From Platanthera guangdongensis (lineage: Eukaryota; Streptophyta; Magnoliopsida; Asparagales; Orchidaceae), in the NCBI GenBank assembly GCA_039583875.1, contig CM077150.1, positions 187,058,375 to 187,122,374 of the forward strand: a DNA stretch of 64,000 nucleotides. The letters are read 5' to 3'. The notes beneath the pieces were generated by a model. That model made no database searches. It worked only from the letters and a program-made list of their open reading frames with translations, and was not told the DNA's origin. Each line of letters begins with the position of its first letter. Position 1 is the first letter of the stretch. Below, piece after piece: positions 1 to 64,000 of the stretch. The translations under genes were made by a program, and so were the position numbers.

Positions 1-2
1 GC

Positions 3-320
3 TCCTTAGCCTATGAAAGTAATAAACTTTATAAGGAGCGCACAAAATTTTATCATGATAAAAAAATTAAGCACCCTAAAGATTTCAAACCGGGAGACCA
101 AGTTCTCCTCTATAATTCGCGCCTCCGACTTTTTCCGGGAAAACTCAAGTCCCGATGGTCCGGCCCTTTTATTGTAAAAGAGGTGTGGCCCTTTGGGACA
201 GTGCTAATCTCGCACCCGGAACAAGGCGAATTTAAAGTGAATGGGCACCGGTTGAAGATATTCCTCGCCGGCGATACTACTAATGAGTACCGGGAGGAAA
301 TTAACCTCCCGAACCCATAA
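3..320 (+). CDS. Athila-type Ty3/gypsy integrase, C-terminal end (partial)
   Basis: The reading frame is open from the window edge to TAA at 318-320, about 105 residues. It contains the C-terminal DNA-binding part of a plant Ty3/gypsy integrase: a [13 protein letters not shown] block followed by [14 protein letters not shown] and KVNGHRLK. These are typical of the Athila/Tat branch (family knowledge). The catalytic core, reverse transcriptase and gag must lie left of the window. No stop or frameshift is seen in the visible part. The gene is followed by a palindrome-rich spacer, the env-position ORF at 1381 and a 3' LTR at 4256, which is the Athila order. Integrase would join the cDNA to host DNA in the nucleus. 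Confidence 0.85.
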
Positions 321-553
321 ACGAGAGCCCCGCTTTGGTCGAGCTCAACGACAGTAAACAAAGCGCTTGTGGGAGGCACGCCATGCTTATCTTTTCTTCT
401 TATTTTTAATTTTATTTAAATTTTTGCAGGTTTGAAGGACATCTTTTTCGGCGTGACGATCGATGGAGATGAGCGTCAAGTCTACGCGTTTCTTCAAGTC
501 GGTAACTTTTTGTTTTATTATCATTTAGTTGAATTTTAAAAAAAAATATTTAA

Positions 554-554
<1 letters not shown>

Positions 555-588
<34 letters not shown>
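555..588. repeat. (AAT)n microsatellite
   Basis: A run of about eleven AAT units sits in the Athila pol-env spacer, directly after an A-rich stretch. Confidence 0.9.
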
Positions 589-590
<2 letters not shown>

Positions 591-630
591 TCGAAAGAGA
601 ACAAAAAAAAATTTTCTGCTCGTACACGCC

Positions 631-1264
631 TCTGTCATGGGCGTGACCTATTGGTCACGGGCGTGACAGAGACGTGTTTAGTTCGACGAGCGAAACCCGA
701 GAGTGGTTTCGTCGAGCGCAGCGTTCCTTTCGTCTTTCGGTACTATCACGGGCGTGACCATCATTGGTCACGGGCATGTCTAGCCCGAAACTTCGTTCGA
801 CGAAGTGAAGCTGGAAAATTTCACTTCCTGCCCAGTCATGGCGGTGACAGTTAGTGTCACGCCCGTGACGCTGGCAAGTCACGGTCGTGACTCGCCCGAA
901 AAAAGAAAAAAAAACCAAAATATTTTTTTTATTCTAGTTTCAGTTACACGCCCCAGGGTCACGGGCGTGATCCTGGGCCGTGTCATCGAATCTGAGGCGT
1001 GACCCCTGGTCAATGCCTCGGATTCCTTTGCGTTATTTTTTTTTAATGAGACACGCCCCATGTCACGGGCGTGACCTGGGGCGTGGCCTTGGAATCCAAT
1101 GCCAGCGCATTGGATTCCTGCACCGGGCACACCTTACACGCCCAGAGTCACGGGCGTGACTCTGGGGCGTGACCAGCGAATCCGAGGCTGGCAGCCTCGG
1201 ATTCCTTTTCTTTTTGTCCCGAGCTTGTCACGCCCCATGTCACGGGCGTGACAGGGGGGGCGTG
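631..1264. repeat. Palindrome array GTCACGGGCGTGAC in the Athila pol-env spacer
   Basis: The 14-base near-palindrome GTCACG-GG-CGTGAC, or its reverse complement, occurs exactly at 654, 856, 1062, 1147 and 1239, with several one-mismatch copies between. The flanks often extend the symmetry (ACGCCC before, GGGCGT after). The spacer from 321 to 630 is low-complexity and noncoding. The same motif recurs in this element's own LTR (4516-5053), so it belongs to this family. Confidence 0.85.
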
Positions 1265-1277
1265 ACCAACCCGAAAA

Positions 1278-1291
1278 CCCTATAAATAGGG
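1278..1291 (+). promoter_or_regulatory. TATA box upstream of the Athila env-position ORF
   Basis: CCCTATAAATAGGG lies 90 bases before the ATG at 1381 and directly after the palindrome array. It matches a plant TATA box in the correct strand. The inference is a separate promoter for the downstream ORF; splicing from the LTR promoter is the alternative. Confidence 0.6.
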
Positions 1292-1380
1292 CTTTTTCCC
1301 CTCTACTTCTTCCACACCATCCAACCCTTCTCTTCTCCCTTTGCTAACCTGAATCCTTCCTTCTTCTCCCTTCTTCCAAA

Positions 1381-2586
1381 ATGCCTCGCCAACACCCTCG
1401 CTCCACCGCTTCCTCCTCCGAGCACCCCGCGGATCCCGCCACAGCGGAAGCCATGCTCCTATTTCAAAACCAAACCCAGAAGGAGCGCAGCGAGCGCCTA
1501 CGCGCCAAACCCCTTGGCGTGTTCCGCATTTTAGATTGGGCGATCCTCGCCACATTTGGAGCTGCGGATTTGGTACGGGGATTTCTATCCACCCCTGGAT
1601 GGAATTCCCTCTTCTCTATTTCCGAGCATGCCTTTCTTGAACTCACCGTTGAGTTCTTGGCTTCATTTGAGTTCCGCTGGGCGGCCAATGACGACTTCAT
1701 CGTCTTTCGCATAGGTGGGATGGTGCATCAGCTCACCATCCGCCAGCTCAATGTCGTCAGGGGCTTCTGCTCGGAGGCTTTTTCCCAATCTCCCGCCTAT
1801 CTCGATTTAATTACTGATTTCCCGACCGATGTCAACCTTCTCGCCTTTTGGGCAGAAATCAGTAGTGACACCGCCCCCTACACCCCAAAGAAATCCAAAG
1901 GCAGCCAACTCATTTCTCCTGCTTTATGTATTCTCCACAACCTCCTTACCTTCACTATTTCTGATCGCGGCGATAGCCACGGGGTGGTGACTCGGGCAAA
2001 CTTACTATATTTATATGGTATGTTTTACCGGGTCCCCCTCAACCTTGGTTATCTGCTCGCAATTTTCTTTCGGCACCAGGCCGAAAATGCGAGGTTGGGA
2101 GCAGTGCATGGAGGGAACTTCATCACTTTCCTCGCGAAGCAGCTCGCCATTTGGGATGCCCTTCCACGCCTTAGCTGCGTCCAGACGCCGCAGGTCATCC
2201 AGTTCCAGACCCTTCAGGCCCTCGGCCTAGCGCGGCGACGTGATGGAGAGTTTGAGGCTATTCCCCCCACAGTCAGTGGTGGAGATCTTGACCTTGATTA
2301 CGGTTCCGGTCCCAGTGGCACTATTCACTCTCCCCAGATTCCTCCACCACCGCAGGACCCTTCTTCAGAGCCCGGCCCTCAGAGCTATTGGGATCGTCAG
2401 TTTGCGTCTCTTCACACACGCTTAGATACGATGCAGGCCGATTTTGACGCTCGCTTTGTGAGTTTTGACAGTCGATTTACCATGCTAGTGACAAATCAAG
2501 CCTCCTCCATGGCACGTATTGAGCGTGAGTTTTCAGACCTCCGGACGCACTATCAGGAGTCGTGGCAGCATAGCGATGAGGATTAG
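1381..2586 (+). CDS. Athila env-position protein (ATHILA ORF-1 / putative plant transposon protein type)
   Basis: An uninterrupted 401-residue ORF lies between integrase and 3' LTR, the place called env-like in Athila elements. Residues about 70-260 hold the conserved domain: VEFLASFEFRW, then FRIGGMVHQLTIRQLN, a KGSQLISPALCILHNLL helix, and a Tyr-rich segment near LLYLYGMFYRVP. After it come a Pro-rich linker (IPPPPQDPSSEPG) and a C-terminal helical tail suited to a coiled coil. I see no signal peptide, no clear membrane anchor and no furin-type site, so a true envelope function is not supported. The first ATG after the TATA box (1278-1291) was taken as start. It is the most intact ORF in the window. 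Its function is unknown. Confidence 0.8.
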   Translation: MPRQHPRSTASSSEHPADPATAEAMLLFQNQTQKERSERLRAKPLGVFRILDWAILATFGAADLVRGFLSTPGWNSLFSISEHAFLELTVEFLASFEFRWAANDDFIVFRIGGMVHQLTIRQLNVVRGFCSEAFSQSPAYLDLITDFPTDVNLLAFWAEISSDTAPYTPKKSKGSQLISPALCILHNLLTFTISDRGDSHGVVTRANLLYLYGMFYRVPLNLGYLLAIFFRHQAENARLGAVHGGNFITFLAKQLAIWDALPRLSCVQTPQVIQFQTLQALGLARRRDGEFEAIPPTVSGGDLDLDYGSGPSGTIHSPQIPPPPQDPSSEPGPQSYWDRQFASLHTRLDTMQADFDARFVSFDSRFTMLVTNQASSMARIEREFSDLRTHYQESWQHSDED

Positions 2587-4255
2587 CCTGCTTTCTTTTT
2601 CTTTGGGATTGTAGACCGCCCTATTGTATCTTTTCTTGTTATCATTTTATTTTCCTTTGTCATGTATCTTTTCTTTTTCGTAAAATAAAAAAATATGTTT
2701 TGCTTCAGCTTTGTCTTCCAGGTACATTTTGCTGCTGCATGACCTGCTTCAGGGAAGTCTCCTATCTTTTCTCTTTATTTATTTATTTTTCATTGGGGAC
2801 AATATCTTGTTTAAGTATGGGGGGATATTTCTCAAGCAAAATATACAAAAAAAGGATTTTATTTCTTTTGTGCAATTTTGTTTTTGCTTACTTTACAAAA
2901 ATACAAAAAAATACAAAAATAAAAAAAAATAGGATTATTTTCAAAATTAGGGAGATCTTTATTTCTCTATTTACTCACATGCGAAATTCTAGGTATTCAA
3001 CTTTTACATAAGTTTAGAAAATTTTTGATGCTTTAATTGAATTTTGAATTTTGTAGTAGAACTGTTGGTCATGCTGTGTTTCTAGTTAAGTGCACATGTT
3101 AGTAGAATTTGAGTAGAATTAAATATTCAGCATAAAATTAGATTTTTTTTTTCTGAATGCGTAGAAATAGTTTATTTTACTTATACTTGGAAACCGGTAA
3201 AATCTAAAAATATTTTAGGAGAGTGTGTAGAACTTTACTAGAGAGATATTTCGCGGATCAAGAAAGAGGTATTCTTTCTCGATGTCTAGAACTTGCCCTC
3301 TAGCTATTCTCAAGACTTTGCATAGGTTAAACTCATTAGTATGAAAAGGATTTAGGCATTTCTTTTGGCTAGTTTGAGCCTTTGCACCCTTACCTAACGT
3401 TTTACCCTTGCTAAACCAATTTGAGCCTATACCCTTCCTTTTGTTATAGCTCCACCAACACTTTACCAAAGCCTAAAAAGCATCCTAATTACACACCTAA
3501 AACCGAGCTTGAAATTATACATAAAACCAGTTTATGTGTGATTAGGAGCCATTTTATTTTGGTGGCTTTTGAAAAAAATATACAAGAGTTGTTCTATTTT
3601 TCACTCCTCCTCTAAAAAAAACAAACAAAAAAAGGAAGAAAAAAAAAACCAAAAAAAAAGAAGAAAAAAAACCAAAAAAAGAGGAAGTTGAAAAAATATT
3701 CAACATTTTGAAAAAAAAACAAAGGAATTGGCGGAGTTTTTCAATTTATTTCTTTTGTGCAAGCTCTCTTTAGGTTTTGGTGTGTCTACCCATTGCATTT
3801 ATCTTTGTTTTTCCAAACCAAAAACCTAAGCATACATTCCAACCTACTTAAGTCCTACTGATTTGTGCTTATAAGTTAACCTAGTGTCGTGGCGAGAGTG
3901 TGAAAGGGCAAGCCTATGGCCATCGACATTGATGGATTTCTTTGGAGGGTATCCCGATCTTCGATTTGTGCAATGTTATCTTAGCAAACATGCTACTTTC
4001 TCCCTAAACGTGATTCGAAGATTTATCGTGTTTCAATCTTTGAAGTAAAAATAATAAGTGGAAACACATTTTAGAAAATTAAAAAACTAATTTGTATGCT
4101 GAGTAGGTTCTTCTACAATAATAACTACAAGCATAGGCATAAGACTTCGCATTCTACTTCTTATATTCAATTTTCGTTTTTAGCGTTAAAATTTTTCTAC
4201 TCTCCATGTAAAGTTATTTGCTCGGGACGAGCAAACGAGTAAGTATGTGGGTATT
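2587..4255 (+). other. Athila 3' noncoding region up to the polypurine tract
   Basis: No convincing gene is present. The motif around 2793-2827 (GGGGACAA, then TTTAAGTATGGGGGG) is a known signature after the last ORF in Athila/Tat elements. A low-complexity A/C-rich tract runs from 3610 to 3720. The end at 4219-4255 (TGCTCGGGACGAGCA, then AAGTATGTGGG) is the usual pre-LTR signature and includes a weak purine-rich tract at 4241-4255. Confidence 0.7.
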
Positions 4256-5976
4256 TGATAACTCTAATTTTGTCCATGTTTTTATATTATTTTTATTTAA
4301 TAACTAATTAGTTTATAATTATATTTTGTAATTTTATTATTGAATTTTTCTAATTTCTAATTTCTTATTATTTTTGTAATTTTATATTTTGTAATTTTAT
4401 ATTATTTTGTAATTTTATTATAGTTTATAATTATATTATTTTCTAATTAGTCTATAGGGTTGACCAAGAGACAAAACTGGACAAAAGCAGGAAAATTTCA
4501 AATGTACACGCCAAAGTCACGGGCGTGACCTACAAGGTCATGGGCGTGACATACTGGCGTGAAACCGGCGCGTGGAAGAGCTATCTGCCGCGTCAATTAA
4601 AAGTACACGCCCTAAAGTCACGGGCGTGACAAGTATCACACGGGCGTGTACGCCAGGCGTGACATCCAGTGTTTGGTCCATTCTTCCAGTCAACGACAGT
4701 TTCTATTTGCACAACAGGTCACGGGCGTGACATATTTGTCACGGGCGTGACTAACCCCGTGACATCCCGGCGTGCCGACTTAATGCTGCAGTTTCAGGCG
4801 CTGGGAGTTTTCTCAAGACACGCCCACGGTCACGGGCGTGACTATGGGCGTGACCCTTCCAACAACGGCCGGAGTTATTCCCGCCGTTCCCGCTTCCCGC
4901 CGTTTTTCTACAACCGTCAAGACACGTCGTAGGTCACGGGCGTGACCTAGGGGCGTGACCCGCCAATTAACGACTTTTGGCGGTTTCGCGCCAATGTTCA
5001 GAGGACTTGAAGACGACAGTTCCGAGACCGACACGCCCTAGGTCACGGGCATGACCTAGGGGAGTGACCACCCAGCAACTTTTTCTATACATTCCAGACA
5101 GCTTCAGATGCTGAGGAGGAGATTTTTGGGGAGCTTAATTCTATTTTCTTTACTGTTTTTCCTGCATTTTCAATTCATAGTGTAACCTTTATTTTCAAGT
5201 CGTTCTTTAATCATGTCTTTCTTTATGCTTTCATGTAATTCTCCCATCATGATGAGTAGCTAATTTCCCAATTAGCACTTGATCATGATGAACTTTAGAA
5301 TAGAATAAAATTCTTATTTTTGATCTCAAATTAGCAAGCATTCCATTTTATATACTTTGATTTATTTTTGATTTAAATTTTCTTCGAATTCATAAGTTGC
5401 AAATTATGTTTATTCGAGCTTAGATTCGTATCCTAGATTTACCGAGAGGTTGTGGATACGAGTAGATCACTCAAGGATAAAGAGAGTTTCTTGCACCCCT
5501 CGAGAGAGGAACGCAAAATTCTTCCGCCTTGGAGTCAACTCCATTAGTGAGGTTCACCGCCTAAAGCAAACTTAGGTCTTTCGATTGGCCGAGAGCTCTT
5601 AATCGATCTACCTAAGGTTAGTCGAGTGCGTATTCTCGAGAGAGGCGCTTCGTAGCTTTGGAACCTCCGCGGTCGAAGTTAATAATTTAGATGTTTGTGC
5701 GCTTTAATTTCATGGATTTTATTCTAGCCCAAAGGGATTCCAGATCAAGTGCTAGCCTTTAATTCATCGAATTTCTCCTCTTAATTTAACGTTTGTTTTC
5801 GTTTTCGCAAAAACCAATTTTCCGATCGATAAAATAATAGTTCTTCCTTGTGAGTACAAATACTCAAAGGTCCCCGAGTTTAAATACGATATTTCCTATA
5901 CTAAATTTCGATAGGTGCACTTGCCTAGTTGAGAGTTTAGTTTGGATATTTTTCAAAACTTATAAAATTTACATCA
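4256..5976 (+). mobile_element. Athila 3' LTR
   Basis: The LTR begins TGATAACTC directly after the purine tract and ends ACATCA. The right border is supported by comparison: sequence after 5976 (GTGAC, then CAGGAG..GGTC) matches the uninterrupted LTR-Y copy near 44254, where no Athila is present. That makes GTGAC (5977-5981) the predicted target duplication; the other copy lies outside the window. Length 1721 bases fits Athila LTRs. It contains a family-specific palindrome array. Confidence 0.8.
4516..5053. repeat. Palindrome array GTCACGGGCGTGAC in the Athila LTR
   Basis: Exact copies start at 4516, 4617, 4718, 4738, 4829 and 4933, with a one-mismatch copy near 5041. Most are nested in a longer symmetric context (ACGCCC..GGGCGT). 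It is the same motif as in the spacer at 654-1252. Confidence 0.9.
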
Positions 5977-6453
5977 GTGACAACAGGAGAGGTCACCACT
6001 TTCTGGACTTAGAAAAATTCCAGAACTCATTAAGTGTTGAGTAATGTTGAATCACTCAACATGCGCTGACTTGGCTCCTCATTAGAAGAATCCTGCTTGC
6101 TTTGTCTCAGCGGTTCCTTCTCAACTATATCAACTCTTTCTTCTTCACAGCTTAGATTATCTCTTGTCTCAGCGGCTGTGCTGAGACCAACACTTCTCTC
6201 AATGCTTTGCATTGAGCAACTCAGCTGTCTCACTGATTTTGCTGAGACCTTCTTCTCAGCTGTCTCAGCTGTCTCGATGCTTTTGCCTTAGTAAAATTAT
6301 CTGACTTTCAGCTAACTCTTTTTGTTCACTTGTCCAATAAAGGATAACATGCATGCATGAACTTAATCAGACATCAAATACATTATGCCCCTTAACATGA
6401 TTGGTGATGCCTCTTCAAATCCTAAGGAACATTGGAGGGCACAATTCATAACA
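5977..6453 (-). mobile_element. LTR-Y of X copy 2, cut by the Athila insertion
   Basis: On the minus strand this begins at 6453 (TGTTATGAATTGTG, a mutated form of TGTTGGGAATTGTG at 44730) and runs to 5977, where the Athila LTR interrupts it. It is closely similar to 44254-44730. It is rich in palindromes: CTCAATGC-TTT-GCATTGAG at 6198-6216, GTCTCAGC..GCTGAGAC around 6171-6193, and a long stem around 6034-6060. The flanking CCTCG at 6454-6458 is the probable TSD of the original solo LTR. The rest should lie left of the Athila element. Confidence 0.7.
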
Positions 6454-8129
6454 CCTCGTCCAGCGGCTTTGTGAATATATATGTGACCTGCTTATCCATC
6501 GGGAAATAGCTGGGGGCTATATCCTTGTTCTCCACATGCTCTCAGATGAGGTGATATCGTTCTTCGATGTGCTTTGTATGGCTGTAAGAGACTTGATTAT
6601 TCGCAATCACTATAGCACTGGAGGGGTCGCAGAACATCGAAATCTCTTTGAACTTAAGGTTATAATCTTCGAGCTGATTCCTGAACAATAGAAGCTCGTA
6701 ACAACTACCAATGGAGATATACTCTAACTCGATAGTGGAAGTTGTCACACAATTCTGCTACTTACTGCTCCATGAGATAGGCCTTCTTCGGAGGAATTCG
6801 CATGCCTCGGAAGTGCTTTTCCTGTCAACCATACTACCTGCAAAATCCGCATCTAAAAAACAATTAGCTTGACATCATTACTTCTTGGGCACCATAAGTC
6901 AAGATTGGGAGTACACTTAAGCTATCTTAAGATTTGCTTTGTAGCAATGTAATAAGATTCTTTCGAGTTCACCTAAAATCTAGCACACACACATGTTGAA
7001 AACATTATGTCGGGTCTACTGGCAGTGAGGTAGAACAAGGATCCAATTATGCTTCTATACTTGGTTTCATCAAAATGTTTCCCTTCCTCATCCTTCTCTA
7101 GAGACATAGTTGAACTCATTGGAGTCCTCATCGAGGTTGTGTTCTCCATTCCAAATTTCTTAAGTAACTCTTTGGTGAACTTCGTCTGAGAGATCAAAAT
7201 TCCATCTTCAGATTGTTTCACCTGAAGTTCTAAGAAATACTTCTGCCCTCCCATACTGTTCGTTTCAAACTTCTCTTGCATGAGTTTGGAAAACTTCTTG
7301 CAAATGTTGTCTTCCATAGAGCCAAAAGTAATGTCGTCGACATAGATTTGCACTAGCAAAATCTTGTCTTTTACTTCGCTAAGAAATAATATCTTTTCTA
7401 TCTTTTCTTTTGTGAACTTGTTCTCAAGAAGAACGCTAGAAAATATCTTATACCAAGCTCGGGGAGCATGTTTTAAGCCGTAATGAGCTTTATTAACAAA
7501 ATAAACGTATTCAGGGAAAGTAGAGTTTATAAAACCTGGGGGTTGTGTCACATATACTTCCTCTTTCAGATTCCCTTTGAGGAATATTGATTTTACTTCT
7601 ATTTGATAGACCTTGAAGCCTTTGAGGGCAACATATGCAAGAAACAACCAAATCATTTCGAGTCTGGACAGTAAAGCAAAGCTCTGGTCGAAGTCAATCC
7701 CTCTTCATGTTTATATTCTTGAGCTACAACCCTGGCTTTATTCTTGATAATAATTCCATTTTCGTCTAGCTTGTTTCTGAAAATCTATTTGGTGTCGATC
7801 ACGTTCTGTCCTTTGGGCCTAGGTACCAACTCTGAGACTTTGCATCTTTCAAATTGATTGAGCTCCTCTTGCATTTCCAATACCGAAGAGGCATCCTAAT
7901 TTGCTTCTTCAAACTTCTTTGGCTTAACCTGAGACAGAAAACTAAGATGTAGACTGTCATTAGTAGTACCTCTTCTGGTTCTGACACCGTTGCCTGAATC
8001 TATAATGATTTGGTAAACCTTGTGATCTCTCAGGTGTCTGAATGCTAGATTTCTTCTTCGCCAACCGGCATGTTCTGCCATGTCTATAACATCTCCTACA
8101 GGTTGAGGTTGTTCTTCATCTAGACATTC
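6454..8129 (-). pseudogene. X copy 2 pol, 3' part: reverse transcriptase and RNase H (Ty1/copia, SIRE-like)
   Basis: On the minus strand this is the copia polyprotein from the integrase-RT hinge (8129) through reverse transcriptase to RNase H. The best block, 7656-6973, carries VYVTQPPGF, the catalytic QIYVDDI motif and the late-RT signature SLFYLTASRPDI. RNase H follows at about 6840-6475. Several frameshifts and stops break the frame between blocks, for example near 7700 and 6930. Translation then runs into LTR-Y at 6453, so the RNase H C-terminus is displaced. The 5' side is interrupted at 8129 by element B and continues at 20403. Homologous to 46390-44731. Confidence 0.85.
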
Positions 8130-8275
8130 TGTTGGGTACATTGGTTTAAATGTACCTGATTTGAAGAAGCCTCACCCTACTCAATGATATACATCAAAAT
8201 GTATTTGATGTATGTTGAGTTTACTTGTGCAGGTTAAGTATTTGCAATGAAGATGAAAAAGTTTCCAAGTCCATG

Positions 8276-9165
8276 TGTCGACACCCAGAGGGAAAGTGTC
8301 GACACTTAAGAAGACTTGTGTCGACACCCAGGCAAGCAGTGTCGACACTTGGAGTACTTGTGTCGACACTAGGGATGCAGAGTCAACACCAGACAGGAAG
8401 TGTCGACACAAGGAGCTGTATCGACACTCAATGAAGAAAAGTGCAGTGAAGCAGTGTCGACACTTAGAAGTTGTGTCGACACCCAGTGAAACTATGTCTA
8501 CATCAGAAAGTGTTGACACTTGGAGGCTGTGTCGACCCTCAGCAAAAGTCAGCAGAGTCTAAGTATAATGTCGACATAATAAAGAATGTGTCGACACTCA
8601 GCAGAAGACTCAACACTTGAAGAAAGTGTCGACACAAGAAAGAATGTGTCGACACTCAGCAGAAGACTCAACACTTGAAGAAAGTGTCAACACAAGGAGC
8701 TGTGTCGACACTTAGCAAAGTTCAACAAAATTCTAAGTACAAGTGTCGACACTAAGGAGATGTGTCGACACTCAGCCAGAGTCTCAACAGAAGAAGAATG
8801 TGTCGACACATGGAGCAGTGTCGAAACTCAGTAAGTATCAACACAGAAGGCATGTGTCGACACCTAGAAGATGTGTCGACAATGAACGAGTTCAACACAT
8901 GAAGATGTGTCGACACAATGGAGTTGTGTCGACACTTAGAAGAATTCAACAAAGTGCTGAAGAACAAAGTGTTGTGTCGACACTCAAAATCAGTGTCGAC
9001 ACTCAAAATCAGTGTCGACACATGAAGAATAAGCTGTGTCGAGAAGTGAATTCTACAATACAAGGAGTTGTGTTGACACCTTGAAGGCTAGTGTCGACAC
9101 TTAGTCAACTTGTGTCGACACTTAGTCTATAAGTGTCGACACTTAAAGACAGACAGTCTCGACAC
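8276..9165. repeat. GTGTCGACAC palindrome array in the B 5' LTR
   Basis: Dozens of exact or one-mismatch copies of the perfect 10-base palindrome GTGTCGACAC are spaced about 15-40 bases apart with unrelated sequence between. ORFs read through it (repeating VSTPRG- or CRHL-type peptides) are artefacts. Confidence 0.95.
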
Positions 9166-9296
9166 TTTCAGACAGTTACAGATTTTTCAAGAACTGACTG
9201 GATGACTTGACAACTGCCATTCCAGCTGGTCTACTGCACCTGTCAGAGTTATCAGAAATCAGTTATGAACCGGACCAGCCGGTTACCATGAAGAAG

Positions 9297-9309
9297 GCCT
9301 ATAAATAGG
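9297..9309 (+). promoter_or_regulatory. TATA box of the B 5' LTR
   Basis: GCCTATAAATAGG sits 130 bases after the palindrome array. It is repeated in the 3' LTR at 19521-19533. Transcription is expected to start about 30 bases downstream. Confidence 0.75.
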
Positions 9310-9670
9310 CTTATACTGTCTACAGAAGAAGTTGTTCAGATGATCAAGTAATACAAAGAAGATCTAGCTATTCATTGAAGAATCTAGTGAAGATCTAAGA
9401 AGTTGGAGAGAGAGAGCTCCATCCAAGAGGACAGCCATTGGAACCAGGCAGAGAAGAAGGGTTCAGATTTTGTTCTGAATCTTAAGTAGCAGAGATCACG
9501 GATCAACTGCAGAGGAGATCAATCTTATTGTGTTCAACATTCAAGAAGCTTTGAAGAAAGTCAAGTCAGGTTGATCTCAGCTGAGTTCTTCCAAGAACTC
9601 ATCAATAAACTCACAACTCTTCTCTCTTTTCTCTGAGTTGTAGGGTTTACATTTTGTATTCATATTATCT

Positions 9671-9926
9671 TGTAGGATCCTTAGGGATCTGAGTTTGTAA
9701 GCCTACAATTATAAAGGCTGAGTGTAGGGCTTGTGTGCCTGAGTGTAGGAGATTTGTATCTCTGAGTGTAGGCCTGTTGTGGCTGAGTGTAGGCCTGCTG
9801 TGGCTGAGTGTAGGCTTTGTGAAAAAGCTGAGTGTAGGTCTTTGGAGAAGACTGAGTTGTAGGGCCTTGGGCCTGAGCTGTAGGAACCTGTTTTGGGGTT
9901 CTGAGTGTAAGATCTGAGGATCTGAG
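9671..9926 (+). repeat. String of eleven small hairpins with a constant linker (B 5' LTR)
   Basis: The linker CTGAGTGTAGG repeats about ten times. Between each GTAGG and the next CTGAG lies a short inverted repeat whose stem differs every time: GATCC-ttag-GGATC, AGCC..GGCT, GAGAT-ttgt-ATCTC, GCC..GGC (twice), GCTT..AAGC, GTCTT-tggag-AAGAC, GGCC-ttg-GGCC, GAACC..GGTTC, AGATC-tgag-GATCT. It lies downstream of the TATA box, so it would be in the RNA. Homologous strings occur in LTR-X and LTR-Y. Confidence 0.85.
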
Positions 9927-10186
9927 ATAGTGGAGGAGTTTGGCCGAATCTAGTACACTACTAGATAGGCGAAGGGGGAAAGTGGATGTACCCAAACCTT
10001 GGGGAACCACTATAAATCTGTGTGTCTACTGTGTGCTTGTGTAATTCTGTGATTGCTGCTTGTGTGCTGTGATAAAGTAACTAGAACTCTGTGATATAAT
10101 CTGAATTCTGCCTAAAAAGTCAAAAAGATATAAGTCACCTATTCACCCCCCCCCCCTCTATGTGAGTAGGTACAATATCTTTCAAG

Positions 10187-10198
10187 TGGTATCAGAGT
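10187..10198 (+). other. Primer binding site of B (initiator tRNA-Met)
   Basis: TGGTATCAGAGT matches the canonical plant iMet primer site TGGTATCAGAGC at 11 of 12 positions and starts two bases after the LTR. Confidence 0.9.
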
Positions 10199-10290
10199 GA
10201 GGTTACTCAAAAAGGGACATAACTGTCTGAGTAGATCCTGTTGGCAGATTCAGTCTAAGTAAAATTATAAAATCAAGAAAATCAAGAACT

Positions 10291-12326
10291 ATGGCTTCCA
10301 CTGAGAATCATAAGGAATTGGGATCCATGAAGCTACCCATTTGCAGAAAAGAAATATTTGGCATCTGGAAGGAAAGGGTGAGACTGTTTATGGAAGTCTC
10401 AGACCCTAGAATATATATCACAGTTAAAGAAGGGCCATATGTGCCTATGAAGGTTTCAGTCTTAGATGCTAATCAAAGAACACCTAAAGATTTCTCTGAA
10501 ATGACAAAGTATGAGATAGTTCTAGCCACAATGGACAAGAGGGCTCAGAACATCAATGTGAGTGCTATAGATGATGCTACCTTTCAGAATTTAATACACT
10601 GTAAGACATCTAAGGAGATGTGGGATACTCGTATTGTGTACATGGAGGGTTCTAAAGAAGTGAGGCAGGACAGAAAGTCCTTATTAAACCAAGAATATGA
10701 AAGCTTCAGGCAAGGTAGATCTGATAGCATAACTGAATGCTATAAGAAGTTCTATAGGATTGTGAATGAGCTAATGTCCTATGACAGAGAATTTAGTAAT
10801 TATGAGTTAAATGATAAGTTCTTAAGGTCCCTAAGAAAGGATTGGGACACCAAGATCTGTGTCATTAGGGAAATGACAAAGTTAGCAGAAATTCCTCCTC
10901 CAACTTTGTTTGGAAAATTGCTATCCTATGAAATGCAATTGATGGTGAGGAAAGAAGAGGAGAAGACTACAAGAAGTGACATAAGGAAAGGACAGTGGCA
11001 TTTAAAACAGAAGCCCCCAGAAAATACAGAAGTAAGTCACCAACTCCACCTCCTAAAGTAGCTGAGACTGAGTCAGATGAGTCAGCAAGCAAAAAGTCTG
11101 AAAGCAGTGAAAGTGATGAGGACTTTGCTGCCTTCACAAGACATTTTCAGAAGTTCTTAAAGAAGAAACAGTGGAGGACAAAGCCATCTACTTCACAGGG
11201 TAAAGAAGACTATTATCAGAACAAAAAGTCATCAAAGAAAGATAGGAAAAAGACCAAGTCAAGAAAAGCAACTCTATCAAAAATAGTATGCTATTGATGT
11301 AATAGACAAGGACATGTTATTGCAGACTGTCCAGAGAAAAGGAAGGAGTCTAATGATAAGAAGAAGACTCAATTCAAGGGCAAGAAGGGAAGATCTTTTG
11401 TTGCCAAAAAGGATAAGAGCCTGTCAGACATATCTTCATCAGAAACTGAGTCAGATGCTGAAGCATACATAGGACTGTTTGCTGAGGAAGAAGAAGAAGA
11501 GTTCATCCAGATCATGAACTCTATATATGAACAAGAGGACAGTCAGTGCCAAGGAATGATGGCATTGACAGAAAGTGACAAAATCCAGGAGCAGCCTGGA
11601 CCTAGTAAGGTACAAAATTGTTCTTTCAGTTCAATTTCTTGTGCTAGTTCAGAATCAGATTCATCATCATCAAGTGATGAGAGTGCATCTGAGTCTGAAG
11701 AGGATATTCATCAATTGATAGATGAATATAAAGTTCTGTTGCAAGCCTTTAAGAAGAGCAAGTCCCTAGCCAAGAGTCAGGCAAAGGAAATTGCTAATCT
11801 CAAAGTTGCTGCAACTGATTTTGAGAAGATGAATGATCAAAAGCTAAATGAAATAGCTAGAATGAAGCACATAACTGTGATTCAGATGGGGACTATATCA
11901 TTTAAGAATGATCAAATCAAAAGTCTGGAGATTAGTCTTCAGAAGGAGAGAGATTTAGTTGCTAGGTTTTCTAAACCAAAGTCTGTTCTACCCTTAATTG
12001 ATGAATTTGTTCATCAAAAAGGTAAAGCTGGACTGGGGTTTACTAAACCTGCAAGGACTGTTCAGTCCAAGTCCAAGGGCAAATCCCCAGCTCTCAACAA
12101 GACAGCTGTAGATAAAACAGCTAAGAATGTACCTAAGCAAAGGTACAATAGGTTTGAGTGTTGGTGTTGTGGCAAGGTAGACCACTTTGCCATGGACTGT
12201 TGGCACAATGCAAGTGCCAAAGTGAGTAGCAAACTGCCTGTTGGAAAACCTGCAGGTAGCTTTGTTAGGAAGCAAACTAACCAGTACCAAGGACCCAAGA
12301 ATTCTTTGGGTTCTAAGGTTCACTAA
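10291..12326 (+). pseudogene. Element B gag (SIRE-like, two zinc knuckles), frameshifted
   Basis: The ATG at 10291 begins a copia-type gag (MASTENHKELGSMKLP, then a UBN2-like capsid region with FLRSLRKDW). The first frame ends at 11061. The true continuation moves to another frame near 10990, implying a 1-base indel, and then stays open to 12326 apart from one TGA at 11295-11297. That stop falls inside the first zinc knuckle (CY*CNRQGHVIADC). Ser/Asp/Glu- and Lys-rich linkers follow, then a helical segment and a second knuckle, CWCCGKVDHFAMDC, at about 12158-12200. Gag would package the RNA in virus-like particles. The second knuckle also occurs in both X copies. Confidence 0.85.
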
Positions 12327-12345
12327 TCTGTTTTACAGGTAAGTC

Positions 12346-14709
12346 CAAGTGGTCATGCCCCAATATGATACTTGGACAGTGGATGTTCCTGGCACATGAC
12401 TGGAACAAGGGGATTGCTAAAGGACTACACACACATCAAGGTTGGTCCAAAAGTCACCTTTGGTGGTTCTGAAAAAGGAATCATCAAGGGTTTTGGTAAC
12501 ATTTTAGCTCCCATATAACTATTACTCAAGTGGCTTATGTCAAAGGTTTGAAACATAACCTTATTAGTATAAGTCAATTGAGTGATGTAGGATATGACAT
12601 CTCATTTGTCAAAAATGGTTGTCATATCAGGAGGTCAAATGATCAAGAGATCATTTTGACAGGTTATAGAAAGAGGAATGTCTATTGCCTAGACATTATG
12701 GTTGAGAACAATGGTTCTCCAGTGTGTCTTGTAGCTGATGAGAAAGTCTCTCATTGTGTCAAATGGCACAAGAGACTAGCCCACCTCAACTACAAGACAA
12801 TTGGCCAACTCTTTAGCAAAGAGTTAGTGAGGAATGGTTCTCAAGTTAAGTGTATTAAAGATGGAATATGCTCAACTTGTCAAAAGGGCAAGCAGACTAG
12901 ATCCACCTTTAGTAGCATTGAAATCAAAGATGTTGTGAGGTGTTTATACCTCTTGCATATGGATCTCTTTGGTCCTATGCCAGTTCACAGCCTAAGTAGG
13001 AAGGTCTATACCTTTGTGGTTGTAGATGATTACTCAAGGTTTTCCTGGGTGTTCTTCCTTAGACAAAAATCTGAAACACCTAGTATCTTTTATAGCTTTG
13101 TCAAACAAATTCAGAATGAACTAGACAGTACAGTGGTCAAGATAAGAAGTGACCATGGTACTGAATTTCAATCTGATAGTATGGCAAAACTATGTGAAGA
13201 ATTTGGGATATTTCAGGAGTTTTCTTCACCAAGAACACCTCAGCAAAATGCCATTGCTGAGAGGAAAAATAGAACCTTGATTGAGGCTGGTAGAACCCTA
13301 TTAAGTGATACATCACTACCAGAATATTTCTGGGCTGAGGCAGTTAATACTGCATACCATGTAATTAATAGGGCTACCATTACTAAAAGCCACAATAAGA
13401 CCCCCTATGAGATTGTGAAAGGCAGAAAACCAAACCTATCCTATTTCAGGATCTTTGGTTGTAAGTGCTTTATACTTAACAATGGAAAGTCTTACTTGAC
13501 TAAGTTTGCTGCCAAATCCCAAGAGGGAATTTTTGTTGGGTACAACAACAACAGTAAGGCTTATAGAGTCTACAACTTGTCTACACAAGTTGTAGAAGAG
13601 TCTGTACATGTAGTATTTGATGAAACTAGACTTATTAATAATGAGTTGTCTAGTAGTATATGCAGCTCCACAGGTATAACTAAGAAGATGGACCAGCTCA
13701 CTATAGAAGAAGGACCTACTGCAAGACAGCAGGTAGAAGATAGTGGCTGTTGTCCAGGGGGAGTACTATATGTACCTAATGAAGAAGAAATTCAAGGAGT
13801 GCAGCAAGATGAAGAAACTGAAGAAGTTCAACCTGAAGCCAGGATGCCTCCAGCTAATAGGCATCTTAGAGATCATCCAGCAGATCAAATCATTGGTAAT
13901 CTAAGACAAGGGGTACAAATAAGGAGCAGAAATCTGAATGCAGCACTCAACTCCAGTTTTGTATCCCAAGTAGAGCCAAAGAAGTTTAAAGAAGCCATCC
14001 TAGACCCTCATTGGATTGAGGCAATGCAGGAAGAGCTGAATCAGTTCAAGAGATGCAAGCTCCGGGAGCTTGTTCCTAAACCAAAAGACCACAACATAAT
14101 TGGGACCAAGTGGATCTTTAGGAATAAGATGGATGAACATTGAGTAATTGTCAAGAACAAAGCAAGATTGGTTTTGATCAAACCTTTGCTCCAGTAGCCA
14201 GACTGGAAGTCATAAGGATGTTCCTGGCCTATGCAACCTTTCAAGGATTTAAAGTTTACCAAATGGATGTTAAGTCAGCCTTTTTGAATGGTAATCTAAA
14301 AGAGGAGGTCTATGTGGAACAGCCATCAGGATGCAAAGAAGACAGAAAAAGCACAACTGGAACCTGTCAATTCCTAGGAGGAAGGCTGATTTCATGGAGT
14401 AGCAAGAAGCAAACAAGTGTGGCTATCTCTACTGCAGAATCAGAATATGTGGCTGCTAGAAGTTGCTGTGCTCAACTTCTATGGATACAACATCATCTTG
14501 AGGACTATGGAATTCAGGTAAGTAGAACTCCACTCTTTTGTGATTCTACTAGTGCTATATCAATTGCAAACAATCCTGTTTCCCATAGTAGAACTAAACA
14601 TATTGAAATAAAATATCATTTTCTTAGGGAACATGTAGAAAAAGAAGATATTTTACTGGAATATGTTAAAACAGATAATCAACTAGCTATATGTATACTA
14701 AGCCCTTAG
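12346..14709 (+). pseudogene. Element B pol: protease, integrase and RT/RNase H remnant with internal deletion
   Basis: The protease signature YLDSGCSWHMTG starts near 12369, preceded by a TGA. The main frame 12530-14143 holds the GAG-pre-integrase HHCC region (WHKRLAHLNYK, then CSTCQKGKQ) and the integrase core with D in MDLFGPM, D in IRSDHGTEF and E in IAERKNRTLIE. A stop at 14141-14143 ends the hinge and early RT (GTKWIFRNKM). In the next frame, 14164-14709, early RT (YQMDVKSAFLNGNL, VYVEQPSG) joins directly to mid-RNase H (CKEDRKSTTG). The palm with YVDD and the start of RNase H are missing, probably about 250 codons. CAGGAT at the junction suggests a microhomology deletion. The RNase H end is frameshifted near 14690. 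Confidence 0.9.
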
Positions 14710-15272
14710 AAGAATCAAAGTTCAATAGGTTTAAAATTGAACTAGGTATGATAAACTTAGAATAAGTTTATAGAAATGGCTAAGTGAAATAGTGTCGACA
14801 CACAGAGTTGCCTGTGTCGAGACAGAAAATTGGTGTCGACACTTCAGTGAAAATGTGTCGACACATCTAGGAAGTTGGTGTCGACACTTCAGAAAATTAG
14901 TGTCGACACATAATTAGTAGGTGTCAACACATCCAAGGTAGTGTCGACACTTAGGCTTTACTCAGAATTAGTAAGGTAAAGTCTCGACTATGTGTCGAGC
15001 TGAGTGGTGTCGACACATAAACAAGTGTCGACACATATATTCTGTTGACTAAACTTGTGTCGACACATATGTGTTGCGACATTATAAGTCAGTGTCGACA
15101 CTTTTCAGCAGTGTCAACACAATTAAAGTTAGTTAACCCGCCCTTTCATCTTCAATCTTAGAAAGGTATAAATAGGATCTCTTCATTGTCTGTCGACACG
15201 CTCGCCAAAGTTTCGAGACCAAACTTGTTTGTCGAAACCTCTCTTCTCTCCAGTCAAATTCTTCAAACCCTA
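14710..15272 (+). repeat. B pol-env spacer carrying a second GTGTCGACAC array
   Basis: About ten exact GTGTCGACAC copies lie between 14792 and 15101, plus variants such as GTGTCAACAC. This is the same palindrome that fills the LTR U3 of B. A TATA box follows at 15165. No gene is visible in the spacer. Confidence 0.9.
15165..15177 (+). promoter_or_regulatory. TATA box upstream of the B env-position gene
   Basis: GGTATAAATAGGA lies 45 bases after the palindrome array and about 95 bases before the ATG at 15273. The order array, TATA, start copies that of the LTR promoter. Confidence 0.65.
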
Positions 15273-17990
15273 ATGGCGCCAAAGCTCGAGGAGAACGTCA
15301 ATGAAGGCTACGAACTGGTGCGACATGCGTTTGAGGATGCAGACCCGGAGATCAAGAATGTGGTAACCTTAGTTGCAGACTCGGGGTTGGATTTTCTTGT
15401 TTCAGAGCCAACAAAGATTTGGAAGAAGGAAGTTCTAGAGTTTCTGAATGGAGCTAAAGTAGATGAATCTGGACTCAAGATAAAGTCTAGGATTCATGGT
15501 GAAAAGGTGAAGGTCTCACCTAAAAGTTTGAGAAAGGTTCTAAACCTGCCAAGGACAAAAGAATAGGATGAAGTAACTGCTTCTAAGACCAGAGAAGCAT
15601 TGACATGGTGTGGCCTGGATTCAAAGATGAAAATTGGTTCTGTATTCAATAGGAAAGACATGAACAGCCAGGGAAAATTTCTATCTGAAATTGTTGGAAA
15701 AGTGATCTTGAGTAAGCCTGGAGGGCATGACAGGGTCTCAGCCCAAATGTTCAATCTTATGACAAGGATTATCTTCACCCTGCACACTGATTGGTCTGTT
15801 GTTGTCTTTGATAAGATTAAGGAGAGTCTGAAGAAACCCAATTTGGGTAGAATACTAAGTTTATACCTTGTTGGTAGTATACCAGAAGTTATGAATCAAG
15901 CTGTAGGCACTAAGATCAACCATATGAGAAAGATGGACATAAGGATATTCTCTAGGTGGGACAGAGTTTTAACTAAGGAGATGCCTACTCCTGAGAAAGT
16001 AACACCCCTAAAGAAGAAGAAGAAAATAGCCCCAATGGGTCAAGAATCATCCAGCAGTTGAGAAGAATAAGTTGTCTTCACTCCTGATGAAGAAGACACT
16101 GGAGGTGCTGGGAAGTCTCCAGCTCAACAAGATGCTGCAGAAAGGCAGGGGGAGCTACCACCAGCTAGCCCCTTACACCAGGATTCTGTCCAGGGGGAGC
16201 CACTAGTAGTGGAAGAGCCAACTCCACTGGAAAGTGAACAAGCAACCCACACTATCCTTGAGGTAATCTCAGAAATCAATCAATTAGATTTCCTTATTGA
16301 GAGTGGAGTTATAATTGACCACTTATCTGATGTTAATCAGCAACCACAGATTGATAGTCTACCCCCAGATGTTGTCATGGAGGGCACATCTGTTACAGCT
16401 CAAGTTGTATTTGATCAAGTTACTGATGAGCCAAGAGAATCTCCATCACTTCCTCAACAAGAATTTACCATGGAAGATCTATTTCTTAATCTGGATCAAG
16501 GAGATCTTGAGAAGGAAAGTACTGCTGCTGAGGGGGAGAAGTCCCAAGTTGAGGGGGAGCAGGTAATACTTGCTGAAGAACCTGCCAAGCAAGAACCAGA
16601 GAAGCCCAAGGAAGTTGAGGAGCTACCAAGGGAGAGGGTAGATATTGCAAGTACATCAGCATCTGAAGATGAGGAAGCTGCCAGAGCAAAGAAAAGGAAA
16701 TTTCAAGTATTCAAGAGGAGGAGCCAGACTTATAAGAAGGCATTGCAAACCATAGCACCACAGCCAGCACTACAGCCAACTCCATCAGTAGATTACAGTT
16801 CTCTGTTGGTTGCTATGCAAATAAAGCTTGATGAACAAAGGCAAGCTCTTGAAAAGTATGTAGATGAAGGGAAAAAATCACTACAATTTGATCTGGCCCA
16901 GGACATTAAGTCCATAAGGTTTGAAATGAATCTCAATAAGAAGGAGATGACTGACTACTTCCATAAGGGAGGGAATACAGTAGTCTATCTAGCAACTCAT
17001 CAAGAGAAGATAAAAGCTCAAGTAGATGACATTGCACTGAAGCAAGGATATGTTCTTGAGAACCAGATCAGAATGAATGATAACTTAACTGCTTCCCATA
17101 ATGCAATTGTCACAGAGATGAAGAACATAGCTGCTGGACTGACTACTTCTATTGCTACTGCTAAGGCAGATTTTGATAAAGCACTGCAAAAGAGTTTAAC
17201 TGATGTTACTTCTATAATTCAAGACTCTCAGAAGTTGATAACTGAAAAACTCCAAAGGTTGAAACCTTTCTTTAAAGATGGAGTCAACTATTTGGATAAC
17301 CAAGTAAGATTTCAAAAGGAAGATCTAAGAGATCACATGGAAAGAGAAGTCATAAAGGGGGAGAGGGTGTTAGTCAAAGTTAGCTCTGATCATGCTAAGT
17401 GGATTTCTAATTCTATCAAAGCTACTCTTGGTTATCCTCCTTTATATGATGATGACAATGTAGCTGAATCTGGGATACATCCTGCATATCTAGGAGGGGA
17501 GCAACCTGAAGTGGCTCAAGTAATCTACCCTCCTCTAGATTTTGATATGGTTCAAGCTGATATACAATCAACGTATAGCCCACCTGGGGGAAAGGACAAT
17601 GTCATCATAGAGAAGGTGGTACAACCAGTATCTGAGGCTATGCAAGAAGCTTTGCTGAAAGAACAGGAAGCTAGATTGTCTAAGAAAAGGTTCAGAGAGC
17701 AAGCTGAACTAAGACCTGACTTTGAGCAGTGGAGCCCCACTTCAAGAAACATTATCTTAAATGCATGGAAAGCTGCCAAAGATAATATACAAGACAGAAA
17801 CAAATGGTTTTCTGAACTAGAATGGAGGAAGCATGAGACAAGGCAAGAAGCCATATTGCAATATAGAAGAAAGGCCAAGATGGGAAAGATACCTCCTACT
17901 GCTCAGGAGCCTAGCAAGTACTTTCCCAAGCCTTATCATTATTTTGAAAGGCAAAAGATTAAAGCTGAAGAGCAAAAGAAAAGGATCTGA
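15273..17990 (+). pseudogene. Element B env-position gene (SIRE-type ORF after pol)
   Basis: One frame of 906 codons runs from ATG (MAPKLEENV) to TGA at 17988-17990, broken only by TAG at 15564, TGA at 16059 and TAA at 16068. The start is supported by the homologous MAPRS start at 33683 (minus). Codons 1-250 form the conserved domain (VLEFLNGAKV, then KVKVSPKSLRKVLNLP, GKFLSEIVGKV and IFSRWDRVL). A Pro/Glu-rich linker and a basic patch (KKRKFQVFKRRS) follow, then about 350 residues of mostly helical, coiled-coil-like sequence and a Tyr/Pro end (KYFPKPYHYFERQ). No signal peptide or transmembrane helix is obvious, so 'env-like' describes position only. The two stops near 16059 sit in the linker. 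Confidence 0.8.
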
Positions 17991-18364
17991 AAGGCAAGAA
18001 GCCTGCTGATACTGAAGTTGCTGAAGCCCTGTTCAAGCCAAAGTACAATCAGGAAAAGGAATTGTGATTAGGAGGCTGATCAGAATTAGAATAGATTTAT
18101 CTTAGTTTACAGTTGTAATATGCTGATTTAAAAACACTCTGTAAATTTTGAATGATGAATATGACAAAGTGTTTAGAACAATGTGATTGTTATAAATCTA
18201 TTTCATAATTATTATGAGATGATATCTGTGTTTACATGTTTTGATTAATACATGTTTAAGTTTGCCCTGTATATATAATCCTGCTTTACATCATGCTATG
18301 ATTTTTATTCTGTATGGTGTATATCATTGACTAAGGGTTATGACTTCTCCAAATAGGGGGAGAT
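17991..18364 (+). other. B 3' untranslated region and polypurine tract
   Basis: AT-rich and noncoding. It ends with the purine-rich AATAGGGGGAGAT (18352-18364) immediately before the 3' LTR, where plus-strand DNA synthesis would be primed. Confidence 0.8.
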
Positions 18365-20402
18365 TGTTGGGTACATTGGTTTAAATGTACCTGATTTGAA
18401 GAAGCCTCCCCTACTCAATGATATACATCAAAATGTATTTGATGTATGTTGAGTTTACTTGTGCAGGTTAAGTATTTGCAGGGAAGATGAAAAGTTTTCT
18501 AAGTCTATGTGTCGACACCCAGAGGGAAAGTGTCGACACTTAAGAAGACTTGTGTCGACACCCAGGCAAGCAGTGTCGATACTTGGAGTACTTGTGTCGA
18601 CACCAGGGATGCAGAGTCGACACCAGACAGGGAAGTGTCGACACAAGGAGCTGTGTCGACACTCAATGAAGAAAAGTGCAGTGAAGCAGTGTCGACCGTA
18701 GCAGTTGTGTCGACACCCAGTGAAAACTGTGTCTACATCAGAAAGTGTCGACACTTGGAGGCTGTGTCGACACTCAGCAAAAGTCAGCAGAGTCTAAGTA
18801 TAAGTGTTGACATAATAAAGAATGTGTCGACACTCAACAGAAGACTCAACACTTCAAGAAAGTGTCGACATAAGAAAGAATGTGTCGACACTCAGCAGAA
18901 GACTCAACACTTGAAGAAAGTGTCGACACAAGGAGCTGTGTCGACACTTAGCAAGTTCAACAAAATTCTAAGTACAAGTGTCGACACTAATGAGATGTGT
19001 CGACACTCAGCCAGAGTCTCAATAGAAGAATAATAATGTGTCGACACATGGAGCAGTGTCGACACTCAGCAAGTATCACCACAGAGGCATATGTCGACAC
19101 CTAGAGATGTGTCGACACAAACACTGACCAAGTTCAACACATGAAGATGTGTCGACACAAAGGAGTTGTGGCGACACTTAGAAGAATTCAACAAAGTTCT
19201 GAAGAACAAAGTGTTGTGTCGACACTCAAAATCAGTGTCGACACAGGAAGAAGAAGCTGTTTCGAGAAGTGAATTCTACAACACAAGGAGTTGTGTCGAC
19301 ACCTTGAAGGCTAGTGTCGACACTTAGTCAACTTGTGTCGACACTTAAGTCTATAAGTGTCGACACTTAAAGACAGACAGTCTCGACACTTTCAGACAGT
19401 TACGATTTTTCAAGAACTGACTGGATGACTTGTACAGCTGTCATTCAGCCTATCTACTGCACCTGTCGAAGGTTGTCAGAAATCAGTTATGAACCGGACC
19501 AGCCGGTTACCATGAAGAAGGCCTATAAATAGGCCTTTACTGTCTTCAGAAGAAGTTGTTCAGATGATCAAGTAATACAAAGAAGATCTAGCTATTCATT
19601 GAAGAATCTAGTGAGATTTAAGAAAGTTGGAGAGAGATGCTCCATCCAAGAAGACAGCTTTGAACCAGGCTGAGAAGAAGGTTCAGATTTTGTTCTGAAT
19701 CTTAAGTAGCAGAGATCAAGGATCAACTGCAGAGGAGATCAATCTTATTGTGTTCAACATTCAAGAAGCTTTGAAGAAAGCAAGTCAGGTTGATCTCAGC
19801 TGAGTTCTTCCAAGAACTCATTAGAAACTCACAAACTCTTCTCTCTTTTCTCTGAGTTGTCGGGTTTACATTTTGTATTCATATTATCTTGTAGGATCCT
19901 TAGGGATCTGAGTTTGTAAGCCTACAATTATAAAGGCTGAGTGTAGGGCTTGTGTGCCTGAGTGTAGGAGATTTGTATCTCTGAGTGTAGGCCTGTTGTG
20001 GCTGAGTGTAGGCCTACTGTGGCTGAGTGTAGGCTTTATGAAAAAGCTGAGTGTAGGTCTTCGGAGAAGACTGAGTTATAGGGCCTTGGGCCTGAGCTGT
20101 AGGAACCTGTTTTGGGGTTCTGAGTGTAAGATCTGAGGATCTGAGATAGTGGAGGAGTTTGGCCGAATCGAGTACACTACTAGATAGGCGAAGGGGGAAA
20201 GTGGATGTACCCAAACCTTGGGGAACCACTATAAATCTGTGTGTCTACTGTGTGCTTGTGTAATTCTGTGATTGCTGCTTGTGTGCTGTGATAAAGTAAC
20301 TAGAACTCTGTGATATAATCTGAATTCTGCCTAAAAAGTCTAAAAGATTTAAGTCACCTATTCACCCCCCCCCATCTAGGTGAGTAGGTACAATATCTTT
20401 CA
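18365..20402 (+). mobile_element. Element B 3' LTR
   Basis: 2038 bases, closely similar to the 5' LTR. Palindrome array 18509-19388, TATA box 19521-19533, hairpin string about 19890-20146. In the hairpin units, the substitutions relative to the 5' LTR (units 6, 7 and 8) all lie in loops, so every stem is kept. TSD CATTC follows. Confidence 0.95.
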
Positions 20403-21840
20403 CATTCTTCATCTACCATACTTGGATCGACGACCTTAAATGAGCTTGGAGCATCTTCCTTCACAGCTTCATCCAAGCTTAGTTCTTCGAAACTGGTACC
20501 TGCATATACACCAACAATACTAGACGAGCTGCTATGGAGCATTTTTGTCTCAACAAATGCAACATTTATATACTCTTCTACCACTAGGGTTTTTTGGTTA
20601 AAAATCATATATGCCTCACTATGGATATTATAACCTACAAAAATACCTTCAAAACATTTATCACTAAACTTCGTGTGATAATACTTCCCATTATTAAGTA
20701 CGACACATTGACTGCCAAAGATCCTAAAGTAGGACACAGTCAGTTTTCTGCCCTTCAATAATTCTTAGGGAGTCATATAATGGTGTTTGTTGATTAGTGC
20801 TCTATTTTGCAAGTGAAAAGCTATGTTGACAGCTTCAGCCCGGAAGTACTTTGGTAGTGAAGCGTCATTCAACATAGTTGTACATGCTTCAATTAGGGTT
20901 CTATTCCTTCTCTCGGCAAATCCATTTTGTTGTGGAATTTGCGGGGAGAAAAACTCATGAAAGATACTTTGACTTTTACAAAATTCTATCATGGCACCAG
21001 TCTCAATCTCTATTCTATGATCAATTCTGATTTTGACCGCTGAGCAGTCTAATCCATTCTGAATTTGCCTAACAAAATTAGTGAAAGAATCAAAAGTGTC
21101 TGAATTATGTTTTAGAAAGAACACCCTAGTAAAACATGAGTAATCATCAACAATTACCAATGTATAGACTCTACCTCCTAAACTGTGAATTGGAATGGCA
21201 CGAATAAGTCCTTGTGAAGTAAATATAGAATTCTAGAAGAATCTTTTTCAAAAATGCCGTTAAAGGTAGCCCTTGTCCGCTTACCATCTGGCATGTGTGA
21301 CACAGACACTCTTTAAGGCACTTAATGTTAGGGGCATCATGCACTAACTTGTGAGAAAATAACATGTTTATTGTTTTGAAATTAATTTGTGCTAATCTCT
21401 TGTGCCATTGGTCATAGAGAGACACAATATCTTTAGCCAAAATAGCATACAGGAAAAGAAGTTTCTAAACACAAAAAATTCAAACAAAAGATATTTCTAC
21501 TCCGAGTGCCTATTCAGACGATCTCCAAATTAGCAGATGATTTTATCAGGCACTTGTGCTTGTAGAACCCAACGATATAGGCTTTATAATATAGTTGACT
21601 TATGCTTATCAGATTATGTTGTAATCGTTCGACATAAGCCACGTCTGTGAATGAGAATATGTCGCTGGAAATCATACCATAGCCTTTAGTAATTCCACTA
21701 TCTGACCCTCCAAATATGACCTTTGGACCATCTTCAACAGGGGTAAATTCTCGTAGTAGGTTCTTGTCCCGGTGATATGCTGAGAGCATCCACTGTCCAA
21801 GTACTAGATTGGAGTTTTATTGGCCTTTGGACACAGCTGC
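20403..21840 (-). pseudogene. X copy 2 pol, 5' part: protease and integrase
   Basis: On the minus strand the protease YLDSGCSQH motif lies near 21800 with its catalytic DSG intact. The GAG-pre-integrase region follows (ERLQHNLISISQL; QWHKRLAQINFK), then the integrase core: D in the early strand near 21180, D in KIRIDHR near 21020, and E in RRNRTLIEA near 20900. Frameshifts occur near 21440, 21165 and 20760. The N-terminal zinc region keeps CHTCQM. The frame runs into the B insertion at 20403 and resumes at 8129. Homologous to 47840-46391. Confidence 0.85.
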
Positions 21841-21979
21841 AACCATATGTTAGTTTACCTTAGGAACCCAAACATATTTGAGTCCTTGGTTCCTTGTTAG
21901 TTTGACACTACTTGGAACATTAACATTGCGAGGGGTCAGTCTCGCGCAGTTAACTCGTGGAGTTTCAAAATTAGTAGGA

Positions 21980-24131
21980 TTAAACTAACAATCTACGCCA
22001 AAATGACCTATTTTTCCGCAACACCAATAGTCAAACCTGTTGTACCTTCTATTGTACTTCTATTTTACCTTTTGTATATAAGGTCTAGCAGGGGCTATAG
22101 ACTTGGATGTAGAAGCCTCCTGATTGAAGCACACACAAGGCTTCTTAGTTACCTTAACGAAAGGTATGATAGTTTTGGCGTTTAGTGTCTTCTTAAAATT
22201 AGGTCCATGAAAAATAGGATCATAGTCTTTAAGAGTTATATCTTCGTAAGGAGCCTTAAAAACTTGCTCCAAAGTTTCGAGGATGGGTCAATTCTTGAGA
22301 GCGCTTCTTAGGCTCTACATAGGTAGGTTTAGCGAAGTGCCCATAGGACATCTCAGATTCATTTTTGTTCATGGGGAAAATATCCTTCTTAAAGGAGGGT
22401 TGACTCTGAGGTGCCTTCCCTTTACATTTGGCAGTGGTTCTCTTAGTAGCCTTACCTTTTTCAGCTAGGTGGCCAAGACCACTACCCGTCTTTGGACGAA
22501 AAAATCATCGATGAGAGGGAGAATAGTTCTCAACTTGGAGTAGCTTTAAATAAGTTTCCTCTCCACCAAGAGCTTTTCTTCTAGCTCATCTAAGTATTTC
22601 TCCTTTAGGCTTAATGGCTTAGCCGAGCATTTCAATTACTCTTTAAATAAGTGGAATTCATCTCTGAGAGAAAGTAATTTTGCAAGTTCCTCCTTCAGGC
22701 TTGTTTCCATTGCCATGAGGGAGGAAATCTCTTTTGCTTGTTTTTTGACTACCTTGTGACATTTGTCAAAAGCTTTCAAAAGTTCTCGATGCTAAGCCAT
22801 CAAGTTGGAATCGTCTTCCTCTGAAGAATAGCCTTCATGACCATCAGTTGATGTTTTTGATTTAGAGAGTATCATGTGTGAGTTTACCTACCCATGATAC
22901 TCGGACGCCAACTTCCTCGTCTGATCGAGCCATAAGCCTGAAGTAAGCTTCTTCATTCTCTGAACTAGATTCGTTTGAGTCGATGTCACTAAGAGTCTTT
23001 GACCTCTTAGCGACGAAGATTTTCTCTTCCTTCCTCTTGACCTCTAAGGATCTCTTCTCTTCTTTCTTAGATCCTTCCGTATTTTTGAATGGACACTACG
23101 CAATCATGTGTCCTATCTTATTAAAACAATTGCACACAACTTCAGAGGAAGAATATTTATTCGGTTTATAATTATACCCATCCTCTCAATTGTAGTTCTT
23201 CTTGGATCGATCATCATCACGATGTGATCTTTTGAACTCAGTGGAGGATGACTGATTCTTCATTTGTCTCCTCTTGCTAAGCAATCTTTTGAAATGTTTA
23301 GAGATGAGAGAGAACTTTCCATCAGATAGCTCAGAACTGACGTTCTTGGAACAGCGTCCTCTAGGGTGTCTAGAGCACATGTCCATACTGGTGACACAAC
23401 TTTAGACTTTCTCGAACCTACAACCTTCAGAGCTACCGAATTATCTTTGCGTGAAGTCCGTCTGCTCTGCTCCTCCTTCTTTCTGGTATTCATCTGGAGT
23501 TCATAGGAGAGCAATTTTGCAAAAAGGTTCAGAGGTTCAATCTTCGACAACTTCCCAAACTCCCTATTGGCTATAACATTTTTGTCCAAATCCTTTGTCA
23601 GGGATCTCAGAAATTTGTCATTGTGCTCTCCATTAGTGAATATGTCACCATAGTTTCTAATGTCGTTGAAGATGTTGAAGAATTTCTCGAAGCTGTCTGC
23701 AAAAGAATCATTTGATCCTTGCTTGAACGCCTCATATTCTTATTGAGCAACGATCTGTGATTGTCTCGAACTTCTTCCCTACCTTTCATAAGCACAACCA
23801 GTTAGTCCCACATCTCCTTGGCAGATTTGCAGTGGAATAAGTTTTAAAGCATTGAGTCTTCCACTACAATGACTATAATATTATTTACCTTTTTGTCTAA
23901 GGAGACAAAGGCAATTTCATCCTTGGTCAAGTCCATCATTTTATTAGGGATCATGATTACGAGATTCAGATCTGAGGCTTGTGTAAGTATGTGAGGTCCT
24001 TCTTCCACAATCTAAAAAATCCTCCAATCTATTACTTCCATGAAGAATCTGACTCTTTCTTACCACATAGGGAAGTTCTCTTTGGTGCACATAGGTAACT
24101 TCATAGAAGACATGTCCTTGATCTTATCCAT
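21980..24131 (-). pseudogene. X copy 2 gag (SIRE-like)
   Basis: The start ATG (minus) is at 24131-24129, matching 50138 in copy 1 and the gag start of element B. Many stops and frameshifts. The first zinc knuckle (about 23115-23070) has lost its second Cys (now Phe, FNKIGHMIA) and has a TAG before its last Cys. The second knuckle (about 22035-21995) has its first Cys replaced by Tyr (YWCCGKIGHFGVDC). The same knuckle lesions are present in copy 1, so they predate the duplication. Confidence 0.8.
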
Positions 24132-24209
24132 AGTTACGAAGAGGAATATATTGACAATAGATATGAAATCTTGTTCAAGGTGTTATTATCTTATGTCGAA
24201 CAACAACCC

Positions 24210-24221
24210 TATGTTACCAAT
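24210..24221 (-). other. Primer binding site of X copy 2
   Basis: On the minus strand the LTR end is followed by ATTGGTAACATAGGG, a decayed iMet primer site (TGGTATCA..). Copy 1 has ATTGGTATTATAGGG at 50212-50226. Confidence 0.6.
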
Positions 24222-24409
24222 TGAAAGTATCTAGTGTCTATCTAAATGACCTAGAAGGGGGTGAATAGGTGATGTTTGTGTCTTTGCAGAATAAAAATAC
24301 TTTAAAAAAGAGAGCACACAAACACAGCGATTTATAGTGGTTCCCTGAGTTGGGTACGTCCACTGTCTAGCCTCGCCTATCTACCATGAAGGGCTAGATT
24401 CAGCTACTT

Positions 24410-24600
24410 CACCTTTCTCAGATTTCAACAAATCTTACGCCTCAGAGCTGCAACTCCTATAATTCAGAGAAAACGCTCCTACCACTTGGAGAACAACCTC
24501 TCCTACAACTCGATCCACAACCGGATCTACAACTCAATCCACAAACGAATCTACAACTCAATACACAAATGGATTTACAAAACAGAGATAAAATCTCCTA
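24410..24600 (-). repeat. Hairpin string in LTR-X2
   Basis: Short inverted repeats alternate with a CCTACAACTC-type linker (transcribed as GAGTTGTAGG). AGATTT-caac-AAATCT at 24420-24435 and GATCC-acaacc-GGATC at 24512-24527 are intact. A later unit has a broken stem (ATCC..GAAT) that is intact in LTR-X1 (ATCC..GGAT near 50568). It lies downstream of the TATA box. Confidence 0.75.
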
Positions 24601-25081
24601 AAAATGTAAAAGAGTATTACACAAAAGTATTACAAACAATATTGACAAGATCTAAAGTCTTCTATTCATTCTTCTTCGATTAGGTTGAACTTGAATAACT
24701 TGGAGAACACAAAAAATGGGAAACCTTGAAGACTTTGAATCTTAAATCGACTGGATATAGGAGAATAGGAACTTTAGATTGCAATGATCCAGTCCAGTTG
24801 GAAGATGAAGACCGAATTGTACAGAGCTAACATCTGTCGATTGGAAAAATCGCAAACTGTACGGGAGCCGACGGGAAATGTTCGCACAGGATATTTCTTG
24901 TAATGTTTTGAGCATGATTAGGGTTGATTAAAAATCCACCCTAGGTATTTATAAAGATCCTCAATTGCGACGGCTATAAAAGAACTTAAAAAACAAGACA
25001 TTCGAAAACACTGTACATGGCGTATCGTTCAACCCGAGCCAAGATTTGAAAAACAGACGAAAAAATATCCCAAGTCTTTTT

Positions 25082-25612
25082 CGTCGAGTATCATTGAGTA
25101 TAGCCGAGTATACTCGCCGAACTAGTATTGATATTCGACAAAATTCATGTTGAGAAATTTAGCTCGTTCCAACTTGCCACTCGACGCCAGGCAAAAGTCA
25201 TACTCGATGAATTTGGCGAGTATTGGCTAGTATACTCGATGAATTCAGCGAGTATTGGCTACCTGATCGGACTCATTCGAGGCCGGACACAGTCATAGTC
25301 GGTGAATTTTCCATGGAAAATCCGGAGAAGTAAAATTGAATTGACTCGATGAACTCGTCGGGTATCGACTAGTATATTTGATGAATTCGGCGAGTATTGC
25401 TAGATACATTCGACGAATTTGACGAGTATACACGGGAATACTCGACGATTTTTTACTTGGCTGATTTTCCAACTCTCAGAGATTTTACCTCAGGTACAAT
25501 ATGATGAATTCGACGAGTGTTAATAAGTATGCACGATGAATTTGGTGAGTATCAACGAGTATACTCGACGAATTCGAGGAATATCCCTTACAATACTCGA
25601 CGAATTTTACTT
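25082..25612. repeat. Palindrome array of LTR-X (CTCGACGAATTCGTCGAG type)
   Basis: Repeated half-sites ACTCGACGAATT and GAATTCGTCGAGT (with GACGAGTAT variants) are spread over about 530 bases of U3. Combined they form the 18-base palindrome CTCGACGAATTCGTCGAG. The LTR-X1 copy has the same array at 61077-61460. Confidence 0.85.
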
Positions 25613-26109
25613 GGGTAAAATTTCTGTTCTTCTGATTACAAGTCCTTCTCCTTCCTGTATCCTCCACATGCACTTGGGATAGAGGTATACCCCAATAGAG
25701 AGATTACACATGAGTCAACACATTGGCCTACACAATGAAGGATTACATTGTATAGTCCTGTGTTTACTAACCCACCGTAACCTGATATTGGTGTGCACTT
25801 TGCAATGTAGACCTGCAAGTACATAACTGAAAATACAACACCAAATACAATCTAAATTCATCCTAGCTTAACGGGACCGTTCTTCAAATCAGGGTTGGAT
25901 ACAATACCCAACAATCTCCACCTATTTAAAGAAGTCAGAATCCTATAAGCTAAGACGAATTACACAAAACAATAGTAGTAAAACATAAAACTGAAGAGAT
26001 ATATGAATTAAAGAAAATTAACCAATGCGAACATTCCAGTCAAAACATTTAAAACCACAACAAATAACCATAAAAAATAAAACCATCAGCCATGCCGGCA
26101 CTGGATCTT

Positions 26110-26640
26110 CTAACGTTGTCTAGCAAAATATGGAATGGGCTTTGGATAGTATCTTGGAGGGGCTAAAGGTGCACCTGGATCATCATGCTTGTGATTTTTG
26201 AAGTGAATTCTTCTCTTTGCACAGGTCAGTTCATACTTCTGCCACTCCTCTCAATCATAGTGGTTATACCTATTTTCACCTCCAACATTGACCAAGTTAA
26301 AGGAGTCTAAAATAATACCTCTTGAGATCGGACTCCACACCTCAGTCATCTCTCTATTAAGTGTATCTTTTACTGGCTCTTCTCTGACTTGTTTTGACCT
26401 GACTGGCTCATACCTGACAGCAGATGTGCCTTCACCATATCTTCTCCTTTTGTATATAGGATGAGGTATATCTTCAGTTACTTGAACATCTGGAAACACA
26501 ACATCAGTAGCAATAGATTTTTCCTGAGAGAAATCTCGTGTGTCTGTCCAGTATTGAGAGTAATCCTCAGCAGGATGAACTTCAACATTTCCTTGAGTAG
26601 GCGCAGCAGGTACTGGAAATATTGTATCAACTTGACCTGG
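26110..26640 (-). pseudogene. X copy 1 env-position gene, 3' part
   Basis: This is the C-terminal end of the gene that starts at 33683, separated from the rest by element D. The minus frame shows a helical stretch, then EVWSPISRGIILDSF, aligning with the WSPTSRNIILNAW segment of element B, and ends YYPKPIPYFARQR with the stop at 26110-26112. A TGA near 26253 breaks the frame. CCTGG at 26636-26640 is the left TSD of D. Confidence 0.75.
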
Positions 26641-29600
26641 TGTAAGACCCCCCTTTTTTTTTTCTTTTTGACCACGGGGTCTTAGGCCCAGATCCGCCGT
26701 TTTGCGGTGACTCCTTCACGCCCTGAAGGGTCATCACCACAAAGCGCCGATTCTGCCGGCCAATTCGATCACATAAAAGTAGCGTAATGAAGTAAAATGA
26801 AAACTGTCTGTCCACAGAGAATCACATGACATATATAAATATAACTCCACGAAGGGAGTGTCCACAGAAGATAACATCAGAGTAGCAAAAATACGGGCTT
26901 ATGCCCGGTACAACATATCCTCACTACAAAGTCACTCATGCGGAAGCAAAAGCTGAAAAACTACTCAGGGTCGAGACTCACAGTCCCGGCTGTATGAACT
27001 CCGGAGCTAGACTGCCCCATCTCCAAGCGCACCGGTCTCTGGGGCTGCTCCTCCATGCTGGTCTCCACGATCCCCTAAATGATGCGGTTCGAAAACCGTT
27101 AGTCTAAAAGACTAAGTCCTATCATCCCCCACCCCTTCCCCCACGGCTCCTAGGCACCGAGCGGAGAGGAAGAAAGGGGAGGACTTGAAGGTGGAGAATA
27201 TCAAAGCAGATGGCAGCGGTCCTATTCTAGCAAGTTCTATAGCATATAAAGACAATAAAATATAAGCTGAAATGTAACCTTCACTTATGTGGAAAAACAC
27301 ATAAGCCAAGGGGTCTTTTGCAAGGCTCCCATCGTATAAAAAGTCCCATACCGATTTATACGTTGGGGTGTCGGTGGTCAAACAGCAGTAACTAAATATA
27401 TCAAAATTAACCTTAATTTATAAACTTGCCCACACAAGCTTATAGACAAAGGGGTCGTTTTGCAGGTCCTAATGTATAAGCGTCCCATTCCACTTATACA
27501 TCAGGTGTCAGGGGTTAAATGAATCGATTATGCTATGACATGCAAGTGGGTATGATGGACATGCAAGTGCAACGCACACACCGACTCTGTGCACACAGAC
27601 CTTTAGTTCCCCCTTTCTGGAGCCGTAACCTCCCAGGATACCTCCGTAGTGGCAGACGGAAGCGGTGGGTTGGGCCTCGCCCACCTCTAAACCAGTAAGG
27701 CACTACCGGTCAGACCTATCGTACGCCTCAACGCTTGGTGCACGAAGCGGACTCCTGCGTACTCTTGCCGGCTGGCGCACCGGACTTCTGTTGGCGAAGT
27801 GCTAACCACACTTGCCGAGTCAACGTATTGGCGTCGGTGCATCGACCCTCCAATACCGAAAACCCACCACCTTAATTTATTTTCCTTTTATGCACATGCA
27901 GATTTAGCGTAAACAAAACCCGAGCCGAAGCTCCCCGGACCAAGAGTCCGTCTTTTAACCATCCGAGCCGAAGCTCCCAGCTGACTTTTGGTGCTAACAG
28001 TGCCTGTGAAATGTGCAACCCTAATTACTAAGTTACTCTTTTCAGCTTGTTAAACAGTTTACGTTAACCCAGGACTGCCCCCGGTATTCCCTGTGAAGGG
28101 CTCTCAAGGGGCACTAGGAACTGTGTTGGGATTACGCCCAGCGTTCCCTTTCGCAAGGTACTTATTTTATTATTGGTTGATCCCCTTACCCATTATTTTC
28201 TCATGTTTCGATACGCTAATCCTAGGGTGATTTGACTCCAACTCTCCTTGGGTAGGACGATCTTTCGTCGGGCCCGAACGCCTTAAACCCTAGACAAATC
28301 CACACCCTACTCACTCATCTTCCAAAGATGCAGCCCTTTCCACTTGTCCTTACAGCAAACCATCAAGACCCATCATACGTGCCCTAATTCAATCCAAATG
28401 AAATCCTGCAGTTTTGCTATATGCAGACCACTTAAGCTACGTGACCCGTAAAAGGGGAAGTACATGAAATACTCATCCAGTACCCTCATGATAATTATCA
28501 GAGGTCTATTATGATAAATATAGATTAAATTCAGAAATCATATTTTTCCCAATTAATCTACTATTTATTGAATTTTCCTCAAAAACTAGGCCATAGTCAA
28601 TTTGAACATGAACCATAAGATTTTCTCAGGTAATGGCCTCCTAAAATTTGTATTCACTAAATAACAGAGAAATATCATTGGATGCTAATTTGCATAATTT
28701 TCCAGATAATTCTTGACCTCTAAAGGATTTATTAAAATAATTCCAAAAATCAAAAATAATGAAGGAAGTGCCACATATATATCTCCAATAATTATGTAAA
28801 AATTACTAGGGCTTCATAGGGAACTAAAAACATCATGATGAAGAAATTAGAATTTTTCAGACAATCTAAAAGTCATTATTAAATTTTCCAAGGTTCCATG
28901 GAATTAAATAATTAAAGAAGCAACAACTAAATATCATTCTTCAAAAATTCCATAAAAATGTACAGAGATGGGTAACATGATTATAAGCCCCTTGGCTAAG
29001 TTTTATCAAGTTTAAGCAAGTATAGTGCTCTGAAAAAACTCTTAAGTGGAAATTATAAAATATAACTCTGTGAATAAAGTACCAAAAACATTCATCCAAA
29101 ATTTATTATAAAATTTTCAGAGACATGTATGCCCTAAGCAACTACCCATTCAAAATCTCAGCCCTTTTCAGATAGTTTTGGTATTAGTTCTTATGGTTTC
29201 AAGCTAGTGCCCTAAACTAGGGTTATGGATTTAAGGGGTCTTTAATCTTCCAAATGCCCTAAAATTTTAATCATAGGACCATAGTGACCCTATGGTCATC
29301 ATTCCCAAGTTTCAAGCCCATCCAAGGTCTTTTGACCCCAATTTCTTCAAACCCTAGAGAATTACCCTAAAGGGCCTACCCTACACTTCTAGGGCTACCC
29401 TAGCCCAATCCACTCCAAACTTCATGAGTGAGTGTAAAAAGTTAAATCATATCAGTGGCCAAAGTTTCAGCCTCTGTTGAGGTGATTTGGTCACTTAAAA
29501 CCAAAAGTGCCACTTTTGACCAAAATGCCCTTCATAGGGTAGAACTAGGGTTGGGTCAAAACCTATTCAACACTCACCCAAACCAACTGAAATTTTATAC

Positions 29601-30666
29601 AGGTACCTAATTGGAGCCCAGGGACCACTCACCAAAATTTGGGAGGGTTTGGGTGTGTTTAGGGCACCTATTTAATTTATCTAATGATTATTAAATTTTT
29701 ACCAAAACTATAGAAATATTTTCTCCAAAAATTCCCATTTTTGGGCAGGCCCTAGGTATGCCTAGGATAGACCCTCTGCCAAAATTTCAGCCCATTTGGG
29801 CTTGGGTTGAAGAGTGGGCACTCATTTTAGTGACTGCCTAGCCCTAAGGACATGTCCCACCAAAATGGGTGCCCTGGTCCAACCAGTGACCCAAAAGGGT
29901 CCCAACAATTTTTGCTGCAAACTAGACACCCTAAGCTACAATGTTCATGTTGGGCAAATTTCCATCCAGGGTCCCTAGGTATTTTTAAACATTAATTACA
30001 TTAAATACATCCAGTGTGACAAAAATGAAATAAATTTTATTTAACCCTATAGTATCTAATCTGATGCCGCACGAATCTTGGCGCAGATCGACGGCATCTG
30101 GTCATCGTCCCCACTGAGCCAACGGCTGGGATTGGTTCTGCCTGGAGCGATTTCCAAGCTCTGCCGCCGGCGATCCAGCCCCTTCCCCGGCCGGCCACCG
30201 CCACCAACACCTCCGTTGAGGTGGTGGCTGTCGTCAGGCGGCGGCTCCGCCGCCGGAGAGGTGTTTTCCGGCGGATTGAGCAAGACTTTTCCTTGCCGAA
30301 ACCAGGAGAAATCCTGGATTCGATCGGGCTCAATTGAGCCCGAAACTCTAGCCTAAGGATTCCTAGGATCTACCCGCGAGTTAAGGAGAGGAGGAGGACC
30401 TTCCTGGCGGCCTGGATGCGAGAGGAGCGGCGGGATGCCATTGGCGACGGCGGCGGCGCTCGGCTTCTGCAACTGCATGGTGGAAGGGCTCGTCTCCTCC
30501 AGGTAAGTGCTCCAAAATGATCCCCTCGGCTCCCTGATGGTGTTTAAAAGGCAATTGGGGGAGGGGAGAGGCTGGTTCTTCAATGGCCATTATCTCCATT
30601 AATGGAGTGGCTCGGGTTGTGTGGAGGGGGGCTGAACCCACCCCTTGGTGGCCGGGAAATAGCTGG

Positions 30667-30697
30667 AATCAACTCCTCTCTCCTAGAGGAGTTGATT
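30667..30697. repeat. Perfect 13-bp stem hairpin in D
   Basis: AATCAACTCCTCT (30667-30679) and AGAGGAGTTGATT (30685-30697) pair perfectly around a 5-base loop. The D-family copy keeps the same stem with another loop at 62964-62993. Confidence 0.85.
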
Positions 30698-30939
30698 GCA
30701 GCCATAAAGGGTGGCTGTTAGTCTCCCTTGGCCGGCCTCTTACTTCCCCCTTCTCCTTCCTCATTTCTCTCTCCTCCATTATCATGGAGAGGAGCTTTTT
30801 CTCTCTCCTAGTCACCTCTGGTTGACTAGTCAACCCCACAAGCTAAAGGCAGCCCACTGGATTATGATGATCATGGGAATGGGCTTAGCCTAAGGGAGAA
30901 GTGGCTTGAGCTTGGGTTAGCCCTTTTTGGGCTAAGTTG

Positions 30940-31460
30940 ACTTGACCCTCAATGAGGGTTGACTTGGCCAATTTGACCATCTAGGTTGACCCCATTGGGT
31001 CCTGGGTGGTTCATTGGCCTCCCCTAAGGTCTATGTAGGGCTGGGTAGGGTTGACTTGGCACCTTAAAGGTCACTTGACCCTTGGTAAGGTCACTTTGAC
31101 CATTTAGAGCTAGAGTTGACTTGGGTCAACATGACCATTAGGGTCCACCCCTATGGATCCTTGGTGACCCATTGACTTCCCTTAGGGTCTAGGTAGGGTT
31201 ATATGGGGTTGCCCTGCACTTTGGAGGTCACATACCCTTAGTAGGGGTACTTTGACCAGATTAGGGCTTGAGTTGACCTGGGTCAACCTGGCCTCTAGGG
31301 CTGACCCCAATGTGTCCTTAGTGACCCATTGTCCTCACTTTAGGGTTAGGAGGGCATAGGTGGGGTCCTCTAGACTAGGAGTGGGTCTATTGGCCCTAAG
31401 TGGGCTAGGTTGACCTATTTAGGGCTAGGGTTGACCTTGGTCAACTGGGCCTCTTGGGTT
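30940..31460. repeat. D tandem repeat of about 157 bases with W-box palindromes
   Basis: GTTGACTTGGGTCAAC at 31115, GTTGACCTGGGTCAAC at 31272 and GTTGACCTTGGTCAAC at 31430 are 157 and 158 bases apart, in a diverged tandem repeat. Each half carries TTGAC, the core of the plant W-box. Confidence 0.8.
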
Positions 31461-31712
31461 GGCCCTAATGGGTCCTTTTGGCTCTAATGGGTCTCCCAAA
31501 ATGTTTGGGAGTGTTGTGATAGGGTCTTGGGGTCATGGTGAAGCCCCATTGTCATCCTAAACTATTGTTCAGAATTCTACTATCTGCAGACCTTGGTGAT
31601 CCCTACCTTGGCCTCCTATCTCTTGGCCCATTTCTGGCTTCCCAGGGTTTTGTCATGACCTAGTCATGGCCAAAACCACTCTTAGGGGTCTAGTTGGAAA
31701 TGGGATGTTACA

Positions 31713-33683
31713 CCTGGTCTGCCAAAAATCTCATTATGTAGCCAAGATAAGTTGTCATAACTATACTCATTGACTCGTTTGAAGTTTGCAACCATGGCAG
31801 CCTCAATAACATCAACCGTAGCTTTCAGGGCATCCTCCCCCTTTCTGACTTCAATAGTTATAGCATTGGCATAAGATTCCATCATCTTGTTTAAATGAGT
31901 AATTGATCTATTGTGAGCATCAATCATGGCACTGCATTCTTATCAACATTCACAAGAAAGTCCAGATTACTTTTGAGCCCGACCATGTTATGAACTAGAG
32001 CTTTGCGACCATGCACAAACCAGGAGTCCAATCTTGCATCTAATTTGTCAAACCGCACCTTGACAACTACAAAGCCGTTGTTCAAATCTTTCTCAGTTTC
32101 CCAGACTTTCTTTAGAACCTTCTGCATGGAGGACTGAAATTGTGCTTGCTGCTTAGCCAACATGGCTTATATGGTCTTTAGAATAGAACTGTCAGCACTA
32201 GAACTGGGAACATCTTGAGTAGGAACACTGGGAACAGAGGGTAAATCTGTATGGATTTCTGAATCACTGGAGGACTCATCTATCAGTGATAAACGAGCCT
32301 TAGACATCAAACTGAGATCTTCAATAGGTAGGATAGAGGAATGCTCCTCTACATCTCCGTCCTCATCAGAAATATCAACTACTTCCTTTGGAATAGCTGG
32401 AGGAATACCGGATGCCTTGGAAACCCTTTTTTCTAGGTTGCAGATAAATCTGTCAACCCATGTAGCAACTGATATCAAGGACTGGGTTGCGTTCCCCTTA
32501 GTCACTGCAGCAGGGGTAATCTCTGGAAGACGGACAATCATTTGCTATGCTGAATCTTGCTCAGAGACATCATTAGCATTATCAGCGGCTCCAAGCTCAT
32601 CCTCAAAGCAGCATCATACATGTTCTCATCAATCTCATGATCAGAAGGAGCCAGAACATCATTATTAGTAGTAGTTTCAACATCAGCCTCATTAGGCACT
32701 ATCTCAACAACATCAACACGGCTAATATCAACAACCTCTGTAAGGAGATCTACTGTCTCTTCATCTAGAACTGAAACTGAATATGGAACTTCTGCAGCTG
32801 GGACTTCTGAAACTATCTCAAGAGAAACACTCAAGGGCACTCTCTGAGTAGCCAATTGTGTATCAGATGTCTCCCCCTCAATTCCTATACTCAGACTATA
32901 AGGAATCTCACTGGGGGTGGAGAAGGAATCCTATCCTCAGGAACATGTTCTTGCTCCACCACAAGCAAATTTCTGGCTCTCCCCTGGCCTCAGGATCCTC
33001 CTATCCCACCTCGAGAATATAGAAGAGTCGATTTTATTTAGGTGATGGATAGGCACGCCTTTGGTCATATAACACTTGTCTCTGCCCATTTGGTTCAAGA
33101 ATAAGCTGATAATACTTCCAATGTTGGGAGTTCGGAGACTGTCTTTGATCTTTGCAAACAGTAGTGCACCACAATCCATTCTCTTCCTGCAGATAATAGC
33201 CACTGGGATCTTGAAGGTTTTAGAAGAAAGATAATCATGCGATCTTGTCTTGCATAGGAGAAGTTTTCCGATGATATCTGATAAAAACTTTCCTTCCTCA
33301 TTCATCCCTTTGCGCTTCACTGCCTTAGTACCCATGTGCAGACCACAAAAGAACATGGCTCTAGTGAAGTCCTCCTCTTCGAGGTAATCAGCCTCTTCAC
33401 AAGCAGAAAGCCTCAAGTACCTGGCGAGGAGAGAAGCTTTCACTTTAAACTTTGTCTGTAAAACTTTGATCTTTATCACAGTATCCTCCCTATGGATTTT
33501 AGCATTCTGAAAGAATTCCAGGACATCTTTGTCTAGAATTTTGCATGGGTGTTCTAGTACAAAGGAAAGGCCGGCATATTTCAACATCAGGGTGACATTC
33601 CTGAACTCATCAAATGTAGAGGCAAATCATGTACCAACGAGTTCTCCACCTCCTAGAAAATTGTTGTTGCTTCGAGGAGCCAT
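31713..33683 (-). pseudogene. X copy 1 env-position gene, 5' part
   Basis: The minus-strand ATG at 33683-33681 (MAPRSNNN) aligns with the MAPKLEENV start of element B. An early TGA is near 33629. The conserved domain follows at 33587-32940: VLEFFQNAKI, KFKVKASLLARYLRLS, GKFLSDIIGKLL and IFSRWDRRIL. Frames then shift several times (near 32860, 32540, 32165 and 31925) through acidic Ser/Glu-rich and helical coiled-coil-like segments until D interrupts at 31712. The gene continues at 26640. No signal peptide or membrane span is obvious. Confidence 0.8.
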
Positions 33684-34253
33684 GGAAAATCAGATAGCAA
33701 ATAGAATGAGGAAACATCTCTGGACTGAACTTTCGGCTTAGAACTTGATAGCTGTCACGGACAGAATCGATGAGGAAAGTGTTTTCTAGATCAAAGCTCA
33801 GGAAGATATCGGCAGGATAACTCTATTGGACTGTCGGTTAAGGCTTGCACTAACCTAACCGACGAAGAATGATAGCAGTATGATCGAAGGAAGATGATGA
33901 ACATTGTCGGAAGAAGAATCGTTGGGAGGACTGTTCGGTGAATCGGTTGTCTGGTTTTGACCAAATGGAGTACGGTTTGCCCCAAATACTTATATATATA
34001 TAATTTAAATTTGATAGGGGAAACACATGTACCTGATAAGCTGTGACTTTCCGGATCCAATATATGAAAGAAAATTTGACCCCAAGTGAAATTCAGAGAA
34101 ATTAACCATACGCAGAGTCAAATTCTTCAAGTTTAAGAGTGTATATCCGACGAACCGCCGAGTTCTGCTTAAAGATATTCGATGAATTTGCCTTGGACTG
34201 ATTTTTTTGCCTTGATGAATTTCCCAAGATACTTCTTGTTTTCTTGGCCATCT
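33684..34253 (-). other. X copy 1 pol-env spacer
   Basis: No gene. On the minus strand it holds an AT-rich TATATATATATAAG stretch (about 33990-34006), 300 bases before the env-position ATG, and a few degenerate LTR-X U3 words (AAATTCATCGAATAT near 34176-34190; GGTTCGTCGGATAT near 34146-34160). This parallels, weakly, the array-TATA-ORF order in elements B and Athila. Confidence 0.45.
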
Positions 34254-34311
34254 TCACGAGTCCTTTTTCAGCATGTCCAGTTCCGTTTTGAAAAATGAGA
34301 GCTTGGGCTCG
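34254..34311 (-). pseudogene. Displaced C-terminal end of the X copy 1 RNase H
   Basis: Read on the minus strand from 34310, about 19 codons to TGA at 34256-34254 match the RNase H end of element B (FFKTELDML here, RFKIELGMI there). The upstream part of RNase H stops at 44731. Between them lie LTR-Y and element E. This shows LTR-Y is an insertion within the pol gene. Confidence 0.75.
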
Positions 34312-34338
34312 TGAAAGTTATTAATTCAAGGTTAGCTA
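34312..34338 (-). mobile_element. LTR-Y solo LTR, 3' terminal piece
   Basis: The last 27 bases of LTR-Y (ending AATAACTTTCA on the minus strand at 34312) are cut off by element E. GCTCG at 34307-34311 corresponds to CCTCA at 44731-44735 and CCTCG at 6454-6458 as a decayed TSD. Confidence 0.7.
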
Positions 34339-35072
34339 TGTTAAGCCCGGAATCCGCGACCTGTTCGCGTAGCTTTCCAAACCGGGCGGCCTGGTCTTTC
34401 TAGCCGCCAAGTCTCCCAATTCGGCCGGTCACCAGAGGGCAGTATGGTCGGCTAGCCGCATCCCAGATCAACCCGTCTAGTCAACTCCGAAGCCGGGCGG
34501 TCTCCATGTCAGCCCGCCGCCAGCACCGGCCCTGCTCAGCGACAAGGCCCAGGGTCCAGCCCGTCAGCTCTCCAGGAGGAATCCGCCAGGCCGCGTGGCT
34601 TCCCTCCTTTCTCATTTTCTGCTCATTTGCTTCCCCTTACCTATGCCCGGTTCTCCTGTACCCCGGGTAGCCAGAAATTTTAGCCCTGCCCGCTTGGGCA
34701 GGCCCCCGAGCCTATAAATAGGGGGAGGGTGCACTCCCCAAGACACGCGGACTTGTATCCAGGAGCTCGCCTGTTAAGAGTTGCGGTCTCAAGTCTAGTG
34801 TTTTGCGTCTTGCAGTCCGGCCGGCTTCCTCTTTTTCCCCTTCGTGTAACTGTTTCTCTCCTTAAATAAAGGAAAGCACGTCGCAGGAGTGGCATTTAAG
34901 CCGCGATGGGCGAACTCTGCTGTTGCCGCTGCCAGCGGCCTCTTTTTCTGTTCTTTAGCTACGACCACTAGTAACCGACTACTTGACAGTCTCCTCTTTC
35001 CCCTTCTTTCCCCCGGTGCTCGAACCGTTAGCTGGTGGTGCCCGACTCCCTGTCCGTTTTCGTGCATCAATA
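34339..35072 (+). mobile_element. Element E 5' LTR
   Basis: Starts TGTTAAGCCCG and ends CATCAATA; the terminal CA has become TA compared with CATCAACA in the 3' LTR. TATA box CCTATAAATAGGGGG at 34711-34725 on the forward strand. The leader 35073-35348 follows; I could not assign the primer tRNA. Confidence 0.9.
34711..34725 (+). promoter_or_regulatory. TATA box of the E 5' LTR
   Basis: CCTATAAATAGGGGG, repeated at 42595-42609 in the 3' LTR. It drives transcription towards gag at 35349. Confidence 0.75.
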
Positions 35073-35348
35073 GTTAACACGCGGCCTTCAGATCTCGATT
35101 AGTCGATGAAATCAGCGGTCTAGTTGGTCAGACCGCTCTAGCTTCTAGAGCTCGGCGGCCTGTCGAGCAAGGCGCGGCTTCGCCGGCTAAGGCTTTCAGC
35201 CCGCCTCCAGCACTGTAGAACCTGCCATTCTACCCGCTCGCTTTTCCGCCGGTCTTCTTGTCAGCTTGTTGCATCGTCTAGCCTCCAGTTCAAGCCGCGA
35301 CTAGTCGGCAGTCTCTGAGAAATTTATGGTTATCTTCTTCTTTTCAAG

Positions 35349-36461
35349 ATGAATCCTGCAAAGGGACAAATTGAATCTAGTTTCATGGCAACTACTATAG
35401 ATTTCTCAGAAGTGCAGGATTGTTCATATTTTAATAATGAGTTCCTTGGCCATGATAACAAATTTTCTACGAATTGTGTTGAGCATGCACCAAAGTCTAT
35501 TGCAAATGAACCTCCTTATAAGGAAGAAGAAGAGGCCCCTTCTCCATTCATTGATCGTATTCGGTGGGATATTGTTTCCGATGATTTCAGAGTGCCGCGT
35601 CTCCCGGAGTATTCTGGATGTGATAATCCGTTTTCTCATTTGCAGGCCTTTGAATCAGACATTTCACTAAGAAACGTGTCAAATGGAGTAAAGTGCAAAC
35701 TCTTTGTTATATCCTTTGGCAATATTGCAAGAGAATGGTTTTATAGTCTTCCACCTCGATCGGTAACCAGTTTTAAAGATCTTCGAAGTCAATTTATTCC
35801 AAGATTCACTATTTACAGGAAGCGAGGAAGAGACGTTGGAGCTCTCTTCCGAATCAAGCAAGGAGTTGACGAGTCGAATCCGGATTTCGTTGACCGATTC
35901 CAAAAAGAAGTTTTGGATGTCTGTTAAGTCCATCAAGATTATTACTTGCATGCTTTCATAAATGCACTTCGAGAAGGCCCTTTGAAGTTTAAGCTCACCA
36001 CAAAGTACCCCAAGACTTATGGAGATCTTATTGATACCGTTAATAAATTCATAATAGGGGAAGAAGCGAATAAAGGTTATATCTTGTTTCTGAATCAAAT
36101 GGCTAAACAATCTCGAGGGACTTCTGGTGATCAGCAACTCATTTCTTCTCAAAATGTTTCGTAAGTTAGATATTGCAAATATCCTCCTCTTCCTCAGGAT
36201 AGAACTCCAAAGCGTAAAAAAGGTTCAGATAAGTATGTTAAATTCAAAATTACTATGGAAGATCTTATAATAATCATTCAAGGAATGTCTGAGTTCAAAA
36301 GGCCTCGGCATTTGAAATCTCAAATAAAATATCGGCATGAGGAGCTTTTTTGCAACTATCATAAAGATATTGGTCATCTAGCAGAAGGTTGCACAGCTCT
36401 CCGGGAATTAACTAATCAACTTGCAAGAGCTGAAAAATTGCAAGACTATGTCATTCAGTAA
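35349..36461 (+). pseudogene. Element E gag (Tat-lineage)
   Basis: One frame of 371 codons starts at ATG 35349 and ends at TAA 36459-36461. It is interrupted only by TAA at 35925 and TAA at 36162. The middle carries the plant Ty3/gypsy capsid signature (REWFYSLPPRSVTSFKDLRSQ, then RKRGRDVGALFRIKQG). Near the C-terminus is the knuckle CNYHKDIGHLAEGC, whose Cys-x2-His spacing is typical of Tat elements (family knowledge). No protease or other pol domain follows. Confidence 0.85.
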
Positions 36462-37788
36462 TTTTCTGGGGTATTCTTCCATGGCTTACTCAGTAGTTCA
36501 AGAAGGGATTTAATTTTCTCTATATGGTAAAAGTGTTTATGATCAGAATAGTATATAAAGTCCCCTTGACAATTGGAATTAATAGGGCATAGTCAAGCTT
36601 TGAATATATATCCTTTTGCCACATCCTTAACATCAAACAAGGATTACCTTTCATTTAAAGCTTATTACTTAGCTTTACTTATAATGCTAACATGCATACA
36701 TGTAGGGTCGAAAGGCCCCCTTGGAATTCTTAATCCCTTCACATCCCGCTTGACAACAGTCGCAGATGTGTAGTGGAAATTCCGCTTGACCTTCGTCGCA
36801 GACATTACGTTCTTGTCCCGCTTGACATCGGTCACAGATATTAAGAATTTCAATCCCGCTTATGTGTTCCTTGTGAGGAAAGTACTGCAGCACGCACCTG
36901 CCCACATCGACACATAAGCGGGTAGCTCCATATATTCTTGCAGGACAACACGAGCCTATCCGCTATCTCGCGGTTTTATTAAGCGGCCTGTGCCAATTTA
37001 TATCATTCAATACACAGGCCGCCCGGTTACATATTCCAGCTTAAATTATGAGGCTTCCATGTGCCCATTTCCGGTTTATTATTCATATACTCTTGAAGTC
37101 GGCCAACCTGTATCTGGCAGTTAATTTTCGATCTTAGTCCGCTGACTTATATGGTATCAATTATACTAGTCGCTCCGCGACCTGCCATCATAAAATTATT
37201 TGGCTTCCATGTGCCTATTGCTGACCTGTATTATCAGAAGCCGCAGAATGTTGATCTATTCTTCTCTCTTTCATTGAAAGGGCAATTTTTATCAGAGTCC
37301 GCCCTAGCCACTATCTTATACTTCAATGTCATGGTTTTTGGCGACTAAGAACGGTAGCCGCGCGGCTTATTGTTCGTAGTTTATGTACAAGTAAGGCGTG
37401 ATCTTTTCCCTCTTCCTAGCGGATAACTTTGTGTACTTCATCGAGGCAAATGACGGTTCAAATCGTTAGCCGCGTGGCTTATAATCGATGTATGTTCTGA
37501 GATAAGTCGCAAGGATATCTATCTCTCTTGCGGGTAGCTTCTATAAAGTCGCGCTATGACCTCAGACCGGTTTATATGCTAACAATCTGTTAAATCGGAA
37601 GTTATACTGAGACCGTGCGGCCTCAAACAAGTAAGAAAAGTGAGATGTAAAGTAAGAGACGTCAAAGTTGAACTTGTCCTTCATTTCTATTTCATTAAAT
37701 GAAACAAAATGTTAATCGCGCGGTTTACAAAAACAATACCGCCGATTTTCCAAACAGATAAAAATACAAGTAAAGAATTAAAAAGGTT
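36462..37788. other. Element E interior without a gene
   Basis: No coding region. Contains short repeats built on CCGCTTGAC (36748-36860) and copies of the palindrome AGCCGCGCGGCT (exact at 37356-37367) with variants near 37468, 37613 and 37714. Confidence 0.7.
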
Positions 37789-39588
37789 CTAATCGGCCGG
37801 CTTGAGCTTTTTAGCCGCAGGGGAACGTGAATCACCGTCACCATCGATGTCAACGGAGGATTCAGAATACCCGTTGCTGATAGTCGCCGAGCCGCCAGAA
37901 CCGCTAGAAGTCGCTGAATCTGTCCGCGCGGTCTCGGATGCTTGACCACCGGACTCGGACAATGCGCCTCCGCTCCAGCTTTCCTGGCCGCCCTCTTCCT
38001 CGTCGTCTTCCTCCTATTCGCCATTTTCCTCGCCGACCTTGCCTTTACCCTTGATCGCCCTGTAGACGGCGGCCACCTCCTCTTTCAGGGTGGGGTAGAT
38101 GTCGGCACAGGTGAAGTCGGTGAAGCCGGTCGCTAAGCCGCCAAGGTCTCGGAGGCGGTTAAGCGCCCCGTTGATCCCTTGGACAACCTGCAGGAAGACG
38201 TTGTCTTGGAAGGTGGGGTTGGCCGGGTCATACATTGCCTGCAAAAGAAGTAATGGTAAGGCCGCGCGGTTTCATAATGCTAACCGCACAAGTATCGGTA
38301 ATGACTTACCGCCTCCCTTTCTTTCAGTCGCTTGTTCTCTTCCACTTGTTCTTTTAACTGCCCCTCCAGGCTGCTCCTCTCTTTCATTAACTGCTTGTAG
38401 GCAAGGCCCATGAAGTGGCTTGCCACGAAGCTCCTCGCTCCGACTTGCGCGGCTAGCCGCGGCAGGTCGTCCGCTGGAACTTTGCGCATTGCCTTCAGGT
38501 TGCGCTTGCCATACAGCGCGCCTCCAACCACGCTCGTGTGGAGGGTTACTTCTTCTCTCCCCCAGTAATGGAGGGCGGTGGAGATCATCATGGACTCGCC
38601 GTCCGGACTCCACAGCACAGCCGGGTTGCCATGGACGTCCTTCAGGCTGCTGCCCGTTCCCTGCAGCATAAATTCGCTAGAGGAGGCTGACTCCTCCTCC
38701 TCCACAGCCCACGCCGTCTTGGCCTACTTGGCTCGCTTCTCTCGTTGGGTGAGAGTCAGGCCGCCAGGCGTCAGCAACTTGTTCTGCGGGACCGCCACAG
38801 CAGCTGCAAAGACAAAGATAAAGTTAGTTCACAAGCCGCGCGGCTAAGAGTTCAGTTCGGTCGGTTTAGAGCTTACTATCTTCTGCTTCGATCCCTTCTA
38901 AGGAGGGCAGCAGCAGGATGTAATGGTTTACATCAAGCCGCTCCCCCTTGAAGAAGGTGTAGATGTCCTTCTCGACGCCGTCCAAGCCGCCGTTGCCGAA
39001 GGCGGCCTCTTCGCGGATTTGCGGGTTGACTGGCAGCAACCCCAGGTTTCCCTCGAAGATGAGAAACCTCTCCGACCAGTTGGCTATCTTATTCGCCAGG
39101 TTGACGATCTTCAGCCCCATGCAGCCGAAGTACAAATGCCCCCGGAAGATCTTTGTCCCGGAGTCCGGGATAGACCGCACCGAGAAGCATTCCCGGAACA
39201 TCCTCATGGAAAATCGGACTCTTTCCGATCTTAAGTAGGAGATGAAGCTATATATGGAGGCTATCTAGTTCGGTGGTAGTTGTCCTGGCACAGCTCCATA
39301 ATGGTCGAAGACCGCCACGGCCTCCATCAAGACCGGAAAATGGAATCCGCAATCGAAGTGGTCGATTGGGATGGCGATCTGATTGTCGTTTGATGTGTTA
39401 ATCCGCTCGTCCTGCAGCGTAAGCCGCGCGACCAGTGGGCTTCCCTGCATGTGTTTATCTACAAACTCGTCCAGCTTGGCTTTTGTAAGTCGGTATTCTT
39501 TATGGTCAGCAGAGTGGAATGCGGAGGCAGCGTCAGTCCTAACCGCAGTGGCCTTGTCAGACCGCAATGACTTGGACTTAGCCTGCAT
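37789..39588 (-). pseudogene. Element E antisense gene A (spliced; putative gypsy-type transposon domain)
   Basis: Gene model on the minus strand: exon 1 39588-38877, exon 2 38803-38310, exon 3 38238-37789. Intron 1 (38876-38804, 73 bases) has donor GTAAGC and acceptor TTTGCAG. Intron 2 (38309-38239, 71 bases) has donor GTAAGT and acceptor TTTTGCAG. Both joins keep the frame. A TATA box precedes the ATG by about 37 bases. Exon 1 encodes a domain resembling the Pfam putative gypsy-type transposon domain (YGAVPGQLPPN; MRMFRECFSVRSIPDSGTK). Exon 2 holds a helical coiled-coil-like run (EGQLKEQVEENKRLKERE). Exon 3 ends acidic/Ser-rich with a basic tail (KKLK). Three point stops (near 39265, 38725 and 38014) make this copy broken. 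Confidence 0.8.
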
Positions 39589-40042
39589 CTTTTCTATCTT
39601 GTGATGAAATCTCCGGGGCCAGCTCTATTTATAGAAAACCAATAGAGGTATAGTACTCAACATCAAATCGCGACTAGGCGTCACGCTGGGCGACCTAAAC
39701 CTGCAGGAAATACGGATCAGTGCAGCGGCTAAGCCGCAGTTCAGTTCGTCACGTCTATATCCTTGCACTTAGAATAATTTCGTGGAAAATCATGTGGATA
39801 TAAAGGTTTCAAGCTGGCGATCTGATCGCCAGACCGCGCGGCTACTTTCTTATACTTAGATTTTTTTCAGAACAAAACACAGGCATGGAGATCATAAATA
39901 CAAATGGCATACACAGCAAACAGTTCGCAGCATAATTAAAAATACAACAGTTTACAAGAACCAAATTGTCCAACATCCAGCAGAAAAAATATATTACAAC
40001 ATAATATTCAATTGTTCGCGCGGCTTAAATTGCTCAAGTCGC
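39589..40042 (-). promoter_or_regulatory. Promoter region of antisense gene A
   Basis: On the minus strand TTTTCTATAAATAGAGC (TATAAATAG at 39633-39625) lies just upstream of the ATG at 39588. The rest of the interval is noncoding, with E-type palindromes near 39830 and 40013. Confidence 0.65.
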
Positions 40043-42033
40043 TCAGCCTTGCTTATCGCCGTTATATTTGTCTCGTCCTATCCGCGCGACCTGTTCACAG
40101 GTTTGCACAATGGCGACGTACACCTGGCTAACCAGATTATGAAGCGAGTGTAGAGACCGATGAACCCGCGCAGTGTCGCGTTCTATGATCGTAAATGGGA
40201 TCATTGGGATTGCCTGAATCCCCAGCCCGCTTGAAGCTGCGGCCTGTCTGGGCGCCCCGGCCTCCGATGGATTTGAAGTCTCACCGGAGGCCGGGCGGCC
40301 AGTAACTGGCATTTTTCCAGAGGTCGACAGTGCAGTCCGCTCCTCTCCGCCGGTCTCCGCTGACAACTCTTGGTTTCCGTCGTCCTCAACATGTGGAACC
40401 TCTTCTCTGTCTCCATCTAGCCGCCCGGCCGTCAGCAAATACTTCTCTGCCCTCTCCTGCTCCAAGGCAACCTGCATCTCTGCAATCTTCGTCTCAGCAG
40501 CCTCCATCGCGGTCTGCAGCTCAGACTTCAACTTTATGGTCTCCTGCTCAAGCGCGGTTTGCAGCCTTGTGGTCTCTTGCTCTAGGATGGTTTGCAACTC
40601 TTGGATCCTTTTCTCGGCGGCCTCCTGGGCAACCCGCTTCTCTTCGTCCCTAATCCGCAGGGTTTCGGTGAGCGCGTCCAAAGCCGCCTGCATTGTGCCG
40701 ACCTCCTTCTGGAAGTCGGCCATCTCTTTCTCGAAAACACTTGGCGGAGGCGGAGGCGGCGGCAGCATAGACATAAATGATGTCAAGTCGCCTGATTTCA
40801 TCGCGGTCTCCGTTTCACCTGCAGAAGATAAACTGCAGTCAGGTTCAGTCGGATAATTGCGACTTTCTAGTAAGGGAATCGGTAGGATAAGACAGCCGGT
40901 TTGATTTTTATCTCCTTCAGAGGCCGCGGTATGGTTTTTAAACACTGGCCTCCTGAATCGTTCGGGATCTATCCTCTTTAGCTTTTCTTTCCATAGTCGC
41001 TCAATTTCTTTAGCTCGGCTTTTCAGTTGGGTCGTAGTCAGGAAAAAGCTGGCCAGCGGATTTAATATTATGTTCGCCCCCTTCTTCCTTGACCGCGGCT
41101 TGTAGAAGTTAACAATTTGCTTAACTTCCCTGTGTTTACCTTGCAGCAATGGAAGTGAGATCGCCACCGTCTTCTCGGCAATCAGCTTCTTCATCTCCTC
41201 CATTTTCTCTCGAAGCTTCAGTTTCTCGGCTCCTTCAGAAGCCGCGGAAGCCAGATAACCAGGCTTCTCCCCAATGACCTGGACTTCAGGGCGGTCAACC
41301 TCCTTAGAGGCCCTTGGAGTCGCCAATAGCCCATCCTGCTGCTGGAGGGTCTCCATGCCCTTGAGGAGTTCGCTAAGCGACTCGCTAGCCGAGGATTCAT
41401 CCTCCGGCTCGTTCGGCTTGAATGTCGGTGTGGACGGACTCTCAGGTACCTCCTTCTTGTGCGGCCTATGTTGAAGACTATCCGCGCCGGTCTTTACGGA
41501 AATATTCCGATTTCCGGCCTGCATCTTCCTCATCTTCCTCTTCATCCTTTCCTCATGGGTCTCGCTCCTTTTCTTTTGCCGCTTCAAGGAGCCGAACACC
41601 ATTTCAGTCTGTTTGCTCTGTTCAGCCAAAGTCCGTTCGGTCTGCAATGCCTTCTCCGGCTCGTTGTCGTCCACAACGATTAGGTCGACCTTAGCCGGCA
41701 ATTCGGGCGGCTTTCCAGATTCAACACTTTTCTCCTCCGTCTCACCTATTTTTTAGCGTGGTTCGCCTGATGGAGAGAAAGTCATATCAAAGGATTTGGC
41801 AGTTTCAGTTTGTGGCGCGGTCATTTCGAAACCGCATTTTGATCTGTTGCAGCCTGCAATGATTCGTTGACGGTCTGTGTCGGCCTCTTTTCAGATCCAG
41901 AGGCCGCTGGAGCAACCGGCTTCCCAATCCTCTTCGCAGGCTGTCGGTCAGAGTCATCTGGTTTCTCGCTCCAGCTTTTCTTCTTTTCAGTCGGCTACTT
42001 GTCGCGGGCTAGCATAGACGACATGACATCCAT
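40043..42033 (-). pseudogene. Element E antisense gene B (coiled-coil protein, unknown function)
   Basis: The minus-strand ATG at 42033 is about 100 bases after a TATAAAATC box (42140-42132). The first part has a TAG near 41998 and a frameshift near 41830. A TAA near 41757 precedes the long 552-residue open stretch 41701-40043. It is basic near the N-terminus (KRQKKRSETHEERMKRKMRK), with an acidic/Ser linker, a Pro run (LPPPPPPP), and then a long coiled-coil with repeated LQTALEQET-type heptads (about 40750-40440). A conserved-looking C-terminal helix follows (HRSLHSLHNLVSQVYVAIV). No enzyme motif is seen. Antisense extra ORFs are known in Tat-lineage elements; their role is unknown. Confidence 0.65.
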
Positions 42034-42131
42034 CTTGGGAAAGATCGTGTCGGCTTGCAAAATTCTGACCGCAAGTGGCGAGTAGCGACCCGTAGCTTGG
42101 CAGAAATCTTGAAGAATGTCAAGGTCCAGGA

Positions 42132-42140
42132 GATTTTATA
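42132..42140 (-). promoter_or_regulatory. TATA-like box of antisense gene B
   Basis: TATAAAATC on the minus strand, 82 bases inside the 3' LTR border and about 100 bases upstream of the ATG at 42033. Confidence 0.45.
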
Positions 42141-42222
42141 GACTTCGATAAGGCAGTCGCGGTCTCCGGCTTAGGTCTACATTTTCGAAGTTTTTTGGAA
42201 ACTTAAAAATGTGCGGGGATTA

Positions 42223-42956
42223 TGTTAAGCCCGAAATCCGCGACCTGTTCGCGTAGCTTTCCAGACCAGGCGGCCTGGTCTTTCTAGCCGCCAAGTCTCC
42301 CAATTCGGCCGGTCACCAGAGGGCGGTCTGATCGTCTAGTCGCATCCCAGATCAACCCGTCTAGTCAACTCCGAAACCGGGCGGTCTCCATGTCAGCCCG
42401 CCGCCAGCACGGGCCCTGCTCAGCGACAATTCCCAGGGTCCAGCCTGTCAGCTCGCCAGGAGGAATCCGCCAGGCCGCGCGGCTTCCCTCCTTTCTCGTT
42501 TTCTGCTCATTTACTTCCCCTCACCTCTGTCCGGTTCTCTTGTACCCCGGGCAGCCGGAAATTTTAGCCCTGCCCGCCTGGGCAGGCCCCCGAGCCTATA
42601 AATAGGGGGAGGGTGCACTCCCCAAGACACACGGACTTGTATCCAGGAGCTCGCATGTTAAGAGCTGCGGTCTCAAGTCTAGTGTTTTGCGGCTTGCAGT
42701 CCGGCCGGCTTCCTCTTTTTCCCCTTCGTGTAACTATTTCTCTCCTTAAATAAAGGAAAGCCCGTCGCAGGAGTGGCATTTAAGCTGCGGCGGGCGAACT
42801 CTGCTGTTGCCGCTGCCAGCGGCCTCTTTTTCTATTCTTTAGCTACGACCGCTAGTAACCAACTACTCGACAGTCTCCTCTTTCCCCTTCTTTCCCCCGG
42901 TGCTCGAACCGTTAGCTGGTGGTGCCTGACTCCCTGTCCATTTTCGTGCATCAACA
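42223..42956 (+). mobile_element. Element E 3' LTR
   Basis: 734 bases, the same length as the 5' LTR. Preceded by the purine-rich ATGTGCGGGGATTA (42209-42222), starts TGTTAAGCCCG, ends CATCAACA, and is followed by TSD AGCTA. TATA box at 42595-42609. Confidence 0.9.
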
Positions 42957-43254
42957 AGCTAGTCACGTAGAGGGGGGGGGGTGAATAGGTCTTTAAAAAT
43001 TCCTAAGTCTTTTTGTTGTTTGCTTACTAAGAATTTAGCTTTCTTTTACTTTCTTCCTAAGGTTATCTTAGAGCTTGTCCTTAGTACCTGCAATATAAAA
43101 GAAGAACAAACAACACAGTAAAGCACATAGATATTTATAGTGGTTCCGCAATTGGGTACATCCGCTTTCCCTCCCACCTTTCAAGCTTATGTTAGACAAG
43201 GTCAAAAGTCCTACAAAATGCACCTCAGAGTTTACACCTCATGCCCTTAGCCTT

Positions 43255-43690
43255 ACACTCAGGTTCTCTTCAGAACCCTACCTCAGAACCATAAAGGTTC
43301 CTACCTCAGAGGCCTGCAGTGCTCCTACAACTCAGTGGTCCTCAAACCACCAACGTCAACCTTATCTCTAAGGCCTACAGCTCAGGCATTTCAATACTAC
43401 AACTTTAGTCATAAGGTCCTACTCCCAAAGTGTTGCAGTACTCCTACAGCTCAGTACCCTTCCAGGTACCTACCTCATTACCCTTCGAGGCACCTACAGC
43501 TCAGTGACACACTTGTCACCTACCTCAGTCCAAAAGGCCCTACTACTCAGGCTGGAAGGACAGACCTACTCTTAGATCCACTCCAGGATCCTACCTTAGT
43601 GCCCCAGCAGGGCACCTATCTCAATGACTAATTAGTCACCTACAACTCAGGCACAAAAGGCCCTACAGCTCAGATTCACATAACCTGAAT
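43255..43690 (-). repeat. Hairpin string in LTR-Y
   Basis: In plus coordinates: GGTTCT-cttc-AGAACC (43262-43277), GAACC-ataaa-GGTTC (43286-43300), GTACC-cttcca-GGTAC (43454-43469), GTGAC-acactt-GTCAC (43504-43519), GATCC-actcca-GGATC (43575-43590), GTGCCC-cagca-GGGCAC (43599-43615) and TGACTAATTAGTCA (43625-43638). They are separated by CCTACCTCAG/CCTACAACTCAG linkers (transcribed as CTGAG..GTAGG). Stems differ, linkers do not. Confidence 0.85.
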
Positions 43691-44093
43691 CCTATAGGAA
43701 ATTAATCAAAAATTGAAATAAATTAAAACACTGACTCAGAGATAAATCTCAGAGTCTACCTTGTTGGACTGAGTAGGTAACAGTCCAGCCCTCTTATTGT
43801 AGAAGGAATTAGTCATGTTCTATAGGTAACTGCTTCTCTGCTGCACTGAAGAACAACTATCTACTGTTGAAGGCTGACGACCCTTCACATAGCTATCTCT
43901 TCTTGTAGATTAGATCAATCAGCCAACTTGTTCTGCATATAACAAACTTGATGAACTGCAAAAGTTTCAGCTATCTTTCTCTTCCTCCTGGCTTGCACTG
44001 CTGTACTTAGCTTTCGAGCTCGTTGGAGAAGATGAAGTCCTGATGCCTCTATTTTCTGTAAACCTTAATCCCTCTTATTCTCGATTCAATTTT

Positions 44094-44108
44094 CCCTTTT
44101 TATATCCG
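44094..44108 (-). promoter_or_regulatory. TATA box of LTR-Y
   Basis: CGGATATAAAAAGGG on the minus strand, between the U3 palindromes (44311-44570) and the hairpin string. Confidence 0.65.
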
Positions 44109-44310
44109 TTGATTTGAATCAATGACACTATTTGAGTGTGCGACCAGCCATGGATGGTGAGCGACACCTCCCCCAGAAGAAGACAAACAGTAGCATCTGG
44201 CGCTACTGTAGCTTTCCCGCAACGGCATGAAATACTTTGACTTGTTGACTACTGGTGACGTCAGGAGTGGTCATCACTTTCTGGACTTAGAAAAATCTAG
44301 AACTCATTAA

Positions 44311-44570
44311 GTGTTGAGTGATGTTGAATCACTCAACACACGCTGACTTGGCTCTTTATTAGAAGAATCCTGCTGGCATTGCCTCAGCGGTTCCTTCTCA
44401 ATTGTCTCAATGCTTTCTTCTTCACAACTGATATTATCTCTTGTCTCAGCGGTTGTGCTGAGACCAACACTTCTCTCAATACTTTGCATTGAGCTACTCA
44501 GCTGTCTCAGCGATTATGCTGAGACCATCTTTTCAGCTGTCTCAGTTGTCTCGACGCTTTTGCCTTAGTA
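44311..44570. repeat. Palindromes in the LTR-Y U3
   Basis: GTGTTGAGTGAT-gttga-ATCACTCAACAC (44311-44339) is a perfect 12-bp stem. GTCTCAGC and GCTGAGAC pair at 44443-44464 (loop ggttgt) and again at 44504-44525 (loop gattat). CAGCTG words recur. The truncated copy at 5977-6453 has the same set with small changes. Confidence 0.8.
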
Positions 44571-44730
44571 AAATTATCTGACTTCCAGCTAACTCTTTTT
44601 GTTCACTTGTCCAATCAAGGACAACCTGCATGCATGAACTTAAGTACACATCAAATACATTATGCCCCTTAGCATGATTGGTGATACCTCTTCAAATCTT
44701 TAGGAACATTGGAGGGCACAATTCCCAACA

Positions 44731-46390
44731 CCTCATCCAGCGTCTTCGAGAATATATCTGTGACTTGCTTATGCGTCGGGACATAGCTGCGGATTATATC
44801 CTTGTTCTCCACATGCTCCCGGATGAAGTGATATCGTACTTTGATGTGTTTTGTCTAGCTGTAAGAGACTGAATTATTCACGATCGCTATAACACTAAAG
44901 GGGTCGCAGAACATCAGAATCTCTTTGAACTTAAGGTTATAATCTTCGAGCTGATTCCTGAACCACAGAAGCTGTGCGCAACAACTACTGGCAGAGATAT
45001 ACTCTAACTCGGTAGTGGAAGTTACCACACAATTCTGCTTCTTACTGCTCCATGAGATAGGCCTTCTTCGGAGGAATTGGCACGTCCCAGAAGTGCTTTT
45101 CCCGTCAACCATACTACCTGCAAAATCCGCATATAAAAAACCAATTAGCTCGACATCATTTCTTCTTGGGCACCATAAGCCAATATTGGGTGTACCCTTA
45201 AGGTATCTTAAGATTTACTTTGTAGCGACGTAATGAGATTCCTACGAGTTCACCTAAAATTTAGCGCACACACATGTTGAAAATACTATGTCGGGTCTAC
45301 TGGCAGTGAGGTAGAACAAGGATCCAATTATGCTTCTATACTTGTTTGAATGAAAAGGTTTCCCTTCCTCATCCTTCTCCGGATACATAGTTGAACTCAT
45401 TGGAGTCCTCATCGAGGTTGCGTTCTCCATGCCGAATTTCTTAAGTAACTCTTTAGTGAACTTCAACTGAGAGATCAAAATTCCATTTTCAGATTGTTTC
45501 ACCTGAAGTCCTAAGAAATACTTTTGCCCGCCCACACTGCTCATTTCAAACTTCCTTTGCATGAGTTTGGAAAACTTCTTGCAAAGGCTATCTTCCATAG
45601 AGCCAAAAGTAATGTCGTCGACATAGATTTGTACTAACAAAATCTTCTCTTTTACTTTGCTAAGAAATAATATCTTGTCTATCTTTTCTTGTGTGAACTT
45701 GTTCTCAAGAAGAACGCTAGACAACATCTCAAACCAAGCTCGGGGAGCATGTTTTAAGTCCTAAAGAGCTTTATCAAGAAAATAAACTTATTCAGGGAAG
45801 GTAGAGTTGACAAAACCTGGAGGTTGTGTTACATATACTTCATCTTTCAGATTCCCATTGAGGAATACTGATTTTACGTCCGTTTGATAGACCTTGAAGC
45901 CTTCGAGGGTAGCATACGCAATAAATAACCTAAACATTTCGAGTATGGACACTAAAGCAAAGCACTGGTCGAAGTCAATCCCCTCTTCTTGTCTATATTC
46001 TTGAGCTACAACCCTGGCTTTGTTCTTGATAATAATTCCATTTTCGTCTAGCTTATTTCTGAAAATCCATTTTGTGTCGATCACGTTCTGTCCTTTGGTC
46101 CTAGGCACCAACTCCGAGACTTTGCATCTTTCAAACTTATTGAGCTCCTCTTGCATTACCAATACCGAAGCGGCATTCTTATTTGCTTCTACAAATTTCT
46201 TTGGCTTAACCTGAGATAGAAAACTAAGATGTAGAATCTCATTAGCAGTACCTCTTCTGGTTCTGACACCATTGCCTGAATCTCTAATGATATGGTAAAC
46301 TGGGTGATCTCTCCGGTGTCTGAACGCTAGATTTCTTCCTCGCCCACCGACATGTTCTGCCATGTCTATAACATCACCTACAGTTTGAGG
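44731..46390 (-). pseudogene. X copy 1 pol, 3' part: reverse transcriptase and RNase H
   Basis: On the minus strand 46363-45788 holds the hinge and early RT (TKWIFRNKLDENG, KVYQTDVKSVFLNG, TQPPGF). 45727-45254 holds the palm with QIYVDDI, then FTKELLKKFGM and SLFYLTASRPDI. RNase H follows at 45112-44735 (GKSTSGTCQ, ISWSSKKQ, STTELEYI, TKHI). Stops separate the blocks near 45775, 45250 and 44857. The RNase H C-terminus is cut at 44731 by LTR-Y and reappears at 34310. Confidence 0.9.
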
Positions 46391-47840
46391 TTATTCTTCG
46401 TCTAGATGTTCTTCATCCACCATACTTGGATCGACGACCATAAATGAGCTTGGAGCATCTTCCTTGACAGCTTCATCAAAGCTTAGTTCTTCGAACCCGG
46501 TACCTTCATATGCACGAACAACACTAGACGAGCTGCTATGGAACATGTTTGTCTCATCAAATGAAATATTTATAGACTCTTCTACCACTAGGGTTATCTT
46601 GTTAAAAGTCATATATGCCTTACTATGGCTACTATAACCTACAAAAATACCTTCAAAACATTTATCACTAAACTTCGTGTTATAATACTTCCCATTTTTA
46701 GGTACGATGCATTGACTGCCAAAGATCCTAAAGTAGGACACAGTCGGTTTTCTTCCCTTCAATAGTTCATAGGGAGTCATATAATGGTATTTGTTGATTA
46801 GTGTTCTGTTTTGCATGTGACAAGCTATGTTGGCTATTTCAGCCCAGAAGTACTCTGGTAGTGAAGCGTCATTCAACATAGTTGTACATGCTTCAATTAG
46901 GGTTCTATTCCTTCTCTTGGCAAATCCATTTTGTTGTGGAGTTCGTTGGGAGGAAAACTCATAAAAGATATCTTGACTTTCACAAAATTCTCTCATGGCA
47001 CAAACTCAATCTCTGTTCTGTGATTAATTCTGATTTTGACCACTGAGCATTCTAATTCGTTCTGAATTTGCCTAACAAAATTAGTGAAAGAATCAAAAGT
47101 GTCTGAATTGTGTTTTAGAGGGAACACCCAAGCAAAATGTGAGTAGTCATCAACAATTACCAATGTATAGACTTTACCTCCTAAACTATGAATTGGAATA
47201 GCACCGAATAAGTCCATTTGAGGTAAATATAGAATTCTAGAAGAATCTTTTTCAAAAATGCCCTTAAAGGTAGCCCTTGTCTGCTTACCCATCTGGCATG
47301 TGTGACACGAACTCTCTTTAAGGCACTTAATGTTGGGGGCATCATGCACTAAGTTGTGAGAAAATAACATGTTTATTGTTTTGAAATTAATATGTGGTAA
47401 TCTCTTGTGTCATTGGTCATAGAGAGACGCACTATCTTGAGCCAAAATAACATACTGATGTAGAAGTTTCTAAACATAGAAAATTCAAACAACAGATATT
47501 TCTACTCCGAGTGCATATTCAAACGGTCTCCAAATTAGCATATGATTTTATCAGGCACTTGTCCTTGTAGAACTCAACGATATAGGCTTTATCACATAGT
47601 TGACTTATGCTTATCAAATTATGTTGTAATCGTTCGAAATAAGCCACGTTGGTGAATGAGACTATGACCCTGGAAATCATACCATAGGCATTAGTGATTC
47701 CCCTGTCTGACCATGCAAATATGACCTTTGGACCATCTTCAACTGGGGTAAATTCTCGTAGTAGTTTCTTGTCCCGGTCATATGCTGAGATCATCCACTG
47801 TCCAAGTACTAGATTGGAGTTTTATTGCCCTTTGGACACA
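46391..47840 (-). pseudogene. X copy 1 pol, 5' part: protease and integrase
   Basis: Minus strand. The protease motif YLDSG near 47805 is followed by a TGA in place of the Cys seen in copy 2. The pre-integrase region and zinc module (CHTCQMGKQTRATF) lie at 47580-47250, and the integrase core at 47230-46850. The first catalytic Asp is in QMDLFG and the Glu in RRNRTLIEA. The second catalytic Asp is changed to Asn (IRINHR; copy 2 has IRIDHR). A frameshift occurs near 46995. The C-terminal linker (FEELSFDEAVKEDAPS) runs to 46391. Confidence 0.85.
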
Positions 47841-47989
47841 CCTGCAACCATATATCCGTTTACCTTAGGAACCCAAACATATTTGAGTCCTTGGTTCCTT
47901 GTTAGTTTGACACCACTTGGAACATTAACGTTACGAGTGGTCGGTCTCGCGCAGTTAACTCGTGGAGTTTCAAAATTAGTAAGATTAAA

Positions 47990-50138
47990 CTAACAATCTA
48001 CACCAAAATGACATATTTTTCCGCAACACCAATAATCAAACCTGTTGTACCTTCTCTTGTACTCCTGTTTTACCTTTTATATTTGAGGTCTAGCAGGGGC
48101 TACAGACTTAGATGTAGAAGCCTCCTGATTGCAGCACACACAAGGCTTCTTAGTTACCTTAACAAAAGGTATGATAGTTTTGGTGTTTAGTGTCTTCTTA
48201 AAATTAGGTCCATAAACATAAGAATCATAGTCTTTAAGAGTTATCTCTTAGTAAGGAGCCTTAAAACACTTGTCCCAAAGTTTCGGGGACGGGTCCATTC
48301 TTGAGAGCGCTTCTTAGGCTCTATATAGGTAGGCTTAGCGAAGTGCCCATAGGACATCTCAGATTCATATTTGTTCATGGGGAAAATAAACTTCTTAAAG
48401 GAGGATTGACTCTGAGGTTCCTTCCCTTTACCTTTGGCGACGGCTCTCTTAGTAGCCTTACCTTTTTCAGCTACATGGCGAAGACCACTACCCGTCTTTG
48501 GAGCTGAAAATTCATCGATGAGAGGGAGAATAGTTCTCAACTTGGATTAGCTTTAAACAAATTTCCTCTCCATTAAGAGCTTTTCTTCTAGCTCATCTAA
48601 GTATTTCTCCTTTAGGCTTAATGTCTTAGCCAAGCATTTCAAATACTCTTTAAATAAGTGGACTTCATCTCTGAGAGAAAGTAATTTTGCAAGTTCCTCC
48701 TCCAGGCTTGTTTCCACTGCCTTGAGGGAGGAAATCTCTTTTGCTTATTTTTTGACTACCTTGTGACATTTGTCAAAAGCTTTCAAAAGTTCCTGATGCT
48801 AAGCCATCAAGTCGGAATCGTCTTCCTCTGAAGAATAGCCTTCATGACCATCAGTTGACGTTTTCGGTTTAGGGAGTATCATGTGTGAGTTTACCTACCC
48901 ATGATACTCGAATGCCAACTTCCTCGTCTGATCGAGCCATAAACCTGAAGTAAGCTTCTTCATTCTCTGAACTGGATTCACATGTGTCGCTGTCCTTTAG
49001 AGTCTTTCACCTCTTAGCGACGAAGCTTTTCTCTTCCTTCCTCTTGCCCTCAAAGGATCTCTTCTCTTCTTTCTTAGATCCTTCCTTCTTTTTGAATGGA
49101 CACTATGCAATCATGTGTCCTATCTTATTAAAAGAATAGCACACAACATCAGAGGAAGAATATTTATTCAGTTTAGAATTATACCCGTCCTCTCAATTGT
49201 AGTTCTTCTTAGAGCGATCATAATCACGATGTGATCTTCTGAACTCAGAGGAAGATGACTGATTCTTAATTGGTCTCCTCTTGCTAAGCAATCTCTTGAA
49301 ATGTTTAGAGATGAGAGAGAACTATCCATCAGATAGCTCAGAGCCTGACGTTCTTGGAGCAGCGTCCTCTGGGGTATCTAGAGCACATGTCCTTACTGGT
49401 GACACGGCTTTAGACTTTCTCGAACCTACAACCTTCAGAGCTACCAAATTATCTTTTCTTGAAGTCCGACTGCTCTGCTCCTCCTTCTTTCTGGTTTTCC
49501 TCTTGAGTTCATAGGAGCGCAATTTTGCAAAAAGGTTCAGAGGGTCAATCTCCGACAACTTCCCAAACTCCATAATGGCTATAACTTTGGTGTCCCAATC
49601 CTTTGTCAGGGATATCAGAACTTTGTCGTTATGCTCTCCATTAGTGAATGTGCCACCATAGTTTCTAAGGTCGTTGAATATCTTGAAGAATTTCTCGAAG
49701 CTATCTGCAAAAGTATCATTTGATCCTTGCTTGAACGCCTCGTATTTTTATTGAGCAACGATCTGCGATTGTCTCGAAATTCTTCGGTACCTTCCATAAG
49801 CACAACCACTTAGTATCACATCTCCTTAGAAGATTTGCAGTCAATAAGTTTTGAAGCATTGAGTCTTCCACTACAATGGCTATAATATTCTTTACCTTTT
49901 TGTCTAAGGAGACAAAGGAGATTTCATCCTTGGTCAAGTCCATCATTTTATTAGGGATCATGATTACCGGATTCAGAGCTGAGGCTTGTGTATGTATGTT
50001 AGGTTTTTCTTCCACAATCTAAAACATCCTCTGATCTATTACTTCCATGAAGAATCTGACTCTTTCTTACCACATAGGGAAGTTCTCTTTGGTGCACATA
50101 GGTAACTTCATAGAAGACATGTCCTTGCGCTTATCCAT
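47990..50138 (-). pseudogene. X copy 1 gag (SIRE-like)
   Basis: The start ATG (minus) is at 50138-50136. The N-terminus (MSSMKLPMCTKENFPMW) aligns with the B gag (GSMKLPICRKEIFGIW). Stops appear soon after (TAA near 50070, TAG near 50020) and further frameshifts follow. The first knuckle (about 49130-49085) is damaged as in copy 2 (Cys to Phe; TAG before the last Cys). The second (about 48040-48000) has Tyr for its first Cys and an extra Gly-to-Cys change (KICHFGVDC). Confidence 0.8.
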
Positions 50139-50211
50139 AGCTATGAAGTGGAATCTATTGGCAATAGATGTGAGATCTTGTTCAAGGTGTTAACCTTTTG
50201 CCGAACAACAC

Positions 50212-50226
50212 CCCTATAATACCAAT
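50212..50226 (-). other. Primer binding site of X copy 1
   Basis: ATTGGTATTATAGGG on the minus strand directly after the LTR end; a decayed iMet primer site. Confidence 0.65.
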
Positions 50227-51096
50227 TGAAAATATCTAGTGTCTATCTAAATGACCTAGAAGGGGGTGAATAGGTGATTTCTGTGTCTTTCGCGGAATAA
50301 GAATACTTTAAAAAAGAGAGCAAACAAAACAAAGTGATTTATAGTGGTTCCCCGAGTTGGGTACGTCCACTGTCCCGCCTCACCTATCTACCATGAAGGT
50401 CTAGATTCGGCTACTTCACCTTTCTAAGATTTCAACAAATCTTACACCTCAGAGCCGCAACTCATATAATTCGGAGATAACGCTCCTACAACTCGAAGAA
50501 TAACCTCTCCTACAACTAGATCCACAACCGGATCTACAACTCAATCCACAAAAGGATCTACAACTCAATCCACAAACGGATCTACAAAATGGATATAAAA
50601 TCTCCTACAAATGTAAAAGAGTATTACACAAAAGTATTACAAACAATCTTGACAGGATCTGAAGTCTTCTATTCATTATTCTTCGATTAGGTTGAACTTG
50701 AATAACTTGGAGAACACGAAAAATGGGAAACCTTGAAGACTTTGAAACTTGAATATTGAATCGACTAGATCTAGAAGAATAGAAACCTTTATATTGCAAG
50801 GATCCAGTCGAGTCAGAAGATGAAGATCGAATCGTGCAGAGCTAGCATCTGTCGATCAGAAAAATTACAAACTGTACGGGAGCCGACGGGAAATGTTCGC
50901 ATAGGATATTTCTTGGAATGCTTTGAGCACGATTAGGGTTGATGAAAAATCCACCCTAGGTATTTTTAAAGATCCCCAATTGCGGCGGCTATAAAAGAAC
51001 TTCAAAAACAAGACCTTCGAAAACACTATACCTGGCATATCGTTCAACCCGAGCCAAGATTTGAAAAACAGCTGGAAAAATATCCCAAGTCATTTT
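50227..51096 (-). mobile_element. LTR-X1, 3' part (5' LTR of X copy 1)
   Basis: Matches 24222-25080 of LTR-X2. Hairpin string near 50420-50600, with GATCC-acaacc-GGATC at 50519-50534 and two more intact ATCC..GGAT stems. The TATA box is degraded (TTTAAAAATACC; LTR-X2 has TTTATAAATACC). Interrupted at 51096 by element F; TSD ATTTT at 51092-51096. Confidence 0.85.
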
Positions 51097-53677
51097 TGTA
51101 ACACCTCCCCTGTAATGATCATATAATATGGGTCCGGCTGGGGCCCCACAACATACGGACGCCACAGCTTTAGTATTATAAGTTGATATAGCTACCCACA
51201 CTCAAAAGACTTTGCACAACATAACGTAAACATAAGCAAGACTAGAAGTTATCCACTACAAGAAGAGTAATAACAATGGCCTTATGGCCTTACAACAAGT
51301 GTCCAAACTCAAATGATACAACAGTCAAGAAAGTGCATAGCACTCCTAGTCTACCTCATCATGCAAGCCGGACAACATGAGTCTCAAGCATACAACATCA
51401 TATAAGTAGAGCTACAAAAGAGAAAAGCACTTCATGAGGCTTAGGCCTTTCTGGCCGACGAGCTAGCTCCTGCATACGATCCTTGCCCTGTAAAATTTAT
51501 TAGTAATGTGGGTCAGTAAAGGCTAAACTCAAACTGTGTAACAACACATCTCCTCCCGGCCGCCCCTAACGGACCCCGGGGCACCCCTCCAACCTACAAG
51601 TTAGCACTTCGTATGCAATAATCATAAGCAAGAAAAGCAACTACAGAAACAGGCTTGGATGTCACACATATCATACATGTTCTCTACGGGTTGAGCATAT
51701 AATAAAAAGGTCCTACTTATGCAACATGTATGCAACAACCCGGGTTTCACCCAAGGCACCCTATCTCATATGCATCTAGCATAGCATCACATCACATGGG
51801 TACTCATCGTTTCCCCATTGGCATAAAGCCTCAAACAAAGGGGAGACACAATTCCCCCCAACGGCACACAAGCCGTCACATGGAACTCTCGCCTAGGACC
51901 CACCCGCTCAAGTTCTTAAACCCGGGCTTGCCTGCAAGCTCTGACGTCTCTTGTCAGGATTCCAACAAACACAAACTGACTGATTCTAAGAAGCCTTGCT
52001 GGACCCCACCCGCTCATGGCCTCATTGCCCGGACTTGCCCCCATGCTTGGCATTCTCGTCAGTCTCACAGAAGGGGACTAGTCTCGCCGGGACACTCTCC
52101 ACACATGACGTGAGCGTCACGGGATAGCAAGCCGACCACGGAGACATAGCCACGCCTTGGCACATCACAAACCAAGACAAATCCACCCTAGTCCCTTATT
52201 TATACAGCAGCGTTCCCGCGCACCAAGGAAACCATCTACAACTCATGCGGAGCTAACCTTGTCCACCAAGGAAACCATCTACCGCCACGAGGAGCTAACC
52301 TTGTCCGGTTCCGACTACACGTACTCACTCAAGAAAAAGGGGGAAAAACATCTCCACATCACAAATGGCATCTTGCCGCAACGGAGACTCTACGAATTCT
52401 TAAAGTTCGTATGCAACATCACCGAGTCGGACTAACGGTCGTGACTACGGCTTCACCCACCATGCCTAGTCAACTAACGGAGCGGATCTCTAATACAAAT
52501 CATGCCGGGGACGGACTCAATCGACCCGGAGGTTCCTCTTGAACCTTGGCGACCCAAAACCCCTCTCATTTGAGTGTTTGGTGCCCAAAACTAGAAAAGA
52601 AATGATGTTAAGACATGCATCCTAAGACCGAGAGGAGAAGTGTCGTTACCTTCCGACTCCTCTTCCTTGCCATGGCAAAAATAGCCGGATGAAAACCTTC
52701 GCAACGATCTAGCCTCCACGGATCTGGACTCGGCTCGCGATTTGGAGCACCGAAGCTTCTCCTACAACCCAAACCCTCCTTCACCTTCTTCCTTGTTCTC
52801 CCTTCTCTCTAGAATTTTAGTAAGAGAAAGCTTGGAGTTAAATAAGGGTTTCCAACACTATTCTCAGACTTAACTTCCCAAGAGCAGTCCTGAACCATCA
52901 GATCCTAAAATTAGGGAAAGAAAGGCCACGATCCGACTGAAAAATAAAACACCTGGGTCGAACACGGCCTGGCACACACCCATGTCCAGGGCCGTGTTCC
53001 TCATTCGCCGTCACAAATTGACGCGCCTGTAACAGTACACGGGCATCCGACATGCCCGTGTTCGCACAGACACGCCCGTGTCCCCACTGACACGACCGTG
53101 TGATCGGCCGTGTGCCTCCTTCGACACAGCCCCGAAAATAACCCGAGCACTACACGGGTACTGGACACGCCCGTGTCCTTGCCCGTGTCTACCTCAACAC
53201 GCCTGGGCTCCAGTCCGTGTTCACTGCCTCGATGTTTCATCGAGCAAAGATCGTCGAACAAGCGGGACACGCCCTGTGACACGCCCATGTCACAGGCCGT
53301 GTGCCCCTTTCTCGACACTCGACACTCGTCGAGTAAAACTTGTCGAGCGAAGTTCGTCAACTGACTGACACGGCCTTGGACACGCCCGTGTCCTAGGCCG
53401 TGTGCCTTGTCTCGACACATCGTCAAGCAAAAATCGTCGACTCCTGGGCCGATCGTCGACACGGTCCCGACACGCCCTGAGACACGCCCGTGTCTCAGGC
53501 CGTGTTCTCTGCTCGACGATCGTTGACTCCCTAAATCATCTACCTCACGACCAAAACGCAGACTAGAGCCTGACACGCCCTGGGACATGCCCGTGTCCCA
53601 GGCCGTGTGCCCCCTGCCAGAAACCAAAATTGGACAGAAACGCAAATCGACCCTCTCTCAAATTTTGGGGTGTTACA
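51097..53677 (-). mobile_element. Element F 3' LTR
   Basis: 2581 bases; closely similar to the 5' LTR. Palindrome array at about 52970-53610. ORFs shared by both LTRs (51730-52113 / 59130-59657; 53001-53645) are noncoding by-products. The purine tract (minus AAGGGGGGGGGGAGT) lies at 53678-53692. Confidence 0.9.
52970..53610. repeat. GACACGCCCGTGTC palindrome array, F 3' LTR
   Basis: Exact GACACG-CC-CGTGTC copies at 53069, 53164, 53378 and 53481, with several variants (GACACGACCGTGTG, GACATGCCCGTGTC). Interspersed TCGTCGAGCGAAGTTCGTCGA words form a second inverted motif. Confidence 0.85.
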
Positions 53678-53739
53678 ACTCCCCCCCCCCTTAACAGAAT
53701 TTCGTCCCGAAATTACAAAACAAAAGGGAACAACACTTA

Positions 53740-56700
53740 AATGGTACCTGAAATGAAGAGTTCTGGATACTCTTCTAGTATGGCCTGTTCTCGCTCCCAA
53801 GAGACCTCTTCTCGACCGCAGTTGTCCCATCAGACTTTCACGAATTTAACCTCTTTATTCCGCAACTACCGAGTCTCCAAATCCTCTATAGCAATCGGTC
53901 GGACTCGCGTCCTCAAGTCTTCCTCTATCGGCACCGATGCCGGCTCAATCACCACACTAGCCTCCACCAAGGCTTTCCTCAAAACGGAGACGTGGAAGAC
54001 GTCGTGCAATCCACTCAGCTCCGCGGACAACGGTAACCGATAGGCTGCTTCTCCCACCCGTTCAACAACTTCAAAAGGCCCCAAAAACCTTGGACTCAAC
54101 TTCTTGAGTCGTCGAATCCGTGAGACGCCTTTGAACGGTTTGATCTTCAAATAGACCCAATCACCTACCGCAAACTCCAATTTCCGGTGACGAGCATTAA
54201 AGTACTTTGCTTGCCGGTCTTGCGCCACATTCATGTGCTCTTGAATGGTCCGTACCAACTCACAAGCGTCAACCACCGCCTCCTTTCCCAAAATTTTGGT
54301 GTCTCCCGCTTCTTCCCAAGACATCGGTGTTCGACACCATCTCCCATATAAAGCTTCGTATGGCGCCATTTTTATACTTGCTTGAAAACTGTTGTTGTAC
54401 GCGAATTCCACCATGAATAGGTGATCCTCCCACTTCTTTCTGAAGTCAAGAACGCACATTCTCAACATATCCTCCATAGTACGGTTCGTTCTTTCGGTTT
54501 GCCAGTCTGTTTGAGGATGGAATGTCGTACTGAACTTTAGATTCGTGCCCAAGCTCTTCTTAACTAGTCTCCAGTCCTTGGACGTAAACCGTCCATCTCG
54601 ATCGCTGACTATACTCTTTGGAATCCCATGCAGTCGCACAATATTGCGAACATACAACTCCACCAGCTTCTCCACGCTGTCCTCTTTCCGATTTGGGATG
54701 AAGTGGGCCACCTTGGTTAAGCTGTCCACGATCACCCAAATAGCATCATTACCCTGCTGCGATCTAGGCAGACCATGCACAAAATCCATGGAGATGTCAT
54801 CAAATTTCCACTCAGGGATTGGAAGGGGCTTCAGGAACCCGCCCGGCTTCTGACATTCGGCCTTCACCAAGGCGCAAGTCTTTCAACGATTCACATACAA
54901 AGCTACGTCTCGCTTCAGCCCCGGCCACCAAAAGGATTTCTTCATATCCAAGTACATCTTCGTACTTCCCGGGTGAATGGAGTACTTTGTGAAGTGAGCC
55001 TCAAACATCAACTCCTCACGTAGTTTGCCGAACTGCGGTATACAAACCCTTCCGTCCTTCCTCAGAATCCCATCACTCATCTCTCAGGCGCTGCTCTCGC
55101 CCGTTTGAGCCTCCAACACAAATGGTTAAAACTCCACATCCAACCGAGTCGCTTCCCGAATGCGATCGGTCAAGTTGTTCTGCACTTCAATCCAGTTCAA
55201 CCGAGCCACGCTAGACTCGCCTCTCGCAAAACATTCCAAACCAAGGGACTCTCATTCCCATACCAACCGCTCATCATGAGCTTCGATCCAATTACCTTGC
55301 CCTGAGTACTTTCTACTCAAAGCATCCACCACCACATTGGCTTTACCTGGCGTATACTAAATCGCCACCTCGTAGTCTCCAAGAAACTCAACCCACCTGC
55401 GTTGCCGCATGTTCAAGTCCTTTTGATCTAAGTGATACTTCAGGCTTTTATGATCCGTGAAGATCTCCACCTTTGCACCATAAACATAATGCCGCCATAA
55501 TTTCAACGCAAAAATTACCGCCGCCAACTCCAAGTCATGGACGGGGTAATTCCTCTCATGAGGCTTCAGCTGTGTAGACCCAAAAGCTATCACCTTGCCA
55601 TGTTGCACCAAAACGCAACCCAAACCACATCCCGATGCGTCACTGCAAATCTGAAATCCCTCGGTCCCTTGCGGTAGAATTAGGATTGGAGCCATCATCA
55701 GTCTCTCCTTCAGTTCCTCAAATGCTTGACTGCACTCTTGAGTCCACACAAACTTATGATCTTTACGAGTGAGTGAGGTGAGGGGTAGAGCTATCCGCGA
55801 GAAATTTTCCATGAATCTCCTATAGTACCCGGCTAGCCCAAGAAAACTTCGGACTTCCGCCACGGTCCTCAAGACTGGCCAATCTCTGATGGCCTCCACT
55901 TTTGTTGGATCCACTGCCACCCCATCCCCACTAATCACGTGGCCCAAAAATTCCACCTTCTCTAACCAGAACTTGCACTTGGAGAACTTTGCATACAACT
56001 GATTCTCCCTTAACACTTGCAAGACCACTCTCAATTGGGTCTCATGCTCCACTTCAGATTTGGAATACACCAAGATGTCATCGATGAAGACAACCACAAA
56101 AGAATCCAAGTATTCCCGAAATACTCGATTAATAAGATCCATGAACACAGATGGTGCGTTCGTCAGTCCGAACGGCATCACCGTAAACTCAAAGTGTCCA
56201 TACCTTGTACCAAAGGCAGTCTTGGGTATGTCCTCATCCCAAATTCGCAACTGATAATAGCCTGATTTCAAGTCCAATTTGGAGTACACCACCGACTCCA
56301 ACAGCTGGTCGAACAAGTCGTCTATCCGAGGAATCGGATACTTATTCTTGACAGTCAATTTATTCAACTCTCGGTAGTCTATGCATAGCCGCATACTACC
56401 GTCTTTCTTATTTACAAACAACACTGGCGCGCTCCACGGTGAAGAACTGGGTCTGATATACCCTTGCTCCAACCGTTCCTGTAGCTGTACTTTGAGTTCG
56501 GCCAACTCCTTTGGTGCCATCATAAACGGAGGACGTGACACCGGCCTAGCCTCCGACACTAACTCGATCGAGAAATCGATCTCCCGCCGAGGAGGCGCTC
56601 CAGGAAGTTCATTCGGAAACACATCCTTGAACTCTGCCACTACGGGCACTTCCTCAATAGATAGGTGAGAGAGACAAACCTCCAATAACGCTACAAGCGC

Positions 56701-57168
56701 TACACCACCCTGGTTAACCGCTCGCATCAATTGCATGGCCGAAATCAGGGAATCGGCCACTCCACAAAGGCCCTCAAATTTGACCTCCGCCTGCCCTTTG
56801 CTTTTTAGGGTCACTATCTTAGATAGGCAATCAATACTGGCGCGGTGCTATGCAAGCCAGTCCATGCCTAAAATGACATCGAACTCAACCAATGGCAAAA
56901 TCGCTGCTACCAAAACGAAGTCAACTCCATCTAGCTCCCAACAGATGCGCCCTTTGGCCCCGGTGGTCATGGATGACCCATTGGGCATGCGCACTTTCAA
57001 CTCCGCGTTCGCCGAGAAAGACTCAACTTCAATTCTCCAGATGAAGCTCTCCGCAAGAAAGGAGTGTGATGCTCCTGTATCAAACAATACCCTAGCGGGG
57101 TATCCGGAAACTAATACGAAGCCTACAACATAGACATCACACAAAAAGGGTCTAAAAGTATGAAACAC
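53740..57168 (-). pseudogene. Element F pol: protease, RT, RNase H, integrase, chromodomain
   Basis: A single minus-strand frame runs from 57168 to about 53740 with only a few point stops (near 56846, 55354, 55081, 54894 region and 53863, plus one in the chromodomain). Protease VLFDTGASHSF at about 57080. [21 protein letters not shown] near 56370, catalytic [13 protein letters not shown] near 56070. RNase [12 protein letters not shown] near 55460. Integrase: HHCC near 54990-54880, where the first Cys of the CxxC is a TGA; core D in SMDFVHGLP, D in VSDRDGRF, E in QTERTNRTMED. The tail KEVKFVKV..WDNCGREEVSWE..PELF near 53850-53750 matches a chromodomain, which in chromoviruses directs integration to marked heterochromatin. 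Gag lies in another frame. Confidence 0.9.
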
Positions 57169-58399
57169 ACAATTTCAACTTAAATTTCTTCATACCTGTC
57201 ACCACATCGGTTTGGCGGATCGCTTCTTGCTGTCCAAGGTTGTAAGCCCTTGGTTGCACCGGTTGGAACCGAGAAGCGCTCGACTCCGCCATCTTCCCTT
57301 TCTCCACAGCACTGGGGCCGGAGCGCACAGTCTGCTCCTGCCTTGCCTCTTGCCCCGCTCCTCCTTGGGGACAAACACGAGCTATGTGCCCCACCTTACC
57401 GCAGTTGTAGCACGTTGGCGGTCCCCTAGAGTGAGAACCTCCAGGCGTCCACTTGCTCTTCTCGCCGGACCTGGATGTGTGAGGCTTATTCCTCCACCTA
57501 CTCCCTTCAGACTTTCCATGGGATTGGGAAGGCTTCCCTTCCCCTTGCTTGGGAGTGAAACCCTTACGATGCTGGGTTCGCTCCAGATCACTCTCCAACA
57601 TCCTGGCAGCCTCAACCAACTCATTGAAACCAGCTCTCTTCATGGAAATGAGGGGTTGCCTCAGGTTCTCCCTCAGCCCCTGATAGAAGAGATTATCCCT
57701 CTCTACATCATCTGCCATCGTCGTTCCCGCGTAACGACCCAAACGGGTGAACTCCTGCACATACTCGTCCATCCTCTTGTCCCGCTGCATTAAGTGCAGG
57801 AACTGCCTCTGAAGTGGCAACCGTGTAGAAATGGGAATGTACCTCTTTAGAAAAGCATCCCCAAACTCCTCCACCGACGGGGTGAGTCCAGGGAACTTGC
57901 GGCCGCTATGGCTCACCCACCACAACTTGGCATCTCCTTCCAACATGAACGCCGCATATTCAGATTTCTTTTCTTCTGGCATCTCTGCCGCCCTCAAAAG
58001 CTCTTGAATGTGAACCCACCAATCCTCTGCATCCGTTGGCGTACCAACTCCCTTGAATGACGGGGGATGGAAGCTCAGGAAATACTTCATGTGTCAGTCT
58101 CAATGTCCGACAACCACCCTTTCTGCCAAAGGCTCCACTCGCCTGGCTTCTCCTCCTAGCACGGTCGTCGCCGTATCCGGTATAGCAGGGGTTGCCACTT
58201 GAGCTGCCGCTGTAGATTGGGCCGCCACCATCGCTTTTGCAAGAATGCGGCAGAAATCAGCCGGGTTAACTCCCGTGCCCAAAAGACCTGGAGCAGTGGC
58301 ACTGCTCGCCGAGAGTTCCTCTTTTGCTCTCGACGTACCTGCCTCGTTGCTTGCACTCTTCAAGAAAACAAGAAACAAGGAATCAGTCTCTAATCTCAA
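57152..58399 (-). pseudogene. Element F gag
   Basis: The minus frame begins with ATG at 58399 (MRLETDSLF; start uncertain) and ends at 57152. Two TGA codons at about 58099 and 58093 interrupt it just before the capsid domain (FHPPSFKGVGTPTDAEDWW, then FLKRYIP and YAGTTMADDVERDNLFYQGL). One zinc knuckle CYNCGKVGHIARVC lies near 57415-57374. Pol overlaps the end in a different frame, as in a frameshift-expressed or decayed fusion. Gag packages the RNA. Confidence 0.85.
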
Positions 58400-58480
58400 G
58401 ACTTAAACATAAGGACACTCATGGTCCCGCGTTAATCTTATGTGGATAACTTCTCTACGCATTGACCTTGAATCTAACCT

Positions 58481-58493
58481 CCATCTGATACCA
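58481..58493 (-). other. Primer binding site of F (initiator tRNA-Met)
   Basis: TGGTATCAGATGG on the minus strand, three bases after the 5' LTR; ten leading bases match the iMet primer site. Confidence 0.85.
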
Positions 58494-58496
58494 AAT

Positions 58497-61071
58497 TGTA
58501 ACACCTCCCCTGTAATGACTGTATAATATGAGTCCGGTCGGGGCCCCATAACATACGGACGCCACAGCTTTAGTATTATAAGTTGATATAGCTACCCACA
58601 CTCAAAACACTTTGCACAACACAGCAGAAACATAAGCAAGACTAGAAGTTATCCACTACAAGAAGAGTAATAACAATGGCCTTATGGCCTTATAACAAGT
58701 GTCCAAACTCAAATGATACAACAGTCAAGAAAGTGCATAGCACTCCTAGTCTACCTCGGCATGCAAGCCGGACAACATGAGTCTCAAACATACAACATCA
58801 TATAAGTAGAGCTACAAAAGAGAAAAGCACTTCATGAGGCTTAGGCCTTTCTGGCCGGCGAGCTAGCTCCTGCATGCGATCCTTGCCCTGAAAAATTTAT
58901 TAGTAACGTGGGTCAGCAAAGGCTGACCTCAAACTGTGTAACAACACATCTCCTCCCGGCCGCCCCTAATGGACCCCGGGGTACCCCTCCAACCTGCAAG
59001 TTAGCACTTCGTATGCAATAATCATAAGTAAGAAAAGCAACTACAGAAACAGGATTGGATGTCACACACATCATACATGTTCTCTACGGGTTGAGCATAT
59101 AATAAAAAGGGCCTACTTATGTAACATGTATGCAACAACCCGGGTTTCACCCAAGGCACCCTATCTCATATGCATCTAGCATAGCATCACATCACATGGG
59201 TACTCATCGTTTCCCCATTGGCATAAAGCCTCAAACAAAGGGGAGACACAATTCCCCCCAACGGCACATAAGCCGCCACATGGAACTCTTGCCTATGCCC
59301 CACCCGCTCAAGGAATTAGACACGGGCTTGCCTGCAAGCTCTGACGTCTCTTGTCAGGATTCCAACAAACACAAACTGACCGATTCTAAGATGCCTTACC
59401 AGACCCACACCCGCTCATGGCCTCATTTCCCGGGCTTGCACCCATGCTTGGAATTCTCGTCAGTCTCACAGAAGCGGACTAGTCTTGCCGGGACACTCTC
59501 CACACATGACGTGAACATCACGGGATATCCAGTCGACCACGGAGACATAGCCACGCCTTGGCACATCACAAACCAAGACAAATCAACCCTAGTCCCTCAT
59601 TTGTACTGCAGCGTTCCCGCGCACCAAGGAAACCATCTACAACTCATGCGGAGCTAACCTTATCCACCAAGGAAACCATCTACCGCCACGAGGAGCTAAC
59701 CTTGTCTGGTTCCGACTACACATACTCACTCGAGAAAAAGGGGGAAAAACATCACCACATCACAAATGGCATCTTGCCGCAACGGAGACTCTACGAATCC
59801 TTAAAGTTCGTATGCAACATCACCGAGTTGGACTAACGGTCGCAACTACGGACTTCACCCACCATGCCTAATCCACTAACGGAGCGGATCTCTAATGCAA
59901 ATCATGCCGGGGACGGACTCAATCGAGGAGGTTCCTCTTGAACCTTGGCGACCCAAAACCCTCTCATTTAAGTGTTTGGTGCCCAAAACTAGAAAAGAAA
60001 TGATGCTAATACGCCATCCTAAGACCGAGAGGAGAAGTGTCGTTACCTTCCGACTCCTCTTCCTTGACATGGAAAAAATAGTCGGATGAAAACCTTCGCA
60101 ACGATCTAGCCTCCACGGATCTGGACTCGGCTCGCGATTTGGAGCACCGAAGCTTTCCTACAGCCAAACCCTCCTTCACCTTCTTCCTTACTCTCCCTTC
60201 TCTCTAGAATTTTAGTAAGAGAAAGCTGGGAGCGAATAAGGGTTTCCAACCCTATTTTCGTACTTAACTTCCCAAGAGCAGTCCTGAACCATCATATCCT
60301 AAAATCAGGGAAAGAAAGGCCACGATCCGACTCAAAAATAAAACACCTGGGTCGAACACGGCCTGGCACACACCCGGGTCCAGGGCCGTGTCCCTCATTC
60401 GCCGTCACAAATCGACGTGTCTAGAAAAGCACACGGGCATCCGACACGCTCATGTTCGCACTGACATTCCCGTGTCCCCACTGACATGGCCGTATGATCG
60501 GCCGTGTGCCTCCTTCGACACAACCCTGAAAACAACCCGAGCACTACACGGGTACTGGACACGCCCGTGTCCTTGCCCATGTCTACCTCAACACGCTCGT
60601 GCTCCAGGCCGTGTTCACTGCCTCAACGTTTCGTCGAGCGAAGATCGTCGAACAAGCGGGACACGCCCTATGACACGGTCGTGTCACAGGCCGTGTGCCC
60701 CTGTCTCGACACTCAACACTCGTCGAGTGAAATTCGTCGAGCGAAGTTCGTCGACTGACTGACACGGCCTTGGACACGCCCGTGTCCTAGGCTGTGTGCC
60801 TTGTCTCGACACATCGTCGAGCGAAAATCGTCAACTCCCGGGCCGATCGTCGACACGGCCCAGACACGCCCTGAGACACGCCTGTGTCTCAGTCCGTGTT
60901 CTCTGCTCGACGATCGTCGACTACCAAAATCATCGACCTCACGACCAAAACTCCGACTGGAGCCTGACACGCCGTGGGACACGCCCGTGTCCCAGGCCGT
61001 GTGCCCCCTGCCAGTAACCAAAATTGGCCAGAAATGCAAATCGACTCTCTCTCAAATTTTGGGGTGTTACA
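58497..61071 (-). mobile_element. Element F 5' LTR
   Basis: 2575 bases; near-identical layout to the 3' LTR. Palindrome array in U3 at about 60355-61005, with exact GACACGCCCGTGTC copies near 60559, 60774 and 60979. Confidence 0.9.
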
Positions 61072-61076
61072 ATTTT

Positions 61077-61460
61077 CGTCGAGTATCATCGAGTATAGCA
61101 GAGTATACTCGCCAAACTAGTAGTGATATTCGACAAAATTCACTTTGAGAAATTTAGCTCATTCTAACTTGTCACTCGATGCCAGGAAAAGTCATACTCG
61201 ACGAATTTGACGAGTTTTGGCAAGTATACTTGACAAATTTGACGAGTATTGACTAGTATACTCGACAAATTCGATGAGTATCGGCTAGCTGACCCGACGC
61301 ATTCGAGGCCTGACCCAGTGATAGTCGATGAATTTACCATGCAAAATCCAGAGAAGTAAAATTGAATTGACTCGACGAACTCGTCCGGTATCGACTAGTA
61401 TATTTGATGAATTCGTCGAGTATTGTTAGATACATTCGACTAATTCGCGAGTATATAAAT
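61077..61460 (-). mobile_element. LTR-X1, 5' part after element F
   Basis: Continues LTR-X exactly where F interrupted it (TCGTCGAGTATCATCGAGTA here, 25082 in LTR-X2). It follows LTR-X2 up to the position matching about 25450, then departs into a fold-back. The LTR start is not reached. Confidence 0.85.
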
Positions 61461-61682
61461 ACGGGAATACTCGACGATTTCGTCGAATGTATCTAACAAT
61501 ACTCGAGCGAATTCATCAAATATACTAGTCGATATGCGGACGAGTTCGTCGAGTCATTCAATTTTACTTCTCTGGATTTTGCATTGTAAATTCATAGACT
61601 ATCACTGGTCATGCCTCGAATGCGTCGTGTCAGCTACATACTCATTCGAATTTGGTCAGAGTATACTAGTCATACTCGTCAA
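61239..61682. repeat. Inverted repeat next to the N gap
   Basis: Sequence 61475-61682 is the reverse complement of 61239-61447 with scattered single-base indels. The centre is near 61460. The right arm ends exactly at the N run. Confidence 0.85.
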
Positions 61683-62182
61683 NNNNNNNNNNNNNNNNNN
61701 NNNNNNNNNNNNNNNNNNNNNNNNNNNNNNNNNNNNNNNNNNNNNNNNNNNNNNNNNNNNNNNNNNNNNNNNNNNNNNNNNNNNNNNNNNNNNNNNNNNN
61801 NNNNNNNNNNNNNNNNNNNNNNNNNNNNNNNNNNNNNNNNNNNNNNNNNNNNNNNNNNNNNNNNNNNNNNNNNNNNNNNNNNNNNNNNNNNNNNNNNNNN
61901 NNNNNNNNNNNNNNNNNNNNNNNNNNNNNNNNNNNNNNNNNNNNNNNNNNNNNNNNNNNNNNNNNNNNNNNNNNNNNNNNNNNNNNNNNNNNNNNNNNNN
62001 NNNNNNNNNNNNNNNNNNNNNNNNNNNNNNNNNNNNNNNNNNNNNNNNNNNNNNNNNNNNNNNNNNNNNNNNNNNNNNNNNNNNNNNNNNNNNNNNNNNN
62101 NNNNNNNNNNNNNNNNNNNNNNNNNNNNNNNNNNNNNNNNNNNNNNNNNNNNNNNNNNNNNNNNNNNNNNNNNNNNNNNNNN
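61683..62182. other. Assembly gap of 500 N
   Basis: Exactly 500 unknown bases, a typical placeholder length. Sequences left (LTR-X) and right (D family) are unrelated, so adjacency is not proven. Confidence 1.
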
Positions 62183-64000
62183 AGTCTTATGGAGATTAGG
62201 GGGAAAAAATTTGGGGATAAGAAGGTTAGAGAAAAAAAGAATGAGAAGGAGATTATTAGGAAAGAGAAGATTATGGAAAATAAAGAGAAAATTAGTGGAA
62301 GGATAAAGAAAAAGAAAAACAAATTTACCCCAAGACCCTACCAAAACATAAATTTGGGAGGCCCATTAGAGCCATAAGGAATTGGGGTCAAAAAGAGACT
62401 CAGTTGATCAAGAACCCTAACCCAAAATGGTCAAACTAGCCTACTAGAGGAGGAAGACTCCTAGTAGAGGACCCCACCTATGCCCCCTAACCCTAAAGTG
62501 AAGTCAAGGGGTCACTAAGGACACATTGGGGTTAGCCCTAGAGGCCAAGTTGACCCAAGTCAACTCAAGCCCCTAATCTGGTCAAAGTGCTCTTATTAAG
62601 GGTAGGTGACCTCTAAAGTGTAAGGTAACCCTACATAACCCCACATAGGCCTTAGGGGAGGCCAATGGGTCACCAAGGACCCAATTGGGTCAACCCAGAT
62701 CATCAAATTGACCCAGTTCAACCCTAACTTAAGCCAAGTCAAACCTAGCCCAAATGGGCTAACCCAAGCCCAAGCCACTTCTTCCTTAGGCTAACCTCAC
62801 TTTCATGATCATCATGACTAAGTGGGCTGCACATAGCCTATGGTGTTGACCAGTCAACATGGGTGACTAGGAGAGAGAAGGGAGCTTCCCTTCATGTTAA
62901 TGGTGGAGAGGAAGGGAGAGTGGGAGCCGGCCAAAGGAGCCAACAACCACTTTTAATGGCTGCAATCAACTCCTCTAGGAAGAGGAGTTGATTCCAGCCA
63001 TTTCTCAGCCACCAAGGGGTAGATTCAGCCCCCCTCCACTTAACCCGAGCCACACCATTAATGGTGTTGAAGGGCATTGAAGAACCAGCCGCCCCCCTCC
63101 CCAATTGCCCATTAAACATCATCAGTGGGCAGAGGGAACACTTTCGAGCTTTTACCTGGAGGAGACAGGCCGTCCCACTATGTTGTTGCAGAAGTCAAGC
63201 GTCGCCGCCGTCGACTATGGCATCCCTCCGCTCCTCCCACATTCAGGCTGCCAGGAAGGTCCTCCCCCCTCTCCTTAACTCACGGGTAGATCATAGGTCT
63301 CCTTAGGCTAAAGGTTCGGGCTCAATTGAGCCCGATCCAAACCAAGATTTTCATGGTTTTCGGCAAAAAATTATCAGACTAGAACCGCGGAAAACACCTC
63401 TCCGGCGGCTGAGCCGCCGCCTGGCGATAGCCACCACCTCAACGGAGGTGGTGGTGGCGGTGGCCGGTCGGGGAAGGGCTGGATCGCCGGCGGCAGAGCT
63501 TGGAAGCGGCTCCAGGCGGTTTGGATCCTGGCCGTCGGCTCAAGGAAGAAGACGATAGGATTCCGTTGAATCTCCGCTAAGATTCGTGCTTCTGCTGATT
63601 TAAACTATAGGATATTAAATTTTTGATATTTTGATTTATGTCACAGTTTTAGTATTATTTGGTTTTAATTTTTAAAAATACCTAGGCTCACCTGGTGGGA
63701 AAACCTTCAACATGAAAGTTGTAGTCCTTTGTGTCTACTTTATGTTAAATTTGAACCCATTTCGGTGCATGGTCTGACCAGGGCAACCATTTTAGTGGGA
63801 CATATACTTAGGGCTAGGCAGTCATTAAACTGAGTGCCCACACCTCACCCCTGGTCCAAATAAATTGAAATTTTGGCAGGGAGCCTAACTAGCTATACCT
63901 AGGGCTTGCCCAAAACTCAAAATTTATGGAGACACTTTGCCTAAATTTTTTGTTTTTATTTAATAATGCTAGTTAATTTAATTAAGTGGTCAAATGACCT
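62183..64000 (+). mobile_element. D-family copy 2, partial, opposite orientation
   Basis: From about 62330 on, this is similar to the reverse complement of D 31560-29650: the repeated TTGACC/GGTCAA section, the 13-bp stem hairpin (62964-62993), the GC-rich segment (63400-63540) and the AT-rich tail. 62183-62330 is purine-rich with no match I can see. It runs off the right edge and has no gene. Confidence 0.75.

Follow-up and report, generated by a model that had tools for sequence, protein, structure and literature searches.

Between the TATA box and gag, Sirevirus families of the orchid Platanthera guangdongensis keep about 3 to 19 short hairpins in a row, and in these rows the pairing is kept while the stem letters differ. 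Judged from sequence, the row is very likely an RNA structure under selection. This part of the original prediction is supported by the pairing of each stem with its own partner, a loop-biased divergence between families B and B2, fewer shared variants in stems and linkers among copies of family Y, single-pair differences between paralogues and an AUG-poor stretch; against it stands thin compensation among the Y copies. The best combined explanation, a selected leader structure together with a Gag-binding array, is one that we favour with somewhat less than even confidence.

To our knowledge, little is known about the cis-acting RNA signals of plant LTR retrotransposons, even though Sireviruses make up a large share of some plant genomes. 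Motif discovery has difficulty with a structure whose letters change and whose pairing does not, and tandem paralogues of such units provide a natural record of pair-by-pair change.

Hairpin strings in element B and neighbouring LTRs

The features on which the analysis rests lie in one window (the whole stretch of 64,000 nucleotides that was analysed):

8130–10184, plus strand: 5′ LTR of element B, 94.3% match to 18365–20402
8270–9180, plus strand: GTGTCGACAC palindrome boxes in U3 of B, upstream of the TATA box, like the known Sirevirus RM type
9300–9306, plus strand: TATA box of B, 703 nt upstream of the conserved GGAACCAC block
9676–9922, plus strand: hairpin string of the B 5′ LTR, 11 stem-loop units, linkers TGAG-(n)-GTAG
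9943–9970, plus strand: terminal two-step hairpin of B, GCC-GAAT-CTAGTA/TACTAG-ATA-GGC, by direct reading
9982–10017, plus strand: conserved R/U5 block GTGGAYGTACCC...GGAACCACTATAAAT, the anchor for finding related LTRs
18365–20402: 3′ LTR of element B
19895–20141, plus strand: hairpin string of the B 3′ LTR, 10 of 11 units found by the linker-only grammar
24421–24597, minus strand: hairpin string X1, 8 units
43242–43691, minus strand: hairpin string Y (Y1), 19 units
50428–50604, minus strand: hairpin string X2, 8 units

Element B is a Sirevirus. Its LTRs start with TGTTGG and end with TTTCA, and its target duplication is 5 bp (CATTC). At the start of the 3′ LTR the PPT AGGGGGAG is followed by AT and TG (AGGGGGAG-AT-TGTTGG), as in Sireviruses. 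In Sireviruses the PPT is also repeated close to the 3′ LTR, chiefly downstream of env; AGGGGGA (7 of the 8 letters, as searched) occurs at seven sites in the internal part of B, five of which (16147–17356) lie within the env-like open frame, not after it. The Sirevirus junction of 5′ LTR and PBS is CA-ATTGG (or G at the second place)-TATCAGAGC; B has TTTCA-AGTGG-TATCAGAGT (CA-AGTGG-TATCAGAG), a match in which the last base departs.

Other Sirevirus traits are a run of C close to the LTR end, the poly-C integrase signal, at 10146 and 20365, and a TATA box in mid-LTR (9300 within 8130–10184). The 5′ LTR has 26 TGTCGACA boxes in U3 and none in R/U5, and 11 further palindromic boxes stand at 14793–15191, matching RM boxes, which occur both in U3 and ahead of the env-like gene. 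The core of the B boxes is TCGA, as against CGG-CCG in 12 of the 13 elements tabulated in the available part of PMC2829016. Pfam matches (Retrotran_gag_2, gag_pre-integrs, rve and SH3) give a copia-type gag and integrase, and the best-scoring relative of the integrase comes from the orchid Platanthera zijinensis. The gag gene begins at 10291. Neither the open frame of 639 aa between pol and the 3′ LTR (16071–17990) nor the frame with a CCHC pattern at 12159 has a Pfam match, and the first CCHC zinc-knuckle pattern of the B gag, at 11289, is broken by an in-frame stop.

The B string consists of eleven linker-separated inserts, 11 to 18 nt long, that each fold back to pair with themselves. A grammar based on linkers only finds all 11 at 9676–9922, which is where the original prediction had placed them, and the stems that it named are present. 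The same design was rightly recognised in LTR-X and LTR-Y, on the minus strand, with 8 units in each of X1 and X2 and 19 in Y. The statement that each stem differs was too strong: of the 4+4 stems, 9 of 11 are distinct in B and 7 of 8 in X1, and in Y1 all 19 are, damaged units being counted. Several Y1 units are damaged by changes absent from most other Y copies read. A position downstream of a TATA box, claimed for all strings, was found for B, X1 and Y; X2 gave no TATA match.

The GTGGAYGTACCC...GGAACCACTATAAAT block lies downstream of the B, X1, X2 and Y strings, with small departures in Y. Between string and block sits the terminal hairpin, present in B, B2, X, C and E, with an inner stem that varies in X, C and E and flanks that are kept.

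Palindrome arrays in LTRs are a known Sirevirus feature that element B also has: in the available part of Bousios et al. 2010 (PMC2829016), RM boxes have one sequence per element, lie in U3 upstream of the TATA box and are discussed as cis-regulatory DNA and as sources of small RNAs. The string differs from these arrays in its position downstream of the TATA box, its differing stems and its constant linkers. It is very improbable that it, too, is a set of regulatory palindromes acting at the DNA level like the RM boxes. Sirevirus LTRs do carry palindromic box arrays, but RM boxes repeat one sequence upstream of the TATA box, exactly where B has its own array, and the palindromes of the string differ in sequence, so that no single factor would bind the stems.

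Stems pair with their own partners

Counted over five positions in B, where units were set strictly by the linkers, own arms make 4.18 Watson-Crick pairs, against 2.14 with the arms of other units, a value reached by none of 100,000 permutations. The corresponding figures are 3.68 and 1.83 in Y (0 of 100,000), 4.00 and 1.71 in X1 (130 of 100,000) and 3.75 and 1.70 in X2 (257 of 100,000). When 53 units of six families were pooled, 213 of 265 outer positions were Watson-Crick, compared with 117.8 after permutation (0 of 20,000), some unit boundaries in X, Y, C, D and E having been placed by eye, which favours pairing. Single-family permutation was weaker in C (5 units; 154 of 20,000 reach the observed value) and D (4 units; 868 of 20,000).

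On the plus strand, the linker-only grammar yields 19 inserts in which the four outer pairs all form if G-U is accepted; 15 lie in the two B strings. The mean was 2.1 and the maximum 6 in 50 block shuffles, which covered this strand only. The minus strand gives 13 inserts with four outer pairs, 12 of them in X or Y. Across 38 units (34 distinct), 86.5% of cells are paired, against 53.1% after shuffling, and the covariation score is 0.905, against 0.261; none of 500 shuffles reached either value. Sliding the partner by one column lowers pairing from 86.5% to 50–52%. Two coarser measures on these units are unremarkable, namely two-sided-change pairs (261 of 500 shuffles) and pair types (41 of 500). 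The outcome named in advance as speaking against the prediction, stems that pair no more often than in shuffled units, did not occur, as the permutation and shuffle tests show an excess of own-arm pairing. Rfam covariance models gave no match at gathering score in the window.

We considered an excess of G-U over A-C as proof of RNA sense and set it aside, the direction being right and the signal weak (20 vs 6 in the six families, p = 0.076; 20 vs 10 among shared Y variants, p = 0.049; 15 vs 9 among Y singletons).

With pairs limited to 30 nt, mean outer-pair probability is 0.81 in B (11 units), 0.71 in X1 (8) and 0.64 in Y (14 of 19 units); with unrestricted folding it falls to 0.34, 0.25 and 0.37 for the same units. 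The hairpins are therefore predicted to be local and weak, not a rigid fold. Permuting the arms worsens the fold energy of B at a span of 30 only (1 of 200), not at 60 or unrestricted; in X1 the counts are 39, 12 and 51 of 200 at span 30, span 60 and unrestricted, and in Y the effect is clear at all three (0, 1 and 0 of 200). Unrestricted folding does not favour the B and X strings in these models, which counts against a rigid structure. Minimum energy of the whole string (B, z −2.1, with 6 of 200 shuffles as good; Y, z −4.6, 0 of 100) was dropped as an argument, the predicted folds not being simple strings.

Related LTR families share the design

Related LTRs were found by the conserved-block anchor, so that hairpins played no part in their selection. 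The survey covered 270 kb of one genome, made up of 200 kb surrounding the window, 50 kb from another part of the contig and 20 kb next to the first stretch, and it yielded families B2, C, D and E as well as a second Y. No string was seen at another anchor, in L040, which was set aside, and two chance matches in L044 were left out.

B2 retains the B linkers. Family C has linkers such as GTGTTGTAA and stems such as GGGTT/AACCC and GGATTG/CAATCC, and family E has linkers such as CGAGATTGTAG. In family D the loop ACCTGATCAAAA, or variants of it, is kept on the differing stems CAAGTC/GACTTG, GAGC/GCTC and CAGG/CCTG. The constant part is the linker in the group of B, X, Y and E, and the loop in D. 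By reading, B and X loops have no common palindrome.

The D leaders (L026:8893, L030:143 and 5935, L032:8966, L046 and L049:6721) have a near-constant loop, which often contains TGATCA, a hexamer complementary to itself like those of kissing-loop dimer sites. One D unit reads CAGA/TCTG and CAGG/TCTG in L030 and CAGG/CCTG in L046. It was not accepted as proof of a G-U step, since the two L030 copies are 5.8 kb apart and may be the LTRs of one element.

In a linker-free hairpin scan of 15 LTRs, the highest signal falls immediately upstream of the anchor for B, B2 and C (z 2.3 to 3.7) and for X2 (2.4), with no anchor-side peak in D (−0.3 to 1.3), X1 (0.7) or Y1 (0.9); values of 2.3 to 3.2 also occur further upstream in B3, C4 and Y2. 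Pairs were not counted on the A3 alignment, because MAFFT had misplaced the last unit when aligning different families.

Searches of viral contigs by linker pattern, pol protein, pol alignment or anchor pattern yielded nothing. A scan of genome contigs gave 16 loci with a copia-type pol, probably at least in part eukaryote contamination, and the grammar scan finds a string in none of them. Some of these pol genes stand in bacterial assemblies, namely Labilibacter sediminis scaffolds (L001, L002 and L003) and a Trichormus MAG (L004 and others), where they are probably plant or fern contamination.

How units change

Between B5 and B2a, nine unit pairs matched by eye differ at 3 of 76 stem positions, 19 of 47 loop positions (p = 4.5e-7) and 3 of 76 linker positions; the B units GTCTT/AAGAC and GATC/GATC, which have no partner, and one extra B2 unit were left out. 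Of the three stem changes, one replaces C-G by U-G, another is missing from the second B2 copy (L038), and the third breaks an inner pair.

The argument from loop substitutions in units 6, 7 and 8 between the two B LTRs is not supported: over the whole array they differ at four sites, three in loops and one in a linker. We give this comparison no weight, because the changes are too few and, having arisen after insertion, would not be expected to reflect selection on the RNA.

Family Y has at least 47 matches in the 4.2-Gb genome (query 43205–43714), from the 40 of 5583 first-look candidates that were scored. We read 12 copies, Y1 and Y2 plus ten fetched ones chosen for matches covering most of the string; in this comparison, 1 of the 19 Y units has no stem in the majority. 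Variants seen in one copy only are even (0.427 per stem site, 0.406 per loop site and 0.377 per linker site) and arose mostly after insertion. Those common to at least two of the 12 copies occur at 0.115 per stem site, 0.219 per loop site and 0.108 per linker site (stem vs loop, p = 0.023), and the contrast between shared and singleton variants has p = 0.066. Because singletons are even and shared variants are fewer in stems and linkers, these data suggest that constraint acted during the copying of elements, not afterwards.

Tandem duplication, which had been discounted, is probably involved after all: unit blocks are present or absent among the Y copies, so that unit number varies, and some Y units combine the common stem GTGAC/GTCAC with loops that differ. 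In L052, two adjacent Y units share the loop TGGAAG, and a single compensated pair sets them apart, G-C in one and A-T in the other. Compensation between homologous units of the Y copies is thin, with two-sided changes in 7 of 1062 cells, 4 of them Watson-Crick. Between Y1 and Y2, with one unit of unequal length skipped, 13 one-sided changes gain, lose or weaken a Watson-Crick pair and none is compensated. The resulting picture is one of duplication followed by slow pair-by-pair change, with post-insertion damage on top.

A mutational origin, in which intrastrand template switching by reverse transcriptase (or repair of a DNA cruciform) rewrites one arm as the complement of the other, would account for the many perfect, palindromic stems and for the blocks of units gained or lost among Y copies. 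We judge it improbable, as it does not predict the slow change of stems and linkers beside fast loops between B and B2. Moreover, the clearest paralogue difference, in L052, is a single pair and not a whole arm, shared and private Y variants are distributed differently (though at p = 0.066) and one B2 stem has U-G in place of C-G. Selection on the pairing remains the preferred reading.

A probable leader, AUG-poor in most families

From 25 nt past the TATA box to the conserved block, ATG occurs once in 651 nt in B5, never in 666 nt in B2a and B2b, never in 657 nt in C1, once in 528 nt in E1, never in 564 nt in D2 and once in 491 nt in D1, the TATA sites of D being less sure; B3 and C4 have three each. 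Compared with shuffled means from TATA to anchor, five of six leaders tested are AUG-poor: B5 (1 vs 11.1), B2a (0 vs 10.2), C3 (1 vs 7.1), E1 (1 vs 6.8) and, in part, X1 (4 vs 9.3). The Y1 leader is not significantly so (9 vs 12.8). CAT is not depleted; ATG is not the sole triplet to depart, however, since low counts are also seen for TGA (C3, E1 and X1) and for AGT (C3).

Over the 600 nt upstream of the TATA box, ATG density is 11.7 to 21.7 per kb in the LTRs of B, B2, X1 and Y. In C and E it is low in this part as well, at 3.3 to 6.7 per kb, so the contrast between leader and upstream sequence is weak in these families. Three AUGs fall between the TATA box and gag (10291) of B5: one 40 nt past the TATA box, one in the anchor block and one beside the poly-C tract.

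Since the leaders are AUG-poor, the string probably lies within a transcribed, scanned 5′ leader. The sequence fits a long leader that starts near the TATA box and is scanned up to gag, and the scarcity of AUG makes an RNA start downstream of the string unlikely. The position is also one in which a packaging signal would be looked for, downstream of the TATA box, upstream of gag and poor in AUG.

Translation control is the strongest rival to a Gag-binding array, though rather unlikely in our estimate. The leader would then be a scanned, weakly structured 5′ UTR whose hairpins set the pace of ribosomes, prevent initiation before gag or divide the RNA between translation and packaging, with linkers as unstructured landing sites or sites for host proteins, not for Gag. 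The hairpins are indeed short, and between a point just past the TATA box and the anchor there is almost no AUG in B5, B2, C1, C3, E1, D1 and D2, with a partial depletion in X1. However, this poverty spans the whole leader and not the string in particular, B3, C4 and Y1 leaders do contain AUGs (three, three and nine), and scanning requires neither constant linkers nor maintained hairpins.

If poly(A) lies beyond the string, the string would belong to R and stand at both RNA ends, where unit-specific stems could keep the first strand transfer and genome pairing in register, as identical repeats could not. A location between the TATA box and the GGAACCACTATAAAT block, with GU-rich sequence after the block, and stems that are mostly distinct within a string agree with such a role in reverse transcription. 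It has a low probability all the same, as stems are repeated within B and X1 and the number of units varies between Y copies.

A candidate Gag-binding leader and its likeness to known systems

As for function, we tentatively propose, by analogy, a multivalent Gag-binding array whose linkers are held apart by hairpins. The stretch would be the 5′ leader of the genomic RNA. Units would be gained by tandem duplication, after which stems would change by single base pairs, G-U steps being permitted. Less surely, the hairpins may act as spacers, so that the G/U-rich linkers (UGAG-n-GUAG) remain single-stranded and regularly spaced; constant G/U-rich linkers between weak hairpins resemble a many-site RNA handle for a zinc-knuckle Gag. 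As in retroviral leaders, many similar sites would be offered to the zinc-knuckle part of Gag, so that full-length RNA could be marked for packaging by many weak sites and not one strong site, perhaps with some help to dimer formation. Ribosomes would still be able to scan as far as gag, since the hairpins are weak and for the most part lack AUG. A stricter version is unlikely: a modular string in which the linker (or loop) is recognised and the stems are interchangeable spacers, duplicated and then individualised by compensatory change, would give plant Sirevirus genomes a countable, multi-site code for packaging and register.

Small RNA viruses have dispersed multiple packaging signals, many degenerate stem-loops that share one short motif. 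Family D, with its near-constant loop, is most like these; the strings differ in being tandem and confined to the leader, and in B, X, Y and E it is the linker that is constant.

Retroviral packaging signals such as the HIV-1 leader, whose dimer has more than two dozen NC sites according to the available part of PMC7395439, are likewise 5′ leaders with hairpins and many sites of differing affinity. The strings differ from that leader in being built of similar modules in tandem, as many as 19, whose stems differ, and in belonging to a plant copia-type element. Within the same genus, a structured non-coding element is also known in the inverted repeat at the PPT/3′ LTR (available part of PMC2829016), which is one hairpin at the PPT and not a leader string.

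Among the matches listed in searches of open-licence papers, and in the available parts of PMC2829016, PMC3601003 and PMC10760457, we found no description of the leader string; what is known there are the U3 palindrome arrays. Motif discovery that is blind to changing letters may explain its absence from the available part of PMC2829016.

Other features of B, X and the window

The B linker CTGAGTGT is the exact complement of ACACTCAG in the B U3 (window 8130–9299). The two B LTRs have three and four copies of ACACTCAG in U3, and it is absent from the B leader and internal part; a contact between 5′ and 3′ RNA through this pair is conceivable.

Element X is present twice, at 5977–25451, where it is interrupted by B (8130–20402), and at 44255–61480, where the interrupting element has Ty3-type gag and pol domains and LTRs at 51096–53678 and 58496–61072. 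Tandem 32-bp repeats with palindromic cores, e.g. GAATTC, lie upstream of the X string at 25200–25585 and 61189–61682 and are possibly the U3 boxes of X. An open frame matching the ATHILA ORF-1 family occupies 1348–2586 of the window.
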